64,000 nucleotides of DNA from Micromonospora vinacea (GTDB lineage: Bacteria > Actinomycetota > Actinomycetes > Mycobacteriales > Micromonosporaceae). Position numbers and translations under genes: made by a program. Location: NCBI RefSeq assembly GCF_015751785.1, contig NZ_JADOTY010000001.1, positions 5,456,001 to 5,520,000 on the forward strand, in the 5' to 3' direction. The notes beneath the pieces were generated by a model. The model saw nothing but the letters and a program-made list of their open reading frames with translations, ran no database searches and was not told the DNA's origin. Of this stretch, positions 1-64,000 are shown piece after piece (positions within the stretch are counted from its first letter, which is position 1; every line of letters begins with the position of its first letter).

Positions 1-575
1 AGGCCGGGCGGCAGGGCGACCGGTGCCGTGGGCGGTGTCTCCGCCAGACGTCTGCTGCCCAGTGCGTCGAGCAGTGGCGTGAGGTCGGTGACCGCGCCGA
101 GGTGGACGGTGGCCGGGTGCCAGTCGCGGGCCGTCACGGTGATCTCGACACCATCGCGTTCGCAGCGGGTCGCCCACCACCGGTGGCCGGCTCGTACCGT
201 GCGGCCGGGAACGGGCTGCTCGTCGACCAGGACAGTCGTGTCGCTCTCGGTCCATTCGACGTCGGAGAACCGGTCTCCGGCGAGTCGCATGTGGTGTTCG
301 AGGTGCGTGCGTAACGGTCCGGCGTTGACCGGGAGGTCGGCCCAGCGGGCGGTGTCGACGGTCGCCCACGGTCCGGCGGTGGGGTCGCCGTGCACGATCC
401 GGACGACGGTGATCGTGCTGTTGAAGGTTTCGGTGCCGGCGAAGCATTCTGTGGCCGGGCGGTCGGGGCCGGTGAGGGCAACGACCGGTGTCGCGCTGTC
501 CAGCAGTTCCCGGCGGACGCGTTCGGTCTGTTGCACGAAGCGTTCGTCCGGGTCGGGCGACGGGTCGCGTCTCAT
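1..575 (-). CDS. Hypothetical protein, C-terminus cut by window edge
   Basis: A minus-strand frame opens with ATG at 575 and stays open to base 1, giving at least 191 residues. A strong AGGAGG ribosome site lies just upstream of the ATG, which decides the start. The N-terminus is charged (MRRDPSPDPDERF) without signal peptide or membrane helix, and the product looks soluble. GC-rich third codon positions support coding. I do not recognise the family. It reads toward the window edge, so its stop and any downstream partner are not visible. Confidence 0.7.
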   Translation of the reverse strand, partial: MRRDPSPDPDERFVQQTERVRRELLDSATPVVALTGPDRPATECFAGTETFNSTITVVRIVHGDPTAGPWATVDTARWADLPVNAGPLRTHLEHHMRLAGDRFSDVEWTESDTTVLVDEQPVPGRTVRAGHRWWATRCERDGVEITVTARDWHPATVHLGAVTDLTPLLDALGSRRLAETPPTAPVALPPG

Positions 576-664
576 CCCGGCCTCCTCGTCGGTACGGGCT
601 GTCCCCTGCTGCCGTTCATCATGGTGCCAGTGCGGTTGGTAGCGGGCGAGGTTGGGCGAAGGTG

Positions 665-692
665 CTGGCCGGGCTGGGTGTGGCCCGGCCAG
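665..692 (-). terminator. GC-rich hairpin terminator after the secreted protein gene
   Basis: A perfect 10-bp inverted repeat (CTGGCCGGGC at 665-674, GCCCGGCCAG at 683-692) with an 8-nt loop lies about 20 bases past the stop of the gene ending at 712. There is no T-run, which is common for actinobacterial terminators. It separates that gene from the one starting at 575. Confidence 0.6.
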
Positions 693-711
693 CAACCAGG
701 GTCTCTTCCGC

Positions 712-1368
712 TCAGGTGATGGTGGTGGAGGTGGTGGGCGAGTACGAGTAGCAGAGCCAGCCGTTCGCGGTGATCGTGAAGCTGCCCCAGGTGACGGTGG
801 CGTTCGCCCAGCCGCGGGTCAGGTTCAGGGTGCGGGCCTTGGCGGCCCAGCCGAGGCCGAGGCCCGAGTAGTAGCCGTCGTACTCGTCGTAGTTCTGGGT
901 GGAGTAACCGCCGTTGTCGGCGATTTCGACGTGCCAGTGAATGTCCCACGGGCCGCCGGAGTCGTGCACGAGAGTCATGCCGGTGGTCAGTACGGCACGA
1001 CCGCCGCCTCTCGGGTCGAGGCCGACCCAGGAGGTGCCGCAGTCACCCGTTGCCTGGCCGTAGCTGTTGGTCGAGAAGGAGCTGCCCTTCTTGAGAACGC
1101 CCTGTTGGGGCACGTAGCTGCCTTTGGTGGCTGCCTCTGCCTTGTCGGCGGGCACCGAGGCCTGGGATCCGTCGGGCAGGGTCACGATCCGGTGCCCGTG
1201 GGCGTTGGCGACCTCGGCGTCGAAGCCGACCAGGGCCATGCCCAGTGTCGCGGTGGAGGTCGGTGCGGCGGCGTTCGCCGGGATGGAGGTCAGACCGGAG
1301 GCCGCCAGCGCGAGAGCCAGCAGTGCCGCCGCAGAGATGGACCTGCGGCGCGCGTTTGTACGCGTCAT
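712..1368 (-). CDS. Secreted protein of unknown function
   Basis: This 218-aa protein starts with a typical Sec signal peptide: a basic N-terminus (MTRTNARRR), a hydrophobic core (about residues 11-24) and an AxA-type cleavage site near ANA at residues 31-33. The mature part has a region rich in Trp, Tyr and Gly (about residues 130-200) and ends with a Ser/Thr-rich tail. One pair of Cys (about C109 and C206) could form a disulfide outside the cell. I recognise no catalytic motif. Its leader holds a tandem duplication that carries the ribosome site (1374-1417). A hairpin terminator follows at 665-692, so it is probably monocistronic. Confidence 0.8.
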   Translation of the reverse strand: MTRTNARRRSISAAALLALALAASGLTSIPANAAAPTSTATLGMALVGFDAEVANAHGHRIVTLPDGSQASVPADKAEAATKGSYVPQQGVLKKGSSFSTNSYGQATGDCGTSWVGLDPRGGGRAVLTTGMTLVHDSGGPWDIHWHVEIADNGGYSTQNYDEYDGYYSGLGLGWAAKARTLNLTRGWANATVTWGSFTITANGWLCYSYSPTTSTTIT

Positions 1369-1373
1369 TCAGT

Positions 1374-1417
1374 TCTCCCCGTGTTGGTTGGTGCCGCTCC
1401 CCGTATTGATTGGCACC
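1374..1417 (-). repeat. Tandem duplicated leader segment carrying the ribosome site
   Basis: Two adjacent copies of about 21 bases precede the ATG at 1368, each ending in ACGGGGA on the minus strand; about 18 positions match. The copy next to the gene supplies its GGGGA ribosome site. The copies also create a GGTGCC/GGCACC inverted repeat, so an RNA hairpin over the leader is possible. Only the duplication is observed; a regulatory role is inference. Confidence 0.5.
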
Positions 1418-1478
1418 GCAGAGAACATTAATCGATGTGAATGGGCGTGGACAAGGCCCGCTCCCCCAGTTCGGGCTG

Positions 1479-2261
1479 TCAGGCGTGCGTGCGGCGCAGC
1501 CAGTCCTGGGTGAGCGATCGCAGCAGGGTGGGTTGTTCGTACGGCAGGTAGTGCCCGGCCGCGTCGATCACGGTGTAGGTGCCGCGGGGATAGTGGCGCA
1601 TGGCGCGGAATTGGTCGGCGTACCCGACGATATGGTCCTGTCGGCCGGTGATGACGCTGACCGGGCCGTCGAAGGTGACCTCGGCGGTCTCGTCGGGTAG
1701 CGCGTAGCCGGGGCCGCTCTGCAACTCCTGTTGGAATGTCGCGTCGCCGGGGCCGCCGGAGTTCAGTGCGTCGAGCACCGTCGCGACGACGGTTGGGGTG
1801 CGGTGGCCCAGGGCGGCGTCGAGGTGGGCGTGCAGGGCGGTGGGAGCGGCGTCGAGCCAGCCGGTGGGCGCTTCGAGTGGTGGTTCGTCGGGCAGGTCCC
1901 GGCTGTCGCGGGCGATGGTGACGCCGGGACAGATGAGGAGCAGGCCGCGGACGAGGTCGGGTCGTTGGCGTGCGATGCCGGCGGCCAGGTACGCGCCGTA
2001 GGAGCCGCCGGCGAGCAGGGCTGGCGTGTCGAGGTGGTGGTCGAGCCACGCGCAGACGGTGTCCCGCACCGCCTGGGAGGTGGGTGGGCAGTGTGCGGGG
2101 GTGTCTCCGTGGCCGGGCAGGTCCAGGTAGATCTCTCGTAGGCCCGCGCCTGCCAGGGCGGGGCTGTAGGCGGTGGCCGTGGCGGTGCGGCTCATGCTGA
2201 ACATGGGTAGGCACACCACCGCTGGTCCGGTGTCTGCTGACTGGTCGTAGGCCAGGTGCAT
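1479..2261 (-). CDS. Alpha/beta hydrolase
   Basis: A 260-aa alpha/beta-hydrolase fold protein. I chose ATG 2261 over upstream starts because GAGGA sits just before it and the family begins near there. The nucleophile elbow is GGSYGAY, a serine in a G-x-S-x-G context; the acid is likely in GRQDHI and the base in DAAGHYLP near the C-terminus. It resembles the small cytosolic esterase/haloperoxidase-like group, but the substrate cannot be told. It is transcribed away from the lipoprotein gene at 2442, with 180 bases between them. Confidence 0.82.
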   Translation of the reverse strand: MHLAYDQSADTGPAVVCLPMFSMSRTATATAYSPALAGAGLREIYLDLPGHGDTPAHCPPTSQAVRDTVCAWLDHHLDTPALLAGGSYGAYLAAGIARQRPDLVRGLLLICPGVTIARDSRDLPDEPPLEAPTGWLDAAPTALHAHLDAALGHRTPTVVATVLDALNSGGPGDATFQQELQSGPGYALPDETAEVTFDGPVSVITGRQDHIVGYADQFRAMRHYPRGTYTVIDAAGHYLPYEQPTLLRSLTQDWLRRTHA

Positions 2262-2441
2262 GGAGGAGTCCTCGCTGGAGATGGGCGTGCGCTCCAACGT
2301 CTCATGCCCGGCGAGGTTGAGCAGGGATACCGGACGTGAAAGCGGTGTGCGTCGCCGGCGGGCGATGTCTACAGTGGTGCGTTCTGGCCGCCGCGTGTTC
2401 ACCGCGAACGGCGGGGCCGCACATCACCACGGGGGAACACC

Positions 2442-2906
2442 TTGACGAGTAAGCCTGTCCGTATTGTCGTTGGTCTGGTCGCGACCGTGGGTCTCGTTGT
2501 GGGCTGCCAGCCTGCCGATAAGGAGAGCGCGGGGAGCGCCGCGCCGACGCCGACCGTGGCGCCCAGCCCGACCGTCGACGTGGCGGCGAACAGCAAGCAG
2601 GTCTGCGACGCCAGTCTCGATTTTGTCAAGAAGCACTACGTGGCGATGGCCGACGATGCGATCGCCGCCATCGACAAGCCGGTCAGCGCCAAGGAGGCGG
2701 GCGCGAAGGTCCGTGGCCACTACACGGCGCTGTTGCAGGACCTGCGGACGGCGGCGCCGACCGCTGCCGATCCGCAGGTTCGCACCGCGTTGGAGACCTT
2801 GGCCGCAGGGGTCGAGAAGCACCTGGCCAGCCCGAAGGCCACCGAGGTCGAGGCGCCGGATCTCGACCCGCCGCTGAAGGCGTTGGACACCGTCTGCGGT
2901 CGCTGA
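2442..2906 (+). CDS. Putative lipoprotein
   Basis: A 154-aa protein starting at TTG 2442, preceded by a GGGGGA ribosome site. The N-terminus has basic residues, a hydrophobic stretch and a lipobox LVVGC with the lipidated Cys at about residue 22. A Ser/Pro/Thr-rich linker follows, then a helical domain of about 105 residues holding two further Cys (near the domain start and in TVCGR at the end) that could form a disulfide. It is predicted to be anchored to the outer face of the cytoplasmic membrane. No enzymatic motif is seen. It is convergent with the GH20 gene and shares the hairpin at 2914-2944. Confidence 0.8.
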   Translation: MTSKPVRIVVGLVATVGLVVGCQPADKESAGSAAPTPTVAPSPTVDVAANSKQVCDASLDFVKKHYVAMADDAIAAIDKPVSAKEAGAKVRGHYTALLQDLRTAAPTAADPQVRTALETLAAGVEKHLASPKATEVEAPDLDPPLKALDTVCGR

Positions 2907-2913
2907 TCGTCGT

Positions 2914-2944
2914 GTGGGCACCGGCCGCGCCGGCCGGTGCCCAC
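2914..2944. terminator. Bidirectional hairpin terminator
   Basis: A perfect 14-bp inverted repeat (2914-2927 and 2931-2944) with a 3-nt loop lies between the convergent stops at 2906 and 2961. It can act on both transcripts. Confidence 0.75.
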
Positions 2945-2960
2945 TGTCAACGGGTGCGGC

Positions 2961-4559
2961 TCAGATCCAGGGCACCTGCGGGGACGGGTAGAAGTCGACC
3001 TGTTGCAGTCGCCAGCGGGGTGCCTGCTCCCCCAGTCGGGTCCGGAACGATTCCCAGTCGTGGCTGGCGGTGGTGGACCAGCCGAGTTCGGCGATCGCGG
3101 GTAGGCGGGGGAAGGCCATGTATTCGATGTCGTCCAGGGTGCGGAGCGTCTCGGACCACAGCGGGGCCTCGACGCCGAGGATGGCGTTCTCGCCGACGCC
3201 GGTGACCCGGGTGGCGGGGTCCCAGCCGTACGCGTCGGACACCTCGATCAGGCCGGCCCAGCGCAGGCCGAGGCGGGTGTTGGCGTCGTACTTCATGTCC
3301 AGGTAGGTCTTGTTCGCCGGCGACATGATTACCTTGTTGCCGCGGGCGGCGGCCGCGGCGAGGCTGGCGTTGGTGGTGCCGGTGCCCCAGAACTGGGCGA
3401 CGACGTCGGTGGACGGGTCGGCCTGGGTGATCTCGTTCCATCCGGAGGCGCGCTTGCCGTACTTGGCGACCAGGGGCAGGACCCGGTTCATGAAGGTGCG
3501 GTAGTCCTCGTCGGTGGTGGCGTGGGCTTCGTCGCCGCCGATGTGCAGGAATGGTCCGGGAGTGATGGCGGCGAGTTCGCGGATGACGTCCTCGACGAAG
3601 CGGTAGGTGAGTTCGTCGTTGATGCAGAGGGAGCTGTAGCCGACCGCGATGTCGGTGCGCGGGGGCGGTGCGACGCCGTCGCAGTTGAGTTCGGGGTATG
3701 TCGACTGGGCGGCGTTGGTGTGCCCGGGCATGTCGATCTCGGGGATGATCGTGATGTGTCGTGCGGCGGCGTACGCGACGACGGCCTGGTAGTCGGCTTT
3801 GGTGAGGTATCCGGGGCCGACGCCGTCGACTCCGGTGCCGGGTCCGCCGCCGACGGTGGTGAGGCGGGGCCAGGAGTCGATCTGGATGCGCCAGCCCTGG
3901 TCGTCGGTGAGGTGCAGGTGCAGGTAGTTGATTTTGTACTGGCTGAGCAGGTCCACGTAGGCGGTGATGTCGTCGACGGTGTGGAAGTGCCGGGCGAGGT
4001 CGAGCATCGCGCCGCGGTAGGCGAAGCGTGGGTAGTCGATGATTCGTCCGCCGGGGACCGTCCAGGTGATCCGCTGCCGGTCGGGTGCCTCGATGTCGGC
4101 GGGGAGCAGTTGGCGCAGGGTCTGGGTGCCGGCGAAGAGTCCGGCGGGGGTGTTGGCGCGGATCGTCACGCCGCGGCGGGTGACGTCGAGTTGGTAGCCC
4201 TGCTGGCCGATGCGGGTGTCGGCGTCTCCGATGAGCAGGGCGATCTCGGGTAGCGGGGTGGAGCGGACGGGCAGGACGGGCAGGGGGTGGCCGGTGGCGG
4301 GGCGCAGTGTGGTGGCGAGTTGGTGGCCGATGCGCCGGGCGGCGGCTGAGCCGGGGGTGGTGCGGATGACGGTCAGGGGGCTGATCCGGAACGCGTTGTG
4401 CGCGTCGGGGCGGGTTTCGACAGGTGCGGGGATGACGTCGCTGAGGTGTCGGGCTGGTGTGGGGGCCGCCGCGGCGGGCGCGGGGGTGGCGGGCAGGGTG
4501 AGTGGTAGCGCGAGTGCGGCTATGGCCAGCAGCCGTGTGGTGGTGTGTCGGCGACGCAC
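2961..4559 (-). CDS. Exported beta-N-acetylhexosaminidase, GH20 family
   Basis: A 532-aa glycoside hydrolase family 20 enzyme that removes terminal GlcNAc or GalNAc from chito-oligosaccharides or glycans. I chose GTG 4559 because GGAGG lies 5 bases upstream; an ATG at 4589 lacks a good site. A signal peptide with an Ala/Leu core and an Ala/Pro-rich end is followed by a GH20 N-terminal domain and the TIM barrel. The catalytic Asp-Glu pair is visible in HIGGDEAH at about residues 338-345, and the barrel ends with WSTTASHDWESF. Outside the cell it would feed amino sugars to the organism. An inverted TAA/TTA element lies upstream at 4639. Confidence 0.95.
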   Translation of the reverse strand: MRRRHTTTRLLAIAALALPLTLPATPAPAAAAPTPARHLSDVIPAPVETRPDAHNAFRISPLTVIRTTPGSAAARRIGHQLATTLRPATGHPLPVLPVRSTPLPEIALLIGDADTRIGQQGYQLDVTRRGVTIRANTPAGLFAGTQTLRQLLPADIEAPDRQRITWTVPGGRIIDYPRFAYRGAMLDLARHFHTVDDITAYVDLLSQYKINYLHLHLTDDQGWRIQIDSWPRLTTVGGGPGTGVDGVGPGYLTKADYQAVVAYAAARHITIIPEIDMPGHTNAAQSTYPELNCDGVAPPPRTDIAVGYSSLCINDELTYRFVEDVIRELAAITPGPFLHIGGDEAHATTDEDYRTFMNRVLPLVAKYGKRASGWNEITQADPSTDVVAQFWGTGTTNASLAAAAARGNKVIMSPANKTYLDMKYDANTRLGLRWAGLIEVSDAYGWDPATRVTGVGENAILGVEAPLWSETLRTLDDIEYMAFPRLPAIAELGWSTTASHDWESFRTRLGEQAPRWRLQQVDFYPSPQVPWI

Positions 4560-4638
4560 GGTACCTCCAGGCCTCGTCATGATCGACATTCGTCGATGAG
4601 AGATGAGAATCGCAGGCTACCGGCGTTCCGCCTGTACT

Positions 4639-4654
4639 GTAAACCTTCCTTAAC
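4639..4654. promoter_or_regulatory. Possible operator upstream of the GH20 gene
   Basis: The 16-base element GTAAACCTTCCTTAAC is an imperfect inverted repeat (GTAA/TTAC-like ends) about 80 bases before the GH20 start, in a short AT-rich stretch of otherwise GC-rich DNA. It resembles motifs I associate with actinobacterial secreted glycosidase genes. The assignment is tentative and no regulator is adjacent. Confidence 0.3.
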
Positions 4655-4777
4655 ATAAGGGCTCGTCGAGCCGGTGCTGTCGCCGACCTCACGTACGTCG
4701 CACGCTGGGAATTCCTGGAGCGGGTCGTGGGGTTGTCCGTTCGGAAGATCAGGTTCGGATGATCGAATGGAAGTGCC

Positions 4778-6157
4778 ATGCACATGCGCTCAGACGCGGT
4801 AGTGCTGTTCGGCGTCACGGGAGACCTCGTCTCGAAGAAGCTGTTCCCGGCGCTGTACGAGCTGACCCGGCGCGACCGCCTCGACGTTCCGGTGATCGGC
4901 GTGGCCCGCTCCCCCTGGGATGATCAGCAACTGGTCACCATGGCCCGCAAGTCGGTCACCGAGGCCCATGACGAGACCGACGACGAGATCTTCGATCGGC
5001 TGGCGGACAACCTTTCCATGATCTCCGGCAACTACGCGGACCCGACGACGTACCAGCGGCTGGCTGAGCGGCTGCGCGACGCCGAGCGGCCGGTGTTCTA
5101 CCTGGCGATCCCTCCGGCGGTGTTCGGCTCCGTCGTCGAGGGCCTGGCGGCCGTGGGTCTGGCCGACCGGGGTCGGGTGATCGTGGAGAAGCCGTTCGGG
5201 CGTGACCTGGAGTCCTCCCGCGAGCTGGACCGCACGCTCGGCGCGGCCTTCGCCCCGGAGCGGGTGTTCCGCATCGACCACTACCTCGGCAAGGAAGCCG
5301 TCGAGGGCCTCTACGCCTTCCGGTTCGCCAACCGGCTGTTCGAGCCGCTGTGGAACAACGAGCACATCGACAACATCCAGGTGACCCTCGCCGAGGGTTT
5401 CGGCACCCAGGGCCGGGCCGGGTTCTACGACACGGTGGGCGCGACCCGGGACGTGCTGCAGAACCACATCCTCCAGGTCGTCGCCCTCATCGCGATGGAG
5501 GCGCCCGCCAGCGATGACACCACCGCGTTCCGGGAGGCGGAGGCCGCGGTGCTGCGGCAGGTCGCGCCGCTGTCGCCGGAGTCCACCGTCCGGGGGCAGT
5601 ACGCCGGCTACCTCGACGAGCCGGGCGTGGCACCCGACTCGAACACGGAGACGTTCGTGGCGACCCGGTTGACCGTCGACTCCCCCCGCTGGGCGGGCGT
5701 GCCCTTCTACCTGCGCACCGGTAAGTCCCTCCCGGGCACGGCGACCGAGGTCGTGGTCGAGTTCAAGCAGCCCCAGCGCTCGCTGATCCCGGCCGAGCGG
5801 GGCACGGCGAGGGCCGCGAACCTGTTGCGGTTCCGCCTCGGGCGCGGTGACGGCATCACCATGTCGATCCAGGCGAAGAGCCCCGGTGCCGAGGTGGCGA
5901 GCCGTCCGGTGGACCTGTCCGTCGACTTCGGTTCGGCTCTCGGTCGTCGGCAGGAGGCGTACGAGCGGCTGCTCGACGACGCGATGGACGGGCAGCACCT
6001 GCGCTTCGCGCGTGCCGAGACGATCGAGCAGGAGTGGCGCATCGTCGAGCCGATCCTGGATCTGCCGGCGGCGGTGCAGTCGTACGAGAAGGGCAGCTGG
6101 GGTCCGGCGGACGCCGACGCGCTGGCCGGCGGCTGGCACCTCCCGGAGCTGCGGTAG
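4778..6157 (+). CDS. zwf: Glucose-6-phosphate dehydrogenase
   Basis: This 459-aa protein catalyses oxidation of glucose 6-phosphate to 6-phosphogluconolactone with reduction of NADP, the entry step of the oxidative pentose phosphate pathway. The N-terminal Rossmann motif is GVTGDLVSKK (residues 12-21), EKPFGRD is near residue 136, and the active-site signature RIDHYLGKE is near 165-173 with its catalytic His and Lys. Length is slightly below the usual 480-510. GGAAG is placed correctly for ATG 4778. No 6-phosphogluconolactonase, opcA or tal gene is next to it, so this copy is outside the usual actinobacterial tal-zwf-opcA-pgl cluster and may be a second isozyme. Confidence 0.95.
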   Translation: MHMRSDAVVLFGVTGDLVSKKLFPALYELTRRDRLDVPVIGVARSPWDDQQLVTMARKSVTEAHDETDDEIFDRLADNLSMISGNYADPTTYQRLAERLRDAERPVFYLAIPPAVFGSVVEGLAAVGLADRGRVIVEKPFGRDLESSRELDRTLGAAFAPERVFRIDHYLGKEAVEGLYAFRFANRLFEPLWNNEHIDNIQVTLAEGFGTQGRAGFYDTVGATRDVLQNHILQVVALIAMEAPASDDTTAFREAEAAVLRQVAPLSPESTVRGQYAGYLDEPGVAPDSNTETFVATRLTVDSPRWAGVPFYLRTGKSLPGTATEVVVEFKQPQRSLIPAERGTARAANLLRFRLGRGDGITMSIQAKSPGAEVASRPVDLSVDFGSALGRRQEAYERLLDDAMDGQHLRFARAETIEQEWRIVEPILDLPAAVQSYEKGSWGPADADALAGGWHLPELR

Positions 6158-6299
6158 TCGCGGCCCAGGCCGGGCGGGCGCTGACTGACCGCTCAGCTCA
6201 GCGGAACGACCGTCCGGCGACGGTGAGGTTTGCCGCTCACGAGTGGTGTGGGCACGTTGGGGGCGACGTTTCTCGTCCTCATCGGAGAGGAAGCAGCGC

Positions 6300-7730
6300 A
6301 TGCTTTCCGCACTCGATCGTCGGCACACCGTCGCGCCACCCGGCTACAGCCGGTGGCTCATCCCCCCGGCGGCGTTGGCCATCCACCTCTGCATCGGTCA
6401 GGTCTACGCGACCAGCGTCTACAAGAACTCGCTGATCGCCCACTTCGACACCAGCCAGACGGCGATCGGGGTGATCTTCAGCATCGCGATCGTGATGCTC
6501 GGATTGTCCGCCGCCGTCGCCGGGACCTGGGTGGAGGCGAACGGGCCGCGCAAGGCCATGTTCGTCTCGGCCTGCTTCTGGGCGGCCGGTTTCCTGGTGG
6601 GCTCGCTGGGCATCGCCACGAAGCAGCTGTGGCTGCTGTACCTGGGCTACGGGCTGCTCGGCGGCATCGGGCTGGGCATCGGCTACATCTCCCCCGTCTC
6701 CACCCTGATCAAGTGGTTCCCGGACCGGCCGGGCCTGGCCACCGGGCTGGCGATCATGGGGTTCGGTGGTGGGGCGATGGTCGCCTCTCCCCTGTCGCGG
6801 CAACTGCTGTCGTTCTACGACGCCGGCTACGACCCGGCCAACGCGGGGTCGACCGCGTCGGGCAGCGCCCTGGTGTGGCTGTTCGTGACGCTCGGCCTGG
6901 GCTACTTCGTGATCATGATGTTCGGGGTGGCGAACGTCCGGGTGCCGGCGCAGGATTGGCGGCCGGCCGGCTTCGACCCGTCCAGCGTGGCGGCGAAGCC
7001 GCTGGTCACCACGGCGAACGTGTCGGCGGCGAACGCGGTGAAGACCCGCTCCTTCTGGCTGCTGTGGGTCGTCCTGTTCTGCAACGTGACCGCCGGCATC
7101 GGCATCCTGGAACAGGCCAGCCCGATGATCCAGGACTTCTTCCGCGACAACGGCACCTCGGCGGTGACCGTCGCGGCGGCCGGCGGGTTCGTGGGTCTGC
7201 TGTCGCTGTTCAACATGGCCGGCCGGTTCGTGTGGTCGTCCACCTCGGACGTCATCGGCCGCAAACCGATCTACCTGGTGTACCTCGGTGTCGGCATGGT
7301 GCTGTACGCGCTGCTGGCGCTCGTCGGGCAGACCTCGACGGCCCTGTTCGTGCTGCTGGCCTGCGTGATCCTGTCGTTCTACGGCGGTGGGTTCGCGACA
7401 GTGCCGGCGTACCTGCGGGACCTGTTCGGCACCTTCCAGGTTGGCGCGATCCACGGTCGGTTGCTGACCGCCTGGTCGGCGGCCGGGATCGCCGGTCCGC
7501 TGATCGTCAACGGGTTCCTCGACGCGCAGGGTGAGCCGGGCTCGCTGACGGCCGCGGCGTACCGCCCGGCGCTGTTCACGATGGTGGGGGTGCTGGCCGT
7601 GGGCTTCCTGGCGAACCTGCTGGTACGGCCGGTGCCACAGGGCTATCACGAACCGGCGGCGGAGCAGGACGCACATCAGGATCGGGACGTGGACGAGGAC
7701 ACGACGGCGCAGAGGAGCGGTACGCGATGA
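6300..7730 (+). CDS. OFA family MFS transporter (oxalate/formate antiporter-like)
   Basis: A 476-aa, 12-helix major facilitator of the OFA group, whose characterised member OxlT exchanges oxalate and formate; related members carry other carboxylates, so the substrate is open. The start at ATG 6300 follows GAGAGGAAG. The first helix region holds GQVYATSVYKN, typical of the family, and a cytoplasmic loop follows helix 6 (about residues 215-240). The C-terminal tail is acidic and His/Asp-rich. Its stop overlaps the start of the 41-aa gene at 7727 by 4 bases (ATGA), so the two are translationally coupled. Confidence 0.9.
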   Translation: MLSALDRRHTVAPPGYSRWLIPPAALAIHLCIGQVYATSVYKNSLIAHFDTSQTAIGVIFSIAIVMLGLSAAVAGTWVEANGPRKAMFVSACFWAAGFLVGSLGIATKQLWLLYLGYGLLGGIGLGIGYISPVSTLIKWFPDRPGLATGLAIMGFGGGAMVASPLSRQLLSFYDAGYDPANAGSTASGSALVWLFVTLGLGYFVIMMFGVANVRVPAQDWRPAGFDPSSVAAKPLVTTANVSAANAVKTRSFWLLWVVLFCNVTAGIGILEQASPMIQDFFRDNGTSAVTVAAAGGFVGLLSLFNMAGRFVWSSTSDVIGRKPIYLVYLGVGMVLYALLALVGQTSTALFVLLACVILSFYGGGFATVPAYLRDLFGTFQVGAIHGRLLTAWSAAGIAGPLIVNGFLDAQGEPGSLTAAAYRPALFTMVGVLAVGFLANLLVRPVPQGYHEPAAEQDAHQDRDVDEDTTAQRSGTR

Positions 7731-7852
7731 GTGAGGACAGCCGACCCGGGCAGCAGGCCCGGTTGTGGATCTCCTGGTTGGTGGTGGCGGCGCTGCTCGG
7801 CTATGGGGTGGCGCAGACCGTGGTGACCGCGGCGAAGCTGTTCACCCACTGA
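7727..7852 (+). CDS. Small membrane partner of the OFA transporter
   Basis: A 41-aa protein with one membrane helix (LWISWLVVAALLGYGVAQTVV) and a polar N-terminus. ATG 7727 overlaps the transporter stop by 4 bases. Short proteins of this form follow OFA transporters in many bacteria and have been annotated as an MFS transporter small subunit; I recall this from family knowledge and cannot search it here. It probably sits beside the transporter in the membrane. A strong hairpin follows at 7860-7903. Confidence 0.85.
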   Translation: MSEDSRPGQQARLWISWLVVAALLGYGVAQTVVTAAKLFTH

Positions 7853-7859
7853 ACCGGAT

Positions 7860-7903
7860 CCGGCGGTCTCCGACCGGCGTGAACGCCCGACGGAGGCCGC
7901 CGG
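7860..7903. terminator. Bidirectional hairpin terminator
   Basis: A 13-bp inverted repeat (7860-7872 with 7891-7903), perfect except for one T/G position, lies between the convergent stops at 7852 and 7914. The odd position gives a wobble pair in one of the two transcripts. Confidence 0.65.
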
Positions 7904-7913
7904 AGACGGGTGG

Positions 7914-8642
7914 TCAGAGGCCGCCGGAGACGCGCAGCACGGTCCCGGTGGCGTACGAGGCGTCCGGGCCGAGCAGCCAGGCGATCGCGGCGGCGATCTC
8001 GTCGGGTTCGCCGGCGCGGCCCAGCGGAATGCGACCGACGGCGGACTCGGCGCGGTCGGGCACCCCGGAGTCGGCGTGGATGTCGGTGCGCACGATGCCG
8101 GGGGCCACCGCGTTGACCCGGATGCCCTTCAGGGCGAGTTCCTTGGCCAGGCCGACGGTGAGGGTGTCGGTGGCGGCCTTCACGGCGGCGTAGTGCACGT
8201 ACTCCCCCGGGCTGCCGAGGGTCGCGGCCGCCGAGGAGACGTTGACGATCGCCCCGCCGTCGGTGAGCCGCCGGGCGGCCTGCTGGGCGCAGAGGACGTA
8301 GCCGACGAGGTTGACGTCGACGACCCGGCGCAGGTCGTCGACGCGCAGCTCGGTGAAGGGCCCAATCAGGCTGGTGACGCCGGCGTTGTTGACCAGGCCG
8401 GTGAGCGGGCCGAGCTGGGCGGCCGCGTCGAACAGGGCGTGCACCTGCTCGGGGTCGGTGGTGTCGGCGCGTACCGCGATGGCCTGCGCGCCGGCGGCCC
8501 GCAGGTCGGCCAGGACGGCGGTGGCGGCGGCCTCGTCGCGGCGGTAGCACAGGGCGATGTGGTGACCGGCGCCGGCGAGCCGGCGGGCGGTGGCCGCGCC
8601 GATGCCCCGGCCGCCGCCGGTGATGACGGTGACGGGTGCCAC
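7914..8642 (-). CDS. SDR family oxidoreductase
   Basis: A 242-aa short-chain dehydrogenase of the classical type. It has the cofactor motif TGGGRGIG (residues 8-15), NNAG, a catalytic Ser in NVSSAA, and YAAVK holding the catalytic Tyr and Lys. The tail ATGTVLRVSGGL is typical of 3-oxoacyl-ACP reductase-like members, which use NADPH to reduce ketones. The basic residue after the Gly-rich loop (RR at about 34-35) favours NADPH. The substrate is unknown. It is divergent from the patatin-like gene at 8731. Confidence 0.92.
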   Translation of the reverse strand: MAPVTVITGGGRGIGAATARRLAGAGHHIALCYRRDEAAATAVLADLRAAGAQAIAVRADTTDPEQVHALFDAAAQLGPLTGLVNNAGVTSLIGPFTELRVDDLRRVVDVNLVGYVLCAQQAARRLTDGGAIVNVSSAAATLGSPGEYVHYAAVKAATDTLTVGLAKELALKGIRVNAVAPGIVRTDIHADSGVPDRAESAVGRIPLGRAGEPDEIAAAIAWLLGPDASYATGTVLRVSGGL

Positions 8643-8730
8643 GGTGCCTCCCGGCGGGTCTGACGGCTGCGCGATGGTCGTGCCGACGCTACCGTGACCG
8701 GCGCGGGTCGGTCGTCGAGAGGAGCGTCAC

Positions 8731-9564
8731 ATGCAGCGGGCGTTGGTGCTCGGCGGCGGCGGGGTGACCGGGGTGGCCTGGGAGTTGGGGCTGCTGGCCG
8801 GGTTGGTCGAGCGGGGCGTGCCGGTCACCGAGGCTGACCTGGTGGTGGGCACGTCGGCGGGTTCGTTGGTCGGCGCGCAGGTGTGCTCCGGGTCGCCCGT
8901 GGAGCGTTTCTACGCCGAGCAGTTGGCGCCGCCGTCGAGTGAGCTGGCGGCACGGTTGGGCTTCGCGACGCTGGCGCGGCTGATCTGGGCCGGTGGTCGG
9001 ACCCGCGACGCGGTGCGCTCGCGGGCGCGGATCGGGGCGATGGCGGTGGCGGCGCGTACCCAGTCGGAGGCGTCGCGGCGCGCGGTCATCGAGGCCCGTC
9101 TGCCGGAGCGGGAGTGGCCGCAGCGGCGGCTGCTGATCACGGCGGTGGACGCGTCGTCCGGTGAGTTCGTGGTGTTCGACAGTGACAGCGGGGTGTCCCT
9201 GGTGGACGCGGTGGGCGCGAGTTGCGCGGTGCCCGGGGTGTGGCCGCCGGTGACGATCGGCGGGCGCCGTTTCGTCGACGGTGGGATGCGCTCGAGCGTG
9301 AACGCGGACCTGGCGGCGGATGCGCGCAGGGTGCTGGTGCTCGCGCCGACGTCGGCGGCGTTCGGGCCGATGCCACGGCTGTCGGCGCAGGTGGACGCGT
9401 TGCGGGCGGCCGGGTCGCGGGTCGTGGTGCTGACCCCGGACGCGGCGGCGCGTACGGCGATCGGCCGCAACGTGCTGGACCCGGCGCGGCGGGCGGGCGC
9501 GGCGCGGGCCGGGCGGGCCCAGGCCGACGTGGTGGCCGACGAGGTGGCGGCGCTCTGGGAGTGA
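8731..9564 (+). CDS. Patatin-like phospholipase family protein
   Basis: A 277-aa patatin-fold protein. The oxyanion loop GGGGVTG is at residues 8-14, the nucleophile elbow GTSAGS at about 39-44, and the dyad Asp in VDGGM at about 183. These form the Ser-Asp dyad of patatin and cPLA2-type lipid acyl hydrolases. No signal peptide or membrane helix is seen, so it acts in the cytosol or at the inner face of the membrane. GAGAGGAG precedes the ATG. The peroxiredoxin gene follows 45 bases later on the same strand. Confidence 0.92.
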   Translation: MQRALVLGGGGVTGVAWELGLLAGLVERGVPVTEADLVVGTSAGSLVGAQVCSGSPVERFYAEQLAPPSSELAARLGFATLARLIWAGGRTRDAVRSRARIGAMAVAARTQSEASRRAVIEARLPEREWPQRRLLITAVDASSGEFVVFDSDSGVSLVDAVGASCAVPGVWPPVTIGGRRFVDGGMRSSVNADLAADARRVLVLAPTSAAFGPMPRLSAQVDALRAAGSRVVVLTPDAAARTAIGRNVLDPARRAGAARAGRAQADVVADEVAALWE

Positions 9565-9609
9565 TCGCTTACGCTCACCGCGCGGTCGATCAGACGACGG
9601 AGGTGCGCG

Positions 9610-10071
9610 GTGGCGGGTGTGGGTGTCGGCGACGAGGTGCAGGATTTCGAGCTGCCGGATGAGACGGGCACGCCGCGGCGGCTGTCGGAGTTCCTGGCGG
9701 GCGGGCCGGTGGTGCTGTTCTTCTACCCGGCGGCGATGACCCGGGGGTGCACGGCGGAGAGCTGCCACTTCCGCGACCTCGCTGCGGAGTTCACGGCGCT
9801 GGGCGCGTCGAGGGTGGGCATCAGCCGCGACCCGGTGGCGAAGCAGGCGGAGTTCTCGAAGCTGCACGGCTTCGACTATCCGCTGCTGTCGGACGCCGAC
9901 GGCGCGGTGGCGCAGCAGTTCGGGGTCAAGCGGCGGGTGCCGTTGGGGCCGTTGAGCATGAAGCGCATGACGTTCGTGATCGGCGCCGACCGGCGGGTCA
10001 TCGAGGTGATCCACAGTGAGGTCAGCATGAACGACCACGCGGACCGGGCGCTGCGGGCGCTGGGAGGCTGA
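9610..10071 (+). CDS. bcp: Peroxiredoxin, BCP/PrxQ type
   Basis: A 153-aa thiol peroxidase that reduces hydrogen peroxide and organic peroxides with thioredoxin-like donors. The peroxidatic Cys is in MTRGCTAESCHF (about residue 43), and a second Cys five residues later fits the resolving Cys of atypical 2-Cys BCP proteins. The family LPDETG start and GVKRRVP region are present. GTG 9610 is supported by GGAGG upstream. It lies 45 bases after the patatin-like gene and may share its transcript, which would pair lipid turnover with peroxide removal (inference). Confidence 0.93.
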   Translation: MAGVGVGDEVQDFELPDETGTPRRLSEFLAGGPVVLFFYPAAMTRGCTAESCHFRDLAAEFTALGASRVGISRDPVAKQAEFSKLHGFDYPLLSDADGAVAQQFGVKRRVPLGPLSMKRMTFVIGADRRVIEVIHSEVSMNDHADRALRALGG

Positions 10072-10155
10072 GCGGGGTGTGAGCCCCGTGCGCCGGGTGT
10101 CGCAGCCGGCTGGTATCAAGACAGCAATCAAACAGGTGTACGGAAGAGGGTTGTG

Positions 10156-10839
10156 ATGGATGCCGGCCAGGGTTTGTCCACTAGCGAGGTGCAGAGCATC
10201 CGGGAGGCGTTGGCGGCCGGGCGCAAACCGCGGGTGGTGTTCACCGCGGCGGCGGGGCAGATCGCCGGTCAGGTCGGTCAGGTGATCGAGCTGACCGACC
10301 CCGAGGTGTCCGACGAGTTCGTGGTGGTGCGTTTCGGTCGCGACGAGTTGCCGTTCTCCCCCGCCGACCTGGCGGTGGCACCCAAGGGCGTCACGCGTCG
10401 GGTGGTGGAGCCGAAGCCGGAGCCCGAGCCGGAGCCGCCCGCGGTGGCCGCGCCGGAGTTCGTGTTGGACACGCCGCGGGTGCCCGCGCAGCGACAGGAG
10501 GAGCCGAAGGTGGAGCAGACGGAGAAGCCGCCGGCGCGGCGGGCGGTCAAGGCCGTCAAGCCGAAGGGCCCCGCGGGTCTCACCGTCACCCTGGCGTACG
10601 CCGACGGTGAGTGGACCGTCGCGGCGCAGCAGGGCAGCAAGGCCCTGGCGAAGCCGTACGTGGTGAAGCCGGCGGAGGCGTTGAAGATGGTGGCCCTGGT
10701 CGACGTGCCGGGGGTGCAGGAGGCGGTGGAGCAGATCCTCGGCACCGAGCGGGCCGAGGCGGAGCAGCAGGCCGAGAAGCTGCGCGCCGAGTTGGCCGAG
10801 ATCGAGGCCCGGCTGGCGGAGCTGCGCGAGGCCCGCTGA
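10156..10839 (+). CDS. Conserved protein with coiled-coil C-terminus
   Basis: A 227-aa protein with three visible parts. Residues 1-80 are a compact domain (SEVQSIREALAAGRKPRVVF onward). Residues 85-140 are a low-complexity linker of Pro, Glu and Lys. The rest holds TLAYADGEWTVAAQQGSKAL and then a heptad-rich helix of Glu, Ala, Arg and Leu, probably a coiled coil for self-assembly. I know such proteins only as conserved hypotheticals of Micromonosporaceae. ATG 10156 directly follows an in-frame GTG at 10153, and either could initiate after AGAGGG. No operon partner is evident. Confidence 0.75.
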   Translation: MDAGQGLSTSEVQSIREALAAGRKPRVVFTAAAGQIAGQVGQVIELTDPEVSDEFVVVRFGRDELPFSPADLAVAPKGVTRRVVEPKPEPEPEPPAVAAPEFVLDTPRVPAQRQEEPKVEQTEKPPARRAVKAVKPKGPAGLTVTLAYADGEWTVAAQQGSKALAKPYVVKPAEALKMVALVDVPGVQEAVEQILGTERAEAEQQAEKLRAELAEIEARLAELREAR

Positions 10840-10845
10840 GGCGGG

Positions 10846-11298
10846 TCAGCGCTGGCTGTGGTGGCGCAGCAGCCGGGTGAGCAGGCGCGTCAGCTGCTCG
10901 CGTTCGGTGGTGGACAGCGGGGCGAGCAGGTCGTCCTGGACGCGATCCAGGGTCGCGCCCATGCGGCGGGCCTCGTCGGCGCCGGCGTCGGTGACGCTGA
11001 TGACGTTGCGGCGGCGATCGGCCGGGTCGGGGGCACGCACCACGAGCCCTCGGCCGGCCAGGTCGTTGATGGCGGCCACCACATCGCTGCGGTCGATGCC
11101 GCAGCGACGGCCGAGGTCGGCCTGGCTCGCTGGCCCGTCCTCGGCCAGGCTGGCGAGCAGTCGGTAGTGGTAGCCGCGTAGGTCGTGCGCGGCGAAGCCC
11201 TCGCTGAGCAGGCGGGTGGCATGGCTGGCGGTCTGGTTGAGCAGCCAGGTCCCGGTGGTGCTGAGCCCGGCGGGTGACTGCGGGGCCGCGTTGTCCAT
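10846..11298 (-). CDS. MarR family transcriptional regulator
   Basis: A 150-aa winged-helix repressor of the MarR family. The HTH region covers ASQADLGRRCGIDRSDVVAA and the wing contains DPADRRRNVISVT with the conserved D-R-R. The start at ATG 11298 fits family length; upstream in-frame codons would run into the operator DNA. It is divergent from a second MarR-like gene at 11396. The two palindromes at 11347-11380 lie between them and are likely bound by one or both regulators. Its ligand is unknown. Confidence 0.88.
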   Translation of the reverse strand: MDNAAPQSPAGLSTTGTWLLNQTASHATRLLSEGFAAHDLRGYHYRLLASLAEDGPASQADLGRRCGIDRSDVVAAINDLAGRGLVVRAPDPADRRRNVISVTDAGADEARRMGATLDRVQDDLLAPLSTTEREQLTRLLTRLLRHHSQR

Positions 11299-11346
11299 GA
11301 GTTGCAGCCTACCAGGAATCGTTGGCGCGACCCACGATCGGATGTT

Positions 11347-11380
11347 ACGTTGGTCCGGCCAACGTTGGTTAAGCCAACGT
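11347..11380. promoter_or_regulatory. Tandem palindromic operators between two MarR genes
   Basis: ACGTTGG, 5 bases, CCAACGT (11347-11365) overlaps a second identical-arm palindrome (11362-11368 and 11374-11380), again with a 5-base spacer. The centres are 15 bp apart and the middle half-sites merge into CCAACGTTGG. Perfect symmetry and position in the divergent intergenic region make this a clear MarR-type operator. Confidence 0.8.
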
Positions 11381-11395
11381 ATCGAAGGAGGCGTC

Positions 11396-11842
11396 ATGTC
11401 CACAGTCCCCACCCTCAACGGTCAGGTCATCGGCCAGGCCCACTACGCCACCCGGGCCCTGCTCGAACGAGCCGTCGCTCCCCTCGGCGTCGAGTTCAAC
11501 CAGGTGCTCGCCCTCAACGTTCTCGCCAATGGCCCGACCGAACCGGCACAACTGACGCAGCGCATCACCAGCACCCTCAAGGTTGACGAGCGGGAGGTGC
11601 AGCGGGTGCTCACCACCCTCGTCGACGCGAACCTCGCCCAGGTCGACCACGACGCCGACACACCGCGGCTGCTGCTCACCGACGCCGGCCACGCCGTGCA
11701 GGCCCGGATCGCCGACGCTGTCGCGGACATCAGTGCCCGCCTCTACGCGGACATCCCCACCGACGAGGCCAGCGCCGCCGCCCGCGCGCTCACAGTGGTC
11801 ACCCAGCGCGCCAACGCCGAACTGGCCGCGACCCCGACCTGA
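11396..11842 (+). CDS. MarR-like winged-helix regulator
   Basis: A 148-aa protein with MarR architecture: flanking helices, a winged HTH (about residues 45-95, including TEPAQLTQRITSTLKVDE) and a C-terminal dimer helix. AAGGAGG precedes ATG 11396. The wing DHDADTPRLLLTDAG is less typical than in its neighbour. It is transcribed away from the MarR gene at 10846-11298, and the tandem palindromes lie 16 bases before its start, where a bound repressor would block transcription. No enzyme follows on the same strand, so the pair may control each other or distant genes. Confidence 0.83.
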   Translation: MSTVPTLNGQVIGQAHYATRALLERAVAPLGVEFNQVLALNVLANGPTEPAQLTQRITSTLKVDEREVQRVLTTLVDANLAQVDHDADTPRLLLTDAGHAVQARIADAVADISARLYADIPTDEASAAARALTVVTQRANAELAATPT

Positions 11843-11893
11843 CGGACATGAGCCCGCCGGGTGCGATACCGACGGGGTGCGGGCCCGGTCGGG

Positions 11894-13081
11894 TCAGAAG
11901 TAGTCGAGCAGTTGCGCCGGACCTCCGACGCCCAGCAGGTCCAGGGCGGCCGGGTCGGCGTCACCAGCACAGCGCAACAGGCCGGCCTGCGCGACCGACC
12001 GGGCGTGGGCGGCCCCGGCGTACAGCAACGCGAAACCCCGGACGTCCAGCCGCAGACCCGCCTCGCCGTCGACGCGGGTCAGCTCGGCGGCACCGTCGGC
12101 GACCGCCAACCGCCAGGTGCCGGTGTTCCAGTCGGCGAGCGGGTCGGTGAGGTGGAAGTCGACGGCGCCCCGGGCGTGGGCGGGCCAGCCCCGTGCGCCT
12201 ACCGCCCGGGCCACGTCCACCGGCCGGTGCATCCACAGGTCCCGCTCGTGCTCGCGGGCCGACTCCAACGGCAGCTGGACGCTGACCGCGTCACCGTCGA
12301 GTGGGCACAGTCGCACTGTCGGCGCGACGCTGGCCCAACTGCCGAGCACCCCGACGAGTTCCCGGGCGGCCTCGGCGGTGACCGCTAGGGCCTCGTCGAC
12401 GGTGAGCACCGAGTCGGCCCCGTAGCCCCGACCCCGCTGCCAGGTGGCGTAGCCGACCAGCTCACCGTCGGCCTCGACGAGGGTGACCCCGTCGCCGGGC
12501 AGGCCGCGGTCGGCGGCGTCGAACAGTTCACCCCGGCGGGTCAGCATGCCGTTGCGGTGCCGGGTGACCCGCTCGTACAGGGCGTCGACGGCTGGCAGGT
12601 CGGCGGGCGTGCCGGCCCGGACGGTGAGGTGCGACGCGGGCCGGTGCCGGGGCAGCGCGGCGGTGGCCAGGTCGACGGTACGCAGCACCCCGGCAGCCTC
12701 CCACCCGCAGGCCCGGTACGGGGCGGCGACGGTCGGGTAGAGCGCGCTGATCGCCGCCCCACGGTTGTGGGCACCACGCAGCAGCCCGGTGAGCAGGGCG
12801 CGACCCACACCCCGACCCCGGGCCTCGGGGGCGACGGCCACCCCGGCCACGTCGGCGGCCGGCACCGCCCGCCCGGACCACCACTGGTCGTGGTGCAGGT
12901 CGACGGCCTTACCGACCAGGCGGCCGGCGTCGTCGAACGCGCCGTAACGGGTCCGGCCCGGTGCCGTCGCGGACGTGGGCGCCTGGTGCTGCGGGTCGGA
13001 GCCGAACGCGAACCGGCCCAGCTCCCAGGCGGCGTCGAGGTCGTCGGCGGTGAGTTCGCGTACGTGCACGGTGGCGGGCAT
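11894..13081 (-). CDS. Eis-like GNAT N-acetyltransferase
   Basis: A 395-aa protein with the three-part layout of the Eis (enhanced intracellular survival) family: an N-terminal GNAT domain with acetyl-CoA loop VAPEARGRGVGRALL, a second degenerate GNAT domain (about 150-280) and an SCP2-like C-terminal domain. It ends in Phe (LLDYF); in Eis proteins the C-terminal carboxylate is the catalytic base, so the end is functionally significant. Known members acetylate amines on aminoglycosides or proteins, but the substrate here is open. ATG 13081 was chosen by alignment of the GNAT start; the ribosome site is weak. Confidence 0.88.
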   Translation of the reverse strand: MPATVHVRELTADDLDAAWELGRFAFGSDPQHQAPTSATAPGRTRYGAFDDAGRLVGKAVDLHHDQWWSGRAVPAADVAGVAVAPEARGRGVGRALLTGLLRGAHNRGAAISALYPTVAAPYRACGWEAAGVLRTVDLATAALPRHRPASHLTVRAGTPADLPAVDALYERVTRHRNGMLTRRGELFDAADRGLPGDGVTLVEADGELVGYATWQRGRGYGADSVLTVDEALAVTAEAARELVGVLGSWASVAPTVRLCPLDGDAVSVQLPLESAREHERDLWMHRPVDVARAVGARGWPAHARGAVDFHLTDPLADWNTGTWRLAVADGAAELTRVDGEAGLRLDVRGFALLYAGAAHARSVAQAGLLRCAGDADPAALDLLGVGGPAQLLDYF

Positions 13082-13162
13082 CGGCACACCGTAGCGGGAC
13101 GGCCTCCCGGCGACCGCCGATTTTTTTGCGGCCAGTATCCCGCCGTCCCCCACCTCCCCCCA

Positions 13163-13246
13163 CCCGGTCGATCATGGAGTTGTGGTGGGCGCCAAAGCAC
13201 GTCTCACCGAGCCAAACCCGGCACCACAACTGCATGATCGACCGGG
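13163..13246. repeat. Long imperfect inverted repeat, 24-base arms
   Basis: Arms at 13163-13186 and 13223-13246 match in 23 of 24 positions around a 36-base centre. The arm core reads GATCATGGAGTTGTGGT. The element lies in the 278-base gap between the Eis-like gene and the arginase-family gene and shares its style with the adjacent element at 13255. It may be a short palindromic mobile or REP-like repeat. Confidence 0.7.
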
Positions 13247-13254
13247 AAGGGCCG

Positions 13255-13323
13255 CGATCTTGCAGTTGCTGCACCGACGTAGGGGGCATTCCGCGCATCC
13301 CGGCAACCGGAACTGCAAGATCG
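13255..13323. repeat. Second inverted repeat, 13-base arms
   Basis: CGATCTTGCAGTT at 13255-13267 is repeated inverted (AACTGCAAGATCG) at 13311-13323. It starts 8 bases after the preceding inverted repeat. Both share a GATC-TTGCAGTT-like core. Confidence 0.65.
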
Positions 13324-13359
13324 GCGGGGGCGCGGGCGCGGGGCGCGGGCATGGGGGTG

Positions 13360-14193
13360 TCAGGTGGGAGGGTCTTTTCTCAGGCCGAGTGCGTCCAGCA
13401 CCACGATGAGCACCTGCTGGTCGTGCTTGAGCTGCGGAACGTACTCGGTGATCCCCACCCCGACCACCTGGTGGCGGGCGCGCAGGGCGGTCAGCGACAG
13501 TGCCAACGCGGTGGGGGTCAGGCCGCCGCGGGTGGGCACCGCCACGGCAGGCAACGCGGACGGGTCCAGCACGTCCAGGTCCAGGTGCACGTAGACAGCG
13601 GCGCCGGGTGGGGGCAGCTCGGCCAGCCGGGTGGGCTGCGCGCCCAGCGCTGCGCAGTCCAGCACCGTCAGGTCGTGCCGGTGCGCGTACTCGACCTCGG
13701 CGGGGTCGAGATCCCGGACCCCGGCCAGCGCGACCTGCCCCGGCGTGAGGCAACCAGGTGCCGGCAGCGTGCCGTCCGCGTCCGCGTCGAGCAGCAGACG
13801 CAGGGGCATGCCGTGCGCCGTCCCGCTCGGCGAGCTCGCGGGTGTGTTGAGGTCACCGTGCGCGTCGATCCAGAGCACGAACAGCCGCTGCGCGTAGTGG
13901 CCCGCGAGGTGGGCCACCGACGCGACCTCGACCGCGCAGTCCCCGCCCAACGTCAGCAGCCGCCGCGGGCGGTGCCGCCCGAGCACGTCCCGGTGGGCGC
14001 GGTACGCGTCGACGACTGCGGCGCGGTGGCGGACGCCCTTCTCCCGCTCCGACCCGCCGGCCGGGACCGGCACGGTGACCCGCCGCGCCCCCGGCGCGGT
14101 CAGGGCGCCCAACACGGCCGCCCCGTCGCGCACCCGGATGTCGTCCGCGCCCTGCCACATCGGTACCAGTACGTCGAGATCCCGGTTCCACAT
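13360..14193 (-). CDS. Arginase family (ureohydrolase-fold) protein
   Basis: A 277-aa ureohydrolase-fold protein. The metal-binding signatures are present: GGDCAVE (about 80-86), DAHGD (about 108) and HLDLDVLDP (about 199-207). The first is usually GGDHS; the usual metal-binding His is replaced by Cys here, seen also in divergent actinobacterial members, so the two-manganese site may be altered and the substrate may not be arginine. ATG 14193 with GGAAGA upstream sets the start. It lies 57 bases downstream of cydB on the same strand and could be read from the cyd transcript. Confidence 0.85.
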   Translation of the reverse strand: MWNRDLDVLVPMWQGADDIRVRDGAAVLGALTAPGARRVTVPVPAGGSEREKGVRHRAAVVDAYRAHRDVLGRHRPRRLLTLGGDCAVEVASVAHLAGHYAQRLFVLWIDAHGDLNTPASSPSGTAHGMPLRLLLDADADGTLPAPGCLTPGQVALAGVRDLDPAEVEYAHRHDLTVLDCAALGAQPTRLAELPPPGAAVYVHLDLDVLDPSALPAVAVPTRGGLTPTALALSLTALRARHQVVGVGITEYVPQLKHDQQVLIVVLDALGLRKDPPT

Positions 14194-14232
14194 GGTGGCG
14201 ATCTTCCCAGCCGACTGGCTGCGCACCCTGTC

Positions 14233-14264
14233 GGTCAGTGCCGCGGGAGGTCAGTGCTGCGGGA
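14233..14264. repeat. 16-bp tandem duplication at the cydB stop
   Basis: GGTCAGTGCCGCGGGA (14233-14248) is directly followed by the same 16 bases with one difference (14249-14264). The second copy contains the cydB stop codon and last codons. It looks like replication slippage. Confidence 0.6.
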
Positions 14265-15249
14265 TGTTGGCCACGCCGATGCGCTTGCGGAACACCCAGT
14301 ACGTCCATCCCTGGTAGGCCAGCACCACCGGAGTGAAGATCACCGCCACCCAGGTCATGATCTTCAGGGTGTACGGGGTGGACGCGGCGTTGGTGGCCGT
14401 CAGCGTGCCGGCCGCGTCCAGGGTGGAGGGCAGCACGTTCGGGAACAACGCCGCGAACAGGGTCGCCACGGCCAGGCCGATCGCCACTGCGGTGCCGGTG
14501 AACGCCCAGCCTTCCCGGCGCACCCGGGCGGCGGCCAGCCCACCGAGCAGGGCCAGGGCCGCGCCGACGGCAAGCACGACGGCGGCCGCGCTGGAGCGGA
14601 TGCTCAGCGTCCAGGTCAGGAACACAACAGCGAGCACGGCGGCGCCCACACCCAGACGCACCGCGAGGGCACCCGCCCGCTCCCGGACGTCGCCGGTGGT
14701 CTTCAGGGCGATGAACACCGCGCCGTGGGTGAGGAACAGCGCGAGGGTGGTCGCGCCGCCCAGCAGGGCGTACGGGTTGAGCAGGTCCAGCAGGCCGCCG
14801 ACGTACTCGTGGTCGGCGTCCAGCGGCACGCCGCGCAGGATGTTGGCGAAGGCGACGCCCCACAGGATCGCCGGTAGCAGCGAGCCGACCACGATCGCCG
14901 CGTCCCAGCGGCGCTTCCAGGACGCCTCGGGGCGCTTGTGCCGGTATTCGAAGGCGACGCCCCGGGCGATCAGGGCCAGCAGGATCAGCAGCAGCGGCAG
15001 GTAGAAGCCGGAGAAGAGGGTGGCGTACCACTCGGGGAACGCGGCGAACATGGCGCCACCGGCGGTGATCAGCCACACCTCGTTGCCGTCCCAGACCGGG
15101 CCGATGGTGTTGATCAGGACGCGGCGTTCCCGGTCGTCGCGGCCGAGAACGGGCAGCAGCATGCCGACGCCGAAGTCGAAGCCCTCCAGGATGAAGTACC
15201 CGGTGAACAGCACGGCGACGAGGAGAAACCAGATGGTGGTCAGTTCCAC
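14251..15249 (-). CDS. cydB: Cytochrome bd ubiquinol/menaquinol oxidase subunit II
   Basis: A 332-aa polytopic membrane protein with about 8-9 helices, the CydB subunit of cytochrome bd oxidase. The N-terminus has the family pattern FILEGFDFGVGMLLP and GPVWDGNEVW. With CydA it forms the terminal oxidase that takes electrons from the quinol pool to oxygen at low oxygen tension. GTG 15249 is supported by CCGGAG upstream and lies 14 bases after the cydA stop, so the genes form one operon. No cydDC transporter genes follow; the next gene is the arginase-family one. Confidence 0.95.
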   Translation of the reverse strand: MELTTIWFLLVAVLFTGYFILEGFDFGVGMLLPVLGRDDRERRVLINTIGPVWDGNEVWLITAGGAMFAAFPEWYATLFSGFYLPLLLILLALIARGVAFEYRHKRPEASWKRRWDAAIVVGSLLPAILWGVAFANILRGVPLDADHEYVGGLLDLLNPYALLGGATTLALFLTHGAVFIALKTTGDVRERAGALAVRLGVGAAVLAVVFLTWTLSIRSSAAAVVLAVGAALALLGGLAAARVRREGWAFTGTAVAIGLAVATLFAALFPNVLPSTLDAAGTLTATNAASTPYTLKIMTWVAVIFTPVVLAYQGWTYWVFRKRIGVANIPQH

Positions 15250-15263
15250 GATGGGCTCCGGGA

Positions 15264-16676
15264 TCAGTAGGCGAAGGCGAGCGGGCGCTCGGCGTCGTCG
15301 GTGTCGTCGGTGGGGGGTTGCTCGCTGACGTCGGGCACGCCGGCCTTGGCGTAGCGCAGCAGCAGCTTGACCTCGATCACGGCGAGGGTGGCGTAGATCA
15401 GCGTGAAGGCGGTGAACGAGGTAAGCACCTCGGCCAGCGAGACGCTGCGGGACACCCCGTTGCGGGTGAGCATCTCGCCGAAGACGATCCACGGCTGGCG
15501 ACCCATCTCGGTGAAGATCCAGCCGAAGGAGTTGGCCAGCAGCGGCAGCACCGGCATGGCCAGCCCGGCGCGCAGCAGCCACTTGCTGCTCGGGGTGCGG
15601 CCCTTGCGCTGGCTCCAGAGCACCAGCAGGGCGATCGCGCCGGCCGCCATCCCGAAGGCGATCATGAAGCGGAAGCTCCAGTAGGTGACCGGGATGATCG
15701 GGGTGTAGCTGCCCGCGCCGTACTGGGTGGCGTACTGGGCCTGTAGGTCGTTGATGCCGTGCACGGTGCCGTTCGGGTCGCCGGTGCCCAGGTACGACAG
15801 CAGGTACGGGATCTTGAGGGCGAACACCTCGCGGCTGCCGTCGAGGCTGCCGATGGTGAGCACGGAGAACGAGGCGGGGCTCTCGGTGGTGTAGAGGCCC
15901 TCGGCGGCGGCCATTTTCATCGGCTGCACGTCCGTCATGATCTTGCCCTGGATGTCGCCGGTGAACAGCACGGCGGCGGAGGCGACCAGGACCACCCAGG
16001 AGCCGAACTTGGTGGCGAAGCGGTATGCGCCGGTGTCGGCGGAGTCGCGGTTGCGGATGACGTGCCACAGGCCGACGGCGACGATCAGCGACCCGGCGAC
16101 CAGGAACGAGCCGGCCAGGGTGTGCGGGAAGGTGATCAGGGCGACCTTGTTGGTCAGAACGGCCGGGAAGTCGGTCAGTTCGGCGCGGCCGCTGTCGGGG
16201 TTGATCCGGTAGCCGACCGGGTTCTGCATGAACGAGTTCGCCGCGAGGATGAAGTACGCGCTGAGGTTGGTGCCGATCGCGGCGGCCCAGATGCTGGCCA
16301 GGTGCGCCCGCTTGGGCAGCCGGTCCCAGCCGAAGATCCACAGGCCGATGAAGGTGGATTCGAGGAAGAACGCGACGAGCGCCTCGATGGCCAGGGGTGC
16401 GCCGAAGATGTCGCCGACGAAGCGGGAGTAGTCACTCCAGTTCATGCCGAACTGGAACTCCTGCACGATGCCGGTGACCACGCCCATGGCAAAGTTGATC
16501 AGGAACAGTTTGCCGTAGAACTTGGTGAGCTTGAGGTAGCGCTCGTTGCCGGTGCGGTGCCACATCGTCTGCAGGATGGCCACCAGCACGGAGAGCCCGA
16601 TGGTCAGCGGCACGAAAAGGAAGTGGTAGACGGTGGTGACACCGAACTGCCAGCGGGCAACGTCCAACGCGTCCAC
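15264..16676 (-). CDS. cydA: Cytochrome bd oxidase subunit I
   Basis: A 470-aa haem-binding subunit with about 9 helices. DVARWQFGVTTVYHFLFVPL at the N-terminus contains the conserved axial His, GRQPW (about position 390) is a signature of the family, and the periplasmic Q-loop is of the short type. I chose GTG 16676 because GGGGGA precedes it; an upstream ATG at 16694 has no ribosome site. It carries the quinol site and the b-type and d-type haems. A compound palindrome lies just upstream (16698-16722), suggesting strong transcriptional control of the cydAB operon. Confidence 0.95.
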   Translation of the reverse strand: MDALDVARWQFGVTTVYHFLFVPLTIGLSVLVAILQTMWHRTGNERYLKLTKFYGKLFLINFAMGVVTGIVQEFQFGMNWSDYSRFVGDIFGAPLAIEALVAFFLESTFIGLWIFGWDRLPKRAHLASIWAAAIGTNLSAYFILAANSFMQNPVGYRINPDSGRAELTDFPAVLTNKVALITFPHTLAGSFLVAGSLIVAVGLWHVIRNRDSADTGAYRFATKFGSWVVLVASAAVLFTGDIQGKIMTDVQPMKMAAAEGLYTTESPASFSVLTIGSLDGSREVFALKIPYLLSYLGTGDPNGTVHGINDLQAQYATQYGAGSYTPIIPVTYWSFRFMIAFGMAAGAIALLVLWSQRKGRTPSSKWLLRAGLAMPVLPLLANSFGWIFTEMGRQPWIVFGEMLTRNGVSRSVSLAEVLTSFTAFTLIYATLAVIEVKLLLRYAKAGVPDVSEQPPTDDTDDAERPLAFAY

Positions 16677-16697
16677 CTGAAATCCCCCAACCATCCG

Positions 16698-16722
16698 TAC
16701 TACAAGACGTAGTAAATACTAC
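16698..16722. promoter_or_regulatory. Compound palindrome upstream of cydAB
   Basis: TACTAC at 16698-16703, GTAGTA at 16709-16714 and TACTAC at 16717-16722 form two overlapping perfect palindromes with spacers of 5 and 2 bases. The element lies within 50 bases of the cydA start in a short AT-richer stretch. It does not match the Rex consensus (TGTGAACGCGTTCACA type), which often controls cyd operons in actinobacteria. The binding protein is unknown. Confidence 0.7.
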
Positions 16723-16838
16723 TGCTCGTCGTAGAGGATTGGGCAGGGCCGGGCGGCCCGAACACACCCGGGACCAATGACCCTGATCACCCGACCCGCC
16801 CTCGCGGCTGCGCCGCCGCGTGCGACGATGGCGCGCTG

Positions 16839-17606
16839 ATGAACACCTCCACCTGGCGGCCGCCGCTGATCTGGCGTGCAGCCCTCCTGCTGGCCCGGGG
16901 CCTGGTCGGCCTGCTCGCCCGCCTCGAGGTCACCGGCGACGTCCCGGCGCACCTGCGTCGCGGCCCGCTGGTGTTGGCCGCCAACCACATCAGCCCGTTC
17001 GACCCGGTGGTCATGGCCGCCGCCTGCCAGACCCGTGGCGTCGCCCCGCGGATCATGGCGACCGCCGGACTGTTCCGCGTCCCGGTGTTCGGCGCCGCCA
17101 TGCGCCACGCCGGGCACATCCGGGTCGACCGGGGCACCAGCGCCGTACACCGGGCCCTCGACGACGCCGCCACGGCCGTCGCCCGCGGCTCGGTGATCCT
17201 CATCTACCCCGAGGGACGCATCGGCCTGGACCCCGGCCTGTGGCCCGAACGCGGCAAGACCGGCGCCGCCCGACTCGCCCTGGCCTGCGGCGCACCGGTC
17301 GTCCCGGTCGCCCAGTGGGGCTCGCACGAGGTGCTGCCCTACCAGGCACCGCGCGGAATGCTGCGCGGCATCGCCCGCTCCCTGTGGCGCCGCCCGGTGA
17401 TCCGGGTGCACTTCGGCACGCCCGTCGACCTGGGTGAGACGGCGGCCGGCAACCCCGGCGCGGCCCGGCGGGCCACCGACCGGATCATCGACGCGCTCAC
17501 CGACACCCTCGCCCCGCTGCGCCCCGACGAACCGGACCTGCCCCGCCACGTCGACCCCGGCCGCCCGACCGACCTCACCCGGGCGCACCGCCGCCACTCA
17601 CGTTGA
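16839..17606 (+). CDS. 1-acyl-glycerol-3-phosphate acyltransferase-like (PlsC family)
   Basis: A 255-aa membrane-associated acyltransferase. The catalytic NHxxxxD motif is NHISPFD (about 49-55) and the glycerol-phosphate-binding motif is YPEGR (about 123-127). The N-terminal 30 residues are hydrophobic and probably anchor it to the inner face of the membrane. Such enzymes move acyl groups from CoA or ACP to lysophosphatidate or related acceptors; in actinobacteria several paralogues exist, some acting on glycolipids. It is divergent from cydA and its stop overlaps the AraC gene end by 9 bases. Confidence 0.9.
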   Translation: MNTSTWRPPLIWRAALLLARGLVGLLARLEVTGDVPAHLRRGPLVLAANHISPFDPVVMAAACQTRGVAPRIMATAGLFRVPVFGAAMRHAGHIRVDRGTSAVHRALDDAATAVARGSVILIYPEGRIGLDPGLWPERGKTGAARLALACGAPVVPVAQWGSHEVLPYQAPRGMLRGIARSLWRRPVIRVHFGTPVDLGETAAGNPGAARRATDRIIDALTDTLAPLRPDEPDLPRHVDPGRPTDLTRAHRRHSR

Positions 17607-18551
17607 TCCGCCAAGCAGTTGATCTAGGCCCGCACCTGGGTGCCGGACCCGGTGTCGGTAGCGCATGGGCGCCTCTCCCACCTCTCGTTTGAAGGCAGTG
17701 CTGAAGGCGCTCTCCGACGTGTAGCCAAGCTGCACGGCCAGGGCCCCGATCCGGACGTCGCGGTCGCGCAGCGCCCGTTGGGCCAGCAGCATCCGCCAGG
17801 AGTTGAGGTAGGTCAGAGGAGGGACACCGGCCACGGAGCGGAACCGCACCGCGAACGACGTCCGCGACATCGCCGCCGCACGGGCCAGTTCCTCCAGCCT
17901 CCAGGGCCGGCTCGGTTCACCGTGCATGAGGGTCAGCGCGGGACGCAGGCGGTCGTCGGTCAGCGCCCGCAGCCACCCCGGCGGCAGTTCGGCCTGGCCC
18001 AGGTAAGCCCGAAGCACCTCCAAGATCAGCAGTTGGGCGTGCTGGCGTACGGCAAAGGCAGCGCCCATCCGCTCGGCCGTCACCTCCTCGACCAAGCGGT
18101 CGACGCACGCCCGTAGGGCGGGCGCGGCGGCGTCGCAGGAGCGAATGAGCGCCACGGGCGGCAGCGCCTGCGTCAGCAGCGCCGCGCCGGCCTGGTTGAG
18201 CTCGACGTGGCCGCCGAGGATGACGTCGTCGACGGCGAAGTCCGCGCCGCCGACGCGCAGGGCATAGTGTCCCGGCTCGGGCGCGAACTCCTCGGGCGGG
18301 CTGTCGTCGGTTCCGCCCTCGGCACGCAGCCACGAGCGGCCGGTCAGGACCGCGACGTCACCGGCCTCCATCTCGATCGGGGCATCCAGCCCGTCGGCCG
18401 ACAGCCAGCACCGGCCACGCACCATCACTGTCAACTTCAGCGGGCTCGCGATCACCGACCGCGTGACCCAGCGTCCCCGCACCGCGAACGCGCCGGAGAC
18501 CTGGCCGCGCACCTCAAGTAGATCGAACACCTCCGACAACTGATCAACCAC
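17598..18551 (-). CDS. AraC family transcriptional regulator
   Basis: A regulator of about 317 aa with an N-terminal cupin-type sensor domain (about 1-180; DQLSEVFDLLEVRGQVSG opening is typical of the cupin_6/AraC group) and a C-terminal double HTH (WRLEELARAAAMSRTSFAVRF and IGALAVQLGYTSESAFSTAF). GTG 18551 is my best start; the frame is open to 18590 but only with a TTG, and no ribosome site is clear. It is divergent from an alpha/beta hydrolase gene at 18746, its most likely target. Small carbonyl or aromatic compounds are usual inducers in this group. Confidence 0.9.
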   Translation of the reverse strand: MVDQLSEVFDLLEVRGQVSGAFAVRGRWVTRSVIASPLKLTVMVRGRCWLSADGLDAPIEMEAGDVAVLTGRSWLRAEGGTDDSPPEEFAPEPGHYALRVGGADFAVDDVILGGHVELNQAGAALLTQALPPVALIRSCDAAAPALRACVDRLVEEVTAERMGAAFAVRQHAQLLILEVLRAYLGQAELPPGWLRALTDDRLRPALTLMHGEPSRPWRLEELARAAAMSRTSFAVRFRSVAGVPPLTYLNSWRMLLAQRALRDRDVRIGALAVQLGYTSESAFSTAFKREVGEAPMRYRHRVRHPGAGLDQLLGGST

Positions 18552-18745
18552 CACGGCTCGAACTATCGCGAAGAAAATCGGCACGGTCAAGCATTCAAAG
18601 TTCGTCCGATCTCACTCACGCTGGACGCATGACCGACTCCTCGGAATTCCAGCTCGGCTCCGGCTGCACGGCGGCGTCCACGGCAGACGAGGTGCTCGCG
18701 GGGACATCCACCTGGACATTGGGAACGACTCGCAAGGAGCACTCC

Positions 18746-19726
18746 ATGAAACTCAACGACTCTGCGAAAGACCCGTCGACGTACGCTGCCGGTCTCCCGG
18801 TGACGGACCCTAGGCCCGTCTACTCGTACCACCCCGTCCTGATCGATGTTCCCGGGCGCCCGGTTCCGCTGGCGGTTCGCGTGACGGCTCCGGCCGTCGG
18901 CGGTGAGCTGCCGGTCATCGTTCTCTCGCACGGGCACGGCCCGTCGACCTTTGTCTCCTCGTTCTACGGGTACGGTCCGCTGGTCAACTTCTGGGCCGCG
19001 CACGGCTTCGTCGTGATCCAGCCCACGCACCTCGACGCCACCTTCCTCGGCCTGCGAGAGGCCGACGACCCGGACGCGCCGCTGTATCTCAAGTCACGCG
19101 CCGACGATCTCCGCCAGGTCGTGGACCACCTCGGCGAGATCGAACGCGTCGTTCCAGGACTCGCGGGTCGCTTGGACGACGGCCGCATCGCCGCTGTCGG
19201 TCACTCGGCCGGCGGTCACACCGTCGGCCTGATCTCGGGCCAGACCATCACCGACACCAGCGACGGTTCAATGGTCGGAGCCGTCGACGACCGCTTCAGC
19301 GCCCGCGTCATGATCGCCGCCCCCGGCTGCGGCGAAGACCTGAACGGCCCGGCAGCGCAGCCCTACGTCGCGCTCACCAGCACCAACTTCGACGGCATGA
19401 CGCCCAAGGCGCTCATCGTCGTCGGCGAGAAGGACTGGCACGCCTTCTTCTCCGACCGGCAGGACTGGCGCAGCGACCCCTACACCGCAGCGCCCGGGCC
19501 GAAGACCCGGCTGGAAATCTTCGACGCCGAGCACGGACTCGGCGGCATCTCCACCTTCGACGCGGCCGAGACCACCGACGAAAACCCCGACCGAGTTGCC
19601 GCCGTACGCGCGCTCATTTGGGCCTACCTGCGCAGCGAGCTCTACCCCGAAGACCCGGCCTGGACGCAGGCCACCGCTGCGCTCGCCGGCAGCACCACAC
19701 CCATCGGACGCGTCGAGTCGAAGTAG
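18746..19726 (+). CDS. Alpha/beta hydrolase (chlorophyllase/dienelactone-like)
   Basis: A 326-aa cytosolic alpha/beta hydrolase. ATG 18746 is preceded by AAGGAG, which excludes the long upstream in-frame extension. The nucleophile elbow is GHSAGGHT, the oxyanion region LSHGHG, and candidate acid and base residues are in GEKDWH and DAEHGLGG. The fold resembles PAF-acetylhydrolase/chlorophyllase-type esterases. It is transcribed away from the AraC regulator (17598-18551), suggesting inducible ester hydrolysis. A second esterase gene lies downstream on the other strand. Confidence 0.88.
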   Translation: MKLNDSAKDPSTYAAGLPVTDPRPVYSYHPVLIDVPGRPVPLAVRVTAPAVGGELPVIVLSHGHGPSTFVSSFYGYGPLVNFWAAHGFVVIQPTHLDATFLGLREADDPDAPLYLKSRADDLRQVVDHLGEIERVVPGLAGRLDDGRIAAVGHSAGGHTVGLISGQTITDTSDGSMVGAVDDRFSARVMIAAPGCGEDLNGPAAQPYVALTSTNFDGMTPKALIVVGEKDWHAFFSDRQDWRSDPYTAAPGPKTRLEIFDAEHGLGGISTFDAAETTDENPDRVAAVRALIWAYLRSELYPEDPAWTQATAALAGSTTPIGRVESK

Positions 19727-19840
19727 TTCTCAAGCACGAGGTGGAAGACCGTGGCGTGCACCGAGCATCGGCACGCCCTGCTGGATCGCGACGCCGGCGT
19801 CCCGCTGAGCGACGAAGGAAACAGTCTTCGTGCAGGGCGC

Positions 19841-20740
19841 TCAGGGGGTCTGCAGTCGCTGCGTGATGAACAGGGCGGCGCGGTCCAGGGCGTGGTCGGC
19901 CTCGTCGAGCTGACCGATGAAGGACTGGAAGACGTGCGGAACGCCGGCGGTGATGTCGAGGATGACGTCGACCTCGGCGTCGCGGGCGCGTTTCGCCAGC
20001 CGGACCGAGTCGTCGAGCAGCAGTTCGTTCGTGCCGACCTGCAGCAGGATCGGCGGGAAGCCGGTCAGGTCGGCGAGCACGGCGGGCGCGGCGAGCTCCT
20101 GGTTCGGGTCCTGGCCGCCGAGGTAGAACCCCGCCGTGTGGGCCATGCCCTCCCGGGTGAAGAACGGGTCGACGCCTTCTTTGGTGTCCATCGACTCGCC
20201 TGTGCGGGTGTGGTCCAGGCCGGGCGAGAACGCGACCAGCGCGCTCGGCAGAGACAGCCCGGCGTTTCGGGCGGCGAGGGTGGTGGTCACCGTGAGGCCA
20301 CCACCGGCGGAATCGCCCGCGAACACGATCGACTCGGCGGCGACGCCGCTGTCGAGCAGGGACCGATACGCCGCGAGACAGTCCTCGATCGCAGCCGGGA
20401 AGGGGTTCTCCGGGGCCAGTCGGTAGTCGAGGGAGAAGGCCCGCACTCCTGTCCGGGTGACCAGACTCGCGGTCAGGCCCATCGCGGTCCGCGGAGATCC
20501 AAGCGCGAACGAGCCGCCGTGAAAATACAGGATGGTGCCCGGGCGGGCCTGGCCCTCCGGTTCGACAAGCACTGCCGGACGGCCGCCCAGGGTCAGCTCC
20601 GAGGTCCGCACCGGAGGAACCGGGAACGGCGCCATGAGCGTGGCGAAGCTCTCCCGCATCGTCTCGACCGGCTCGGGTGCGAAGCCCTTGGGCCCGCCGC
20701 CCAGCATGGCGCCGATGGCTGCGCGCTGTTCCCTGCTCAT
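19841..20740 (-). CDS. Alpha/beta hydrolase, hormone-sensitive-lipase type esterase
   Basis: A 299-aa esterase of family IV (HSL). It has the oxyanion HGGSFALG motif, the nucleophile in GDSAGGG, the acid near GTNELLLDD and the base in VPHVFQSF. Such enzymes hydrolyse short to medium acyl esters in the cytosol. It is divergent from a MarR gene starting at 20776, with only 35 bases between the starts, so a single operator probably controls both. It is convergent with the hydrolase ending at 19726. Confidence 0.93.
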   Translation of the reverse strand: MSREQRAAIGAMLGGGPKGFAPEPVETMRESFATLMAPFPVPPVRTSELTLGGRPAVLVEPEGQARPGTILYFHGGSFALGSPRTAMGLTASLVTRTGVRAFSLDYRLAPENPFPAAIEDCLAAYRSLLDSGVAAESIVFAGDSAGGGLTVTTTLAARNAGLSLPSALVAFSPGLDHTRTGESMDTKEGVDPFFTREGMAHTAGFYLGGQDPNQELAAPAVLADLTGFPPILLQVGTNELLLDDSVRLAKRARDAEVDVILDITAGVPHVFQSFIGQLDEADHALDRAALFITQRLQTP

Positions 20741-20767
20741 GTCCGACGCCTCCCACAGACGATAAAG

Positions 20768-20801
20768 TAGCTGCCGTGGAAGCTAATATACCTGCCACGG
20801 C
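20768..20801. promoter_or_regulatory. Overlapping inverted repeats at the esterase/MarR promoter
   Basis: TAGCT (20768-20772) pairs with AGCTA (20781-20785), and GCCGTGG (20773-20779) pairs with CCACGGC (20795-20801). They lie across the start region of the MarR gene and just upstream of the esterase start at 20740. MarR proteins bind such dyads; the assignment is inferred from position. Confidence 0.45.
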
Positions 20802-21273
20802 ATCTTTTTCCGGTGCCGGGTCCGTCACACTGGCTCAGGTCTTCAGCGATCTGGTCCGCTGCGAGACGCGGCTCTACAACACCGTGAACGAGACGTTGCG
20901 GCGGAAGCACGGCATCGTGGCTTCGCAGTTCGAATTTTTGATCTACCTACGTGACCATCCTGGTTCGCGGGTCGCCGATCTCGCCGAGTTTTTCGCGATC
21001 GGGGTCGGGGCGACCAGCAAGGGCGTGGGCCGGCTCGAGGCCCGGGCCTGGGTTCGGCGCGTGCCGAACCCGGCCGACGGCCGGTCACTGCTTCTGGAGT
21101 TGACCCCGCAGGGCGCGGAACTCGTCAGTGCCGCCGAAGGCACCTTCCAGGAACACCTGGCCACGCACATCGGTCGGTCGATCGCCCCGGCTCAGGTCGT
21201 GGAACTCGGTCAAACGCTGGCACTGCTGCGCGCCACCTTGGAGCACGGCGCTGTCGGCACGCCTGTCGGCTGA
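20776..21273 (+). CDS. MarR family transcriptional regulator
   Basis: A 165-aa MarR repressor starting at GTG 20776. The winged helix contains VADLAEFFAIGVGATSKGVG and the wing NPADGRSLLLELTPQG. The short divergent gap to the esterase gene at 20740 suggests it represses that gene and itself. An in-frame extension upstream would overlap the esterase gene, so it is excluded. A 16-bp perfect inverted repeat follows its stop. Confidence 0.87.
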   Translation: MEANIPATASFSGAGSVTLAQVFSDLVRCETRLYNTVNETLRRKHGIVASQFEFLIYLRDHPGSRVADLAEFFAIGVGATSKGVGRLEARAWVRRVPNPADGRSLLLELTPQGAELVSAAEGTFQEHLATHIGRSIAPAQVVELGQTLALLRATLEHGAVGTPVG

Positions 21274-21281
21274 CGACCCGT

Positions 21282-21352
21282 CCTTTGCTCTGCACCCGCG
21301 GACGCGACGGCAACGGTCTGCGACCGGCGCATATTGGGGTGCAGAGCAAAGG
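21282..21352. repeat. Inverted repeat with perfect 16-bp arms
   Basis: CCTTTGCTCTGCACCC (21282-21297) is repeated inverted at 21337-21352 around a 39-base centre. It starts 8 bases after the MarR stop, so it can act as a transcription terminator or RNA stabiliser, but the long loop and arm resemble a REP-like element. Confidence 0.7.
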
Positions 21353-21471
21353 GGCGGCCTGGGGCCTGTGCACCCCTTCAGCCCCCAGGTGACCGCGCGG
21401 GGCAGCCGGTGATCAAGGGAATCTGCCCGCCGGCCACCCGTCGGCCACCAACCGGGGGCATACTGCGTCGC

Positions 21472-22239
21472 GTGTTGACCCGATTCGGCTACCTCGACGC
21501 GCCCGCGCCGCTGGCGTTCGCCCACCGCGGCGGCGCCGCCGAGGGCGACGAGAACACCACCGAGGCGTTCGCCCGGGCCATCGGGCTGGGCTACCGGTAC
21601 GTGGAGACCGACGTGCACGCCACCGCCGACGGCGTGGCGGTGATCTTCCACGACCCGACGCTGCGCCGGCTCACCGGTGAGGCGGGGCGCATCGCCGAGA
21701 TGAGCTGGGCCGACCTCGCCTCGGTACGCGTCGGCGGCGCCGCCGTCGTACCCCGGCTCGACGACGTGCTGGGGGCGTGGCCGCAGGTCCGCTTCAACAT
21801 CGACGTGAAGGCCGACGGCGGCGTCGAGCCAACGGTCGCGAGCGTGACCCGGGCCGGCGCCGGCGACCGGGTGCTGCTCGCCTCGTTCAGCGACGCCCGG
21901 CTGACCCGGCTGCGCGCGCTCACCGAGGGCCGGGTCGCCACCAGCCTGGGCATGCGCGGCGTCGCCCGGCTGCGGCTCGCCTCCCTGCACGGTCGGCCGC
22001 TGCGGCTGCCGCCGTCGGTGGTCGCCGCGCAGGTGCCGCCGCGCTACGGGCGGGTGCCGGTGGTGGACCGCCGGTTCCTCGACTACTGCCACCGCATCGG
22101 CCTGCAGGTGCACGTCTGGACGATCGACGAACCAGCCCAGATGCACGAGTTACTGGATCGTGGCGTGGATGGCATCATGACCGATCACGTCGGCGTGCTG
22201 CGCGACGTCTACCGCAGCCGCGGCCACTGGGCCGCCTGA
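21472..22239 (+). CDS. Glycerophosphodiester phosphodiesterase
   Basis: A 255-aa GDPD-fold enzyme that cleaves glycerophosphodiesters to glycerol 3-phosphate and an alcohol. HRGG at about 17-20, the ETDVHATADG stretch with metal-binding Glu and Asp, and FHD supply the metal and catalytic residues; GIMTDHVG near the end is typical. No signal peptide, so it is cytosolic. GTG 21472 is followed directly by TTG 21475 and either is possible. The UMF1-type MFS gene follows 17 bases later and is probably cotranscribed. Confidence 0.93.
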   Translation: MLTRFGYLDAPAPLAFAHRGGAAEGDENTTEAFARAIGLGYRYVETDVHATADGVAVIFHDPTLRRLTGEAGRIAEMSWADLASVRVGGAAVVPRLDDVLGAWPQVRFNIDVKADGGVEPTVASVTRAGAGDRVLLASFSDARLTRLRALTEGRVATSLGMRGVARLRLASLHGRPLRLPPSVVAAQVPPRYGRVPVVDRRFLDYCHRIGLQVHVWTIDEPAQMHELLDRGVDGIMTDHVGVLRDVYRSRGHWAA

Positions 22240-22256
22240 TCGTCGAAGGACCCCCG

Positions 22257-23651
22257 ATGGCCGAGACCGTGACCCCCACGGTGGACGACACCCCGCCTCC
22301 GGCGAGCACTCGCCGGGAGCGGCGCGGCTGGTACATCTACGACTGGGCCAACTCCGCGTTCCAGACCACTGTCATCACGGTGTTCCTCGGCCCGTTCATC
22401 ACCACCGTCGCCGAGCTGGCCGCCGGGTGCGAGTTGGGCGCGGACACCTGCGACGGGTACGTGTACCCGCTGGGCATCCGGGTGGCGGCCGGGTCCTACT
22501 ACCCGTACCTGATCTCGCTGTCGGTGTTCCTCACCGTGTTCGTGCTGCCGGTGATCGGGGCGATCGCCGACCGGTCGGCGCACAAGAAGCGGCTGCTCGG
22601 TGGCGCCGCGTTCACCGGTGCCGGCGCGACCGTGGCGATGATCTTCGTCACCGGTGACCGCTACCTGCTCGGCGGGGCGCTCTTCCTGATCGCCAACATC
22701 TCCTTCGGCGCGGCCCTCGTGGTCTACAACTCGTTCCTGCCGCAGCTCGGCGGCCCGGACGAACGCGACGGCATCTCCAGCCGCGGCTGGGCGCTGGGCT
22801 ACCTGGGCGGCGGCCTGCTGCTGGCGTTCAACCTGGTCGCGGTCACAGTGTTCAGCGAGGACGACAACCCGCAGCGCACCCTGGACCTGGCCCGCTGGTC
22901 GATCGTCTCCGCCGGGGTGTGGTGGGCGGTGTTCACCCTGGTGCCGCTGCGCTGGCTACGGGAACGCCCCAGCGCGGCGGCGGCGCTGGCCCGGCAGGGC
23001 AACGTGCTCACCGACGGGTTCCGGCAACTGGGCCGCACCCTACGGGAGATCAAGGCGTACCCGCTGACGCTGTTCTTCCTGCTGGCGTTCCTGGTCTACA
23101 ACGACGGCATCCAGACCGTCATCACCCTGGCCAGCCAGTACGGCACCGAGGAGCTGCGGCTGGACCAGAGCACGCTGATCATCACCATCCTGCTGGTGCA
23201 GTTCCTCGCCTTCGGGGGCGCGTTGAGCCTCGGCGCGTTGGCCCGGCGCATCGGCGCCTGGAAGACCGTGCTGCTCAGCCTGGTGCTCTGGACCGGTGTG
23301 ATCATCGGCGCGTTCCGGCTGCCGGCCGAGGCGCCGGTGCCGTTCATGGTCCTCGGCGCGGCCATCGGCCTGGTCCTCGGCGGCAGCCAGGCGCTGAGCC
23401 GGTCGCTGTTCAGCCAGCTCATCCCGGCCGGAAAGGAAGGCGAGTACTACGGCTTCTACGAGATCAGCGACAAGGGCACCAGCTGGCTCGGCCCGCTCGC
23501 CTTCGGCCTGGTGTTCCAACTCACCGCCTCATACCGGGTGGGCCTGGTCTCACTGCTGATCTTCTTCGTGGTCGGGTTCCTGCTCCTCGCCGCCGTGCCG
23601 ATCCGTCGTGCCATCGTCGCCGCGGGCAACACCCCACCCCGGGTGCTCTGA
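22257..23651 (+). CDS. MFS transporter, UMF1/Atg22-like
   Basis: A 464-aa membrane protein with about 12 helices. The opening GWYIYDWANSAFQTTVITVF is the signature of the UMF1 (Atg22-like) subfamily, whose eukaryotic members export amino acids from vacuoles; bacterial substrates are unknown. The helix 4-5 region has an asymmetric loop with acidic residues. GAAGGA precedes ATG 22257. It lies 17 bases after the GDPD gene, suggesting a link to phospholipid breakdown products (inference). Thymidine kinase starts 56 bases after its stop. Confidence 0.92.
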   Translation: MAETVTPTVDDTPPPASTRRERRGWYIYDWANSAFQTTVITVFLGPFITTVAELAAGCELGADTCDGYVYPLGIRVAAGSYYPYLISLSVFLTVFVLPVIGAIADRSAHKKRLLGGAAFTGAGATVAMIFVTGDRYLLGGALFLIANISFGAALVVYNSFLPQLGGPDERDGISSRGWALGYLGGGLLLAFNLVAVTVFSEDDNPQRTLDLARWSIVSAGVWWAVFTLVPLRWLRERPSAAAALARQGNVLTDGFRQLGRTLREIKAYPLTLFFLLAFLVYNDGIQTVITLASQYGTEELRLDQSTLIITILLVQFLAFGGALSLGALARRIGAWKTVLLSLVLWTGVIIGAFRLPAEAPVPFMVLGAAIGLVLGGSQALSRSLFSQLIPAGKEGEYYGFYEISDKGTSWLGPLAFGLVFQLTASYRVGLVSLLIFFVVGFLLLAAVPIRRAIVAAGNTPPRVL

Positions 23652-23707
23652 GCACTGGTCCCGCGCCCAACCGATCCGGGCCGGTCAATGGGCTAGGCTG
23701 CCCGACC

Positions 23708-24424
23708 GTGACCGACGACGCCGCCACCGCCCCGACCTGCCTGGCCCACCCGTTCCCCGGCCAGCCACACGCCCCGGCCGGGTGCGCGGCCGCGCGCGGG
23801 CTCGACGGGCGTCCGGTGCACGCGGCCGCGTTGAAGTTCTTCTGGGGGCCGATGGACTGCGGCAAGTCCACGATGGCGTTGCAGATGAACTACAACCACG
23901 CCCGGCAGGGCCGCCGCGGGCTGGTCACCACCCGCATCGACCGGTCGCTGGGACCGCAGGTCACCACCCGCATCGGCCTGGCCCACGAGGCCATCGAGGT
24001 CACCGACGACCTGGACCTGCGGGCCCTGGTGCGCGGCCGGTGGGCCGACGGGGTACGCGTCGACTACCTGATCTGCGACGAGGCGTGCTTCTACACAGTC
24101 GAGCACGTCGAGCAGATGGCCGAGCTGGTCGACAGCTACGACGTCGACGTGTTCGCGTTCGGCCTGGCCACCGACTTCCGCTCGCGGATGTTCCCCGCCG
24201 CGCAACGTCTGTTCGAGCTGGCCGACGAGGTGGCCCGCATCCAGGTCGAGGTGCTCTGCTGGTGCGGCAGAGAGGGGCTGCTCAACGCCCGCGTCGTCGA
24301 CGGGCGGGTCGTCCGCGAGGGCGCCCAGGTCGTCATCGGCGACACCGTCGACACCGCCGAGGTGCGCTACCAGGTGCTCTGCCGCCGGCACTACCGCAGC
24401 GGCGACCTCGGCCCCCGCGACTGA
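23708..24424 (+). CDS. tdk: Thymidine kinase, type II
   Basis: A 238-aa kinase that phosphorylates thymidine with ATP in the salvage pathway. The P-loop GPMDCGKST is at about 46-54, the Walker-B-like ICDEACFY near 120, FGLATDFR near 150, and two Cys pairs (CWC near 184 and CRRHY near 231) can bind structural zinc. The N-terminus has about 35 extra residues rich in Ala, His and Cys compared with E. coli-type enzymes, starting at GTG 23708. It overlaps the convergent LtrA gene end by 34 bases (24391-24424). Confidence 0.95.
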   Translation: MTDDAATAPTCLAHPFPGQPHAPAGCAAARGLDGRPVHAAALKFFWGPMDCGKSTMALQMNYNHARQGRRGLVTTRIDRSLGPQVTTRIGLAHEAIEVTDDLDLRALVRGRWADGVRVDYLICDEACFYTVEHVEQMAELVDSYDVDVFAFGLATDFRSRMFPAAQRLFELADEVARIQVEVLCWCGREGLLNARVVDGRVVREGAQVVIGDTVDTAEVRYQVLCRRHYRSGDLGPRD

Positions 24425-25590
24425 GCGGCCCGGCGCGCCGACACCCGGTCGGCCACGATCACCCCGACCGTGATCAGCAGCGCCACCCCGGCGACCAACG
24501 CGACCGGCGCCCGCAACGCCACCGCCGCCGGGGACAGCGCGAGCAACAGCAGCGTCGCCGCGACCCGGGCGACCACCCCGGCCTCGCCGAGCGCCATCTG
24601 GTACGCGGCGTGCCCGGCCAGGAACAGCGCGGGACCGCCCAGGACGACCAGCGCGCTCGCCCAGCCGACCGGTTCCCCGGGGTCGTGCAGCAGCCGCTCG
24701 TCACCGACGGCCGTGACGACGATGCCGCCCACCATCACCGGGTGCAGATAGTTGAACACCAGCCGGGAGAGCCGCCCGGCCCGCTCACCCGCGGCCGCCA
24801 ACGCCGCCGTGCTGGCCTGCGCCCGGTCGAAGTACACCCACCACAGGGCCACCGAACCCGCGAAGGCGAGGAGGAATGCGGCGATCGTCACCCGGTCCAG
24901 CCGCTGCGTCAGCGTCCCACCGGTGATCAGGATCGACTCGCCCAGCGCGATGAGGATGAACGCCTGACAGCGTTCGGCCAGGTGCCCGCCCTCCACCCGC
25001 CAGTGCTCCGGCGTGCTGCGACCCATCCCGGGCACCGGAAACCCGGTCGCCAGCCCGACCGAGTCGACGACGATCACCGCGATCCAGATCAGCTCCCGGG
25101 CCGGGGCGTCCACCAGCCCACCGATGATCGCCAGGGCCGAGGTGCCGGTGACCCAGACGACGCACTGCCGGAAACTGTCGCCGAGCCAGGGCTCGCCGCG
25201 GATCGCCCACATGGAGAAGGCCGTGCGGCCCACCTGCACCGCCGCGTACGCCGCGGCGAAGAGCAGACCGTTGGCACCGAACGCGGTGGGCAGCGCGGCG
25301 GCGAGCAGCAGACTGCCCAGGGTCACCACCAGCAGCGTGGTCCGCACCGGTGTCCGGTCCGGGTGCAGCCAGTTGCCCGCCCACACCGTGTAGATCCAGA
25401 CCAGCCAGATCAGACCCAACAGCACCGCGGTCCGTCCGACACCCTGCCAGCTGAGGTTCTTGGCCAGGTAGTGCGACAGCTGAGTGATCGTGAAGACGTA
25501 GACCAGGTCGAAGAAGAGCTCGGTGGAGGTGGTCCGCTCCACGCCACGGCGCGGGCGCAACAACTGCGGATGAAGTGGACCGCCGGTCAC
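24391..25590 (-). CDS. Low temperature requirement A (LtrA) family membrane protein, copy 1
   Basis: A 399-aa protein with about 10-11 helices. It opens with the LtrA signature TTSTELFFDLVYVFTITQLS, and WRVEGGHLAERCQAFILIALGES is a second conserved block. LtrA was named for a Listeria mutant that fails to grow in the cold; the biochemical role is unknown. GTG 25590 overlaps the stop of the preceding paralogue by 4 bases (GTGA), so translation is coupled. Its 3' end runs 34 bases into the convergent thymidine kinase gene. Confidence 0.92.
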   Translation of the reverse strand: MTGGPLHPQLLRPRRGVERTTSTELFFDLVYVFTITQLSHYLAKNLSWQGVGRTAVLLGLIWLVWIYTVWAGNWLHPDRTPVRTTLLVVTLGSLLLAAALPTAFGANGLLFAAAYAAVQVGRTAFSMWAIRGEPWLGDSFRQCVVWVTGTSALAIIGGLVDAPARELIWIAVIVVDSVGLATGFPVPGMGRSTPEHWRVEGGHLAERCQAFILIALGESILITGGTLTQRLDRVTIAAFLLAFAGSVALWWVYFDRAQASTAALAAAGERAGRLSRLVFNYLHPVMVGGIVVTAVGDERLLHDPGEPVGWASALVVLGGPALFLAGHAAYQMALGEAGVVARVAATLLLLALSPAAVALRAPVALVAGVALLITVGVIVADRVSARRAAQSRGPRSPLR

Positions 25591-26780
25591 CGCGCGGCCG
25601 CCAGTGACCGGAACCGGTCGGTCAGGATCACGGCGACCGTCACCGCCAACGCCACCGCGGCGCACACCGCGACGGGCACCTCCAACCACACACCGACCGG
25701 CATCAACGCCAGCAGGACCACCACAGCGGTGAGCCGGCTGGTCGGCAGGGTCCGCCACAGCAGCGCCTTGTAGGCGGCGTGCCCGGCCAGGAAGAGGGCG
25801 GGACCACCGAGGGTGAGCAGCACGTCGACAGCGGTGGCCGGCGCGCCGGGCTCCCGCAGCAACCGCTCGTCGGCCGCCGACGTGACGACGACACCGGCGA
25901 CGATCACCGGGTGCAGGAAGTTGAACGCGACTCGGCTCAACGCGCCGGTGCGCTCCCCGGCCTGGGCGAAGACCTCCGTGGCGGCCGGGGCCGAGCGGGC
26001 GAAGTACACCCACCACAGCGCCACCGAACCGCCGAACGCCAGCAGGAACGCCCCGGACGTCACCAGGTCCACGTGCGACGTGAGGGTGCTGCCGGTGACC
26101 AGGATCGACTCTCCCAGCGCGATCAGGACGAACGCGGCGCACCGTTCGGCCAGGTGCCCACCCTCCACCATCCACCGCTCGGGTCGGCTGCGTCCCCGTC
26201 GCGGCAGCGGATAGCCGATCGACAGGCCGATCACCTCGATCACGATCACCGCCGCCCACACCGCGTCCCGGGCGGCACCCCCGACCAGCCCGCCGAGGAC
26301 CACGAGCACCGACGTCCCGGTGATCCACGGCAGCGACTGCTGAAATCCGGCCACCAACCACGGACTGCCCTGCACCGCCCACAACGCGAACAGGGTGCGG
26401 CCCACCTGCACGATGACGTAGACCAGCGCGAAGAGCAGGCCGGTCGAGCCGAACGCCTCCGGGATCGTCGCTGACAACAGCAGGCTGCCCAGCCCCACCC
26501 CGATCAGCATCGTCCGCACCGGCCCCTGGTCCGGTTGCAGCCAGTTGGTCAGCCAGGTGGTGTAGACCCAGACGAGCCACACCAGCGCCAGCAACAGGCC
26601 CGTACGCCCCGCGCCCCGCCAGTCCAGGTGCGCCAGCAGGTAGTGCGACAGCTGGGTGATGCTGAAGATGAAGACGAGGTCGAAGAAGAGTTCCGTCGAG
26701 GTGGTCGGCTGCACCCCCTCGCGTGGTCGCAGCAACTGTGGGCGTGTCGGAGCGGCGACCGGGGGCCTAGAAGGGGTCAC
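25587..26780 (-). CDS. LtrA family membrane protein, copy 2
   Basis: A 397-aa paralogue of the next gene, with the same TTSTELFFDLVFIFSITQLS opening and the block MVEGGHLAERCAAFVLIALGES. The two proteins share motifs along their whole length, which indicates tandem duplication. GTG 26780 overlaps the stop of the preceding small membrane protein gene at 26767 by 14 bases, and its stop overlaps the second LtrA start, so three genes form a tight operon. Paired LtrA proteins might make a heteromer (inference). Confidence 0.92.
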   Translation of the reverse strand: MTPSRPPVAAPTRPQLLRPREGVQPTTSTELFFDLVFIFSITQLSHYLLAHLDWRGAGRTGLLLALVWLVWVYTTWLTNWLQPDQGPVRTMLIGVGLGSLLLSATIPEAFGSTGLLFALVYVIVQVGRTLFALWAVQGSPWLVAGFQQSLPWITGTSVLVVLGGLVGGAARDAVWAAVIVIEVIGLSIGYPLPRRGRSRPERWMVEGGHLAERCAAFVLIALGESILVTGSTLTSHVDLVTSGAFLLAFGGSVALWWVYFARSAPAATEVFAQAGERTGALSRVAFNFLHPVIVAGVVVTSAADERLLREPGAPATAVDVLLTLGGPALFLAGHAAYKALLWRTLPTSRLTAVVVLLALMPVGVWLEVPVAVCAAVALAVTVAVILTDRFRSLAAAR

Positions 26781-27225
26781 CGCACACCCGCCAGTTCCCG
26801 TCCTCACGGACCACCGGCAGGCGACGTTCCTCGCTGAGCCCACCGTCGCGGGTCACCTTCACGGTCACCGTGCCGTGCGGTCGTCCGCTGCGGGTGGCGA
26901 CCGACACGTCGGTGATCTCGTAGTCGGTGACCATCGGCGGTGTCCGCACCCAACTGGTGAAGCCGATCGCGCTCCAGCGGCTGCGCGCGTCCTCGCAGAG
27001 CCGCTCGTACGCCCGGTCGCTGTCGCCGAGGGCCACCTCGCTGAGGAAGCTGTCGGCGGTCTCCCGGATCGGGCCGGCGGCCTGCCGGACGGTCTGCAGG
27101 TTCCAGGCGCCCAAGCCGGCGACCCCCACGCAGCACAGCGCCACGCCGAACCCGGCGAACGCCAACCCGGTGCGCATCGGGCGGTGACGCCGGGCCGGTC
27201 GGCTCCACGACTGGCCCGCACCCAT
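26767..27225 (-). CDS. Membrane-anchored protein, DUF4878-like
   Basis: A 152-aa protein with a basic N-terminus, one membrane helix (about 19-41, containing FAGFGVALCCVGVAGLGAW) and an outer domain of about 110 residues. The domain (SFLSEVALGDSDRAYERLC, then VKVTRDGGLSEERRLPVVRE and NWRVCGDPF) follows the cystatin/NTF2-like pattern of DUF4878 proteins, with two Cys that could form a disulfide. It heads the LtrA operon and overlaps the next gene by 14 bases. Its role may be accessory to the LtrA pair. Confidence 0.75.
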   Translation of the reverse strand: MGAGQSWSRPARRHRPMRTGLAFAGFGVALCCVGVAGLGAWNLQTVRQAAGPIRETADSFLSEVALGDSDRAYERLCEDARSRWSAIGFTSWVRTPPMVTDYEITDVSVATRSGRPHGTVTVKVTRDGGLSEERRLPVVREDGNWRVCGDPF

Positions 27226-27371
27226 GACTACCGACCGTAGAGAAGACCGTCACGCTGACGGGCGACAAGCCGGAAACTGGGTGCACCCGATGGGCGGGTG
27301 CGCCCTGTTCGCGGCGGCCCCGCATCGTCTACCGTCGGCGCACACCCCCGAGCAGTGCCAGGAGTCGATCG

Positions 27372-29075
27372 ATGAGCCGCTTCGTGCAGCCGGTACCACC
27401 CCCCGTCGACCCGTACGCCGGTGATGGCCTGCTGCGGTCCTGGCTGGAGCGTCACCTCGGCCCGGGCGGGCACGCCGCCGCGAAGGGCCGTCTCGAGGAC
27501 CTGGCCGCCGACGTCACCGGGCCACTGCGCGTGGCGCACGCCGACGCGGAGGCGCACCCGCCGACGCTGGTCCGCTACGACCCGTGGGGCGCCCGGGTCG
27601 ACCGCATCGACACCTCCGCCGGTTGGCAGGCGCAGCGCGCCGCCGCCGCCCGACACGCAGTGGTAGCGCTGCCCTACCTGCCGGACGCCCGGGGCACCTG
27701 GGGTGCCGCCGCGCGGGTGGTGCAGCACGCCCTGCTGCACCTGTACGGGCCGGAGTCGGCGACGTTCTCCTGCCCGGTGGCGATGGCCGACGGGGCGGCG
27801 GCGCTACTCAGCATGCCCGACGTCGACGCCACGGTCCGCGACGCGTGGCTGCCCCGGCTGATCTCCACGGACCCGGCCACGGCGATCACCAGCGGCCAGT
27901 GGATGACCGAGTCGCAGGGCGGCTCCGACCTGGGTCGTTCCAGCACGCTCGGCCGACCGGCGGCGGACGGTTCGTGGCGGCTGACCGGCGAGAAGTGGTT
28001 CTGCTCCGCCGCCGATGCGGCGATGGCGGTGGCGTTGGCCCGACCGGAGGGCGCCGGGCGGGGCAGCCGGGTGCTCGCCCCGTTCCTCGTTCCTCGGTAC
28101 GCGGTCGACTCACCACTGGCCGACGGCGCGGCGCCGGGCGCACCCGCTCCGGGTGTCACAGTGCACCGCCTCAAGGACAAGCTCGGCACCCGGGCGCTGC
28201 CCACCGCCGAGATCGGCCTGCGCGACGCGTACGCCCTGCCACTGGGTGACCCGGCGGTGCCCGGTCTGGTCCGGGCGATGACCCTGGTGGTGGTGACCCG
28301 GGTGCACAACGCCGCGGCGGCGGCCGGCGGGATGCGACGGGGTCTCGACTACGCCCGCGCGTACGCCGAGGTGCGCCACGTCGCCGGCGGCCCGCTGGCG
28401 TCCTCGCCCCTGCACCGGGCCACCCTGGGCACCCTCGCGGTCGACGCGGCGGGCGCGTTCGCCCTGGCGGGGCACGCCTTCGCCCTGCTCGGTCGGGTCG
28501 AGGTGGGCGCCGACCCGGAGGCAGCTGCGGAGCTGCGCATCGTGGCGACGTTGGCGAAGCTGGCCACCGGCCGACTCGCCGTCAGCTCCGCGAGCGAGTA
28601 CGTGGAGAGCTTCGGCGGGGCCGGCTACGTGGAGGACACCGGCGTGCCCCGGCTGCTGCGCGACGCCCAGGTGCTGCCGATCTGGGAGGGCACCACAAAC
28701 GTCCTGGCCATGGACGTGCTGCGCGCGTTGACCCGGGAGGACGCCGGGGCACCGCTGCTGCGCCGGCTCGCCGCCGCCGTCGACCTCGCTCGGCCGCTGT
28801 CACCGGTGCTGGCCGACACCCTGGCGACCGTCGCCGCGCAGTTGGAGGAGACCATCACCGCGGTGACCGTCGACCCGACCGCGTCGGCGGTGCTCGCGGG
28901 CGCCCGTGGTCTGGCGTTGCGCCTGGCGTACGCGCTGACCGCGGCGTTGCTCGTCGAGCACGCCGCGTGGGGGGACGAGCAGGCGGAGTTGGCCGCCCGG
29001 CTGTGGGCGCGCCGCTGGCTGCGGCACGAGGAGATCGCCGAGGACGCCCACCACCACCTCGACCTGCTCTGCTGA
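27372..29075 (+). CDS. AidB-like acyl-CoA dehydrogenase
   Basis: A 567-aa flavoprotein of the acyl-CoA dehydrogenase family, closest in layout to AidB/isovaleryl-like members. WMTESQGGSDL, TGEKWFCSAADA and ESFGGAGYVEDTGVPRLLRD match conserved FAD and substrate-site blocks. AidB of E. coli is part of the Ada adaptive response and binds DNA; whether this protein does so is unknown. It is larger than typical ACADs (about 380) through N- and C-terminal helical extensions. CAGGAG lies upstream of ATG 27372. A beta-propeller gene follows 31 bases later. Confidence 0.92.
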   Translation: MSRFVQPVPPPVDPYAGDGLLRSWLERHLGPGGHAAAKGRLEDLAADVTGPLRVAHADAEAHPPTLVRYDPWGARVDRIDTSAGWQAQRAAAARHAVVALPYLPDARGTWGAAARVVQHALLHLYGPESATFSCPVAMADGAAALLSMPDVDATVRDAWLPRLISTDPATAITSGQWMTESQGGSDLGRSSTLGRPAADGSWRLTGEKWFCSAADAAMAVALARPEGAGRGSRVLAPFLVPRYAVDSPLADGAAPGAPAPGVTVHRLKDKLGTRALPTAEIGLRDAYALPLGDPAVPGLVRAMTLVVVTRVHNAAAAAGGMRRGLDYARAYAEVRHVAGGPLASSPLHRATLGTLAVDAAGAFALAGHAFALLGRVEVGADPEAAAELRIVATLAKLATGRLAVSSASEYVESFGGAGYVEDTGVPRLLRDAQVLPIWEGTTNVLAMDVLRALTREDAGAPLLRRLAAAVDLARPLSPVLADTLATVAAQLEETITAVTVDPTASAVLAGARGLALRLAYALTAALLVEHAAWGDEQAELAARLWARRWLRHEEIAEDAHHHLDLLC

Positions 29076-29106
29076 CCGGCCGGCGCGAGCGGACGGGTGG
29101 GCGCCG

Positions 29107-30270
29107 ATGTCGGTGCTGATCGAGCTGGGTGACGACCGGGGCGCGCCCCTGGACGAGCGCCGGGCACCGCCGCCGGTGTCCCCCGGTTGGCGGTTGGCGG
29201 CGCTGGTGGCGGTCTGTGCGCTGCTCGGCGGTGCGGCCCCGCCCGCGCGCCTGACGCCCCAGGTCGGTCCGGCGGTGCCGGCCCGGGCGACAGTGCTCGG
29301 CGCGGGGCCGCTGCTGCTGGTCGTCGACCCCGACCCGAACCCACCGACGCTGAGCGCCTACGACTGGGCCGCGCCGGACGGGCCGCCACGGTGGCGGGTC
29401 ACAGTGCCGCCGGCCGCCGGGTGGTCCGCCGAGGTCGCCGGTAACCTGCTGCTGCTTGTCGAACGCGACCAGGCGCGCGGGGCGCGGGCGACCACCGGGC
29501 GGTCGATGCGGACCGGCCAGCCGGTGTGGCGGCGACCCGAGCGGGTGTACGCGGTCGGGGACGCTGTGGTCGCGGTGAGCGAGGTGCGCAGCGCCTCCGA
29601 GCCGGGACGTCGGGTCGAGGGCACTGTGCACTTCGTCGAGCCGGCGACCGGCGCGACCCGGTGGTCGGTGCCGGTGCCCTCCACTGCGGTGCTGCGGGCG
29701 CTGCCGGGGCAGTTGCTGCTGTTGCAGGACGACGGGCTGGCCCGGCTGCTCGACGCCCGCGACGGCACCGAACGCGGGCGGGGTCGGCTGCCGCCGGCCG
29801 ACTACGGGCCGGACAACCCCCAGGTCGTCGGCGCGCACCTGGTGCTGCGCCACCCGAGTGGCAGCGCGGTGGCGCTGACCGGGTACGACCTGCCCGGGCT
29901 GGCGCCGCGCTGGCAGGCACCGGTGCAGGCGGGTGAGTTGACCCTGCGGCCCTGCCAGGGCCTGATCTGCGGGCAGGACGAGCAGGAACGCTGGGCGATC
30001 GACGCGGGCACCGGGGTGCGGGTGTGGACGTGGCCGGCCGGGGTGCGCTGGCGCACGGTGGCGGGCCCACGGGTCACCGCGGGACCCCTGGTGGTGCTGG
30101 GGATGGCGGCGGACGGCAGGCGCTCGCTGGTCGCCACTGTGGGACGCGACGGTCATCGGGTGTCAGCGGTGCTTCCGGCGGGTGTGACCGACTGCCGGCG
30201 GGTCGGGCCCGGGTTGGTCTGCCGCGACGGCACGGCTCAGGTGACGTTCTGGCCCCTCGACGCCCGCTGA
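29107..30270 (+). CDS. Membrane-anchored PQQ-like beta-propeller protein
   Basis: A 387-aa protein with a short cytosolic N-terminus, one membrane helix (about 28-45) and a large outer domain of repeated beta-blade segments (W-R-V, GTVHFVEPATGATRWSVPVP, LLDARDGTERGRG). The repeated Gly-x-x-x-W pattern fits a PQQ-like propeller, but the residues that bind PQQ in quinoproteins are not evident, so it is likely a binding scaffold. Start ATG 29107 lies 31 bases after the acyl-CoA dehydrogenase stop and may be cotranscribed. Confidence 0.82.
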   Translation: MSVLIELGDDRGAPLDERRAPPPVSPGWRLAALVAVCALLGGAAPPARLTPQVGPAVPARATVLGAGPLLLVVDPDPNPPTLSAYDWAAPDGPPRWRVTVPPAAGWSAEVAGNLLLLVERDQARGARATTGRSMRTGQPVWRRPERVYAVGDAVVAVSEVRSASEPGRRVEGTVHFVEPATGATRWSVPVPSTAVLRALPGQLLLLQDDGLARLLDARDGTERGRGRLPPADYGPDNPQVVGAHLVLRHPSGSAVALTGYDLPGLAPRWQAPVQAGELTLRPCQGLICGQDEQERWAIDAGTGVRVWTWPAGVRWRTVAGPRVTAGPLVVLGMAADGRRSLVATVGRDGHRVSAVLPAGVTDCRRVGPGLVCRDGTAQVTFWPLDAR

Positions 30271-30290
30271 CCTGGGTCAGCGCAGCGGGC
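30262..30290. terminator. Hairpin overlapping two convergent stop codons
   Basis: GCCCGCTG (30262-30269) pairs with CAGCGGGC (30283-30290). It spans the stop at 30270 and the opposing stop at 30277, so it may terminate both transcripts. Confidence 0.5.
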
Positions 30291-31122
30291 CTCGGGCAAC
30301 CGCTGCGCGCATCGTGGCCGCATCGCCAGCCGGGACGAACTCCAGCCACCAGGTGGCGCCGGCGGCGGCCAGCTCACCGAGGTAGGCCCGTTCGGCGCTT
30401 TCGTCGGAGCGGCGCCGTCGGCCGCCGACCGCCACGTCGAACGGCTGACCGTCGGCGCGCGTCGATGGCAGGGCGTTGACCAGGTCGTGGACCTCGTCGG
30501 GGGTGAAGTCGGACCACCCGTCGGTGTCGGTGAGCTTGTACGGCACGATGCCGTCGGCGCGGGCGGCCCGTCGGCGCACGGCCCCGGCCTGGGTGCTCCC
30601 GCCGACCCAGACCGGCACCCGCGGTGACTGCACCGGCGCAGGTCGCAGCGACACCCCGTCGGCGCGGTAGTGGGTGCCCTGGTGGCTGACCCGCCCACCG
30701 CCGAGCAGCCCGGTCAGCAGGTCGAGACCCTCGTCGAGCATCGCGGCCCGCACGGACACCTCGGTCTGCTCGCCGAAGGCGGCCAGGCCCCGGTCGCCGG
30801 GGTCGCCGACACCGACCGCCACGGTGGCCCGGCCCGCGCTGAGGTGGTCGAGGGTGAGGATCTCCCGCGCCAACTTCGCCGGGCGACGCCGGGGCAGCGC
30901 GGTGACAGTGGTGCCCAGTCGCACCCGGTCGGTGCGCCCGGCTATCGCGGCGAGGACCAGCCACGGGTCGTAGGTGAACGGCTCGTCGCCGGAATAGTGG
31001 ATCAGATAGTCCTCCAGGAACACGCCGTCCCAGTTGGCGCGTTCGGCCAGCTCACCCAACTCGACCAGGGTGGACACCGCCACCGAGGCCCCGCCGCAGG
31101 AAATCTCCAGACCGTGTCTCAT
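30277..31122 (-). CDS. LLM class flavin-dependent oxidoreductase
   Basis: A 281-aa luciferase-like TIM-barrel protein that would use reduced FMN or F420. Family blocks are WDGVFLEDYL, VRLGTTVTALPRRRPAKLAREI, DHLSAGRATVAVGVGDPG and VPVWVGGSTQAGAVRRRA. The RRRP-x-LAR block is typical of F420/FMN members in actinobacteria. ATG 31122 (MRHGLEISCGG) is the family-like start; an upstream extension has no support. It is divergent from the VOC gene at 31211. Confidence 0.9.
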   Translation of the reverse strand: MRHGLEISCGGASVAVSTLVELGELAERANWDGVFLEDYLIHYSGDEPFTYDPWLVLAAIAGRTDRVRLGTTVTALPRRRPAKLAREILTLDHLSAGRATVAVGVGDPGDRGLAAFGEQTEVSVRAAMLDEGLDLLTGLLGGGRVSHQGTHYRADGVSLRPAPVQSPRVPVWVGGSTQAGAVRRRAARADGIVPYKLTDTDGWSDFTPDEVHDLVNALPSTRADGQPFDVAVGGRRRRSDESAERAYLGELAAAGATWWLEFVPAGDAATMRAAVARGPLR

Positions 31123-31210
31123 CCGCCGACCGTAGAGCGGGGCCCCGACACTCGGCCGCGGTCGGGGTTGTCGGGCTGGAGTTGTCGGGCCCCGGCGGCA
31201 TACTGCCGGC

Positions 31211-31582
31211 GTGACAGCTTCTGCCGACCTCGCGATGGTCAACCTCGACAGTTCCGATCCCGCCGGCCACGCCGCGTTCTACCACGAGGCGCTGGGCTGG
31301 GAGGTCACCCACAGCCAACCGGAGTACGCGATGATCAGCTCCGGTGGCGTCTCCATCGGCTTCGGGCTGGTCGAGGGCTACCGACCGCCCTCCTGGCCGG
31401 ACGAGACCGGCGACAAGCGCTACCACCTGGACCTTTACGTTGACGACCTGGCGGCGGCGGAGGAGAAGTTCGTCGCCGCGGGCGCGTCGAAGCCGGCCTT
31501 CCAGCCCGGTGGCGAGCGGTGGGTGGTGCTTCTCGACCCGATCGGGCAGCCGTTCTGCATCTGCCCCCGCCCACAGGGCTGA
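31211..31582 (+). CDS. VOC family protein (glyoxalase-like)
   Basis: A 123-aa protein of two beta-alpha-beta-beta-beta units, the vicinal-oxygen-chelate fold. VNLDSSDPAGHAAFYHEALGW opens the first unit and LLDPIGQPFCICPR closes the second, a pattern of the glyoxalase/bleomycin-resistance-like group. Metal ligands are only partly evident, so catalysis is uncertain. The start is GTG 31211. The RidA gene follows 32 bases later on the same strand. Confidence 0.88.
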   Translation: MTASADLAMVNLDSSDPAGHAAFYHEALGWEVTHSQPEYAMISSGGVSIGFGLVEGYRPPSWPDETGDKRYHLDLYVDDLAAAEEKFVAAGASKPAFQPGGERWVVLLDPIGQPFCICPRPQG

Positions 31583-31614
31583 GACGGCCCGGCGCAACGA
31601 CAGAAGGAGTCAGC

Positions 31615-32022
31615 ATGGCCATCACTCTCGTCAATCCGGACGGGTTGCCGAAGCCGGACGTCTACCGTCAGTTGTCGATCGCAACCGGGTCCCGGCTGGT
31701 CTTCCTCGCCGGTCAGGTGGCCCGCGATGCCGAAGGGCGAAAGGTCGGCGAGGGAGACCTCGCCACCCAGGTCGAGCAGTGCTATCTCAACATCGGCACC
31801 GCCCTGGCCGAGATCGGTGGGTCCTTCGGCGACGTGGCGAAACTGACCATCTACGTCGTCGACTGGTCACCCGACAAGATGCCCCTGTTGGGCGAAGGCG
31901 TCGCTCGGGCGGGTGCGAAGCTGGGAGTTGACCTGGTCAAGCCCATCACGCTGCTGGGTGTCAGTGCTCTGGGTGAGCCTGATCTCCTCGTCGAGGTCGA
32001 AGCCACTGCGGTTCTCGACTGA
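31615..32022 (+). CDS. RidA family protein
   Basis: A 135-aa YjgF/YER057c/UK114 protein. RidA members form trimers and hydrolyse reactive enamine/imine intermediates from PLP enzymes. LVFLAGQVARDAEGRKVGEGDLATQ and VAKLTIYVVDWS match family blocks. The Arg that binds carboxylates in archetypal RidA (about 105 in a CVEV-type block) is not clear here, so it may belong to a non-archetypal Rid subgroup. AGAAGGAG precedes ATG 31615. Confidence 0.92.
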   Translation: MAITLVNPDGLPKPDVYRQLSIATGSRLVFLAGQVARDAEGRKVGEGDLATQVEQCYLNIGTALAEIGGSFGDVAKLTIYVVDWSPDKMPLLGEGVARAGAKLGVDLVKPITLLGVSALGEPDLLVEVEATAVLD

Positions 32023-32050
32023 TCGACACCCGGCGTCGGGCGCGTAGCAC

Positions 32051-33049
32051 TCAGCCGCGACGACGAGACCGGGCGGCCCACACCGCGTAGGCGGGGTCGC
32101 GATCGAGGTTGTGCCGGTCCCGGTCGTAGCGGCGGGTGGTGCGCGGGTCGGCGTGCCCCATGGCGTCCTGCACGTCCTCCAACGGCACGCCCTCCGAGCG
32201 GGCCGTGGTGGCGAAGGCGTGCCGCAGCGAGTGCGGGGACAGCTTCGCCCAGGCCGGGATGCCGGCGGCGCGGGCCAGCCGACGGACCATCCGGAACACC
32301 GAGTGCCGGTCCAGCCGGGCACCGCTGGCGGTGACCAGCAGCGGGCCGGTGAGCTGCGGCACCGGCACGCCCGTGGCGGCGGCCCGCTGGGCCAGGTAGG
32401 CGTCCAGGGCGTGCCCGGTGCCGGGGGTGAGGGCGCGGCGACGTTGTTTGCCGCCCTTGCCGACGAAGCGCACGCTGCGGTGGCCGCGTTCGGTGCCGAG
32501 GTCGGTCAGGTCCAGCGAGATCAGCTCCCCGACCCGCAGACCCAGGTCGGCGAGGAGCGCGAGCGCCGCCCGGTTGCGTACGGCGGTCGCGCCGGTGTCC
32601 GCGTCGGCGGCGCTGAGCAGGGCGTCCACCTCCTCGGGGGTGAGCCCGACGGTGGCGGAGTGGTCCCGGTCGACGCGGGGGCGGTCGGCGCCGGAGACCG
32701 GGTTGGCCGGGACTGCGCCCAGTTTGACCAGGAAGTCGTACCAACTGGACAGCGCCGAGAGTCGGCGTGCGACGGTCGCCGGGGTCAGTGGGCGGCCGCT
32801 GCGGGCGCCGACGCTGCTCTCCAGCGCGCGGGCGTACTCGTTGACGTGCAGGAACGTGGCTCGCAGCGGGTCCAGGTCGCGGCCGGCGCACCAGGTGAGC
32901 CAGCCGGTGACGTCACGCCGGTAGGCGTCGCGGGTGTGCTCGGACAGCCGCCGGTTGCGCAGCCACGCCTCGGTGACCTCGACCGGCCCGCTCGGCAGCG
33001 CCGGTGGCGCGGACGGGCGGGCGAGCACCGGAGCGTCGGAGAACACCAT
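32051..33049 (-). CDS. Tyrosine recombinase/integrase (XerC/D-like)
   Basis: A 332-aa tyrosine recombinase. The N-terminal core-binding domain covers about 25-130; the catalytic domain holds Arg in GLRVGEL (about 165), a Lys in VGKGGKQRR, HSLRH (about 270), the second His in MGHADPRTT and the nucleophile Tyr in RRYDR (about 308). All key residues are intact. ATG 33049 lies only 4 bases from a terminator T-run and has no ribosome site, so translation may be leaderless or start further in. No attachment site or phage genes are next to it. The nearby rearranged stretch at 34.2-34.7 kb may be related. Confidence 0.9.
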   Translation of the reverse strand: MVFSDAPVLARPSAPPALPSGPVEVTEAWLRNRRLSEHTRDAYRRDVTGWLTWCAGRDLDPLRATFLHVNEYARALESSVGARSGRPLTPATVARRLSALSSWYDFLVKLGAVPANPVSGADRPRVDRDHSATVGLTPEEVDALLSAADADTGATAVRNRAALALLADLGLRVGELISLDLTDLGTERGHRSVRFVGKGGKQRRRALTPGTGHALDAYLAQRAAATGVPVPQLTGPLLVTASGARLDRHSVFRMVRRLARAAGIPAWAKLSPHSLRHAFATTARSEGVPLEDVQDAMGHADPRTTRRYDRDRHNLDRDPAYAVWAARSRRRG

Positions 33050-33052
33050 GTG

Positions 33053-33106
33053 AAAAAGGCTCTCAGCCTCGGGTGGGATCGGCGTGCAGGCGCGCCGGTC
33101 CCACCC
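33053..33106 (-). terminator. Composite intrinsic terminator with T-run after hsp20
   Basis: On the minus strand a 14-bp stem (33093-33106 with 33071-33084, one G/T position) is followed by AGGCT-GAG-AGCCT and TTTTT (33069 down to 33053). This is a canonical rho-independent terminator, rare in such GC-rich DNA. It lies between hsp20 and the recombinase start. Confidence 0.8.
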
Positions 33107-33120
33107 GTCACCGTGTCGGG

Positions 33121-33546
33121 TCAGGCGTTGATCTCTCGGCGGCTGGTGCCGTTGGACTGGATGGTCACCCGGCGGGGCTTGGCGCGCTCGGCGACCGGGA
33201 TGCGCAGCGTCAGCACCCCGTTCTCGTAGCCGGCCTCCAGCTTGTCGGTGTCCAGTGTGTCGCCGAGGAACAGTTGCCGGGTGAAGGTGCCCATCGGGCG
33301 TTCGGCGGCGACCAGTTCGACGCCGTCGCCGGCGGGCCGGCGACGCTCGGCGCGGACGGTGAGCACGTTGCGCTCGACGGTGCAGTCGATGGTGTCCGGA
33401 TCGACGCCGGGCAGGTCGAACGCCGCGTAGAAGTGGTCGCCGTCGCGGTAGGCGTCCAGGTGCATCGTCGCGGGGCGGGCCGCCGTACCGAAGAACTGCT
33501 CGGCGAGCCGGTCGATCTCGCGGAACGGGTCGGTACGCATCAACAT
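33121..33546 (-). CDS. Hsp20/alpha-crystallin family small heat shock protein
   Basis: A 141-aa ATP-independent holdase chaperone. The alpha-crystallin domain spans about 35-125, with DLPGVDPDTIDCTVERNVLTV and the conserved GVLTLRIPVAE block near the end. Two in-frame ATGs exist; GGAGG lies 2 bases before ATG 33552 and 8 before ATG 33546, so the latter is preferred. A HAIR-like inverted repeat (33585-33605) upstream suggests repression by HspR, as for many actinobacterial heat shock genes. An intrinsic terminator follows. Confidence 0.95.
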   Translation of the reverse strand: MLMRTDPFREIDRLAEQFFGTAARPATMHLDAYRDGDHFYAAFDLPGVDPDTIDCTVERNVLTVRAERRRPAGDGVELVAAERPMGTFTRQLFLGDTLDTDKLEAGYENGVLTLRIPVAERAKPRRVTIQSNGTSRREINA

Positions 33547-33584
33547 CGTCATGCCTCCTCGGTTCTCCTGGCCGAAGGTGATGA

Positions 33585-33605
33585 GTTGAGCCGGGGTGAC
33601 TCAAC
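33585..33605. promoter_or_regulatory. HAIR-like HspR operator
   Basis: GTTGAGC, 7 bases, ACTCAAC matches the published HAIR consensus CTTGAGT-N7-ACTCAAG in 11 of 14 arm positions. It lies 38 bases before the hsp20 start, downstream of an AT-rich stretch (TAAATAAG on the minus strand) that could be the -10 region. Confidence 0.65.
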
Positions 33606-33648
33606 TTCCTCTTCTTATTTAGCGCGTCCGCGTGCCGACGTCAACTGC

Positions 33649-34143
33649 TCAGGACAACCGCTTCTCGAACCAGTGGTCGGCGTAGGGGCCGTGCGAGTAC
33701 GCCGGGATCTCGGCGTAGCCGTGCCGGGCGTACAGGGCGCGGGCCTCGACCAGGTCGTGCCGGGTGTCGAGCCGGATCCGGTCCGCCCCGGCCGCACGGG
33801 CCTGTTCCTCGACGGCGGCCAACAGGGCGGCGCCCCCACCCGCGCCGCGGTGCTCGGGGCGGATGAACACCCGGGTCAGCTCGGCCCAGCCGGGTTGCCA
33901 GCGAAGCCCCGCGCAACCGGCCAGGTCGGGGCCGTGGTGGCTGAGCAGGAGCAGCCCGGACGGTTCGGCCAGGTCGTCGCTGGGCATCTCGGCGAGGGCC
34001 GCGTCGACCTCGCCGGGCAGGGCCGGGCGACGGTGATAGCGAACCACCATCTCGCTCATGTACTCGCGGAGCAGGAGCACAGCGTCGGGGTGGTCGGGCC
34101 GACTGGTGCTGGTCGTCCAGGTGGGCCGGGCGGTAACGGTCAC
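33649..34143 (-). CDS. GNAT family N-acetyltransferase
   Basis: A 164-aa GNAT-fold acetyltransferase. The acetyl-CoA motif is RPEHRGAGGGAALLAAVEEQARAAG (key residues R-x-x-x-G-x-G, with GAGGGA replacing the usual GxGxG/A), followed by RLDTRHDLVEARALYARHGYAEI. Substrate unknown. The start is GTG 34143 with a weak ribosome site. It is next to the remnant region at 34.2-34.7 kb. Confidence 0.87.
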   Translation of the reverse strand: MTVTARPTWTTSTSRPDHPDAVLLLREYMSEMVVRYHRRPALPGEVDAALAEMPSDDLAEPSGLLLLSHHGPDLAGCAGLRWQPGWAELTRVFIRPEHRGAGGGAALLAAVEEQARAAGADRIRLDTRHDLVEARALYARHGYAEIPAYSHGPYADHWFEKRLS

Positions 34144-34173
34144 CTGTTGATCATCACCGCCCGGTCAACGGCA

Positions 34174-34329
34174 TTACCTCGACGGCTCCCCGACGCGCAG
34201 GCGCGCCCAGTTGGCCAGGTCCCGCAGCAGTTGCCCGTCGTGGGTGGCGACGACGACGGCGGCACTCGTGCCGCGGATAGCCGCGGTCAACTCCTTGGCC
34301 ACGCTCGACGACAGATGGTTGGTCGGGCT
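34174..34329 (-). pseudogene. C-terminal remnant of an ABC-F type ATP-binding protein
   Basis: Read on the minus strand, 34329 to the TAA at 34174 translates as SPTNHLSSSVAKEL, then AVVVATHDGQLLRDLANW and GEPSR. PTNHL is the tail of the Walker B block (DEPTNHL) and VVVATHD contains the switch His of ABC ATPases, the pattern of the last 50 residues of ABC-F proteins. All upstream parts (Walker A, signature) are absent; homology stops abruptly at about 34329. ABC-F proteins act on ribosomes, some giving antibiotic resistance. This copy cannot function. Confidence 0.75.
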
Positions 34330-34431
34330 ACAAGATCTTCCAGAAGAAGCAAGACGACTGCACGAAGGTACTACTCAAGGTCTGACCGGGCCAGAGGCCC
34401 GCCGACGGCAGAACCTTCCGCGTTCCCTGTG

Positions 34432-34458
34432 GAGCTGATGTCGTAAACGAATCAGCCC
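34432..34458. repeat. Direct repeat, copy 1 (partner at 34593-34620)
   Basis: GAGCTGATGTCG-AAACGA-TCAGC-type sequence, itself a weak palindrome (GCTGA...TCAGC). The second copy lies 161 bases downstream on the other side of the long hairpin. Confidence 0.55.
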
Positions 34459-34513
34459 TGCCGGTAACCCCCTGCCAGCACCCCGTGCCGGCTGCGGCCC
34501 TCGAAAGCGGTGT

Positions 34514-34575
34514 CGCCGAAGATCTTGGAAGGAGATTGCCCCTTCGGGGGGCCAAATCTTCCAAGATCTTCGGCG
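34514..34575. repeat. Long hairpin with TTCG tetraloop
   Basis: The outer 17 bases of each arm (CGCCGAAGATCTTGGAA at 34514-34530 and its complement at 34559-34575) pair perfectly; the inner part pairs imperfectly, and CCCC-TTCG-GGGG closes the loop at 34539-34550. A UUCG loop closed by C-G is exceptionally stable in RNA. Confidence 0.7.
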
Positions 34576-34592
34576 AGAGGTCGGCCCGATGG

Positions 34593-34620
34593 GCGCTGAT
34601 GTCGGCAAACGATTCAGCTC
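34593..34620. repeat. Direct repeat, copy 2 (partner at 34432-34458)
   Basis: GCGCTGATGTCGGCAAACGA followed by TTCAGCTC; about 23 of 27 positions match the copy at 34432-34458. Confidence 0.55.
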
Positions 34621-34746
34621 CAAAGGAGCGATCACGATCTCCCACGGCCACGCCTGTCGCTCTGCGTGCAACATCGCGCTGACAGCTTCGGGCGAACACC
34701 TTCCTGGACGCGACACGAGGTGGGCGCGGGTAATTCCAGAGTGCGG

Positions 34747-35160
34747 TTACCGCCGAGGGCGGGGCAGGAGGGCGATCAACGCGGCCGCCACGGCCACGTG
34801 CGTCGCACCGAGGGCGAGCTTGGCGCCGCCGGTGGCCTCGACGCTGAGCACGGGGACGAAGGACAGCACCGTCACGACGATGGCCAGCGAGATCCAGACC
34901 GGTCGAGCGACCCGGGTGGCGAACCGCTCCAGCAGCGCCAGCACCGCCCAGCCGAGCAGGGCGGCGACAAGGGCGATCATGACGATCGCACCGGCCCCGA
35001 TGACGGTGGCGGGCTGGCCCGGGCTCTCGACGGTGTAGTCGACGCCGGCCAGCGCACCGACTGCCCAGATGGCCAGGGGGGCCACGACGGCGGCGGCGAC
35101 GCCGAGGGCGCGGCGGCGCAGTGGTGAGGGCGCGGGGGTCGTGACGGTGGCAGCGCTCAT
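34747..35160 (-). CDS. DUF6069 family membrane protein
   Basis: A 137-aa protein with four predicted helices (about 18-40, 52-76, 86-106, 111-132) and a short VDYTV loop after helix 1. This layout fits DUF6069, a family of unknown function common in actinobacteria. CGAGGAG lies upstream of ATG 35160. It lies 75 bases after a MarR gene on the same strand, with tandem TAGTTCCGA motifs in the gap, so it is likely controlled by that regulator. Confidence 0.85.
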   Translation of the reverse strand: MSAATVTTPAPSPLRRRALGVAAAVVAPLAIWAVGALAGVDYTVESPGQPATVIGAGAIVMIALVAALLGWAVLALLERFATRVARPVWISLAIVVTVLSFVPVLSVEATGGAKLALGATHVAVAAALIALLPRPRR

Positions 35161-35202
35161 GACGGCTCCTCGTTCAGGGAAACGAACGAGTACGACCGTA
35201 GC

Positions 35203-35234
35203 AGATAGTCTTGTTCGGAACTATCTTTCTCGGA
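35203..35234. promoter_or_regulatory. Inverted and direct repeats before the DUF6069 gene
   Basis: AGATAGT (35203-35209) pairs with ACTATCT (35220-35226), and TCGGAACTA occurs twice, at about 35215-35223 and 35230-35238, 15 bases apart. The cluster lies in the gap between the MarR gene and the DUF6069 gene, partly inside the MarR 3' end. It is a plausible MarR operator over an AT-richer promoter. Confidence 0.45.
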
Positions 35235-35235
35235 A

Positions 35236-35712
35236 CTAACAGCCGGAGCGGGCGCCCGGCGCGTACGGGGAGGTGTTGGCCAGCGGCCCGCCCACCAGCG
35301 CCAGGAGAGCCCGCAGGAACGCCTCCCGGTCCTGTTCGGGCAGAGTTGCCAGCAGGTCGTCCTGGATGCGCCGGACCACCTGTTGCGCCTGCTCCAGCAC
35401 CTGCTCCCCCGCCGGAGTCACAGCGACCAGCCGGGCCCGTCGGTCGGTTGGCGCCGGACGGCGCTCGGCCAGCCCGGCCCGCTCCAACTGGTCGAGCGTC
35501 ACGACCATCGTGGTCTTGTCCACACCGCACCGCTCACCGATCTCACGCTGGGTCAGCTCACCGGTGTGGGCCTGCGCCAGCACGTAGTGCGCCCGCGGCG
35601 AGATGCCCAGCTCGGCCAGCCCGGCGGCGTGCTCGGTCTGCAACGCGTGACTCGCCCAGGAGAGCAGGAACAACAGGTCCGGCGGGCCATCGGAGGGCGT
35701 GCAGGAGGTCAT
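35236..35712 (-). CDS. MarR family transcriptional regulator
   Basis: A 158-aa MarR repressor. HTH: LTQREIGERCGVDKTTMVVTLDQLE; wing: PAPTDRRARLVAVTPAG with the conserved D-R-R. The N-terminal CTPSDGPPDLL extension is short. It is followed by the DUF6069 membrane protein gene on the same strand, with repeat motifs in the 75-base gap. Ligand unknown. Confidence 0.9.
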   Translation of the reverse strand: MTSCTPSDGPPDLLFLLSWASHALQTEHAAGLAELGISPRAHYVLAQAHTGELTQREIGERCGVDKTTMVVTLDQLERAGLAERRPAPTDRRARLVAVTPAGEQVLEQAQQVVRRIQDDLLATLPEQDREAFLRALLALVGGPLANTSPYAPGARSGC

Positions 35713-35764
35713 GCGCCGAGGCTAGCAAGATCCTCCGCAAGGAGACTGTTCGCGCGGCGGACGA

Positions 35765-36289
35765 TCAGAGCCGCTGGTAGACGCCGCGCTCGCGGGTGAG
35801 CAACTGCTCGTCGATCAGGTACCGGCGCAGTGTCACGTGATCCGACCCTCCCGCGACGCACCACGGCTTGAGCGCGTCGTCGACGGCCCGCTCCGGATAG
35901 CGGATGCCCGGCTCGAACGACCGCTCGGCGATGTGGGCGAGCAGGACCCGCCGCCGGCTCGGCTGCGCCGGCAGACTCACCAGGACGCCCGCGCGCAGGA
36001 AGGTCCGCAGCACCGGGTCGGCTCCGGGCTCGGCGTCGTCGGTGGGGCGGCCGTCGCGCGCGGTGGCCCGCAGCGACGCCTCGTCGGCCGCGAGCGCGCC
36101 GTCCGCGCCGGTGACGAGGCCCGCGTCGGTGAGCCGGCGAACCCCGGTGAGCACCACCCGCGCCGGCAGGCCGGTCCGCTCGGCGGCCTCGGTCGCGCTG
36201 GTCGCACCCAGCACGATCGCCGCGAAGATCCGTCGCCGTCCGTCGTCGGCCAGGGCCCCGGCCAGCGCATGCGCAGTCACGCCGGTCAC
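35765..36289 (-). CDS. DUF2087 domain protein with N-terminal winged-helix region
   Basis: A 174-aa protein. Residues 1-65 look like an ArsR-type winged helix (RRRIFAAIVLGATSATEAAERTGL). The last 75 residues match DUF2087: RRVLLAHIAERSFEPGIRYPERAVDDALKPW and DHVTLRRYLIDEQLLTRERGVYQR. DUF2087 proteins are predicted transcription factors. Start GTG 36289 directly follows GGAAGG; a second GTG at 36280 has better spacing. It lies 64 bases after the MarR gene on the same strand. Confidence 0.85.
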   Translation of the reverse strand: MTGVTAHALAGALADDGRRRIFAAIVLGATSATEAAERTGLPARVVLTGVRRLTDAGLVTGADGALAADEASLRATARDGRPTDDAEPGADPVLRTFLRAGVLVSLPAQPSRRRVLLAHIAERSFEPGIRYPERAVDDALKPWCVAGGSDHVTLRRYLIDEQLLTRERGVYQRL

Positions 36290-36353
36290 CCTTCCATCAG
36301 CGGTACGCGGACCGCCACGCGATTTCCAGCCCGCTCAGTCGGCGGCGGTCCGC

Positions 36354-36869
36354 TCAGTCGGTCTGCGGCGCGCTCTGCGGCTGCTCGGCGACGAGCAGCA
36401 CCCGGCGCAGCAGGTCGGAGAGGTGTCGCCGCTCGGTGGCGGTGAGCGCGCCGAGCAGGCGGTGCTCCTCGGCGCCCTGGATCTCCATCGCCCCGCGCCA
36501 GGCGGCCTGACCCGCCTCGGTGAGCGCCACGTCGACGCGCCGACGGTCGACTGTCGACGGAATCCGGCGTACGAAATCCCGCCGCAGCAGCGCGTCCACC
36601 CGCGCCGTGATGGACGCGGGCGCCATCGCAAGGTCCGCGGCGAGGTCCGAGGGTGCCGCCCGACCACCGCGGCCGGCCAGGGCGTGCAGCGTGTCGTACT
36701 CGTGGGCCGACAGGTCGAGATCGACCAGGACCCGCTCCTTGACGGTCCGCAGATGCCGGGTCAGCCGGATCATCCTGGTCACCGCCCCCTCGACGTCCGC
36801 GTCGAGGTCGGGCACCACGGGCAGCCAGCGTTCGATGTGCCGGTCGACGGCGTCCGGGGTGGTGGTCAC
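36354..36869 (-). CDS. MarR family transcriptional regulator
   Basis: A 171-aa MarR repressor. HTH: APSDLAADLAMAPASITARVDALL; wing: IPSTVDRRRVDVALTEAG. The N-terminus (about 35 residues) is longer than usual and acidic. It is divergent from the MFS exporter gene at 36938. The 68-base gap contains three direct repeats spaced 15 bp (36893-36930), which likely form the operator. Such MarR-MFS pairs usually control drug or metabolite efflux. Confidence 0.9.
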   Translation of the reverse strand: MTTTPDAVDRHIERWLPVVPDLDADVEGAVTRMIRLTRHLRTVKERVLVDLDLSAHEYDTLHALAGRGGRAAPSDLAADLAMAPASITARVDALLRRDFVRRIPSTVDRRRVDVALTEAGQAAWRGAMEIQGAEEHRLLGALTATERRHLSDLLRRVLLVAEQPQSAPQTD

Positions 36870-36892
36870 CGCGCCAGTTTAACTCGGCACCA

Positions 36893-36930
36893 AAATATTC
36901 ATTGCCGAAATATTCGATGTCGAAGTATCT
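36893..36930. promoter_or_regulatory. Three 8-bp direct repeats with 15-bp period
   Basis: AAATATTC at 36893-36900 and 36908-36915, then the variant AAGTATCT at 36923-36930, each 15 bp apart. TTCGA-TG-TCGAA (36913-36924) forms a perfect palindrome across the second repeat. The region is strikingly AT-rich and includes the -10 region for the MFS gene. Confidence 0.65.
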
Positions 36931-36937
36931 TCTGATC

Positions 36938-38170
36938 ATGGCTCACCCACTGCGCGACCACTCCTTCCGGCTGCTCTTCCTGGGCCGCACCATCTCCGCT
37001 CTCGGCGACGCGGTGGTGCCTGCCGCCCTGGCGCTGGCAGTCCTGCGAGCCACCGGTTCGACCAGCGCGCTGGCCGTCGTCCTCGCCGCGGCGGTCGTCC
37101 CCCGGCTGGTCCTCCTGCCGTTCGGCGGTGTGGTGGCCGACCGGTTCGACGCCCGCCGGGTCGCCCTCCTGGCCGACCTGGTCCGCTGCGCGACGCAACT
37201 CGCGGTCGGCGTGGAACTGCTCGGCGGCGACCCGTCGCTGACCACAGTGGTGGTGGCGTCCGCGCTCGGCGGCACCGCCTCGGCGTTCGCCATTCCGACC
37301 GCGTCTCCGCTGGTCGCCGGCACCGTCGAGCCGGCCGACCGGCAGCGGGCCAACGCCCTGATGGGGATCACCGCCAACACCAGCCGCCTCGCCGGGCCGG
37401 CGCTGGCCGGCGCGCTGATCTGGGCCGCCGGGCCCGGCTGGGCGTTCATCCTGGACGGCGCGTCGTTCGCGCTCAGCGCCACGCTGCTCGCGCTGGTGCG
37501 GGTCCGCCACGTGCCGGTGCCCCGCCGTTCCGTCCTCGCCGACCTGCGGCACGGCTTCGGCGAGGTACGCGCCCGCGACTGGTTCTGGACCAGCCTGCTC
37601 GGGCACGGCGTGTGGAACGGCGCCGCCGCCGTGCTGATGACCCTCGGGCCGGCCGTCGCCATCGAGCGCCTGGGCGGCGAGACGACCTGGGTGCTGCTGT
37701 TGCAGGCCGGCGCGATCGGGATGCTCACCGGATCACTGCTGGCCGGGCGGGTCCGACTGCACCGGCCGGTGCTGCTGGCCAACCTCGGGCTGGCCTGCTA
37801 CGCCGCGCCGCTGTTCCTGCTCGCCGTCGCCGCGCCCGCCCCCGCGGTGATCGCCGCCTACGCGGTGGCGCTGACCGCCCTCGGTTACCTCAACCCGGTG
37901 TGGGAAACCGTCGTGCAGCACCACTTCCCGCCGGAGGTCCTGGCCCGGGTCACCTCGTACGACTGGCTGGTGTCGCTGGGCGCCATGCCGCTGGGTTACG
38001 CGCTGGCGCCGTTGGCCGCCGACGCGTTCGGCGCACCGGTGCCGCTGGCCGTGGCGGGCCTGCTGGTCCTCGCCTCCTGCGCGGGAACCGCGCTCGTGCC
38101 CGGCGTACGCCGACTCACCTGGCCGGCGACCCCGCAACCGCAACCGGCCGAACCCACCGTCGTCCGTTGA
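36938..38170 (+). CDS. MFS transporter (enterobactin-exporter-like)
   Basis: A 410-aa, 12-helix major facilitator of the MFS_3 type, predicted drug or siderophore exporter. FRLLFLGRTISALGDAVVPAAL opens helix 1 and GGVVADRFDARRV is the conserved loop 2-3 motif. ATG 36938 has no ribosome site and follows the AT-rich repeat region closely, so the mRNA may be leaderless; an ATG at 36917 is an alternative. It is divergent from the MarR gene that probably represses it. A strong hairpin follows at 38219. Confidence 0.92.
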   Translation: MAHPLRDHSFRLLFLGRTISALGDAVVPAALALAVLRATGSTSALAVVLAAAVVPRLVLLPFGGVVADRFDARRVALLADLVRCATQLAVGVELLGGDPSLTTVVVASALGGTASAFAIPTASPLVAGTVEPADRQRANALMGITANTSRLAGPALAGALIWAAGPGWAFILDGASFALSATLLALVRVRHVPVPRRSVLADLRHGFGEVRARDWFWTSLLGHGVWNGAAAVLMTLGPAVAIERLGGETTWVLLLQAGAIGMLTGSLLAGRVRLHRPVLLANLGLACYAAPLFLLAVAAPAPAVIAAYAVALTALGYLNPVWETVVQHHFPPEVLARVTSYDWLVSLGAMPLGYALAPLAADAFGAPVPLAVAGLLVLASCAGTALVPGVRRLTWPATPQPQPAEPTVVR

Positions 38171-38218
38171 TCCGATCGATCGTCGGTGCGCGACGGCCGA
38201 CGTCCGGCCCACCCACGA

Positions 38219-38250
38219 CGGAGGCTCCCGGCCGATGCCGGGAGCCTCCG
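38219..38250. terminator. Bidirectional hairpin terminator
   Basis: A perfect 14-bp stem (38219-38232 with 38237-38250) and a 4-base loop lie between the convergent MFS and DUF397 stops. Confidence 0.8.
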
Positions 38251-38264
38251 TGCGATGTGGTCGG

Positions 38265-38456
38265 TCAGCCGGCGTCGCGGGTCATCGCGACGAAGTTACG
38301 CCACGACTGCGGGCTGAAGGTCAGCGTGCCGCCGTCGCGGTCCTTCGTGTCACGGACCAGGACCACGCCCGGAAGGTTGTCGGCAACCTCGACACAGTTG
38401 CCACCGTTGCCGCCGCTCTTCGTGCTCTTCCGCCACCGCGCACCGGTCATGTCCAT
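38265..38456 (-). CDS. DUF397 domain protein
   Basis: A 63-aa DUF397 protein: WRKSTKSGGNGGNCVEVAD, then VVLVRDTKDRDGGTLTFSP and WRNFV cover the whole family domain. DUF397 proteins pair with the adjacent XRE regulator in actinobacteria and are thought to act as its partner or antagonist in developmental control. ATG 38456 or 38450 overlaps the XRE gene stop (38447), giving translational coupling. Confidence 0.92.
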   Translation of the reverse strand: MDMTGARWRKSTKSGGNGGNCVEVADNLPGVVLVRDTKDRDGGTLTFSPQSWRNFVAMTRDAG

Positions 38457-39214
38457 GATGCTGCCGCTTCTCTGAGGAGTTCCAACGAACGCCCTCGGGG
38501 CAGGGCCTCGCCGCGAATACGTTCCCACCGTCGTTCCAGGCTAACAAGATCCGACGTTTGATCGAGGATCTGCGCCCGTGCCGCGCTGTCGACGTGCGCG
38601 ACCCGCGACCCGTCCGGCATGTCGGCGATGGTGAACGGTCCGTCGAGCCCCGGGTAGCTGGGCGCGTCCGCCGGGACGATGTGCAGTTGCACGGAGCCCG
38701 CCTCGGCGTGCCCGAGCAGGCGCGCCAGTTGCACCGCCATCAACGCCCGGTCGTCACCGACGCGCCGCCTCAGCACCCCCTCGTCCAGCACGGCGATCAG
38801 CAACGGGCCGCCGCCCCGGCCGATGATCGCCTGCCGGTTGATCCGCGCCTCGGCGAACTCGGCGACCGCCTCCGGTGTCAGCACCCCGCCGGCCAGGGTC
38901 GCCCGGGCGTACGCCTCGGTCTGCAGCAGCCCGGGCACCCACGTCAGCTCGAACGACCGCAGCGTCACGGCTTCGCGTTCGAGGTCGACCCACGGCCGGA
39001 ACCACACCGGCTCGCGGCGACGGACCACGTCCGGCCACAGCGCGTCGGCGTCCTTCGCCAGCAGCCCTGCCACCGTCGCCCGGTGTCGGCTCTGGGGAAT
39101 GTGCCCCGGGTTTGCCCACCTGGCGACGGTCTTCGGATGCACACCGAGTTGACCTGCGAGGCTCTCGGCGGTGTGACCCGCAGCGGCCAGCGCCGCGACA
39201 AAGGCGTGGTTCAT
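38447..39214 (-). CDS. XRE family regulator with DUF5753 domain
   Basis: A 255-aa protein. The HTH spans about 10-60 (HTAESLAGQLGVHPKTVARW), and the rest is the DUF5753 domain with FELTWVPGLLQTEAYARATL and PSYPGLDGPFTIADMPDGSRVAHVD. This is the standard partner of DUF397 proteins (WhiJ/BldB-type systems). GGGAGGG precedes ATG 39214. A long in-frame extension upstream is not coding. It is divergent from two small genes at 39333 and 39428. Confidence 0.93.
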   Translation of the reverse strand: MNHAFVAALAAAGHTAESLAGQLGVHPKTVARWANPGHIPQSRHRATVAGLLAKDADALWPDVVRRREPVWFRPWVDLEREAVTLRSFELTWVPGLLQTEAYARATLAGGVLTPEAVAEFAEARINRQAIIGRGGGPLLIAVLDEGVLRRRVGDDRALMAVQLARLLGHAEAGSVQLHIVPADAPSYPGLDGPFTIADMPDGSRVAHVDSAARAQILDQTSDLVSLERRWERIRGEALPRGRSLELLREAAASWT

Positions 39215-39332
39215 GCCGTCCCTCCCCTGGAACAAAACCGCTGCACCGAGAAGATTAGTTAACGCTGTGTGTTTGTCCAGCAACCCCCGGCAAAGTGCGG
39301 TGTAGACGGCGCTGCAACGAGGAGGAGAAGCT
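39215..39332. promoter_or_regulatory. Divergent promoter region of the XRE/DUF397 cluster
   Basis: A 118-base gap between divergent starts contains an AT-rich patch with GTTAAC near 39258 and GAAGATTAG beside it, the probable promoter/operator. No perfect long dyad is visible. Confidence 0.35.
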
Positions 39333-39428
39333 GTGCAGAACGAGTTGTTCGTGAGGCGCGACGGCGTGCAGGTCCTGCCCCCCACGTCCACACCGGACCG
39401 GCGTCGCGCAATCGTGGCGGTGAGCTGA
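39333..39428 (+). CDS. 31-aa small protein beside XRE/DUF397
   Basis: GTG 39333 follows GAGGAGAAG, a strong ribosome site, and encodes 31 residues (QNELFVRRDGVQVLPPTSTP in the first part, RRRAIVAVS at the end). Its TGA shares its A with the ATG of the next gene at 39428, so both are coupled. I recall small basic proteins at this place in similar actinobacterial clusters, without known function. Confidence 0.6.
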   Translation: MQNELFVRRDGVQVLPPTSTPDRRRAIVAVS

Positions 39429-39673
39429 TGCCCGAGCGTCCGAAGCACTCCCCGTTGCGACCGTCGTGGCGCTGCCCGGTCTGCGGCATCCTGTGGCCGT
39501 GCTCGGCCGCGAAGCTGCGCCTGCTCGGCGAGTACCGCGGGGATCGGCCGGGCCTGTTGATCCACCTGGCGAAGGTCCAGGAGACAGCCGAGGTCGACCT
39601 CGCCAAGCTCAACCCGGACGTCGCGCTGCCCGACCTGACCCCGCGCTTCGTCGGCTGGGCGGAAACCCGCTGA
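39428..39673 (+). CDS. 81-aa protein with CxxC motif
   Basis: An 81-aa protein beginning MPERPKHSPLRPSWRCPVC. Cys residues in CPVCGILWPC could bind zinc. A helical middle (KLRLLGEYRGDRPGLLIHLAKV) and PDLTPRFVGW end follow. Related short proteins near XRE/DUF397 genes are sometimes labelled flavin reductase, but there is no flavin fold here. It is coupled to the 31-aa gene by a one-base stop/start overlap. Confidence 0.75.
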   Translation: MPERPKHSPLRPSWRCPVCGILWPCSAAKLRLLGEYRGDRPGLLIHLAKVQETAEVDLAKLNPDVALPDLTPRFVGWAETR

Positions 39674-39776
39674 CCCAGCGTCAGACCCCCGAGCGGGGCA
39701 CGGACGGGTCTGTGCGAGGCAGCGCGATGCGAGAGACTGACGGCGTGACGACCCGCCCCGGGATGAGGCCGGCCAG

Positions 39777-41060
39777 ATGAGCCGCCCATTCAGGATTGTC
39801 GTCGCCGTGCTCGCCACGGTGGCCGCCGCGCTGCTGTACCTGAGCGTCACCGTCAAGGTCCGCTCGATGGCGGAGCCGATCACCTTCACGCGCACCGCCG
39901 TTGACTTCCCGACCCTCGTCGCGAAGGGGTACGTCTTCTTCGCCCCCCTCGACCCCACGACCGCCCCGATGATGGACGCGGTGGCGCCGCTGATCCGTTG
40001 GGTCGTGATCCTGCTGATCGGGGTGTCGACGTACCTGGCCTGCGGCCTCGTCACCCGACGGACGCACCCGTTCGTCGCGGCGATGACCGGCGCGGCCGCC
40101 GCCCTCACCGCCACGGCGATCGGGGACCTGCTCTGGTGGGCCACCTTCGTGCTCCGTGTCCACACCTCCCCCACCGGCTGGTACGCCAACGAGGCACTGG
40201 ACCACTCCACGCTTCTCGCCAGCGCGCACCTGACGCTGACCGGCTGGACGTCCGACGCCCTCTTCTTCGGCTGTCTGTTCGCGGGCATGAACGCATCCCT
40301 GGTGGGTTGCACCAGCTTGGCGATACTGCTGCTGGACCGGCTGAACAAAGACACCGAAGAAGGTGAAGACGAGGCCCCGGACGCGGTCGACGACGAGGCT
40401 CAGGGATCGGTTGACGACATCGAGCCGGCAGCGTGGGTTCCGCTGATCGGCGACGTGCGGGGACGCAGCGCGAACCTTGCCCTGGCCGGTGTCCTTCCGG
40501 TGCTGGTGCTCATGCTGGTCAACGGCACCCAGGCGGTCTGGGACAGCTATTCCGAAAGAGGATTCCTGACGTTGCTCAGGGTGTTCCTGTATCGCCCCGC
40601 CCTGTCCGCGCCGCCACGCGGACGCGATGACGTGGAGTACCGGCTGACTCACGAGGCCGAGCTGAATCCGCTGTCGATGGACGTGTGGGCGCACAGGTCG
40701 GTGCTCGCCGTCGCCCTGCTTCTGGTGTTGTGGCTCCTGCTCTGGGCGCTGCTCTCCGGCCTGCCGAACTCCGGGCATCGCCTCGGGCTCGTGGTCGTCT
40801 GCTGGGGTGCCACGATCGCGGCGTCCGCGCTGACCGCGACGTCCGACGTCCTGGCCGACTGTGCGGTTGCGGACTCCCCCACCGGCTGCGCGCCCTGGCA
40901 GTCCCTGGGCCTGCAATTGACCTCCGCGCTGCGCTTCGGCGCGGCCTGGGGTTGGCTCGTCGCGCTGCCCGTGCTGCTGGCCCGTCGGCTCCTCGACACC
41001 GACACGTCCACCGACACGTCCACTGATTCGCGGGAGACTCCGGTCCATGAGTCCACGTAA
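39777..41060 (+). CDS. Multi-pass membrane protein of unknown function
   Basis: A 427-aa protein with about 8 predicted helices (about 7-25, 75-95, 103-125, 160-185, 230-250, 315-335, 343-362, 385-402). The second outside loop carries the motif WWATFVLRVHTSPTGWYANEALDHS. A highly acidic cytosolic loop lies at about 190-215 (TEEGEDEAPDAVDDEAQG) and the C-terminus is a Thr/Asp-Ser repeat (DTDTSTDTSTD). I do not recognise the family. The next gene overlaps it by 14 bases, and the two very likely form one system. Confidence 0.75.
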   Translation: MSRPFRIVVAVLATVAAALLYLSVTVKVRSMAEPITFTRTAVDFPTLVAKGYVFFAPLDPTTAPMMDAVAPLIRWVVILLIGVSTYLACGLVTRRTHPFVAAMTGAAAALTATAIGDLLWWATFVLRVHTSPTGWYANEALDHSTLLASAHLTLTGWTSDALFFGCLFAGMNASLVGCTSLAILLLDRLNKDTEEGEDEAPDAVDDEAQGSVDDIEPAAWVPLIGDVRGRSANLALAGVLPVLVLMLVNGTQAVWDSYSERGFLTLLRVFLYRPALSAPPRGRDDVEYRLTHEAELNPLSMDVWAHRSVLAVALLLVLWLLLWALLSGLPNSGHRLGLVVVCWGATIAASALTATSDVLADCAVADSPTGCAPWQSLGLQLTSALRFGAAWGWLVALPVLLARRLLDTDTSTDTSTDSRETPVHEST

Positions 41061-41979
41061 CAAGCGTCCGCGCCGCCGTAAGGTCGCCGCGCTGACCCCG
41101 GTGTCGTCCCCCGCGCCGGCACCTGTCGCCTGGTGGAAACGTCCCGTCACCTGGCTGCTGACGATCGTGGTCGGTGCGGTCGCCACGTGGCTCGGCGCCG
41201 TCGTTCTCGGCATGATCAACCAGTGGAAACCGGCGAACGAGCTGGCCGAGGAGTTGGCCGGCCGGGGACCACTCGTCGTCCTCGACCTGAAGCACGTCCC
41301 CTACCCGGAGGAGGGCGCGCTCGGCTACGTCTACCCCGCCGGCGCCGACCTGGCGCGCTTGGACGCTGCGCGCCCGTACGCTGGGGGGCCGTACGATCCG
41401 ACCGTCGAGGCCGGCGCTGTCGACATCGAACGGAGCACCTGGGAGATCACCCTCGTCGGCACCCGGGACGAGGCCGTGGAGGCCGTCGACCTCCGGCCCG
41501 TCCTCGTCGAGCCCTGCCGCCCTCCGCTCACCGGGATCCGGGAGCCCAACGACTCCCAGGGCGCTTCCGAGAAGGTCATCCTCGTGACACATGTGGATCG
41601 ACCGAATCCCCGGATGCTCGTCGAGGACCCGGAGAGCGAGGATGCCGGTGCCCCGTTCTTCGCCACCCACAAGATCACCTTGCCCAGGGGTGAGAAGAAC
41701 GTCATCCAGGTACGAGCGCTCAGCGCCAAGCAGCACTGCCGATGGCGACTGGAATTGGATTACCTCGCCGACGGACGACGCCAGACGATGGTGATCTCGG
41801 CACCCGGCGACAAGCCGTTCGAGGTGACCGGGCGCGCGGACGACGCGGCCCACACCTGGATCTACCTCAATTCGCTGAACGGCTGTCGGGCCAAGGACGG
41901 CACCAGGACCGACCGGCTGCGCATCACCGGCGCCGAGTACGCGCAGATGGTGCGCGACGGGCGTACCTGCCCCTACTGA
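41047..41979 (+). CDS. Membrane-anchored protein with beta-sandwich-like C-terminal domain
   Basis: A 310-aa protein: basic cytosolic N-terminus (MSPRNKRPRRRK), one membrane helix (about 34-57) and an outer region of about 250 residues. Its last third reads KNVIQVRALSAKQHCRWRLE, then LDYLADGRRQTMVISAPGDK and PFEVTG. The same spacing of W-x-L-x-L-D-Y/W, G-R and P-F occurs at the end of the HTH protein at 52909. Several Cys could form disulfides. It overlaps the preceding gene by 14 bases, and its stop overlaps the convergent GNAT stop by 7. Confidence 0.75.
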   Translation: MSPRNKRPRRRKVAALTPVSSPAPAPVAWWKRPVTWLLTIVVGAVATWLGAVVLGMINQWKPANELAEELAGRGPLVVLDLKHVPYPEEGALGYVYPAGADLARLDAARPYAGGPYDPTVEAGAVDIERSTWEITLVGTRDEAVEAVDLRPVLVEPCRPPLTGIREPNDSQGASEKVILVTHVDRPNPRMLVEDPESEDAGAPFFATHKITLPRGEKNVIQVRALSAKQHCRWRLELDYLADGRRQTMVISAPGDKPFEVTGRADDAAHTWIYLNSLNGCRAKDGTRTDRLRITGAEYAQMVRDGRTCPY

Positions 41980-42638
41980 TGCTGCCCGCGACCTCCACCG
42001 AGGTCCGGGTCACCGACACCAACGGAACGACCACCACCGTCCCGGTCGGCCCCTGACTCCATCAAGGTCGCCAACCGTGCGTGCCGGTGCATGTCGTGCC
42101 AGCCGTCGGCGTGACGCACCGACAGGCGGGCCACGCCCTCCTCCGCGAAACCGGCCCGCCCGGCCACCCGGCAGGACGCCGCGTTGCCGGTCGAATGCTC
42201 CAGCGCTAGCCGGTGAAACCCGCCCCGGCTGAAGCTCCACCGGGTCAGGGCGAGCAGCGCCTCGGTGGCGATCCCCCGGCTGCGCGCAGTGGGCACCACC
42301 CAGTACGACACCTGCGCCGACGCCTCGGTCAGCAGCACGTCGCGCAACCCCACCTGACCGACGGGCCGGTCGTCGGCGTCGACGACCGCCCAACTGGCGG
42401 CGCTCTCGTCACGCCAACGGCCGGCCCACTGCGCCGTCCACGACAGTGCCTCGTCGTCGCTGTCGAGGCGACGCACGTGCCATCGCTGGATCACCGGACA
42501 GTCGAAGGCGGCCCGAACGGCCGGGGCGTCGTCGTCACGCCACGGCCGCAGCGCCAGCCCGGGGCGTACCGGAAGGTGGGGTTGCTCCTGGGCGGCGAGG
42601 CTACCGGCGGGCAGGGCGGGTGCGACGAGCAGCGGCAT
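41973..42638 (-). CDS. GNAT family N-acetyltransferase (RimJ/RimL-like)
   Basis: A 221-aa acetyltransferase. The acetyl-CoA loop is VVPTARSRGIATEALLALTRW, followed by GFHRLALEHSTGNAASCRVAGRAGF, the typical RimJ/RimL block with N-x-A-S. WAVVDADDRPVGQVGLRDV is the central strand pair. The last 35 residues are a Gly/Asp-rich tail likely caused by a shifted stop; the convergent neighbour ends inside it. Substrate unknown. Confidence 0.87.
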   Translation of the reverse strand: MPLLVAPALPAGSLAAQEQPHLPVRPGLALRPWRDDDAPAVRAAFDCPVIQRWHVRRLDSDDEALSWTAQWAGRWRDESAASWAVVDADDRPVGQVGLRDVLLTEASAQVSYWVVPTARSRGIATEALLALTRWSFSRGGFHRLALEHSTGNAASCRVAGRAGFAEEGVARLSVRHADGWHDMHRHARLATLMESGADRDGGGRSVGVGDPDLGGGRGQHQ

Positions 42639-42651
42639 CCGCCCATTATCG

Positions 42652-42669
42652 AGCCGACGGCCTTCGGCT
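42652..42669 (-). terminator. Small hairpin after peptidase E gene
   Basis: AGCCGA (42652-42657) pairs with TCGGCT (42664-42669) in the 46-base gap between the peptidase E stop and the GNAT start on the minus strand. Confidence 0.35.
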
Positions 42670-42684
42670 GAAGGGACGTCCCGG

Positions 42685-43371
42685 TCAGGGGTTGATCAGT
42701 CTCCAGTCGCCTTCGGAGATGACGTCAACGGTGCCATCGACCACCTTGATGGCGGTTTTGTCGTCGATGGCGTAGGTCGGGACCGGGATCCCGGACGCCC
42801 ACTTCTGGATGTCGGACAGCCCGGTGTCCTCCATGTCGGGGTGGTTGAGGTGGGGGTACAGCGTGAAATCCACAAGCCCCAGCGCCCGGTCGGCACCCTG
42901 CGCCATGTCGCTGCCGTCAGGGACGAATTGGATGTCGAATTCGGCGTCGCAGTTGTACGGGGTGACCGCGATGCTCCCGGCGCTGACCCCCACATAAACC
43001 GTGTCACTCAGCGACGGCAGGAGGTCGGCCAGGCCCGACTGGCGCAGCCAGTACGTCAGGTACAGCACATCGCCGCCCCAGACGAGGAGGGCATCGGCCT
43101 CCCGGACCGCCGGGACCCAGTTCTCTTCTCGAATGGTCGGCAGCGCGGTGAGTTCCAATATCCCCAGGGATTTCCAACCGAGCTGGGACAACGGGATCGA
43201 AGCCCGGCCGTGGACCGCCTTCCACGCCCTCTCGGCTCCGCCGGGAAAGGGGTAGACACCAGTGGGGATGAACAGGGCCGTGGACTCGGCGATCGGCTTG
43301 CCCAGCAGCTCGACGAGCGCGTCGGAGATGCTCGGGTTACAGATGCCCGACGACGTGAGAAGGAACTTCAT
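42685..43371 (-). CDS. Peptidase E-like protein (S51 family)
   Basis: A 228-aa protein of the class-I glutamine-amidotransferase-like fold, peptidase S51. The nucleophile Ser is in VGVSAGSIAV, WGGDVLYL supplies the oxyanion Gly pair, and HLNHPDMED is the likely His region. S51 peptidases cleave after N-terminal Asp in dipeptides. Codon use is less GC-biased (many T/A third bases) than neighbours, hinting at transfer. AGGAACTTC leads from ATG 43371. A perfect long hairpin lies 98 bases upstream. Confidence 0.9.
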   Translation of the reverse strand: MKFLLTSSGICNPSISDALVELLGKPIAESTALFIPTGVYPFPGGAERAWKAVHGRASIPLSQLGWKSLGILELTALPTIREENWVPAVREADALLVWGGDVLYLTYWLRQSGLADLLPSLSDTVYVGVSAGSIAVTPYNCDAEFDIQFVPDGSDMAQGADRALGLVDFTLYPHLNHPDMEDTGLSDIQKWASGIPVPTYAIDDKTAIKVVDGTVDVISEGDWRLINP

Positions 43372-43468
43372 GGAATCCGCTCTCCTGAAGCCACCGCATG
43401 ACCGCGATCATGTTGCCCCTGAGAACCAGCATGCCGACGCACCATCCGGACCAGCCGCCTCTGCACGC

Positions 43469-43517
43469 AAATCTTGGACAGTTTCCGTTAGAACGTAACG
43501 GAAACTGTCCAAGATTT
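43469..43517. repeat. Perfect 22-bp inverted repeat
   Basis: The arms 43469-43490 and 43496-43517 are perfectly complementary (core ATCTTGGACAGTTTCCGTTA) around a 5-base loop. It lies 24 bases after the DinB stop on the minus strand and may terminate that transcript, but its length and AT-rich arms suit a repeated palindromic element. Confidence 0.8.
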
Positions 43518-43540
43518 GGTGGTGCCGCTGCCCGGCGGCC

Positions 43541-44047
43541 TCACTCGCCGGTCGGGCCGCCGGCGAGTTCGGCGACCACGTCGAGGTGACCCAGGTGCCG
43601 GGCGTACTCCTGGACCAGGTGGAACAGGACCCGCTCCAGCGACGCCGGGTCCGCGCCGTTCCAGCGCGGGCCCGGCGCGCCGATCTCGGCCAGGTCGTGT
43701 GCCGTCACCACGGCCGTGGTGTGCGCGCCCTGCGCCCGCAGTGCTGCCACCAGATCCGCGCGGGTCTCGTCGGGGCCGACGTACCAGCGGTCGTCTCGCC
43801 GGTCGCCCCACGGCTCGGCCACGTCGCGACCCTGAAAGCCCCACTCGATCCAGCGCAGCTCCACGTGGCGCAGGTGGGTGAGCAGCTCCAGCGGGGTCCA
43901 CCCGGACGGCAGCCGGCTGCGCCGCAGCTCCGGCTCGGCCAGCGCCGACACCTTGGCCACCACTGACTCCCGGAAGTAGTCCAGGTAGCGCAGGAAGACC
44001 TCGGTGCGGCTGCCGGCCGGGGTGGTGGGCTCGGGGAACGACGTCAT
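43541..44047 (-). CDS. DinB family protein (DUF664)
   Basis: A 168-aa four-helix-bundle protein. TPLELLTHLRHVELRWIEWGF and LVQEYARHLGHLDVVAELAGG contain the His residues (about H58, and two in the last helix) that bind a metal in DinB/DUF664 proteins. Many members are thiol transferases or detoxifying enzymes using mycothiol or bacillithiol in actinobacteria or firmicutes. It overlaps the aldo-keto reductase stop by 4 bases (ATGA), so both are coupled. Confidence 0.9.
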   Translation of the reverse strand: MTSFPEPTTPAGSRTEVFLRYLDYFRESVVAKVSALAEPELRRSRLPSGWTPLELLTHLRHVELRWIEWGFQGRDVAEPWGDRRDDRWYVGPDETRADLVAALRAQGAHTTAVVTAHDLAEIGAPGPRWNGADPASLERVLFHLVQEYARHLGHLDVVAELAGGPTGE

Positions 44048-45075
44048 GACCCGGTCGGCAGGTCACGGGCGCGCTGGCGCACACCCGCGCCGCCGTACGG
44101 GTAGTCGCCGACGAGCGGGGCGCTCGCCTCGTCCAGCACCCGCATCTGCTCGGCGTCGAGGACCAGGTCGGCGGCGGTCAGGTTGTCGTCGAGCTGCTCG
44201 GTGGTACGCGCGCCGAGGATCACGGAGGTGACCGGCGGTCGGGCCGCCAGCCAGGCCAACGACACCGCCGACATGGACACGTCGCGGTCCTCGGCGATCT
44301 GGCGGACCGCGTCGAGCACCCGCCAGGTGCGCTCCTCGGCGTTGCGACCCGCGTACGCCTCGACGCCGCGCTGCGGGTTCTCGCCGAGCCGCGTCGCCCC
44401 GGTGGGCGTGCTGTCGCGCTGGTACTTGCCGGTCAGCCAACCGCCGCCGAGCGGTGACCACGGCAGGATGCCGATGCCCTCGTTCTCACAGACCGGCACC
44501 AACTCGAACTCGATCTCCCGGGCCAGCAGGTTGTACTGCGGTTGCAGGGTCACGATCGGGGTGAGGTTGAGGTGCTGGGTGAGCAGGGCGGCCTTCTGCA
44601 ACTGCCAGCCGGTGAAGTTGCTGACCCCCGCGCAGCGGATCTTGCCGGCGCTGACCGCGTCGTCGAAGAACCGCAGCGTCTCCGGCAGCGGGGTCAGCGG
44701 GTCCCAGGCGTGCGCCTGGTACAGGTCGACGGCCTCGACGCCGAGCCGTCGCAGGCTGGCGTCCAGGGCGCGGGTGAGGTGCACCCGGGACAGGCCGGCG
44801 TCGTTCGCCCCCGGGCCCATCGGGAACCGCCCCTTGGTGGCGATCACCAGGCGGTCACGCAGGTCGGGTCGGCTGCGTAGCCAACGCCCGACGATGTCCT
44901 CGGAGATGCCGGCGGAGTAGACGTCAGCGGTGTCGATGAAGGTGCCACCGGCCTCGACGAACCGGTCCAGTTGGGCGAAGCTGCCGGCCTCGTCGGTCTC
45001 CGCGCCGAAGGTCATCGTGCCCAGACACAGGGTCGACACCACGGTTCCGGTGCTGCCCAGAGTGCGATAGCGCAT
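44044..45075 (-). CDS. Aldo/keto reductase
   Basis: A 343-aa NADPH-dependent reductase with a TIM barrel. The tetrad is visible: Asp in FIDTADVYSAG, the Tyr of the same block, Lys in VIATKGRF and His in YQAHAWDP. The C-terminal SVILGARTTEQLDDNL binds the cofactor. GAAAGGA precedes ATG 45075, and the upstream open frame is not used. It is the first gene of a two-gene unit with DinB, consistent with aldehyde or electrophile removal (inference). Confidence 0.94.
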   Translation of the reverse strand: MRYRTLGSTGTVVSTLCLGTMTFGAETDEAGSFAQLDRFVEAGGTFIDTADVYSAGISEDIVGRWLRSRPDLRDRLVIATKGRFPMGPGANDAGLSRVHLTRALDASLRRLGVEAVDLYQAHAWDPLTPLPETLRFFDDAVSAGKIRCAGVSNFTGWQLQKAALLTQHLNLTPIVTLQPQYNLLAREIEFELVPVCENEGIGILPWSPLGGGWLTGKYQRDSTPTGATRLGENPQRGVEAYAGRNAEERTWRVLDAVRQIAEDRDVSMSAVSLAWLAARPPVTSVILGARTTEQLDDNLTAADLVLDAEQMRVLDEASAPLVGDYPYGGAGVRQRARDLPTGS

Positions 45076-45197
45076 ATCGTCCTTTCGGTCCGAGTGACAA
45101 AGCCGATCTTCGCACTCGGTTGGGCCACCTGCACACGGAGGCCGCCGGGCGCCGGCACGGGCACCCGCGAGGCCACCTCGCCGGTCATCATGAGCGG

Positions 45198-46751
45198 GTG
45201 AGCGAGCCCGCGATCGAGATCGACCGGCCTCACCGGCCGGCCCAGTCGCCACGGCCGGGGCGTCCGCCGGAGCCGGGCGCGCGCACGCGCGGCCCGTGGC
45301 TGGTGGCCGCCGCCACCACAGTGACGCTGTTGCTCCTCGCCGACCGCTACGGCTATCACCGCGACGAGCTGTACTTCCTGCTCGCCGGCCGACACCTCGA
45401 CTGGGGCTACGTCGACCAGGGGCCGCTGGTCCCGGCGCTGGCCCGGCTGCTGGACACGATCGCCCCGGGCAACCTGGTGGTGCTGCGTACCCCGTCGGCG
45501 GTGGCGGCCGGCGGCGCGGTGCTGCTGGTCGCCGCCATCGCCCGCGAGCTGGGCGCCGGCCGGGGCGCGCAGCTCGTCGCGGCGGTGCTCACCGCGCTGT
45601 CCGGCATCGTGCTCGCCAGTGGTCACCTGCTCAGCACCACCACCGTCGACCTGCTGGTCTGGTTGGTCGCGGCGTGGTGTGCGGTGCGGCTGCTGCGCAC
45701 CGGTGACAGCCGCTGGGCGCTGGGCATCGGGCTGGCTCTCGGTGTGGGCATGCTCAGCAAGCTGCTGCCGGCGTTGCTGGCCGTGGGCCTGGTCGCCGGG
45801 GTGCTGATCGCCGGGCCGCGTCGGCTGCTGCGCGACCGGTGGGTGCTGGCCGCCGCCGGGATCACCGTGCTGCTGGCCGCGCCGAACCTGATCTGGCAGG
45901 CGGCCCACGGCTTTCCGCAGCTCGGCGTGGCCGCATCCATCTCCGACGGCGACAGCTCCTACAGTGGCCGTCGGGAGGCGTTCACCCTCCACTTCGTCAT
46001 CATCAGCCCGTACGCCGTACCGATCTGGATCGCCGGCCTCGTCGCGCTGCTGCGCCGGCCGGCGTGGCGGGCCTACCGGGCGGTGGGCTGGGCCTGGCTG
46101 GTGGTGGTCGGCATCGTGCTGATCGCCGGCGGCAAGGGTTACTACGACGCGCCGCTGTTGCTGGTCCTCACCGCCGCCGGGGCGCTGGTCACCGTGGCGT
46201 GGGCGTCGCGCGGGTCGCTCTGGTGGCGTCGAGGGTTGCTCGCGCTGGGCGTGGTGCCGTTCCTGCTGCCCAACGTCGTGCTGCTGCTGCCGGTGCTGCC
46301 GGCCGACCGGTTGCCCGCTTTCGTGGTCGACGTCAACTACGACGCCGGCGAGACGATCGGCTGGCCCGAGTTCGCCGACTCCCTCGCTACCGTCCACAGT
46401 GGATTGCCGCCGCAGGAGCGTTCGCGGGCGGTCGTCCTGACCGGCAACTACGGCGAGGCCGGCGCGGTGGCCCGCTACGGGCCGGCCCGTGGTCTGCCCC
46501 GGGCGTACTCCGGGCACAACAGCATGGTCGACTTCGGTCGGCCGCCCGCCGACGCGGACGTGGTCATCGCCGTCGGCTGGGAGCGCCCCGACCAGCTGAA
46601 CACCTGGTTCGAGCAGTGCACGCTCGCCGGGCGGGTGGATCAGCGGGTCGAGGTGGAGAACGACGAGAACGGCGGCCCGATCCACGTGTGCCGGGGGCTG
46701 CGGCGTCCGTGGGCGCAGATCTGGGACACCGAGGTACGCCACACCGGCTGA
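45198..46751 (+). CDS. Glycosyltransferase family 39-like membrane protein
   Basis: A 517-aa polytopic membrane enzyme. After a Pro/Arg-rich cytosolic N-terminus, the first helix leads to YGYHRDELYFLLAGRHLDWGYVDQGPLVP, a GT-C signature with the catalytic acidic pair (DE) and the YVDQGPL block of ArnT/PMT-like proteins. About 10-11 helices follow and a soluble outer domain of about 130 residues closes the protein. GT39/83-like enzymes move sugars from polyprenyl-phosphate donors on the outer face of the membrane. Start GTG 45198. Confidence 0.9.
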   Translation: MSEPAIEIDRPHRPAQSPRPGRPPEPGARTRGPWLVAAATTVTLLLLADRYGYHRDELYFLLAGRHLDWGYVDQGPLVPALARLLDTIAPGNLVVLRTPSAVAAGGAVLLVAAIARELGAGRGAQLVAAVLTALSGIVLASGHLLSTTTVDLLVWLVAAWCAVRLLRTGDSRWALGIGLALGVGMLSKLLPALLAVGLVAGVLIAGPRRLLRDRWVLAAAGITVLLAAPNLIWQAAHGFPQLGVAASISDGDSSYSGRREAFTLHFVIISPYAVPIWIAGLVALLRRPAWRAYRAVGWAWLVVVGIVLIAGGKGYYDAPLLLVLTAAGALVTVAWASRGSLWWRRGLLALGVVPFLLPNVVLLLPVLPADRLPAFVVDVNYDAGETIGWPEFADSLATVHSGLPPQERSRAVVLTGNYGEAGAVARYGPARGLPRAYSGHNSMVDFGRPPADADVVIAVGWERPDQLNTWFEQCTLAGRVDQRVEVENDENGGPIHVCRGLRRPWAQIWDTEVRHTG

Positions 46752-46766
46752 CAGTGGTTCAGCCGG
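46744..46766. terminator. Hairpin at convergent stops
   Basis: CCGGCTG (46744-46750) pairs with CAGCCGG (46760-46766), spanning the stops at 46751 and 46759. Confidence 0.45.
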
Positions 46767-47241
46767 CTCCGCTGGTCAGCCAGGCCTGGATGCCGACCAG
46801 GGCCTCGGGGCCGGAGGTGGCGTCGACGTCGCGGGCGAGATCGGCGATCGTGACGGCGGCGAGCGCCTGACGCCACGCGTCCTCGGCCGCCCACATCGCG
46901 CGGGCGACCGGGCACGGCGTGGTGCAGGCGTCGGCCGGGGTCGCGAACGGGCCGCGCTGGCGGATCTCGGTGCAGACGAAGGTGGGGCCGGGCCCGTCGA
47001 CGGCCCGGACCACGTCGAGCAGGGTGATGCTCTCCGGTGCGCGGGTCAGCACGTAACCGCCCGACTTGCCCTGCACGGAGTGGATCAGGCCGGCGCGGGC
47101 CAGTGACTGGAGCTGCTTGGCGAGGTAGCTGCTGGAGACGTCGTGCAGTTCCGCCAGCTTGGCCGCCGGAACGGGCGTGTTGCTGGCGGTGAGCACCACG
47201 CAGCAGTGCAGCGCCCACTCGACCCCGCCGGACATCTTCAT
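46759..47241 (-). CDS. Rrf2 family transcriptional regulator
   Basis: A 160-aa winged-helix protein of the Rrf2 family. HTH: AAKLAELHDVSSSYLAKQLQSL; wing: QGKSGGYVLTRAPESITLLDVV. Three Cys in FVCTEIRQRG and ACTTPC match the Fe-S cluster ligands of IscR/NsrR/RsrR-like sensors, so it may respond to redox or nitric oxide. It is divergent from an NAD-binding oxidoreductase gene, and two perfect palindromes lie between them (47265-47314). Confidence 0.92.
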   Translation of the reverse strand: MKMSGGVEWALHCCVVLTASNTPVPAAKLAELHDVSSSYLAKQLQSLARAGLIHSVQGKSGGYVLTRAPESITLLDVVRAVDGPGPTFVCTEIRQRGPFATPADACTTPCPVARAMWAAEDAWRQALAAVTIADLARDVDATSGPEALVGIQAWLTSGAG

Positions 47242-47264
47242 GACGTCACCCTAGTCACCCCGTT

Positions 47265-47314
47265 ACTCGGACTCATTGTGTCCGAGTATAGTTCTCGGAC
47301 AAGAAAGGTCCGAG
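47265..47314. promoter_or_regulatory. Two palindromic operators, Rrf2/oxidoreductase intergenic region
   Basis: ACTCGGAC-N7-GTCCGAGT (47265-47287) and CTCGGAC-N7-GTCCGAG (47294-47314) have the same arms and spacer; centres are about 28 bp apart. A TATAGT hexamer between them could be a -10 box. This fits autoregulation by the Rrf2 protein plus control of the divergent gene. Confidence 0.8.
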
Positions 47315-47367
47315 TATCGGCTGAACCTCAGCGGTCGGACCTGACAGTCACGGGAAGGTGCATGGTT

Positions 47368-48108
47368 ATGAAGATCGCCGTACTGGGCGGGACCGGCCTC
47401 ATCGGGTCGCAGGTCGTCAAGATCCTGCAGGCCGCGGGTCACGAGGCGGTGCCGCTCTCGCCGTCCACCGGGGTGGACCTGCTCACCGGGCAGGGCCTGG
47501 CCGACGGGCTCGCCGGCGCCGAGGTCGTGGTCAACCTGACGAACTCGCCGACCTTCGACGAGGCCTCGCCCGCCTTCTTCCAGACGACCATGGACAACCT
47601 GCTGGCCGCCGCCGCCCGCGCGGGCGTCGGCCACGCGGTGATCCTCTCCATCGTCGGCGTCGACCAGGTGCCCGACCTGGACTACTACCGCGCCAAGACC
47701 CTCCAGGAGGAGATCCTCACGGCCGGTCCCATTCCGTACTCGATCGTCCGCGCCACCCAGTTCTTCGAGTTCGTCGAGGCGATCCTGTCCTGGACGGCCG
47801 ACGACACCACCGTCCGACTGCCCAGCACGCCGGTGCAGCCGATGGCCGCCGCCGACGTGGCGCAGGCCGTCGCCGAGGTCACCATGGGCGCGCCGTTGCA
47901 GGGCATCCGCAACGTCGCCGGGCCCGACGTCTTCGCGCTCGACGAGCTGGGGCGGATCACCCTCGCCGCAAGCGGTGACCAGCGCACCGTCACCACCGAC
48001 AACACCGCCGGCATGTTCGCCGCCGTGTCCGGTGATGTCCTCACCGGCTCCGACGACGCCGTCATCGCACCCACCGCCTACCGGGAGTGGCTCGCGCGCC
48101 GGGCCTGA
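47368..48108 (+). CDS. NAD(P)-binding atypical SDR (NmrA-like)
   Basis: A 246-aa Rossmann protein. GGTGLIGSQVV (residues 7-17) binds the dinucleotide, and YYRAKTLQEEIL holds the Tyr-x-x-x-Lys-like pair, weakly conserved as in NmrA/atypical SDRs. Such proteins sense redox state or reduce quinones. ATG 47368 is preferred over 47362 on spacing from GGAAGG. It is divergent from the Rrf2 regulator, which together resembles the RsrR-RsrN-type pair of streptomycetes, where an Rrf2 Fe-S protein controls an NmrA-like gene. Confidence 0.9.
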   Translation: MKIAVLGGTGLIGSQVVKILQAAGHEAVPLSPSTGVDLLTGQGLADGLAGAEVVVNLTNSPTFDEASPAFFQTTMDNLLAAAARAGVGHAVILSIVGVDQVPDLDYYRAKTLQEEILTAGPIPYSIVRATQFFEFVEAILSWTADDTTVRLPSTPVQPMAAADVAQAVAEVTMGAPLQGIRNVAGPDVFALDELGRITLAASGDQRTVTTDNTAGMFAAVSGDVLTGSDDAVIAPTAYREWLARRA

Positions 48109-48117
48109 GCAGGCACA

Positions 48118-48163
48118 CCCCCGCGTCTCGCGGCGGCGATCGACCGCCGCCGCGACGCGCGGG
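48118..48163. terminator. GC-rich hairpin terminator
   Basis: A stem of about 15 bp (CGCGTCTCGCGGCGG with CCGCCGCCGCGACGCG, one bulge) lies just after the oxidoreductase stop at 48108. Confidence 0.6.
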
Positions 48164-48237
48164 TACGGCGATACCGTGCTCTCGGCCGTATCCCCGAGTT
48201 GCGTCTCTGACCAGGGCGCCAGCCGGCGCAGGGCCGG

Positions 48238-48810
48238 TTACTGGCGCATCGTGCTGATCCCGGCCCGCCATTCGCTCGCCAGGATCGCGAAGACGAGCTG
48301 GTCGGCCCACTCCCCCTGGAACAGGTAACTCTCGACATGGCGGGCCTCCTGGCGCATGCCGAGTCGCGTCATCATCCGGGCCGACGCGGCGTTGCGCGCG
48401 TGGCACCGACCGTAGACCCGGTGCAGCCCGACCTCGGCGAACCCCCAGTCCAGCAACGCCGTGGCGGCCTCCGTCGCCAACCCGCGACCGCCGTGGTCGG
48501 GGTGGAAGACGAACCCGAGTTCGGCGGTACGGTCCAGTTGGCCGCGCCACACCAACTCCACGATTCCGATCACCCCGGCGTCGGTGACCGCGGCCACCGT
48601 CAGGCAGTCACCCTCGGCGCGCCACGCGTCCTCGCCCGCCATGGCGAGCACCGACGCCCGCGACTGTTCACGGGTACGCGGCTCCGCCCCGAGCATCCAG
48701 CGCACCACGTCGGGTCGGCGCTGAAACGCGTACACGTCGTCGAGGTCGTCGATCGTGACCGGGCGCAGGACGAGCCGTGCGGTGCGGATCGGGTAGGTCG
48801 GCTGGAACAT
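48238..48810 (-). CDS. GNAT family N-acetyltransferase (RimJ/RimL-like)
   Basis: A 190-aa acetyltransferase. RTARLVLRPVTIDDLDDVYAF opens the fold, VFHPDHGGRGLATEAATALLDWG is the acetyl-CoA block, and RCHARNAASARMMTRLGM is the RimJ-type block. ATG 48810 shares a base with the stop of the upstream MFS gene, indicating coupled translation. Substrate unknown; a modified and exported compound would fit the neighbour (inference). Confidence 0.9.
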   Translation of the reverse strand: MFQPTYPIRTARLVLRPVTIDDLDDVYAFQRRPDVVRWMLGAEPRTREQSRASVLAMAGEDAWRAEGDCLTVAAVTDAGVIGIVELVWRGQLDRTAELGFVFHPDHGGRGLATEAATALLDWGFAEVGLHRVYGRCHARNAASARMMTRLGMRQEARHVESYLFQGEWADQLVFAILASEWRAGISTMRQ

Positions 48811-50132
48811 CACGCGATCGTAGAGACCCGCGCGGGGCGCTCCGGTGCCGGCCGATCGGTGTCCTGGCGTCGGGGCAGCAGCAGCGGGCTCGCGAGGATC
48901 AGCAGCCCGGCGACCGTGATCGCCGTGCGGGGGCTGGTGGCCTGCGCGAGCAGCCCACCGAGCGCGCTGAGGATGGCGATGGCCGCGCTGCTGCCGATCG
49001 ACCAGGCCGACAGGGTTCGGACGATGCGGTCCTTCGGAGTCTGTTCCAGGCGGTACGTGGCGAGCACCGGGTTGTACAGGCTCATGCTGATGATGATCGC
49101 GAACTCGACGGCGATCACGGTGGCAAGACCGACCACGCCGGGTTGGACGACGGCGAGGCCGATCAGCCAGATCGCGCGCAGCGTGCCCACGGCGCGGATG
49201 ATCCGGTGTTGGCCGTAGCGCGCCACCACCCGACGGGCCAGACGTGACCCGATGAGACCGCCGACGCAGGGCACGGCGAAGGCGAGGCCGTACTGCCAGG
49301 GCGGAAAACCCAACTCACCGAGCAGGAGTACGGCCAGCAGCGGCTCGGTGGCCATGATCAGTCCCGCGACGAGCAACTGGTTGAGGTAGAGCGCCCGCAG
49401 GCCGGGGTGGGTGAGCAGGTGCCGCCAGCCGTCGAGCAGCTCACCGGCCCGGACCCGGGCCGCGCCGGTGCGCCGGGGGTGGTCCTCCTCGTGGCCGCGA
49501 ATGGCCGCGAGGCCCAGCGCCGAGAGCAGGTAGCTGAGCGCGTCGGCCACGATGGTGACGACCGGCCCGAACAGGCCGACCGCGGCGCCGCCCAGCGGTG
49601 GCCCGAGCGCGATCGAGCTCCAGGTGGTCGACTCGAACCGCGCGTTCGCCACCAGCAGGTCGTCCGGCCGCACGAGGGCCTTGAGGAAGGCGCCGCTGGC
49701 CGCGTTGAAGGCGATCCTGGCGGTGGCGACCACGGCCGAGACGACAAGCAACTGCCCGAAGCTGAGCCGGCCCAGCGCGTACGCGACGGGAATCGTCAGC
49801 AGGACCGCGAACCGGGCCAGGTCCATCGCGATCATCACCTGGCGCTTGCGGTGGAACTCCACCCACGGCCCGAGCGGCAACGCGATCAGCGCGCCCACCG
49901 CCGGCCCCAGCGCGGCCAACACGGACACCTGAGCGGGGCTGGCCTGCAACACCAGCACGGCGATCAGCGGCAACGCGCCGAAGCCCAGTCCCGAGCCGTA
50001 GGCGCTGACCGCGTACGACGCCCACAACCATCCGAACCGCCGACCCAGCGATCGCCTCGCGGACAACCCCACACCTCCCGCTCCCGACAACTCGTCGTTG
50101 ACCGCCGCGATCAAAGCAAGGTCAGTGACCAT
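48810..50132 (-). CDS. MFS transporter, multidrug-exporter-like
   Basis: A 440-aa, 12-helix major facilitator. LWASYAVSAYGSGLGFGALPL begins helix 1, and PWVEFHRKRQVMIAMDLAR replaces the usual GxxxDRxGRR loop. FNAASGAFLKALVRPDDLLVANARFESTTW is typical of MFS_3 exporters. It is divergent from the broken LysR gene (start 50195). The regulator was its likely controller, so expression is probably altered now. The GNAT gene follows with a one-base overlap. Confidence 0.92.
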   Translation of the reverse strand: MVTDLALIAAVNDELSGAGGVGLSARRSLGRRFGWLWASYAVSAYGSGLGFGALPLIAVLVLQASPAQVSVLAALGPAVGALIALPLGPWVEFHRKRQVMIAMDLARFAVLLTIPVAYALGRLSFGQLLVVSAVVATARIAFNAASGAFLKALVRPDDLLVANARFESTTWSSIALGPPLGGAAVGLFGPVVTIVADALSYLLSALGLAAIRGHEEDHPRRTGAARVRAGELLDGWRHLLTHPGLRALYLNQLLVAGLIMATEPLLAVLLLGELGFPPWQYGLAFAVPCVGGLIGSRLARRVVARYGQHRIIRAVGTLRAIWLIGLAVVQPGVVGLATVIAVEFAIIISMSLYNPVLATYRLEQTPKDRIVRTLSAWSIGSSAAIAILSALGGLLAQATSPRTAITVAGLLILASPLLLPRRQDTDRPAPERPARVSTIA

Positions 50133-50140
50133 GGATCAAA

Positions 50141-50177
50141 CAACCGGTTGAGCGGCGCGGCACAACCAGAGGTTGTG
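50141..50177. promoter_or_regulatory. LysR-type operators left in place
   Basis: CAACCGGTTG (50141-50150) and CACAACC-AGA-GGTTGTG (50161-50177) are perfect palindromes in the 62-base gap between the MFS start and the LysR remnant start. They share a CAACC half-site and fit a LysR autoregulatory region. Confidence 0.6.
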
Positions 50178-50194
50178 TCGGTAGGGTTCGTCGG

Positions 50195-50242
50195 GTGAAC
50201 CTCGACGCCGTCCGCACCTTCGTCGCCGCCCTCCGGGGTTGA
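50195..50242 (+). pseudogene. LysR regulator, N-terminal remnant
   Basis: GTG 50195 encodes VNLDAVRTFVAA, the standard first residues of LysR regulators of the LDAVRTFVAVAD type, then loses homology and stops at TGA 50240. The rest of the HTH is missing. A 7-bp palindrome (50234-50248) sits at the break. The effector domain of the same kind of protein resumes at about 55237. Confidence 0.75.
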
Positions 50243-50248
50243 ACCCCG
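50234..50248. repeat. Palindrome at the LysR break point
   Basis: CGGGGTT-G-AACCCCG, a perfect 7-bp inverted repeat, lies exactly where LysR homology stops and HAD hydrolase homology begins. Confidence 0.5.
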
Positions 50249-50427
50249 AACCGACATGGATGATCGGTAACTCGCCGAAGTCCGACATCATCCCGGCCCG
50301 TCAGGCCGGCTAGAATGCCGTGTTCATCCCCAACGAGCACACCTGGGCACTCGAGCACGACGAACTCGACCCCAACGACAAGGTCCTGCAGCTACGTACG
50401 TTCAACGACCTGCTGGAGCACTTCTGA
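50249..50427 (+). pseudogene. HAD family hydrolase, C-terminal remnant with amber codon
   Basis: One frame reads WMIGNSPKSDIIPARQAG, TAG at 50311, NAVFIPNEHTWALEHDELDP and LQLRTFNDLLEHF, stop 50425. GNSPKSDIxPA is HAD motif IV context and the ending is typical of a YjjG-like HAD hydrolase group. Motifs I-III are absent and the amber codon replaces a residue between Gly and Asn. Its final A is the first base of the NUDIX start. Confidence 0.75.
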
Positions 50428-50855
50428 TGACCGAACAGAACGCGAAGGATCGCGCCCCGGCGGTCTCCTGCGTATTTGTCTGCCACGACGGCTCAGGACG
50501 AGTGCTGCTCGCCCGGCGCAGCTGCGGCGCCCGCGACGAGCCAGGGACCTGGGACACCGGCGCGGGAGCACTGGAGTTCGGTGAGACCTTTGAAGCCGCC
50601 GTCAGCCGGGAGGTCCGGGAGGAGTACTCCACACAGCCGCTCGACATCACCATCCTCGGTGTACGCAATGTGCTGCGCGACGACCCACCCTCGCACTGGG
50701 TCGCCGTGACCTTCGCCGTACGAGTCGACCCGACCACGGTCGCTATCGGCGAACCGCACAAGTTCGACGAACTCGGCTGGTTCACCGCCGACGCCCTACC
50801 CGAACCGGCGCACTCGCAGTTACTGCCCACGCTGGCCTTGCTTTCCAACGGATGA
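50427..50855 (+). CDS. NUDIX hydrolase
   Basis: A 142-aa NUDIX-fold protein. The NUDIX box GALEFGETFEAAVSREVREEY (about 49-69) has the full Gx5Ex7REUxEE pattern, so metal and diphosphate hydrolysis should work. FVCHDGSGRVLLARRS and ELGWFTADALPEP are the flanking strands. ATG 50427 overlaps the HAD remnant stop by one base; the two were once an operon. Substrates could be nucleoside di/triphosphate derivatives. Confidence 0.93.
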   Translation: MTEQNAKDRAPAVSCVFVCHDGSGRVLLARRSCGARDEPGTWDTGAGALEFGETFEAAVSREVREEYSTQPLDITILGVRNVLRDDPPSHWVAVTFAVRVDPTTVAIGEPHKFDELGWFTADALPEPAHSQLLPTLALLSNG

Positions 50856-51091
50856 CACGGGCCCAGTCCACGAGTGATGCCCATCGAAACCACCCATCGA
50901 CTGCAGGACTCGCATAGCGCAAAGCTTGCCTGATGCCGCCGCGTCGCCGGCATCAGACTCCGAGAACACGAGCCTCTCGTCGCATGGGGGACCGCGCCCA
51001 CGCGTCGCTGCCAGCCACGCACGACGCTTAGACCCGTGCTGGAATGTCGCCGCCGTTTCACACCCCACGCGCGGTGGCCGTTGCCGTCGAC
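50856..51091. other. Gap with no recognised gene
   Basis: Short open frames exist on both strands but none has a ribosome site, coding bias or a family pattern. Base composition is less GC-rich than the surroundings. Nothing else is seen. Confidence 0.4.
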
Positions 51092-51286
51092 TCAGAGATG
51101 GCCATAGCCTCCGGCCTGACTGGCGGTCCGGGTGCCGAACATGAGCATGCGTCGTCCGAGCTGACGTGCGGCATCCTCGACGGTGGACGTCAGTCTGGCG
51201 GCGTGGCCGTCAGCCTGCCAGCCGAGTCCTTCAGCACTAGTTTCGGCAAGATCGTTGGTCACCAGGCCTGTAAGCCAAGTGGGCAT
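51092..51286 (-). CDS. Possible 64-aa protein downstream of the carbon-nitrogen hydrolase
   Basis: ATG 51286 begins one base after the stop of the carbon-nitrogen hydrolase gene, so reinitiation is possible. The 64-residue product (MPTWLTGLVTNDLAETSAEG at the start, RRMLMFGTRTASQAGGYGHL at the end) has no recognised domain and moderate coding bias. It may instead be a degraded fragment. Confidence 0.35.
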   Translation of the reverse strand: MPTWLTGLVTNDLAETSAEGLGWQADGHAARLTSTVEDAARQLGRRMLMFGTRTASQAGGYGHL

Positions 51287-51287
51287 G

Positions 51288-51968
51288 TCAGGGCAGGTCG
51301 GTCACGACCACCTCACCCGGCGTGGCGCCGGCCTGCGCGATGACTGTACCGTCCGGCGCCCAAAACCCGGAGCCACCCGCAGTCAACAGCGGCCCGTCCG
51401 GCCCCGCGCCGCAGGACAGCACCACATGCATCCGGTGCGTAATCGCACGCGCGTGCATCCGCGCATCGCGCGGGTCCGTAGGCGAGTTGAGGGTGCTCGC
51501 AACGTATGCGTCGGCGCCTGCCGTGACCGTCGCGGCCGCATGCTCGGCAAGCGAGGCGTCCCGGCAGATCGCCAGCCCGAGCCGTCGCCCGTCGAGGTCG
51601 AGCACGACGTGCTCGTCGCCCGGAGTAAACCGCTCGTCCTCCGGGGGGTGCAGATGGATCTTCCGATAGGCCACCGTCACGCTCTCGCCGTCGACCAGCA
51701 ACGTCGCGATGTAGGCGTGGCCATCAGCATCAGCGAGCGGCGCGCCGACCAACGCGACCGCGTCGGCATCAGCGCACGCCGCCACGATCTGTACCAGTCG
51801 CGGATCGTCGCAAGTCAACGCTGGCGCGTCGAGGTTGTACCCCGTCAGCGACAACTCCGGGAACACCACCAGCCTCGCCCCTGCCGTACGCACGATCTTC
51901 GCATGAGTGGCCACGTTCGCGGCGACGTCGTACGCCACGACCGCAGGCTGAGCCACGGCGATGCGCAA
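51288..51968 (-). CDS. Carbon-nitrogen hydrolase (nitrilase superfamily)
   Basis: A 226-aa amidase of the nitrilase superfamily. The Glu-Lys-Cys triad is visible: FPELSLTGY (about E38), YRKIHLHPPEDERF (about K103) and LAICRDAS (about C139). TTG 51968 is the likely start because GGAGGAAG lies just before it and the family begins RIAVAQPAV. Members hydrolyse amides or nitriles; substrate unknown. It is shorter than the usual 260-280. It lies inside the foreign segment that splits the LysR gene. Confidence 0.9.
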   Translation of the reverse strand: MRIAVAQPAVVAYDVAANVATHAKIVRTAGARLVVFPELSLTGYNLDAPALTCDDPRLVQIVAACADADAVALVGAPLADADGHAYIATLLVDGESVTVAYRKIHLHPPEDERFTPGDEHVVLDLDGRRLGLAICRDASLAEHAAATVTAGADAYVASTLNSPTDPRDARMHARAITHRMHVVLSCGAGPDGPLLTAGGSGFWAPDGTVIAQAGATPGEVVVTDLP

Positions 51969-52086
51969 GGCTTCCTCCACAAGCTGGCCGACCGGCAAGA
52001 TCCAAACTCTAGACCACTTGCGTACGCTCCACCGCAACGAGCAGACGGACCCCAGGGTTGAGGAAGATTCGCACAGGAATTAACGC

Positions 52087-52330
52087 TAAGGACCAGCTCG
52101 GCGCGCTCGGCCTCGTGCTCAACGCCGTGGTGCTCTGGAACACGCGCTACATCGACTTGGCCGTCAAGGTATTGCGTGGGCAGGGCTACCCGGTTCGCGA
52201 CGAGGACGCCGCCCGGTTGTCGCCACTGGCGTACGCGCATATCAACATGCTGGGCCGCTACACCTTCCCCGCCCCGTCGGCCGAGCAGCGAATCCGCCCG
52301 CTGCGCGACCCGGACGCCCAGGACGGCTGA
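52087..52330 (+). pseudogene. Tn3 family transposase, C-terminal remnant
   Basis: The frame from about 52087 to TGA 52330 encodes DQLGALGLVLNAVVLWNTRY, VRDEDAARLSPLAYAHINML and GRYTF, the conserved end of Tn3-family transposases. The rest of the roughly 1000-aa enzyme is absent, with stop codons upstream. No 38-bp terminal repeat was recognised. A TTG at 52058 opens the frame but is not a natural start. Confidence 0.85.
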
Positions 52331-52500
52331 TGCGGGCCTGCGGCGAGGCCGCCCGCGACCGGCCCCGCGACCTAGCCGGCGACTGGCGGCTCGGCGCCTG
52401 GCTGGCCTACTGGGCGGCGGTGGCCGAGTGCGACGAGTTCGGCGTCACCATCCAGCTCACCCGCAGCAGGCCGACCAACTGCGCGACACCCCGCCAGCGG
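52330..52500 (+). pseudogene. Conjugative-element-type gene fragment
   Basis: ATG 52330 overlaps the transposase remnant stop. The frame has strong GC3 bias for about 45 codons (MRACGEAARDRPRDLAGDWR, then WLAYWAAVAECDEFG) and then loses it; the +1 frame continues with QQADQLRD, suggesting a frameshift near 52470. I recall similar small proteins in actinobacterial integrative conjugative elements, but this is uncertain. Confidence 0.35.
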
Positions 52501-52734
52501 GTGAGCCGCTGGCTTGGTAGTCCAGGGCAGCAAATGGAACGCGCGGTCGCTGATGTGGTCGGGAGCGTAGAGCGCCGTTGCGATGACGGTCAGGGCGGCC
52601 ACGGTCAGACCGACGTCCAGGACAGTGATCAGGATCGCCGGGTGGGGCCAGAGCAGCCACACGCCGACGTGCCCTGTTGCTGCGGCCGGACCGTACAGCC
52701 GACCGGCGCCAGGGCGGGTGCGAGTTCGCGTCAT
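52500..52734 (-). pseudogene. Truncated small membrane protein of ICE type
   Basis: ATG 52734 opens MTRTRTRPGAGRLYGPAAAT, then a helix (GVWLLWPHPAILITVLDVGL) and a second helix, and FHLLPWTTKPA. Proteins of this kind occur next to replication and spread genes of pSAM2-like actinobacterial ICEs. The frame stays open to 52372, but past about 52500 it runs through the opposite gene fragment, so the true C-terminus is lost at a junction. Confidence 0.5.
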
Positions 52735-52841
52735 GGCGGTAGGTTGCAAGAGGCCACCGCCGGTCCGGCACCCGGTTAGGACAAGGTCGGACCGCTGGGC
52801 GCGTCTTCGGCCAGATCAAGACGTCGGCCGCTGCACGTAAG

Positions 52842-52866
52842 GCGTGTCCGAAGGGTTCGGACACGC
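52842..52866. terminator. Perfect 11-bp hairpin upstream of the HTH protein gene
   Basis: GCGTGTCCGAA (52842-52852), GGG loop, TTCGGACACGC (52856-52866). It stands 42 bases before the ATG at 52909. It could end transcription entering from upstream, or form an mRNA leader hairpin or operator. Confidence 0.55.
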
Positions 52867-52908
52867 GGAACGCCATGAGGGCACGGCGGAAGCGGAGCGA
52901 AGCAGAGG

Positions 52909-54324
52909 ATGCGAGGGCCGGCGGATTTCGGGGCGGCGTTCACCGCGTTGCTGGAGGCGGCCGGGGCCAATCCCGACAGCGTGGTGCGGGCGCTGAACGG
53001 CGCGCTGTCGCGCAACACGCTCTACGACTGGAAGAAGGGCGCGCATCTGCCCAATGACACCCGGTTGCTGCTGCAGGTGGTGCATCTGTGCCTGCGACTC
53101 GCCGGAGCCGACACGGATCTACGCGGGGCACCCCGGGATGTCCGGGGGTGGCTCGACCTGCTGGCCGAGGCGAAACAGATCCGCGACAACCAGGCCGCAT
53201 GGTGCGTGTCCGCCTCTGGCCGGTCCTCGTTGAGGGGTCTGGACGACAGCACCCTGCTGAGTGCTGCGGCTTTCTTAGAAAACCAAGCGAAGTATTTCCT
53301 TGGAACATTGGGCAACCTGGTTGTGAGCCGGCGAGCCCGCGCCGATCAACTGCTTGGTCAACTGGCGCAGGCCCAGGACAGTCGTCAGACACCTCGGTGC
53401 GTGGCCAGACCCAAGATCCTTCCCGCCGGGGATCTGTCTGTTGCGTACCGGCATGTGGGCCTGCTCAGGGCGCACCGAAAAGCCCTGCTCGGGGTAGGCC
53501 GGGTCGATGAGCGTGTGCTCGACTCGATTTCGGCGCTGCGCGGGTTGCTGGAGGAGATTTACGGCGTGCGGATCGTCTTCCTCGGCGAGAAGGTGCTGGC
53601 TACCGGCAACGGTGGTCAGACACCGGGCGCCGCCGCGGTCGTAGCCAACCCCGATATCGACTTCGACCCGCGCATCCAGGATCCGATCATCACCACCACC
53701 AGAGTCCTGCCGGATCAGGGCAGGACCGTCATCGTGGCGGAAGGGAACCCTCCACAAGCCGTGGCCCCGAGCGGGTCGATTTTCGTTGTCACCGTGGAGG
53801 CCAGGGCACCGCGCGCCGTGATCCTGCACGGCGCGCGGGTCGTTGTGCTCTCCCGTCGGCCGCCGCGGCGAGCGTGCATGATCAAGGGTGTTGCGGGCGG
53901 ACTCGACGTCCGACGCTTCGATGTCGACCTCGACTGTGAGAACCCGCAGATGAGGATGCGGGGCGAACGCGACTTCCCCTTGACCGTCAGCCCTGACGAC
54001 CCCGAGGAGTTCTGGGTGCAGGCCGTCACGGCGGCGAACGAGATCACCTGGACCGTCGCCGTGGATTGGGTTGTGAACGGGATTGCCGGCACCACAATGG
54101 TCAACCACGCCGGCCCTCCGTTCAGCCTGTACCCGGTAGATCTCCTGATCGCTGAACCCGGCAAGCAGTCCCTGCGCACATCATGTGACTACGGCGCGCA
54201 TGAAGACGGCTGCCCAACGCTCACGCTGAAAAAACTGGGAGGATCGATCGGTGCGTTCTCGTCGGAGCGCGGTCCCGAGTTCACCGGAATCAGCGCTCTT
54301 CGTGACATGCTCCGGGGCGGCTGA
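52909..54324 (+). CDS. HTH protein with C-terminal beta-sandwich-like domain
   Basis: A 471-aa protein with three parts. Residues 1-65 are HTH-like: FGAAFTALLEAAGANPDSVV, then SRNTLYDWKKGAHLPNDTRL, where NTLYDWKKG fits a recognition helix. The middle (about 90-260) is helical with RDNQAAWCVSASGR and LLEEIYGVRIVFLGEKVLAT. The end (about 340-430) reads RRFDVDLDCENPQMRMRGER, DFPLTVSPDDPEEFWVQAVT and WTVAVDWVVNGIAGTTMVNH, a beta-rich domain I associate with conserved actinobacterial HTH proteins. Function unknown. It is intact within otherwise decayed foreign DNA. Confidence 0.75.
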   Translation: MRGPADFGAAFTALLEAAGANPDSVVRALNGALSRNTLYDWKKGAHLPNDTRLLLQVVHLCLRLAGADTDLRGAPRDVRGWLDLLAEAKQIRDNQAAWCVSASGRSSLRGLDDSTLLSAAAFLENQAKYFLGTLGNLVVSRRARADQLLGQLAQAQDSRQTPRCVARPKILPAGDLSVAYRHVGLLRAHRKALLGVGRVDERVLDSISALRGLLEEIYGVRIVFLGEKVLATGNGGQTPGAAAVVANPDIDFDPRIQDPIITTTRVLPDQGRTVIVAEGNPPQAVAPSGSIFVVTVEARAPRAVILHGARVVVLSRRPPRRACMIKGVAGGLDVRRFDVDLDCENPQMRMRGERDFPLTVSPDDPEEFWVQAVTAANEITWTVAVDWVVNGIAGTTMVNHAGPPFSLYPVDLLIAEPGKQSLRTSCDYGAHEDGCPTLTLKKLGGSIGAFSSERGPEFTGISALRDMLRGG

Positions 54325-54334
54325 CCGCACCCTG

Positions 54335-54371
54335 TCATGCACGGGATAACAGCTTATTATCCGGTACATGC
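54335..54371. other. Candidate tyrosine-recombinase core site
   Basis: Arms 54335-54349 and 54357-54371 form a 15-7-15 inverted repeat with 12 of 15 matching positions; the inner 6 (GGATAA/TTATCC) are perfect. This is the architecture of recombinase core sites (two arms around a 6-8 bp crossover region). It lies 107 bases before the integrase pseudogene. A second copy of the right arm, TTATCCGGTACAT, is at 54435. Confidence 0.5.
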
Positions 54372-54434
54372 GCGGTGAGGTGATCCACGTGGACTGCTGT
54401 GGGCACCTCGGCCCGGCTGCGCGACTCGCGCACG

Positions 54435-54447
54435 TTATCCGGTACAT
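54435..54447. repeat. Second copy of TTATCCGGTACAT
   Basis: Exact 13-base copy of 54357-54369, 78 bases downstream, just before the integrase start. It may be an arm-type binding site. Confidence 0.5.
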
Positions 54448-54477
54448 CGCCGGGCCGGTGCGGCAGAAGTCTGGGTC

Positions 54478-55206
54478 GTGAAGAACGGTGTGACGGTCCG
54501 GGTCGCGGTCGACCGGTTCCTCGGCTCGGCCCGGTGCCGCAACCCGAACACCCGCCGCGCCTACACCGGGGTCCTCGACCGGCTCGCCGGGCACCTCGAC
54601 CCCGGACGGGAACTTGCCGCCACCACAGGGCAGGACATCGCCGACGCCATGGCCGTGCTGACCCGCCGTGACGTGCCACTGCGGGAGAAGACGCTGTGGC
54701 GGATGCTGTACGAGACCTGCGCCCGCGCTGGCGAGATCCTCGCCCTCGACATCGCTGACCTGGAACTGGAGGCCCGCCGCGCCAAGGTGGTGTCCAAGGG
54801 CGGGGCGGTCGAATACGTGTACTGGGCCTCCGGCACTGCCCACCTGCTACGCGGTCGGACGGCCGGGCCGGTGTTCCTGTCCGAACGCCGCCCCGGCCCG
54901 GCCCGCCGCCCGGCGGCGAGGGACCTGCGCCCGGCCACTGGACGGGCCAGGTTGGGCTACGACCGCGCCCGGGTACTCCTGAACCACTAGACCTCACCCG
55001 GGCCGGGCCTGCCCGGCTAGGACCTACACCAGCTACGGCACTCTGGCGTCACCCACCTCGGCGAGGCCAACGCCGGCCTGCAACTGATCATGGCCAAGGG
55101 TGGGTGGCGTAACCCCCGCACCGCCATGGGCTACGTCAGGCCCGGCGCGTCCGCCGTCGCCGAGGTCACCGAACTACTCGACATCACGCCGCCTCGACGC
55201 AGCTGA
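54478..55206 (+). pseudogene. Tyrosine integrase with two in-frame TAG codons
   Basis: From GTG 54478 the frame encodes a core-binding domain (RVAVDRFLGSARCRNPNTRR) and the first catalytic block with Arg (YETCARAGEILALDI). It meets TAG at 54988 and TAG at 55018, then continues in the same frame with LHQLRHSGVTHLGEANAG, MAKGGWRNPRTAMGYVRPG and stop 55204. The HxLRH, GGW (replacing GH) and Tyr motifs are all in the part after the amber codons. A stretch of about 15 codons between them is Pro/Gly-rich and not homologous. It cannot give full-length product without suppression. Confidence 0.85.
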
Positions 55207-55236
55207 GCGGACCTACCCGCGTACCACCGCGCGCCA

Positions 55237-55807
55237 GTGGCGCGCGCCGACGCCTCCGTACGCCCCGGTCGACGGGCGCTGCGCGTCGACGTGCACAGTC
55301 GACGGATCGCCCCAGCGGTGCTGCTCCAGGGCTTCCACCGCGCGCATCCCCGCATCGAGCTGGACGTCGTCACCCTCGACGCCGACGTGCACGCGGCAAT
55401 GGCTGCCGTCGAGGCGGGGACGGTCGACGCCACCTCCCACGCCGTCACCGTCGCCGCATGGCACCTGCCCGCCGCGATCCGAACCACCCGCGTGATCGAC
55501 GAGCACCACGAGTTGCTCGTCGGCCCCCGCCACGCCCTTGCCAACGCCCGCACCGTCACGCCCGCGCAACTCGCCGAGCACCGCATCTGGGTGCCCGGCA
55601 TGGCCCGCGGCACCGAGCGGGCCGACTACTACGACGAACTCGCCGCCGCCTTCGGTCTCACCATCGACCTGATCGGGCCGGTCTTCGGCAACGAGGCGCT
55701 GCTGGCCGAGATCGCGCAGCTGGCCACTGCGCGCACTGCGCGACTACCTCGACTCCCGGCGAGCACAGGCACCCGACATGGAGGTCTGGCTGCCGCACTG
55801 GGGATAG
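55237..55807 (+). pseudogene. LysR regulator, effector-domain remnant
   Basis: From about 55237 the frame gives ADASVRPGRRALRVDVHSRR, HRAHPRIELDVVTLDADVHA and RIWVPGMARGTERADYYDEL, a LysR substrate-binding domain. Near 55735 the frame shifts at a tandem CACTGCGCG repeat, and the +1 frame continues LRDYLDSRRAQAPDMEVWLP and ends at TAG 55805. About 40 residues are missing at the shift. It is the other part of the gene begun at 50195, now separated by about 5 kb. Confidence 0.8.
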
Positions 55808-55854
55808 CCGCGCGATGGCTCGGCGTGTTGACACGCGTTCATCCGGCACTACAT

Positions 55855-55870
55855 TTAACGTGTTGGTTAA
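55855..55870. promoter_or_regulatory. Inverted repeat before the ArsR gene
   Basis: TTAAC (55855-55859), 6 bases, GTTAA (55866-55870) lies 17 bases before GTG 55887, in a short AT-rich stretch. It fits an ArsR-type operator overlapping the promoter. Confidence 0.5.
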
Positions 55871-55886
55871 GTGACTGGAGGCTCTG

Positions 55887-56297
55887 GTGTCGGGCAGCGA
55901 TCAACTCAGCGCGGTGTTCTCGGCGCTCGCCGATCCGACTCGACGGGCGATTCTCGCCGAGTTGGCCGACCGCGACGCCACGGTCACCGAGCTCACCGCT
56001 CCCCTCCCGATCTCGATGCCGGCGGTGTCGCGGCACCTGAAGGCGCTCGAGCGCGCGGGCCTCATCTCACGTACCCGGTCGGGGAAGTTGCGGATGAGTC
56101 GCATCGAGGCCGCCCCACTGCGCGAAGCGGCCGAGTGGATCGAGCGCTACCGGCGGTTCTGGGACACGTCCCTCACCCGCCTCGACGCCCACCTCGCGGC
56201 CGTGCAGGCCGCCGGTCGCCCAACGGACCGAACGGCCCACGGCCCGGCGTTGCCCGACAGCGAATCCCCGGGCAAGTCTCACGACAAGGAGAATTGA
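55887..56297 (+). CDS. ArsR family winged-helix regulator
   Basis: A 136-aa regulator. SALADPTRRAILAELADRDA and ISMPAVSRHLKALERAGLIS are the ArsR HTH blocks. No metal-binding Cys motif is seen, so it belongs to the non-metal group that pairs with SRPBCC proteins. GTG 55887 lies behind an inverted TTAAC repeat. Its TGA shares a base with the ATG of the SRPBCC gene, and the RibD-like reductase follows, so three genes form one operon. Confidence 0.92.
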   Translation: MSGSDQLSAVFSALADPTRRAILAELADRDATVTELTAPLPISMPAVSRHLKALERAGLISRTRSGKLRMSRIEAAPLREAAEWIERYRRFWDTSLTRLDAHLAAVQAAGRPTDRTAHGPALPDSESPGKSHDKEN

Positions 56298-56785
56298 TGG
56301 ACAGGGACGACCCGCAAATCGTCATCTCACGCGTGGTGGACGCGCCACGGGACCTGGTCTACCGAGCTTTCACCGATCCCGACCACCTGGCGGCATGGTG
56401 GGGGCCGATCGGCAACTCGCTGCCCCGCGAGGAGATGGACTTCGACATCCGGCCCGGCGGCCACCAGCGGTGGACCGAACTCTTCCCGACCCAACCCGGC
56501 CTTCGAGTCGACGTCCACATCGACCTCACCGACGTCGCCGACGGCGAACTGATCGACGGCGTCGCGCACGTCACCGGGCAGCTGCCGGAGGGCATTGAGC
56601 CTCACGAGACAAGGATGCGGGTCGAGTTCCACGACGAGGCCGATGGACGGACGCGACTCGAGATCCGTCAGTGGCTCCCGGAACGGCTGGTTGGCCCTGC
56701 TGACCAGGGTTGGAACGAGGCATTCAGCAAGCTGGACGCGGCACTGACGAATGCCCACCCCATCGCAGTCGACGTGGAGGTATAG
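56297..56785 (+). CDS. SRPBCC domain protein (AHSA1-like)
   Basis: A 162-aa START-like protein of the AHSA1/SRPBCC group. ISRVVDAPRDLVYRAFTDPDHLAAWWGP opens the helix-grip fold and QGWNEAFSKLDAAL is the C-terminal helix. These proteins bind hydrophobic ligands in a cavity; the ArsR-SRPBCC pair is widespread, and its role is mostly unknown. It overlaps the ArsR stop by one base and precedes the reductase by 6 bases. Confidence 0.93.
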   Translation: MDRDDPQIVISRVVDAPRDLVYRAFTDPDHLAAWWGPIGNSLPREEMDFDIRPGGHQRWTELFPTQPGLRVDVHIDLTDVADGELIDGVAHVTGQLPEGIEPHETRMRVEFHDEADGRTRLEIRQWLPERLVGPADQGWNEAFSKLDAALTNAHPIAVDVEV

Positions 56786-56791
56786 CGCGCC

Positions 56792-57352
56792 ATGGCCAAG
56801 CTAATCTACGTGACGAACGTGTCCCTCGACGGTTACATCGAGGACGAGCACGGCAGATTCGACTGGACCCCACCCGACGACGATTACTTCGCGTTCGTCA
56901 CCGACCTGGTCCGGCCCATGGGCACCTACCTCTACGGCCGGCGCCTGTACGAGTCGATGGCCGTCTGGGAGACCGAGCCCGCCCTCGCCGCGCGATCGAA
57001 GCTCACTGCCGACTTCGCCGACGTCTGGCAAACGGCGGACAAGATCGTCTACTCCACCACGCTGGACACGACCTTGACCGCCAGGACCCGGCTCGATCGG
57101 AGCTTCGACCCCGCTTCGGTACGCGCCATCAAAGCCTCGGCCACCAGTGACCTCACCATCGGGGGCGCACACCTCGCGGCGCAGGCATTCCAAGCCGGGC
57201 TGATCGACGAGTGCCACCTGCTGATCCATCCCATCCTCACCGGCGGAGGCAAACCCGGGCTGCCCAGCGGCACCCGCCTCGACCTGGAGCTACTGAGCAC
57301 CCGCCGATTCAGCAACGGGGTGGCCTACCTGCACTACCGCGTCAGCACCTGA
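56792..57352 (+). CDS. Dihydrofolate reductase/RibD C-terminal-like protein
   Basis: A 186-aa protein of the DHFR/RibD-C fold. KLIYVTNVSLDGYIEDEHGR starts the fold, LYGRRLYESMAVWE and SDLTIGGAHLAAQAFQAGLI hold the NADPH-binding pattern, and ELHL-like DECHLLIHPILTGGG follows. Such stand-alone proteins (YyaP/YqjY type) have unknown substrates. It is the third gene of the ArsR operon, followed by a perfect hairpin at 57361. Confidence 0.92.
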   Translation: MAKLIYVTNVSLDGYIEDEHGRFDWTPPDDDYFAFVTDLVRPMGTYLYGRRLYESMAVWETEPALAARSKLTADFADVWQTADKIVYSTTLDTTLTARTRLDRSFDPASVRAIKASATSDLTIGGAHLAAQAFQAGLIDECHLLIHPILTGGGKPGLPSGTRLDLELLSTRRFSNGVAYLHYRVST

Positions 57353-57360
57353 GACGGTCA

Positions 57361-57398
57361 TCGGCGTCACCGACCCGGACATGTGTCGGTGACGCCGA
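57361..57398 (+). terminator. Hairpin terminator of the ArsR-SRPBCC-reductase operon
   Basis: TCGGCGTCACCGAC (57361-57374) pairs perfectly with 57385-57398 around a 10-base loop, 8 bases after the stop. Confidence 0.75.
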
Positions 57399-57464
57399 CC
57401 GGGCCACCGAGCGGGCCCGCCGACGTCGTTCGACGAGGCTGAGGGACGTGGGTACGGTGACAGC

Positions 57465-57926
57465 GTGCTCTCGGTCGTGAAGGGTCTGTCCCGGTACCAC
57501 ACCGAGGAATCGCTACGCGCCCACCTGCTGGAGCGCTCACACCGCACCGAGGACGGCTGCCTGATCGTCGAAGGTTACGGGCGGCGACGCGGGGTGCACC
57601 AGAAGGTCGCCGGTCGCGCGTGGGCACACATCGCCGCGTACGTGGTTTTCGTCGGTGGGTACGACCCCGCCCTCGACGTCGACCAGACCTGCGGCGTCGC
57701 CGACTGTATCGAGCCGACACATCTGCGCCAGCTCAGCCGGGCCGAGGCCTGCCGCAGCCGGACCCAGCCGGCACAGTGCCGCAACGGTCACGACCGTGAG
57801 CTCGACCCGGCGACCGGCCGGTACCGCCGGGTCTGCCGGACCTGCAACCGGGAGGCCCAGCGCCGTTGGCGTGAACGCGAGGCCGCCGAGGTGGCCCAGG
57901 CCCGCGCCGCGTACGGCCGCTCGTAA
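57465..57926 (+). CDS. HNH endonuclease-like protein
   Basis: A 153-aa protein. HIAAYVVFVGGYDPALDVDQ, then TCGVADCIEPTHLRQLS, matches the HNH_3-type zinc/nuclease region (usually HR-A...V-H-C...CVNP-HL). Here the first catalytic His is replaced by DQTC, so nuclease activity is doubtful. A later CxxGH and CRTCNREAQRRW pair suggests a zinc ribbon as in phage and intron HNH proteins. GTG 57465 is the start. It may be a domesticated mobile-element protein. Confidence 0.75.
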   Translation: MLSVVKGLSRYHTEESLRAHLLERSHRTEDGCLIVEGYGRRRGVHQKVAGRAWAHIAAYVVFVGGYDPALDVDQTCGVADCIEPTHLRQLSRAEACRSRTQPAQCRNGHDRELDPATGRYRRVCRTCNREAQRRWREREAAEVAQARAAYGRS

Positions 57927-57928
57927 TC

Positions 57929-58012
57929 TCAGCCCTTCTCCTGGCAGCGCACCGTCTGCTCGACTCGGCCGTCGGCGAACTCGACAGTGGTGGCACTCGC
58001 GCTCGGTCCAGA
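57929..58012 (-). pseudogene. Possible C-terminal gene remnant
   Basis: Minus-strand reading of this stretch gives ASATTVEFADGRVEQTVRCQ EKG and a stop at 57929, with good GC3 bias and natural amino-acid use, directly behind the HNH-like gene. Upstream of about 58012 the frame runs into the ArsR operator and start. It looks like the end of a gene removed when the ArsR-ArsC locus arrived. Family unknown. Confidence 0.35.
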
Positions 58013-58015
58013 CCG

Positions 58016-58031
58016 ATCAATCTGATTTGAT
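58016..58031. promoter_or_regulatory. ArsR-type operator ATCAA-N6-TTGAT
   Basis: ATCAA (58016-58020) and TTGAT (58027-58031) form a perfect dyad 14 bases before the ArsR-ArsC fusion start, matching the ATCAA/TTGAT half-sites of known arsenical and metal-sensing ArsR proteins. Confidence 0.65.
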
Positions 58032-58045
58032 GTATCTTCGTGGTC

Positions 58046-58813
58046 ATGGGGCCACCGAGTCACACCGCGCCGCCGTTCGTCCGGCTGGCCGCACACCCGC
58101 TGCGCTGGCAGATGCTGACCGAACTCGCCCGCAGTGACCTGCGGGTCCGCGAACTGGCCAGTCTGCTGGCCCAGCCGCAGAACCTGGTCTCCTACCACCT
58201 ACGGCTGCTGCGCGACGGCGGCCTGGTCACCGTCACCCGCAGCAGCTTCGACGGCCGCGACAGCTACTACCACCTCGACCTCGACAGCTGTGCCCACGCG
58301 CTGGCGGGCACCGGCACCGCTCTGCACCCCGCCCTGCAGTTGGGCGGCCCTCCACCTGCCCCGCCGGTCCAGCCGCCGCGAACCGTGCTGTTCGTGTGCA
58401 CGGGCAACAGCGCACGTTCCCCCATCGCCGAAGCCCAGCTCCGACGCCACACCGCCGGTCACGTGCAGGTGACCAGCGCAGGAACCCGCCCCCGAGCGCA
58501 GCTACACCCCCATGCCGTGCGGGTGCTGCGCGACCACGCCGGCGTCGACGTCGCGGACCGTCGCCCGCGGCACCTGGACACGCTCACCGGCCACCGCTTC
58601 GACTACGTGATCACCCTGTGCGACAAGGCCCGAGAGGTCTGCCCCGACTTCGGAAACCCGGCCGGCCAGCTGCACTGGAGCATCCCCGACCCCGCCGCAG
58701 CCGGCACCCGGGACGACTATCCCGCCTTCCTGCAGGTTGCGGCCGACATCGACACCCGCGTGCGGCATCTGCTGCCCGTCCTCGCCACCGAACCCGAGGA
58801 GACCACACCATGA
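58046..58813 (+). CDS. ArsR-ArsC fusion: HTH regulator with arsenate-reductase-like phosphatase domain
   Basis: A 255-aa fusion. Residues 1-85 are an ArsR HTH (FVRLAAHPLRWQMLTELARS, LLAQPQNLVSYHLRLLRDGG). A Pro-rich linker (about 88-110) leads to a low-molecular-weight phosphatase domain with CTGNSARSP (C at about 117; the Cx5R loop). ITLCDKAREVCP supplies second and third Cys that could relay disulfides as in thioredoxin- or mycothiol-linked ArsC; the Asp is in WSIPDPA. It would both sense and reduce arsenate. ATG 58046 follows an ATCAA-N6-TTGAT operator. The VOC gene overlaps by 4 bases. Confidence 0.92.
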   Translation: MGPPSHTAPPFVRLAAHPLRWQMLTELARSDLRVRELASLLAQPQNLVSYHLRLLRDGGLVTVTRSSFDGRDSYYHLDLDSCAHALAGTGTALHPALQLGGPPPAPPVQPPRTVLFVCTGNSARSPIAEAQLRRHTAGHVQVTSAGTRPRAQLHPHAVRVLRDHAGVDVADRRPRHLDTLTGHRFDYVITLCDKAREVCPDFGNPAGQLHWSIPDPAAAGTRDDYPAFLQVAADIDTRVRHLLPVLATEPEETTP

Positions 58814-59211
58814 GCACAGCCGAGCAGTACGTCAGCGTCCGTTACCTCGTCGACGACGTGCACGCCGCCGTCGACTTCTACACCGCCCACCTCGGTTTTC
58901 ACCTCAAGACCAGCGCCGCCCCCGCCTTCGCCGACGTGGTCCGCGGCCCGCTACGACTGCTGCTGTCCGGACCCGCCAGCTCCGGCGCCCGCGCCACTCC
59001 GGACGACGCCACCAGCCCCGGCCGCAACCGAATCCACCTCATCGTCGACGACCTGGACGCCGAGATCGACCGACTCCGCGACGCCGGCCTGGCGTTCCGC
59101 AGCGAACTGGTCTCCGGGCCCGGCGGCCGTCAGATCCTGCTCGCCGACCCCGCCGGTAACCTCATCGAACTTTTCCAACCCGCGGGCGACGCCGCCCCCG
59201 CCAACGCCTGA
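58810..59211 (+). CDS. VOC family protein linked to ArsR-ArsC
   Basis: A 133-aa glyoxalase-like protein. VRYLVDDVHAAVDFYTAHLG and RNRIHLIVDDLDAEIDRLRD begin the two modules, and LLADPAGNLIELFQP is the end with metal-binding Glu. Members beside ars genes can act on organoarsenicals (ArsI C-As lyase), but ArsI needs vicinal Cys that are absent here, so another role is more likely. ATG 58810 overlaps the fusion gene stop (ATGA), giving coupled translation. Confidence 0.9.
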   Translation: MSTAEQYVSVRYLVDDVHAAVDFYTAHLGFHLKTSAAPAFADVVRGPLRLLLSGPASSGARATPDDATSPGRNRIHLIVDDLDAEIDRLRDAGLAFRSELVSGPGGRQILLADPAGNLIELFQPAGDAAPANA

Positions 59212-59554
59212 ACCCAGCCGCACTTCGCCGCCCCTGGGCCTGCGGGTCGATCACCGGCCGGACGTTCGCCCCGCGTACACCATCCTCGGTCGTTACGCAC
59301 AAGAACTGTCATTATGGTGCGTGGGCGGTTCGCACCTTTTGTGGCAGGTATTTACTGGATTATTGATAATGACAATGTAGTAATCCGTTGAAGGAGCCGG
59401 ACTCGAGCGAGAACGGCGCCGAGGTCCCTGCCTCAACTGCGCGCGAGGCCCGCGACCCGCGCGTTCCTCCAACGGGTGGTTCGACGGAAGGCGCTACGGG
59501 CGCCCTGCTGACCTGGGAAGCCGTGAGAGCTGGTCGTGCGGGTGCTGCTGCCGG
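59212..59554. other. Intergenic stretch with AT-rich dyad
   Basis: No gene is supported. About 59290-59395 is unusually AT-rich for this window. GGATTA (59357-59362) and TAATCC (59381-59386) form an inverted repeat around ATTGATAATGACAATG-type sequence, which could be a promoter, operator or recombination site. A TTG-led frame at 59388 behind no clear ribosome site runs into the monooxygenase gene on the other strand and is not convincing. Confidence 0.4.
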
Positions 59555-60673
59555 TCAGGACGGCTGGACGTGGTCGAAGAGGGCGAGGGCTTCGGCAGGG
59601 TCCGGACTCACGAGGCGTTCCAGACCGGCCATCGTGATTTTCGCCCACCTGCCGGCCCGTTCACACATCCGTTCCTCGAAGGCACAGACGGCGGCGTCCA
59701 GATCTTCCGGGTCGGCAGCGATGGACTCCGCGAGCTCGGCACCGTCCAGCATCGCGAGGTTCGCGCCTGCCCCCAACGGTGGCATCAGGTGGGCGGCGTC
59801 GCCCAGCAGCGTCACCCCGCGGACGTGGGCCCAGGTGTGGGATTCGGGCAGGACGTAGAAGGGGCGGTGGACGAAAGCGGTGCCGTGACCGACCAGGTCG
59901 AGGACGGGAGCGGCCCAGCCGTCGAACAGAGCCAGAAGGCCCGATCGCACTGCCTCGGCGTCGGCCAGGTCCAGGCCCGCGTGCCAGTCCAGCGGCGCGC
60001 GGAACTTGGCGTACACCTTGACGTGACCGCCGCTGTTGCGCTGGGCGACGAGAGATCGGTTCGCGCCGTACACGGCCACCGAACCGTCGCCGATCACCTG
60101 TGCGAGGTCAGGGTGGCGGGTGTCGATGTCGTCGAGGGAGGTCTCGACCGAGGTGACGCCGGTGTAGTGCGGCGTCACCGACGAGACTGCCGGGCGGACC
60201 CGGGACCAGGCACCGTCCGCGCCCACCACGAGATCGAACGTCTCCTGCCGCCCGTCCGCGAAATGAACAAGTACGCCATCCCCGGTCCCCGGCGCCACCT
60301 GCACCACCTCTCGCCCCCACTGCACGTCGAGAGGGTCGAGCAGCAGGTCACGGAGTTGCCCGCGGTCGATCTCCGGGTTGGCCCGCTCATCCGGACCAGG
60401 CTGCCAGTCCCGCAGGACGGTCCCAGCAGCGTCCAGGATGCGCATGGCCTGCCCCTCGGGACGGGACAGCGCCTGGAACTCTGCCAACAGCCCCGCCTTG
60501 TCCAGTGCCAGCTGGCCCATCCCTTCGTGCAGGTCCAGCGTGCCGCCTGGGGGGCGGGAGTCGGGCGCGGGATCGCGTTCAAGGACGGCGACGGGGTAGC
60601 CGTGGCGGTGCAGGACACGGGCAAGGGTGAGTCCCCCCGGGCCGCCGCCGACCACAGCGATACGATGTCTCAT
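59555..60673 (-). CDS. FAD-dependent monooxygenase (TetX-like)
   Basis: A 372-aa class A flavoprotein monooxygenase. IAVVGGGPGGLTLARVL binds FAD, VVGADGAWSRVR is the DG motif and LLGDAAHLMPPLGAGANLAM is the GD motif. The layout is that of TetX/PgaE-like hydroxylases, which use NADPH and oxygen on aromatic compounds, sometimes tetracyclines. ATG 60673 touches the palindrome shared with the divergent TetR gene; no ribosome site is visible, so the mRNA may be leaderless or an upstream start is used. The TetR protein probably represses it. Confidence 0.92.
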   Translation of the reverse strand: MRHRIAVVGGGPGGLTLARVLHRHGYPVAVLERDPAPDSRPPGGTLDLHEGMGQLALDKAGLLAEFQALSRPEGQAMRILDAAGTVLRDWQPGPDERANPEIDRGQLRDLLLDPLDVQWGREVVQVAPGTGDGVLVHFADGRQETFDLVVGADGAWSRVRPAVSSVTPHYTGVTSVETSLDDIDTRHPDLAQVIGDGSVAVYGANRSLVAQRNSGGHVKVYAKFRAPLDWHAGLDLADAEAVRSGLLALFDGWAAPVLDLVGHGTAFVHRPFYVLPESHTWAHVRGVTLLGDAAHLMPPLGAGANLAMLDGAELAESIAADPEDLDAAVCAFEERMCERAGRWAKITMAGLERLVSPDPAEALALFDHVQPS

Positions 60674-60674
60674 G

Positions 60675-60691
60675 GCGATACAGCGTATCGC
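60675..60691. promoter_or_regulatory. TetR-type palindrome
   Basis: GCGATA-CAGCG-TATCGC is a perfect 17-bp palindrome between the divergent FAD-monooxygenase (start 60673) and TetR (start 60727) genes. Confidence 0.8.
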
Positions 60692-60726
60692 GCTCTGACG
60701 ACGCATCGCCACGGTAGGGAGTGACC

Positions 60727-61419
60727 ATGACTGTGTGGGACCGGCCGGAGCCGCCGAATCCCCCCGTGCCGCTCGACCGGGAGCAGGTCATCGCCGCCTC
60801 CATCGCGCTGGCCGACGAGGGCGGGCTGGAGGCGGTGTCGTTGCGCAAGGTCGCCGCCCGGCTGAACGCCGGCCCGATGCGGCTGTACGGATACATCTCC
60901 ACGAAGGACGAGTTGTTCGACCTCATGGCCGACGAGGTCTACGCCGAGATTCTCCCCGGGGAGCGACCCGATGACTGGCGGGAGGCGCTGCGCATCCTCG
61001 CCCACCGGACCAGGCAGGCCGCTCTGCGTCACGAATGGCTGGCTGACCTGCTCGGCGGCCGCCCGACCCTGGGCCCCAACGGCTTCGCCGTGACCGAGGC
61101 CAAGCTGGCAGCCCTCGACGGCCTCGCCGATATCGACACCGTCCTGCGCGCCGTGGAGACTGTCAGCGCCTACTGCACCGGCGCGATCAGGCGCGAGATC
61201 GCGAACCTACGGGCCGAACGCGCCACGGGCCTGTCCAAGCGCGACTGGCAGCGCGCCTCCGGCCCCCACGTGACGAAAATGTTGGCCACGGGCCGCTTCC
61301 CGGCGCTGACCAAGGCCCTGCACGACGGCACGGAGGTGGACGCCGAGACGTCCTTCGCGACCGGCCTGGACTGGGTCCTCGACGCCGTGGCCGCCAAACT
61401 CACCCGACCGCCGGCGTGA
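60727..61419 (+). CDS. TetR family transcriptional regulator
   Basis: A 230-aa TetR with the TetR_C_1-type ligand domain. HTH: SLRKVAARLNAGPMRLYGYI. The effector domain (about 80-225) has HEWLADLLGGRPTLGPNGF and ETSFATGLDWVLDAV, as in regulators of antibiotic or aromatic-compound genes. TAGGGA lies before ATG 60727; GTG 60721 is an alternative. It is divergent from the TetX-like gene and the palindrome at 60675-60691 is its likely site. Confidence 0.93.
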   Translation: MTVWDRPEPPNPPVPLDREQVIAASIALADEGGLEAVSLRKVAARLNAGPMRLYGYISTKDELFDLMADEVYAEILPGERPDDWREALRILAHRTRQAALRHEWLADLLGGRPTLGPNGFAVTEAKLAALDGLADIDTVLRAVETVSAYCTGAIRREIANLRAERATGLSKRDWQRASGPHVTKMLATGRFPALTKALHDGTEVDAETSFATGLDWVLDAVAAKLTRPPA

Positions 61420-61432
61420 CCCACTCGCCCGC

Positions 61433-63334
61433 TCAGGGGCGGAGCCAGCGATCGAACCAGGCGCGGGTCCGGCGCAGGACGTCGAGTTGGTGGTTGCGTT
61501 CCCGGATCGAGTGGCCCTCTCTCGGGTAGATCACGAACTCGTGCTCGACGTCGAAGTGGCGCAGCGCCCGGTGGAGGTACACGGCCTGTCCGAGGGGGAC
61601 GTTGGTGTCCTCGGCGCCGTGCAGGATGAGCACCGGAGTGCGGATTCGGCTGGCGAAGGAGATCGGGCTGACCGCGTCATGGGGGTGCGGGCCGATACCG
61701 GACCAGCCGGTGCTGCCGCCGAGCGCGGCTTCGAACTGGCCGTTCTCCCCGGTCGCGGCGAGCATGCCCCAGTCGATGATGCCGGCGCCGACCAGCGCGG
61801 CGCGGAAGCGGTCGGTCTGGCCGACGGCCCAGGCGGACATGAAGCCGCCGTGGCTCCAGCCGGCAATGCCCAACCGGTCGGGGTCGGCGATGCCTTCGGC
61901 GATGAGCAGGTCGATGCCGGTCAGGATGTCGGTCCACTCCTGCTGGCCGACCTGGCCGGCGACGCAGGCCGCGAACTGGTGGCCCCGGCCCTGGCCGCCG
62001 CGCGGGTTGGGGAGCAACACGGCGTAGCCGGCGGCGGCCAACCACTGCGCGCTGGGGAACCAGAACAACTGGCAACGGTCGGCGTAGCGGTCGTACGGTC
62101 CCCCGTGCACGATCGTGACCAGCGGGAACGGGCCCTCCGACGCGGTTCTTCCGACAGGCAGTACGAGCAGGCCGTCCAGGTCCAGGCCGTCGGTGGCGCG
62201 GTAGGCCAGCGGTTGTTGCGTGCCGAGTGTGATGCCGTCCAGTTCCGGCCGGGCGTTGGTGATTCTTCGCAGCGGCCCGGTTGGCGCTCCGATGTGAACG
62301 TTCGGGAGCTGATAGCGGGTGCCGGTGAGCACCGCGATTGTGTCGGCGGTAGGGGTGGTGGTGAGGTTGTCGAGGCGTCCGGCGTGATGCGACAGGGTCG
62401 TGAGGTCGGTGGGGTCGAGCCGGGCCAGCGTCGTGTTCAGGCCGTCGGCGAACACCACCAGCGGGGCGGCGTCGGTCTGGCGAAGTTCGGTGGGGCACAT
62501 CGTGCGATCAGCGGTGCGGTTGCGCAGGACGCGGCTGTCCATGGCCAGGTCGAACACGGCGGTGCCGGCCTGCAGAACCGGTGGGGTGAGCGCGATGTAA
62601 GCGAGGTGCCAACCGTCCTCGCCCGGCCACCAGGCCAGAGATCGTGCGTCGGCCTCGACCGGTGCGAGATTCTCCGCGGTCCTGGTCGTCGGGTCGTACA
62701 GGTGCAGTTGGCCGGTGCGCGGACCGTGGTCGTTGTCGGCGGTGGCCCAGGTCAGCACGGCGAGTGGACCGCCATCGGGGCGTTGCCGCAGTTCCACGAC
62801 ATGCCGATCACCGAACACCTTCGGGGTGGTGACCCGGCCGGTGCGCAGGTCGAGCAGGCGCAACCGTGCACGCGGTTCGCGCTCGCCGACGACGATGGCG
62901 TCGTCGCGGTCCCGGGCGCGACGCGCGCCCTGCTCGGTGGGTTCGTCCTCGGCGAGCAAGGCCACCAGGTCGGGGTCGGTGAGCGGCAGGTAGTCGATGA
63001 CGCCGCCGCGCCAGCCGGTCAACGTGGCCGTCGTGCCGTCGGTGAGGGTGAGCCCGTGTAGTTGCGGAATGCCGCGGTCGGCGCGGTCGGAGAGGAAGAA
63101 CAGCGTCTCCGAGTCGGCCGACCAGCGTGGCCGGGATTCGGTTGCGGTGTCGGTGGTCGCGCGACGCGGCGCGACGGCGGCATCGGTGTCGATGAGCCAG
63201 AGTTCGGTGTCGCTGTGGTCACCGGTGCGGCTGCTGGGAGCGAGGACGTAGCAGAGCAAGCGACCGTTCGGTGCGAGCGCCGGGGCCTGTGGAGCGCAAC
63301 CATCGACCACGAGCTCGGCGGTCAAACCCGTCAT
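61433..63334 (-). CDS. S9 family peptidase (prolyl oligopeptidase type)
   Basis: A 633-aa two-domain serine peptidase. Residues 1-370 are a beta-propeller (repeats such as SRPRWSADSETLFFLSDRAD) that gates the active site. The C-terminal alpha/beta-hydrolase domain has the nucleophile in GWSHGGFMSAW (about 491), Asp in HGAEDTNVPL (about 575) and His in YPREGHSIRE (about 606). It matches acylaminoacyl-peptidase/S9C enzymes, which release small N-terminal or peptide units. ATG 63334 is my start; no signal peptide, so cytosolic. Confidence 0.94.
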   Translation of the reverse strand: MTGLTAELVVDGCAPQAPALAPNGRLLCYVLAPSSRTGDHSDTELWLIDTDAAVAPRRATTDTATESRPRWSADSETLFFLSDRADRGIPQLHGLTLTDGTTATLTGWRGGVIDYLPLTDPDLVALLAEDEPTEQGARRARDRDDAIVVGEREPRARLRLLDLRTGRVTTPKVFGDRHVVELRQRPDGGPLAVLTWATADNDHGPRTGQLHLYDPTTRTAENLAPVEADARSLAWWPGEDGWHLAYIALTPPVLQAGTAVFDLAMDSRVLRNRTADRTMCPTELRQTDAAPLVVFADGLNTTLARLDPTDLTTLSHHAGRLDNLTTTPTADTIAVLTGTRYQLPNVHIGAPTGPLRRITNARPELDGITLGTQQPLAYRATDGLDLDGLLVLPVGRTASEGPFPLVTIVHGGPYDRYADRCQLFWFPSAQWLAAAGYAVLLPNPRGGQGRGHQFAACVAGQVGQQEWTDILTGIDLLIAEGIADPDRLGIAGWSHGGFMSAWAVGQTDRFRAALVGAGIIDWGMLAATGENGQFEAALGGSTGWSGIGPHPHDAVSPISFASRIRTPVLILHGAEDTNVPLGQAVYLHRALRHFDVEHEFVIYPREGHSIRERNHQLDVLRRTRAWFDRWLRP

Positions 63335-63531
63335 GCGGTGAGTCTGCCAGCATCCACAGAACGCCATGCGATCCCTCCGCTGCCGGATCGACGCACCGGC
63401 GAGTTCCCGTTGCGAGTGGCGAGGCATGATGTCCTCATGGACGCGTCCGCCAGCCATGGCGCGAGCGAGAACGGCTCGTCGCCGCCTGAGCCGCGTGTCT
63501 TCCGCAGCCGGGGCAAGTAGAGCGTGACCTG

Positions 63532-64000
63532 ATGTTCTCCGTAGAGGAACGCGACCTGATCCAGCGGCGGCTGCTGCACCTGGCGGAACAAGATCCCGCT
63601 GTCGTCGCCGCCGCGATCACCGGCTCGCACGCCACAAACGATGAGGATCGCTGGTCGGACATCGATCTGGCCTTCGGGATCAGCGGTCCGCTCGACGCCG
63701 TCCTGCAACGCTGGACCCAACAGATGTATCAGGACTTCACGGCGGTCCACCACTGGGATCTGAGGTCCGGGTCTGCGATCTACCGGGTGTTCCTGCTGCC
63801 TCGCTGCCTGGAAGTCGACCTCTCGTTCAGCCCGGAGGCCGAGTTCGGGGCGCGCGGCCCGAGTTGGCGACTCATATTCGGGCGATCCACTGCACCCCCA
63901 GCTCCCGCGCCGAGCGGCCACGACGAGATGGCCGGCCTGGCATGGCACCACGCGCTACACGCAAGGATCAGCATCGAACGAGGCAGATACTGGCAAGCGG
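63532..64000 (+). CDS. Nucleotidyltransferase domain protein, cut by window edge
   Basis: ATG 63532 opens a frame that stays open to base 64000 (156 codons shown). TGSHATNDEDRWSDIDLAFG (about 31-50) is a variant of the Pol-beta-type GS-x10-DxD motif, and LEVDLSFS holds the third acidic residue. It resembles aminoglycoside nucleotidyltransferase-like proteins that add a nucleotide to small molecules. RGPSWRLIFG and the following helices fit a C-terminal HEPN-like part. The C-terminus is outside the window. The ribosome site is weak. Confidence 0.85.
   Translation, partial: MFSVEERDLIQRRLLHLAEQDPAVVAAAITGSHATNDEDRWSDIDLAFGISGPLDAVLQRWTQQMYQDFTAVHHWDLRSGSAIYRVFLLPRCLEVDLSFSPEAEFGARGPSWRLIFGRSTAPPAPAPSGHDEMAGLAWHHALHARISIERGRYWQA

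Follow-up and report, generated by a model that had tools for sequence, protein, structure and literature searches.

A perfect hairpin lies in an intergenic spacer of the 64-kb stretch of Micromonospora vinacea DNA analyzed here (the window), and it raises the question of whether such a structure is a solitary terminator-like element or a member of a repeat family with a genetic partner of its own.

43468..43518, no strand assigned: lone clade-1-type palindrome, 23-bp arms, loop GAACG

The two arms (43468-43490 and 43496-43518) are 23 nt long each and 100% complementary around the 5-nt loop. An earlier note on this DNA described a perfect 22-bp hairpin at 43469-43517 around GAACG; the perfect pairing and the loop are retained here, and the extent is corrected to 23 bp at 43468-43518. 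Its description of the hairpin as strong and AT-rich is borne out by a palindrome scan, in which the hairpin is the top palindrome of the window with a score of 23, against 15 for the runner-up and a maximum of 10-13 per sequence in ten first-order simulated 64-kb sequences. The minus strand as folded RNA reaches -42.4 kcal/mol (z = -10.8, equaled by 0 of 200 shuffles). The GC content is 0.41, compared with 0.68-0.87 for the other eight palindromes listed. The flanking genes, both on the minus strand, are a mycothiol-S-transferase/DinB-type gene and a peptidase S51 gene, and no U run follows the hairpin on either strand. An Rfam identity was considered and rejected: there were only sub-threshold matches, nearly all to microRNA models fitting the hairpin shape, and the best (E 0.003) is below the gathering scores and is attributed to chance. 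The arm sequence occurs once in the window and is repeated elsewhere in the genome. Taken alone, the hairpin is an orphan copy without special rank.

Distribution and anatomy of the repeat

Copies were counted with R1, a covariance model built from 73 copies, which matches both strands, so that the number of copies is half the number of matches. R1 finds about nine copies of the clade-1 palindrome in the genome of the window and matches in 47 of 61 genus genomes, the remaining 14 having none. The genome-wide search that the earlier note proposed thus shows the arm recurring, and the outcome that it had named as fatal, a single site without conservation, did not hold, as the palindrome is repeated in both genome and genus. 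In a mixed set of 61 genomes, a 63-base query gives matches in 23, namely 23 of the 37 Micromonospora (the genome of the window included) and 0 of the 24 others. When a degenerate pattern was searched in one genome per species (84,980 species), at least 120 stretches matched; among the matches listed, 116 belong to Micromonospora, three to 'Micromonosporaceae bacterium KJ-029', and one to Verrucosispora.

The anatomy of the repeat is tightly defined. The spacing from GTY to RAC is exactly 7 nt in 174 of 185 distinct copies, and conservation ends sharply outside AGATC/GATCT in 170 well-matched copies. Pairing holds in 91.8% of cells across the 73 copies, and changes on both sides are seen in 88 cells compared with 53.1 +/- 5.4 in shuffles, none of 500 being as high. 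Since the arms covary, the dyad itself is kept, beyond the sequence alone. Copies of one species resemble each other more than they resemble those of other species, a result matched by 1 of 1000 label shuffles. Among the 170 copies there is no excess of flanking repeats of 4-mers or longer that would indicate target duplication; 3-mer flanking repeats are in excess at one of three offsets (13 vs 4.8 expected, the largest of 300 shuffles also giving 13).

The copies are intergenic, with 2 of 160 within a predicted gene and 19 of 160 unclassifiable at locus edges. When spacers are classified with a home-made gene finder and compared with a baseline of 477 spacers of the same loci that includes the hairpin-bearing ones, copies are over-represented between convergent genes (61 of 139 classified copies vs 116 of 477 spacers) and under-represented between divergent genes (15 of 139 vs 104 of 477). 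In the draft genomes G005, G030, and G034, numerous copies are located no more than a few hundred bases from a contig end (e.g., loci L445, L451, L472, L496, and L502). The hairpins seem to break draft assemblies, and copy numbers in drafts may be undercounts.

The gene between paired palindromes

Several palindromes occur in pairs at a distance of 1.04-1.25 kb. Six pairs were examined, and each encloses one protein gene of ~320-340 aa, frameshifted in L099. A complete unit consists of a palindrome, ~36 bp, a gene of ~320 codons, and a palindrome over the stop codon, ~1.1 kb in total. The clade-1 gene (~72% identity or more to the query) is present in 27 of the 61 genus genomes, frameshifted in G009, and is absent from the genome of the window. 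A palindrome is found on at least one side of the gene in 27 of 27 cases and on both sides in 21 of 27 as scored by script; low scores at L185 upstream and L178 downstream may be spurious matches or decayed copies. The upstream palindrome ends a median of 36 bp before the start codon, and the downstream palindrome overlaps the stop codon (median -4). Two decaying clade-1 genes were seen, one at L147 3644-4116 with an internal deletion (residues 1-57, then 221-324) and one at L105 223-1160 with a frameshift.

The N-terminal part of the protein matches AbiEi models in 19 of 19 proteins and Pfam AbiEi_4 in 8 of 19; in 13 of 19, it also matches a methyl-directed restriction enzyme model of a defence library. 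The C-terminal part matches Pfam DUF559 in 19 of 19 proteins at E <= 0.1, which is weak. A PDB profile search returned the endonuclease-like protein 3hrl (2.9e-6), PvuRts1I (0.004), and the mobile intron protein 3r3p (E 0.041), presumably a member of the EDxHD family. Residues E212, D244, E255, D257, and H261, which we take to be catalytic from related folds, are conserved in 53-54 of 54 proteins, including those of clades with other palindromes. The AlphaFold model of the protein, made with seven close sequences as input, has a pLDDT of 38.6 and was set aside. No relative of the protein was found in viral contigs.

Copy number and the matching gene

The 27 genomes with the clade-1 gene carry a median of 11.5 R1 copies (range 4.5-38.5), and the 34 genomes without it carry a median of one, with no copies in 14 of 34 and at least four in 9 of 34. 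The genome of the window lacks the clade-1 gene and still has its nine or so copies, which indicates that copies can outlive the gene.

A paralogous clade (clade 3, ~50% identity) has another palindrome at its flanks, GATCTTGGAAGGAAA-GGCCC, and serves as a comparison. Clade-3 genes were taken as matches at 47-54% identity over at least 250 residues, and their palindromes were counted in the same 61 genus genomes with R2, a model of 13 sequences, whose counts for G003 and G084 are possibly lower bounds (at least 100 matches). With kinship ignored, the matching pairs are strongly associated over the 61 genomes (R1 vs clade-1 genes, p = 1.9e-8; R2 vs clade-3 genes, p = 2.9e-9), and the crossed pairs are not (R1 vs clade-3 genes, p = 0.75; R2 vs clade-1 genes, p = 0.64). 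Genomes with clade 1 only (18) have medians of 11.8 for R1 and 1.0 for R2, and those with clade 3 only (12) have medians of 0.2 and 30.0, respectively. Judged from genome sequences and with kinship ignored, palindrome number follows the matching gene independently of the sister gene, which constitutes a double dissociation.

A tree of locus B (described below) gives four sister pairs in which one member has the clade-1 gene and the other lacks it, and three of them fit. The copy numbers of the fitting pairs are as follows:

G004, 14 copies vs G071, 2 copies
G002, 23 copies vs G000, 9 copies
G078, 30 copies vs G064, 2 copies

The fourth pair, G035 (5 copies) vs G070 (10 copies), goes in the wrong direction. 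G063, which unlike its relatives has the gene and many copies, was considered as a natural experiment and set aside because the flank of its locus B conflicts with its other loci; this flank looks recombined.

Units and lone copies across loci

By their outer flanks, the 27 clade-1 units fall into locus A (7), locus B (11), locus C (3), locus D (2), and single sites (4). Of 30 genomes compared at locus B, nine have the whole unit, 14 have a lone palindrome, which in some is decayed, and seven have neither. In a tree of the DNA beside locus B, the unit and lone states interleave with at least four changes, and the empty state forms one clade. Locus A, for which 18 of 30 loci were examined and a few GC-rich low-scoring matches were discounted, has seven units, four lone palindromes, and seven cases without either. 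The lone palindromes at A are those of G004, G024, G063, and G078, in which the clade-1 gene is elsewhere or absent. All seven genomes with a unit at A carry a lone palindrome at B, decayed in G030. In the gene tree, the A genes are nested in a group that has a B gene as its closest relative outside it, and the C genes are mixed with those of D; for a possible swap between loci C and D there is a single weak case (L488, 181 nt at 75%), which is given no weight here. Compared across species, gene and palindromes occur together at differing loci, and lone palindromes sit where relatives carry the whole unit. Gene and palindromes appear to change place together.

At the window's own site, the palindrome is present in four of six genomes with the same neighbors and absent in G024 and G030. 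No exact empty site was found, the spacers at this site being too diverged among the six genomes to give exact edges. Seven of 20 lone sites of G002 were recovered in G030, based on partial G030 sequence and a biased sample. Many lone sites are common to related species, which suggests that movement is not frantic.

Sister palindromes and distant relatives

The earlier note had also seen a kinship in style between the hairpin and repeats at 13.3 and 34.5 kb of the window, and this kinship is upheld, since both match palindromes of sister genes, the latter by R2 and the former by eye.

34513..34576, no strand assigned: clade-3-type palindrome GATCTTGGAAG...CTTCCAAGATC, perfect in the outer 19-bp arms and imperfect inside them
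13158..13251, no strand assigned: long palindrome GATCATGGAGTTGTGGTG...CACCACAACTGCATGATC, like those that bracket the AbiEi-DUF559 paralogue of L259 (by eye, no model)
13255..13323, no strand assigned: long palindrome CGATCTTGCAGTT...AACTGCAAGATCG, like the palindromes beside the paralogues of L250, L251, and L257 (by eye, no model)

The R2 match lies at 34521-34568 and scores 54.9 bits, the 34.5-kb repeat itself being one of the 13 model sequences. The genome of the window also has a truncated clade-3 gene with clade-3-type palindromes on both sides (L253).

Relatives of the protein are present in 142 of 150 Micromonosporaceae genomes and in 152 of 197 genomes of the class. Their loci were scanned for palindromes with longer apical parts allowed and loci truncated by a contig end omitted, so that 36 of 40 Micromonospora paralogues, 58 of 60 from mostly other genera of the family, and 22 of 27 from outside the family were used; L337 was omitted beforehand as belonging to the same genus. 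A palindrome lies near at least one gene end in 20 of 36, 39 of 58, and 10 of 22 genes, respectively, and no palindrome is found at the scan cut-offs in 16 of 36, 19 of 58, and 12 of 22. Palindromes per kb near gene ends are 1.23, 1.32, and 0.95 in the three sets vs 0.046, 0.011, and 0.021 further off. For genes with palindromes at both ends, the left-right similarity is 20-42 (n = 12), 27-54 (n = 14), and 15 and 44 (n = 2), and palindromes of different genes are mostly dissimilar, with a median similarity of 7-8 in the three sets. Going by these scans, each gene clade tested has its own palindrome, and the pairing of gene and palindrome appears general. Distant paralogues with long palindromes on both sides are also found at L252 in the genome of the window (C1:4205728-4208480, AAGATCCGCGCAAGTTCGGGG-type) and at L260 in G065 (GTGCAGTTTCGGGGAAGATG-type).

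Interpretation and alternative explanations

The hairpin is probably a lone copy of a palindromic repeat partnered by an AbiEi-DUF559 protein, in a partnership that resembles REP/RAYT and is built on an unrelated nuclease. The palindromes and the nuclease-like gene together look like a mobile or self-propagating repeat of an undescribed kind. Autoregulation through inverted repeats bound in the promoter is reported for AbiEi proteins (PMC7319586), and for this reason the AbiEi-like N-terminal domain is proposed to recognize the inverted repeat. The Vsr/DUF559-like C-terminal domain would then cut DNA at or beside the palindrome, and repair of the cut would move or copy the palindrome, or the gene bracketed by two palindromes, to other sites. 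Recombination between the two bracketing palindromes would remove the gene and leave a lone palindrome. As the genome of the window is without the clade-1 gene, its copies are orphans. The partnership is favored because all 27 genes are flanked, copy number is tied to the gene and doubly dissociated from the sister gene, left and right palindromes of one gene are alike, units differ in locus, lone palindromes stand at A and B where relatives have units, the protein matches nucleases of the PDB and, in 19 of 19 cases, AbiEi models, and nuclease residues are conserved. Counted against it are correlations blind to kinship, the pair G035/G070, the 9 of 34 gene-less genomes with at least four copies, the shared lone sites, the lack of target duplication and of an exact empty site, and the fact that about half of the paralogues and distant relatives have no palindrome. 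The wider proposal that actinomycetes hold a large undescribed class of palindromes, with every AbiEi-DUF559 paralogue recognizing one palindrome of its own and propagating it, and with the gene jumping from palindrome to palindrome in the chromosome, is held with evenly divided confidence.

The same palindromes could be operators, in which case the AbiEi-like protein would repress its own gene by binding at the upstream copy and the lone copies would form a regulon. The position of the upstream copy, a median of 36 bp ahead of the start codon, and the promoter repeats of AbiEi-type antitoxins (PMC7319586) agree with such a role. However, another copy runs over the stop codon, divergent spacers, the site of promoters, are poor in lone copies (15/139 vs 104/477), conserved nuclease-type residues would be superfluous, and about nine copies survive in a genome that has lost the gene, so that regulation by operators is unlikely. 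The earlier note proposed testing the hairpin as a terminator or RNA-stabilizing element. Repeated terminators or stabilizers of mRNA 3' ends lying beside the gene by chance would explain the great stability of the hairpin and its over-representation between convergent genes, but there is no U run, and 14 of 61 genus genomes have no palindrome under R1. Moreover, gene-specific palindromes lie on both sides of the gene, upstream as well as downstream, and copy numbers are gene-specific in a manner unlike terminators. This function is given little credence; a side role at 3' ends may exist, in view of the excess of copies between convergent genes.

A role in defence or self-marking, in which foreign DNA is the target of the nuclease and the chromosome is marked or protected by palindromes that spread alongside the nuclease rather than by its action, draws on the N-terminal matches to AbiEi models and on the match of 13 of 19 proteins to the methyl-directed restriction enzyme model. 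It is very unlikely given that palindromes persist without the gene. Size, palindromic form, and intergenic placing are like those of an ordinary REP moved by a RAYT (Y1 transposase) or of ordinary insertion-sequence ends (MITE). This origin is highly improbable: PF01797 occurs in no more than 17 of the 61 genus genomes, 8 of them among the 27 that have the clade-1 gene, and the genome of the window has none; the six pairs examined enclose the AbiEi-DUF559 gene only; the sole DDE element seen, which is IS481-like, sits inside a hairpin loop; and there is no target duplication.

Comparison with known systems

RAYTs: The RAYTs are the enzyme family described as the partner of short bacterial palindromes. 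A RAYT gene is flanked by two repeats with which it coevolves, and the number of repeats is tied to the matching gene (PMC2817692). The system described here shares with REP/RAYT (REPtrons, REPINs) the two flanking palindromes, coevolution, gene-tied copy number, and lone copies that are mostly intergenic (PMC2817692, PMC3733652). In contrast, the enzyme is an AbiEi-DUF559 protein instead of an HUH tyrosine transposase, PF01797 is absent from the genome of the window and from 44 of 61 genus genomes, and copies number tens, not hundreds. The conserved end is A(G/A)ATC, whereas REPs have the tetranucleotide GTAG at one repeat end (PMC3733652). Because the RAYT enzyme is absent from the genome of the window, the AbiEi-DUF559 system is placed outside the RAYT family; by analogy, it would work like a RAYT if the proposed mechanism holds.

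AbiEi antitoxins and nucleases: AbiEi antitoxins of type IV toxin-antitoxin systems share the N-terminal AbiEi match (19 of 19) and bind inverted repeats (PMC7319586), but here the C-terminal part is nuclease-like and repeat copies lie far from the gene. The conserved acidic and His residues of nuclease type are shared with DUF559/Vsr-like nucleases, and cleavage is putative. The EDxHD/Vsr-like homing endonucleases are related through the profile matches to 3r3p (E 0.041) and PvuRts1I (0.004); in contrast to them, the unit lies outside introns and inteins in the loci seen and has complete palindromes on both sides instead of one split target site.

Insertion sequences and terminators: Insertion sequences with solo ends (solo-LTR-like remnants, MITEs) likewise occur as a whole unit or a single end at one locus in different genomes. 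Unlike them, the unit has no known transposase, its ends are complete palindromes, and target duplication is missing. An intrinsic terminator has a stable hairpin in common with the repeat and differs in its U run, which is missing here on both strands.

Novelty: In the open-licence literature, no description of the pairing of AbiEi-DUF559 with palindromes was found, and no paper joining AbiEi and DUF559; as far as these searches show, the palindrome family with its AbiEi-DUF559 gene is undescribed there. A 2013 survey leaves the CGTC-type repeat class without a dedicated mover (PMC3733652). If the wider proposal is true, the REP/RAYT principle would have been invented a second time, independently and with a PD-(D/E)XK/Vsr-type nuclease, and a widespread domain of unknown function, multi-copy in actinomycetes, would gain a function. 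A nuclease family with matching palindromes would be a testable second kind of palindrome partner and would supply many natural protein-palindrome pairs for the study of how a nuclease reads inverted repeats.

An insertion within a palindrome copy

Another copy of the palindrome in the genome of the window contains an IS481-like element in its loop (L013 ~2490-3880; C1:6187190-6188580). The element encodes a 411-aa rve protein that scores 204 bits, below the NCBIfam cut-off of 224. A reading as an insertion sequence with the palindrome for its ends was considered and dropped, since the element interrupts a single hairpin at its loop, where ~12 nt are duplicated (gttacggcctaac / gttacgcctaac). 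At locus B, the genome of the window has a lone palindrome (L274, near C1:3724865) with extra apical bases, CTATTCAG..., which start like the IS481-like element of L013 and are perhaps a scar.

Follow-up and report, generated by a model that had tools for sequence, protein, structure and literature searches.

Among described systems, those closest to the protein reported here each share part of its domain order. Actinobacterial nSTAND1/NACHT ATPases, such as the nSTAND1 protein with WD40 repeats at L055 8331-11678, have the same type of N-terminal helix-turn-helix (HTH) domain, but the protein has neither their P-loop ATPase nor their WD40 repeats. The HTH_31-TM-Ig proteins P0001 and P0002, encoded on Streptomyces plasmids, likewise combine an N-terminal HTH with the same Ig-like domain at the C-terminal end. 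Unlike our protein, they have a transmembrane (TM) segment and cysteines in the Ig domain, and they have no middle module. RodZ-like HTH-TM-beta proteins also place a TM segment between the HTH and the beta domain, whereas no such segment is found here, where the top 19-residue hydropathy before the domain is 1.2. The AGS-C Ig-like domain of Pycsar EcPycC (9ard) is an Ig-like sandwich that realigns with the C-terminal domain at Z 6.4 over 101 residues, a score tied with those of many unrelated Ig/FN3 folds; there is no cyclase, and the likeness is by fold alone. Surveys of conflict systems (PMC7159879, PMC8195603) describe a comparable logic, with ATPases to which adaptor domains recruit sensors and effectors, and keywords found no domain matching our modules in those two texts.

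The gene (52909..54324, + strand) lies in a 64-kb stretch of Micromonospora vinacea DNA, hereafter the window, from a 7.34-Mb genome assembled as a single contig. It runs from an ATG at 52909 to a TGA at 54324 and encodes 471 aa without internal stops. The three codon positions have G+C contents of 0.695/0.496/0.782, the pattern of a coding gene, which holds over the whole length. In first-order Markov simulations matched in composition, a frame of such length was open by chance in only 5e-5 of trials. Overall G+C (0.657) is slightly below that of six neighbouring genes measured (0.667-0.731). The preliminary description of an intact HTH-protein gene without frameshift is borne out by these values. 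The three regions, HTH-like, helical, and beta-rich in turn, also lie where it had placed them. The full-length AF2 model is helical up to residue ~218 and forms strands from 220 onward, although it is of low confidence outside the C-terminal domain and too weak for further use.

The whole protein had no match in Pfam, NCBIfam, PADLOC, PDB sequences, or PHROGs. In Pfam no family was hit at E<=1, so no Pfam HTH domain is present, and none of the PADLOC anti-phage defence models was hit at E<=10. A P-loop ATPase domain is absent, as judged from Pfam and, by inspection, from the lack of a GxxxxGK[ST] motif. As a lone query against genome contigs, the protein found nothing. We encountered neither a single known fold with an established function nor homologues that were ordinary XRE regulators.

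The HTH module spans residues ~6-95 (52924..53193, +). Despite the lack of a Pfam match, its homology to HTH_31-like domains is supported by a custom profile of nine related HTH domains, against which residues 1-99 scored 33 bits (E 6e-9), the best of 2000 shuffles reaching 14.6 bits. With a score this far above the shuffled controls, we assign the module to the XRE/HTH_31-like domains, as a divergent member of the kind found at the N-terminus of actinobacterial nSTAND1/NACHT ATPases. One member of the profile, the L055 protein, is nSTAND1 by Pfam, and pairwise resemblance extends to the N-termini of the L050, L040, L047, and L043 proteins, classed as nSTAND1- or NACHT-type ATPases by inspection. 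When the N-terminal half was used as a query, most matches were due to chance; those that withstood scrutiny were the HTH heads and a single small protein. The AF2 models of the HTH and middle modules are of low confidence.

The relatives of the helical middle (residues ~112-233; 53242..53607, +) came to light through a weak plasmid match that led to P0005, a 176-aa Streptomyces protein whose gene is directly upstream of a NACHT-type ATPase gene. P0005 relatives in the window's taxonomic family (L064-L071) and class (L056) form a clear protein family, three ~180-aa members of which had no match in a Pfam scan. Against a ten-member profile of these small proteins the window protein scored 24 bits (E 3.7e-6), while the best of 2000 shuffles reached 7.5 bits. 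In the alignment (A7), the stretch LLEEIYGVRIVFLGEK singled out in the preliminary description falls on the small-protein motif LLEAVYGQRFTFRGE, and six columns are invariant with the window row included. At a score well above shuffled controls, the middle is thus assigned as a shortened copy of an uncatalogued family of ~180-aa proteins often encoded beside P-loop (STAND-like) ATPase genes. P0005 and the L064-L071 proteins share the module with its motif, but they stand alone and retain a C-terminal beta-rich part; the window copy lacks that part and ends without the last ~60 residues of the family. When the A7 profile was searched in 296 genomes of the phylum, with the best 11 candidates per genome scored, only the window itself was recovered, which is part of the profile; at that depth of scoring, the negative result carries little weight.

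At L051, L085, L086-L087, and L090 the neighbours of the small gene are of NACHT/NPHP3_N type, and three of the P-loop ATPase-matching neighbour genes of L085, L086, L087, and L090 carry WD40 repeats; at L091 the small gene adjoins an ORF bearing a P-loop motif. The small-protein gene of L051 occupies 3872-4402. No ATPase neighbour was seen at 2 of the 10 small-protein loci examined, and L088 showed no P-loop ATPase gene beside the small gene. The window copy differs from the P0005-like loci, since no P-loop ATPase neighbour was seen among the ORFs of 44000-64000. By inspection, no ATPase gene was recognised among these ORFs, part of which were scanned against Pfam, nor were the MoxR and vWA genes that mark the MoxR-vWA ternary conflict systems (PMC7159879).

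The C-terminal module, an Ig-like beta-sandwich at residues ~260-414 (53686..54150, +), is uncatalogued in Pfam and NCBIfam. We sampled 251 genomes of the taxonomic family, and tblastn found relatives in 31 of them; nine Streptomyces plasmids also carry the domain. Three aligned members used as a query against contigs returned three relatives only, viral contigs gave one chance match, and phage records gave no match. Profiles of both uncatalogued modules (middle and Ig-like) had no match among PDB sequences. The N-terminal parts of the Ig-like members differ widely, and most have a TM segment before the domain; the L061, L062, and L063 members have soluble helical parts ahead of it. P80 and W110 (A1 numbering) never vary in 25 aligned members, and the window domain retains the family-conserved positions, these two included. 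The TM-free members (window, L013, L062, L063, and L055) group with L003 with support of 94/99, and the window copy belongs to this soluble clade.

The AF2 model of this domain, built from four sequences, is all-beta with a core pLDDT of mostly about 70-88. Foldseek with the model gave no match at E<=1e-3, and the best rows after structural realignment were Ig/FN3-like: TRAP-alpha (Z 8.0), POLDIP2 (7.8), ApaG (7.3), and AGS-C of Pycsar (6.4). Because Z values of 7-8 may mean only a common arrangement, we claim no kinship to TRAP-alpha, POLDIP2, or ApaG.

A second Ig-like member, identified by profile match and membrane anchored, is encoded in the window at 41047-41979 (+), its start overlapping the 3' end of a different gene for a membrane protein (39777-41060); the two copies in the window are the only ones found in the genome. 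Five congeners share the 41047 gene at 80-90% conservation, and it has therefore occupied its present place for longer than the insertion described below. Another member (L090 13784-14356) is encoded some 3 kb past a small-protein/ATPase pair, and L090 is the only locus, besides the window fusion, at which both uncatalogued families were seen close together. At L052 5170-6537 (NZ_CP085174.1), an open frame with an HTH profile match runs upstream of the annotated start; the 280-aa protein as annotated may thus be an HTH-TM-Ig protein that has lost its N-terminal part to the choice of start.

The HTH gene sits in a strain-specific insertion (50234..55215) across which three congeners (G670, G661, and G658) join the flanks. 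In each of them, on one contig, the flanks align at ~91-93% up to 50230-50233 and from 55216-55239, and are separated by about 165-190 bp, versus ~5 kb in the window. As ~5 kb is missing at the same site in three congeners, the HTH gene is accessory DNA, and the proposal that it is accessory cargo was well placed. From these alignments, the segment could be a gain in the window strain or a loss in the other congeners. In a DNA comparison with 60 other congeners, the HTH gene was covered by none of the matches listed.

Upstream of the gene, a Tn3-family transposase remnant (52058..52330, +) consists of the last 60-70 residues only, at the C-terminal end (PF01526 330-389 of 389; NF033527 891-954 of 954). 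Downstream, a truncated tyrosine recombinase/integrase (54478..54990, +) is cut short at 54990 and matches PF00589 over 4-79 of 172 only. Inside the insertion, a NUDIX gene (50427-50855) and a gene for a carbon-nitrogen hydrolase (51288-52037) match nearly complete Pfam domains. The earlier impression that everything around the HTH gene is broken is therefore right for the transposase and integrase but too sweeping for these two. The block carrying them (50235-52027) is found at 95-96% in a fourth congener (G667, L115 9766-11408), with the rest of the insertion missing; its presence there without the remainder indicates that the insertion was built stepwise. An imperfect direct repeat (TTATCCGGTACAT...) at 54357-54382 and 54435-54460, just ahead of the integrase remnant, may represent recombinase arm or attachment sites.

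No protein joining all three modules was found elsewhere in 150 genomes of the family and 395 of the class, consistent with either a recent fusion or an uncommon protein type. As far as the sequences tell, the domain combination is new and its separate parts have relatives. The view that the architecture has no known name thus holds for the three modules together, but not for the parts, given the relatives of the Ig-like domain in 31/251 genomes and of the middle in the small-protein family. Recombination in the insertion could have joined three gene pieces into a stranded fusion without present function, whose frame would still be open because the fusion is recent. Such an origin would suit the remnant state of the mobile genes next door, the truncated middle module, the lack of a partner gene nearby, and the failure to find the full architecture in other genomes. 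However, the protein retains those residues that the Ig-like family conserves, the coding signature extends over the entire length, and two full-length genes persist inside the same insertion; we regard a functionless fusion as unlikely.

A perfect 11-bp palindrome with a 3-nt loop, GCGTGTCCGAA-GGG-TTCGGACACGC, is located at 52842-52866, 42 bp ahead of the start codon. Perfect arms of at least 11 bp with a loop of at most 6 occur at six places in the 64-kb window, this one included, and at none in three Markov sequences of equal length. No second copy exists in the genome at up to 3 mismatches. It may serve as an operator or, once transcribed, fold into a terminator-type hairpin. If it is an operator, the protein might be a one-component regulator with no role for a STAND ATPase: the HTH would bind the palindrome in autorepression, the middle would dimerise, and the Ig-like domain would receive the signal. 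The HTH profile match, the uniqueness and position of the palindrome, the annotation of HTH_31-bearing Ig-domain relatives as transcriptional regulators, and the absence of an ATPase gene nearby all speak for such a regulator. Its DNA binding is a prediction, however, the candidate site could also be a hairpin, and the relatives of the middle module are ATPase neighbours, not regulators. We therefore hold this explanation to be possible but on the improbable side.

Our preferred reading, which we put forward tentatively and at somewhat short of even confidence, is that the gene, carried as accessory DNA, encodes a soluble adaptor or switch that serves a signalling or conflict network of the STAND type (NACHT/nSTAND1). 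We favour it because the HTH resembles nSTAND1/NACHT heads, the relatives of the middle adjoin P-loop ATPases, the Ig-like clade is soluble, and the gene is accessory and coding. It is weakened by the lack of an ATPase nearby, the shortened middle, the failure to find another triple fusion, the low-confidence models of the HTH and middle, and the two of ten small-protein loci at which no ATPase neighbour was seen. In such an adaptor, the C-terminal domain, judging by its fold and soluble clade, would bind a cytoplasmic ligand, either a protein or another macromolecule. The helical middle would then dock on a STAND-like ATPase or oligomerise, as the gene context of its relatives suggests. The HTH would be the end that binds DNA or docks, and through it the protein may repress its own gene from the palindrome. 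Since STAND/NACHT-like ATPases accompany both this type of HTH and the middle module, the preliminary label of a sensor or defence regulator remains reasonable as a class. A broader and much more speculative idea, to which we give little credence, is that the small STAND-linked proteins and the window fusion form an undescribed adaptor layer of actinobacterial STAND ATPase systems, in which a common helical dock receives an HTH and an Ig-like sensor. The window gene would then be a mobile sensor cartridge that acts on a host ATPase in trans.

The fusion joins two modules that lie outside the searched Pfam, NCBIfam, PHROGs, and PADLOC models, namely, a helical module tied to STAND-like ATPases and an Ig-like domain that many membrane proteins of actinobacteria carry. 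Even if the gene is an orphan, both uncatalogued families would still be worth cataloguing. Should the middle act as a docking adaptor, the fusion would point to the component of a STAND ATPase system at which the signal arrives.
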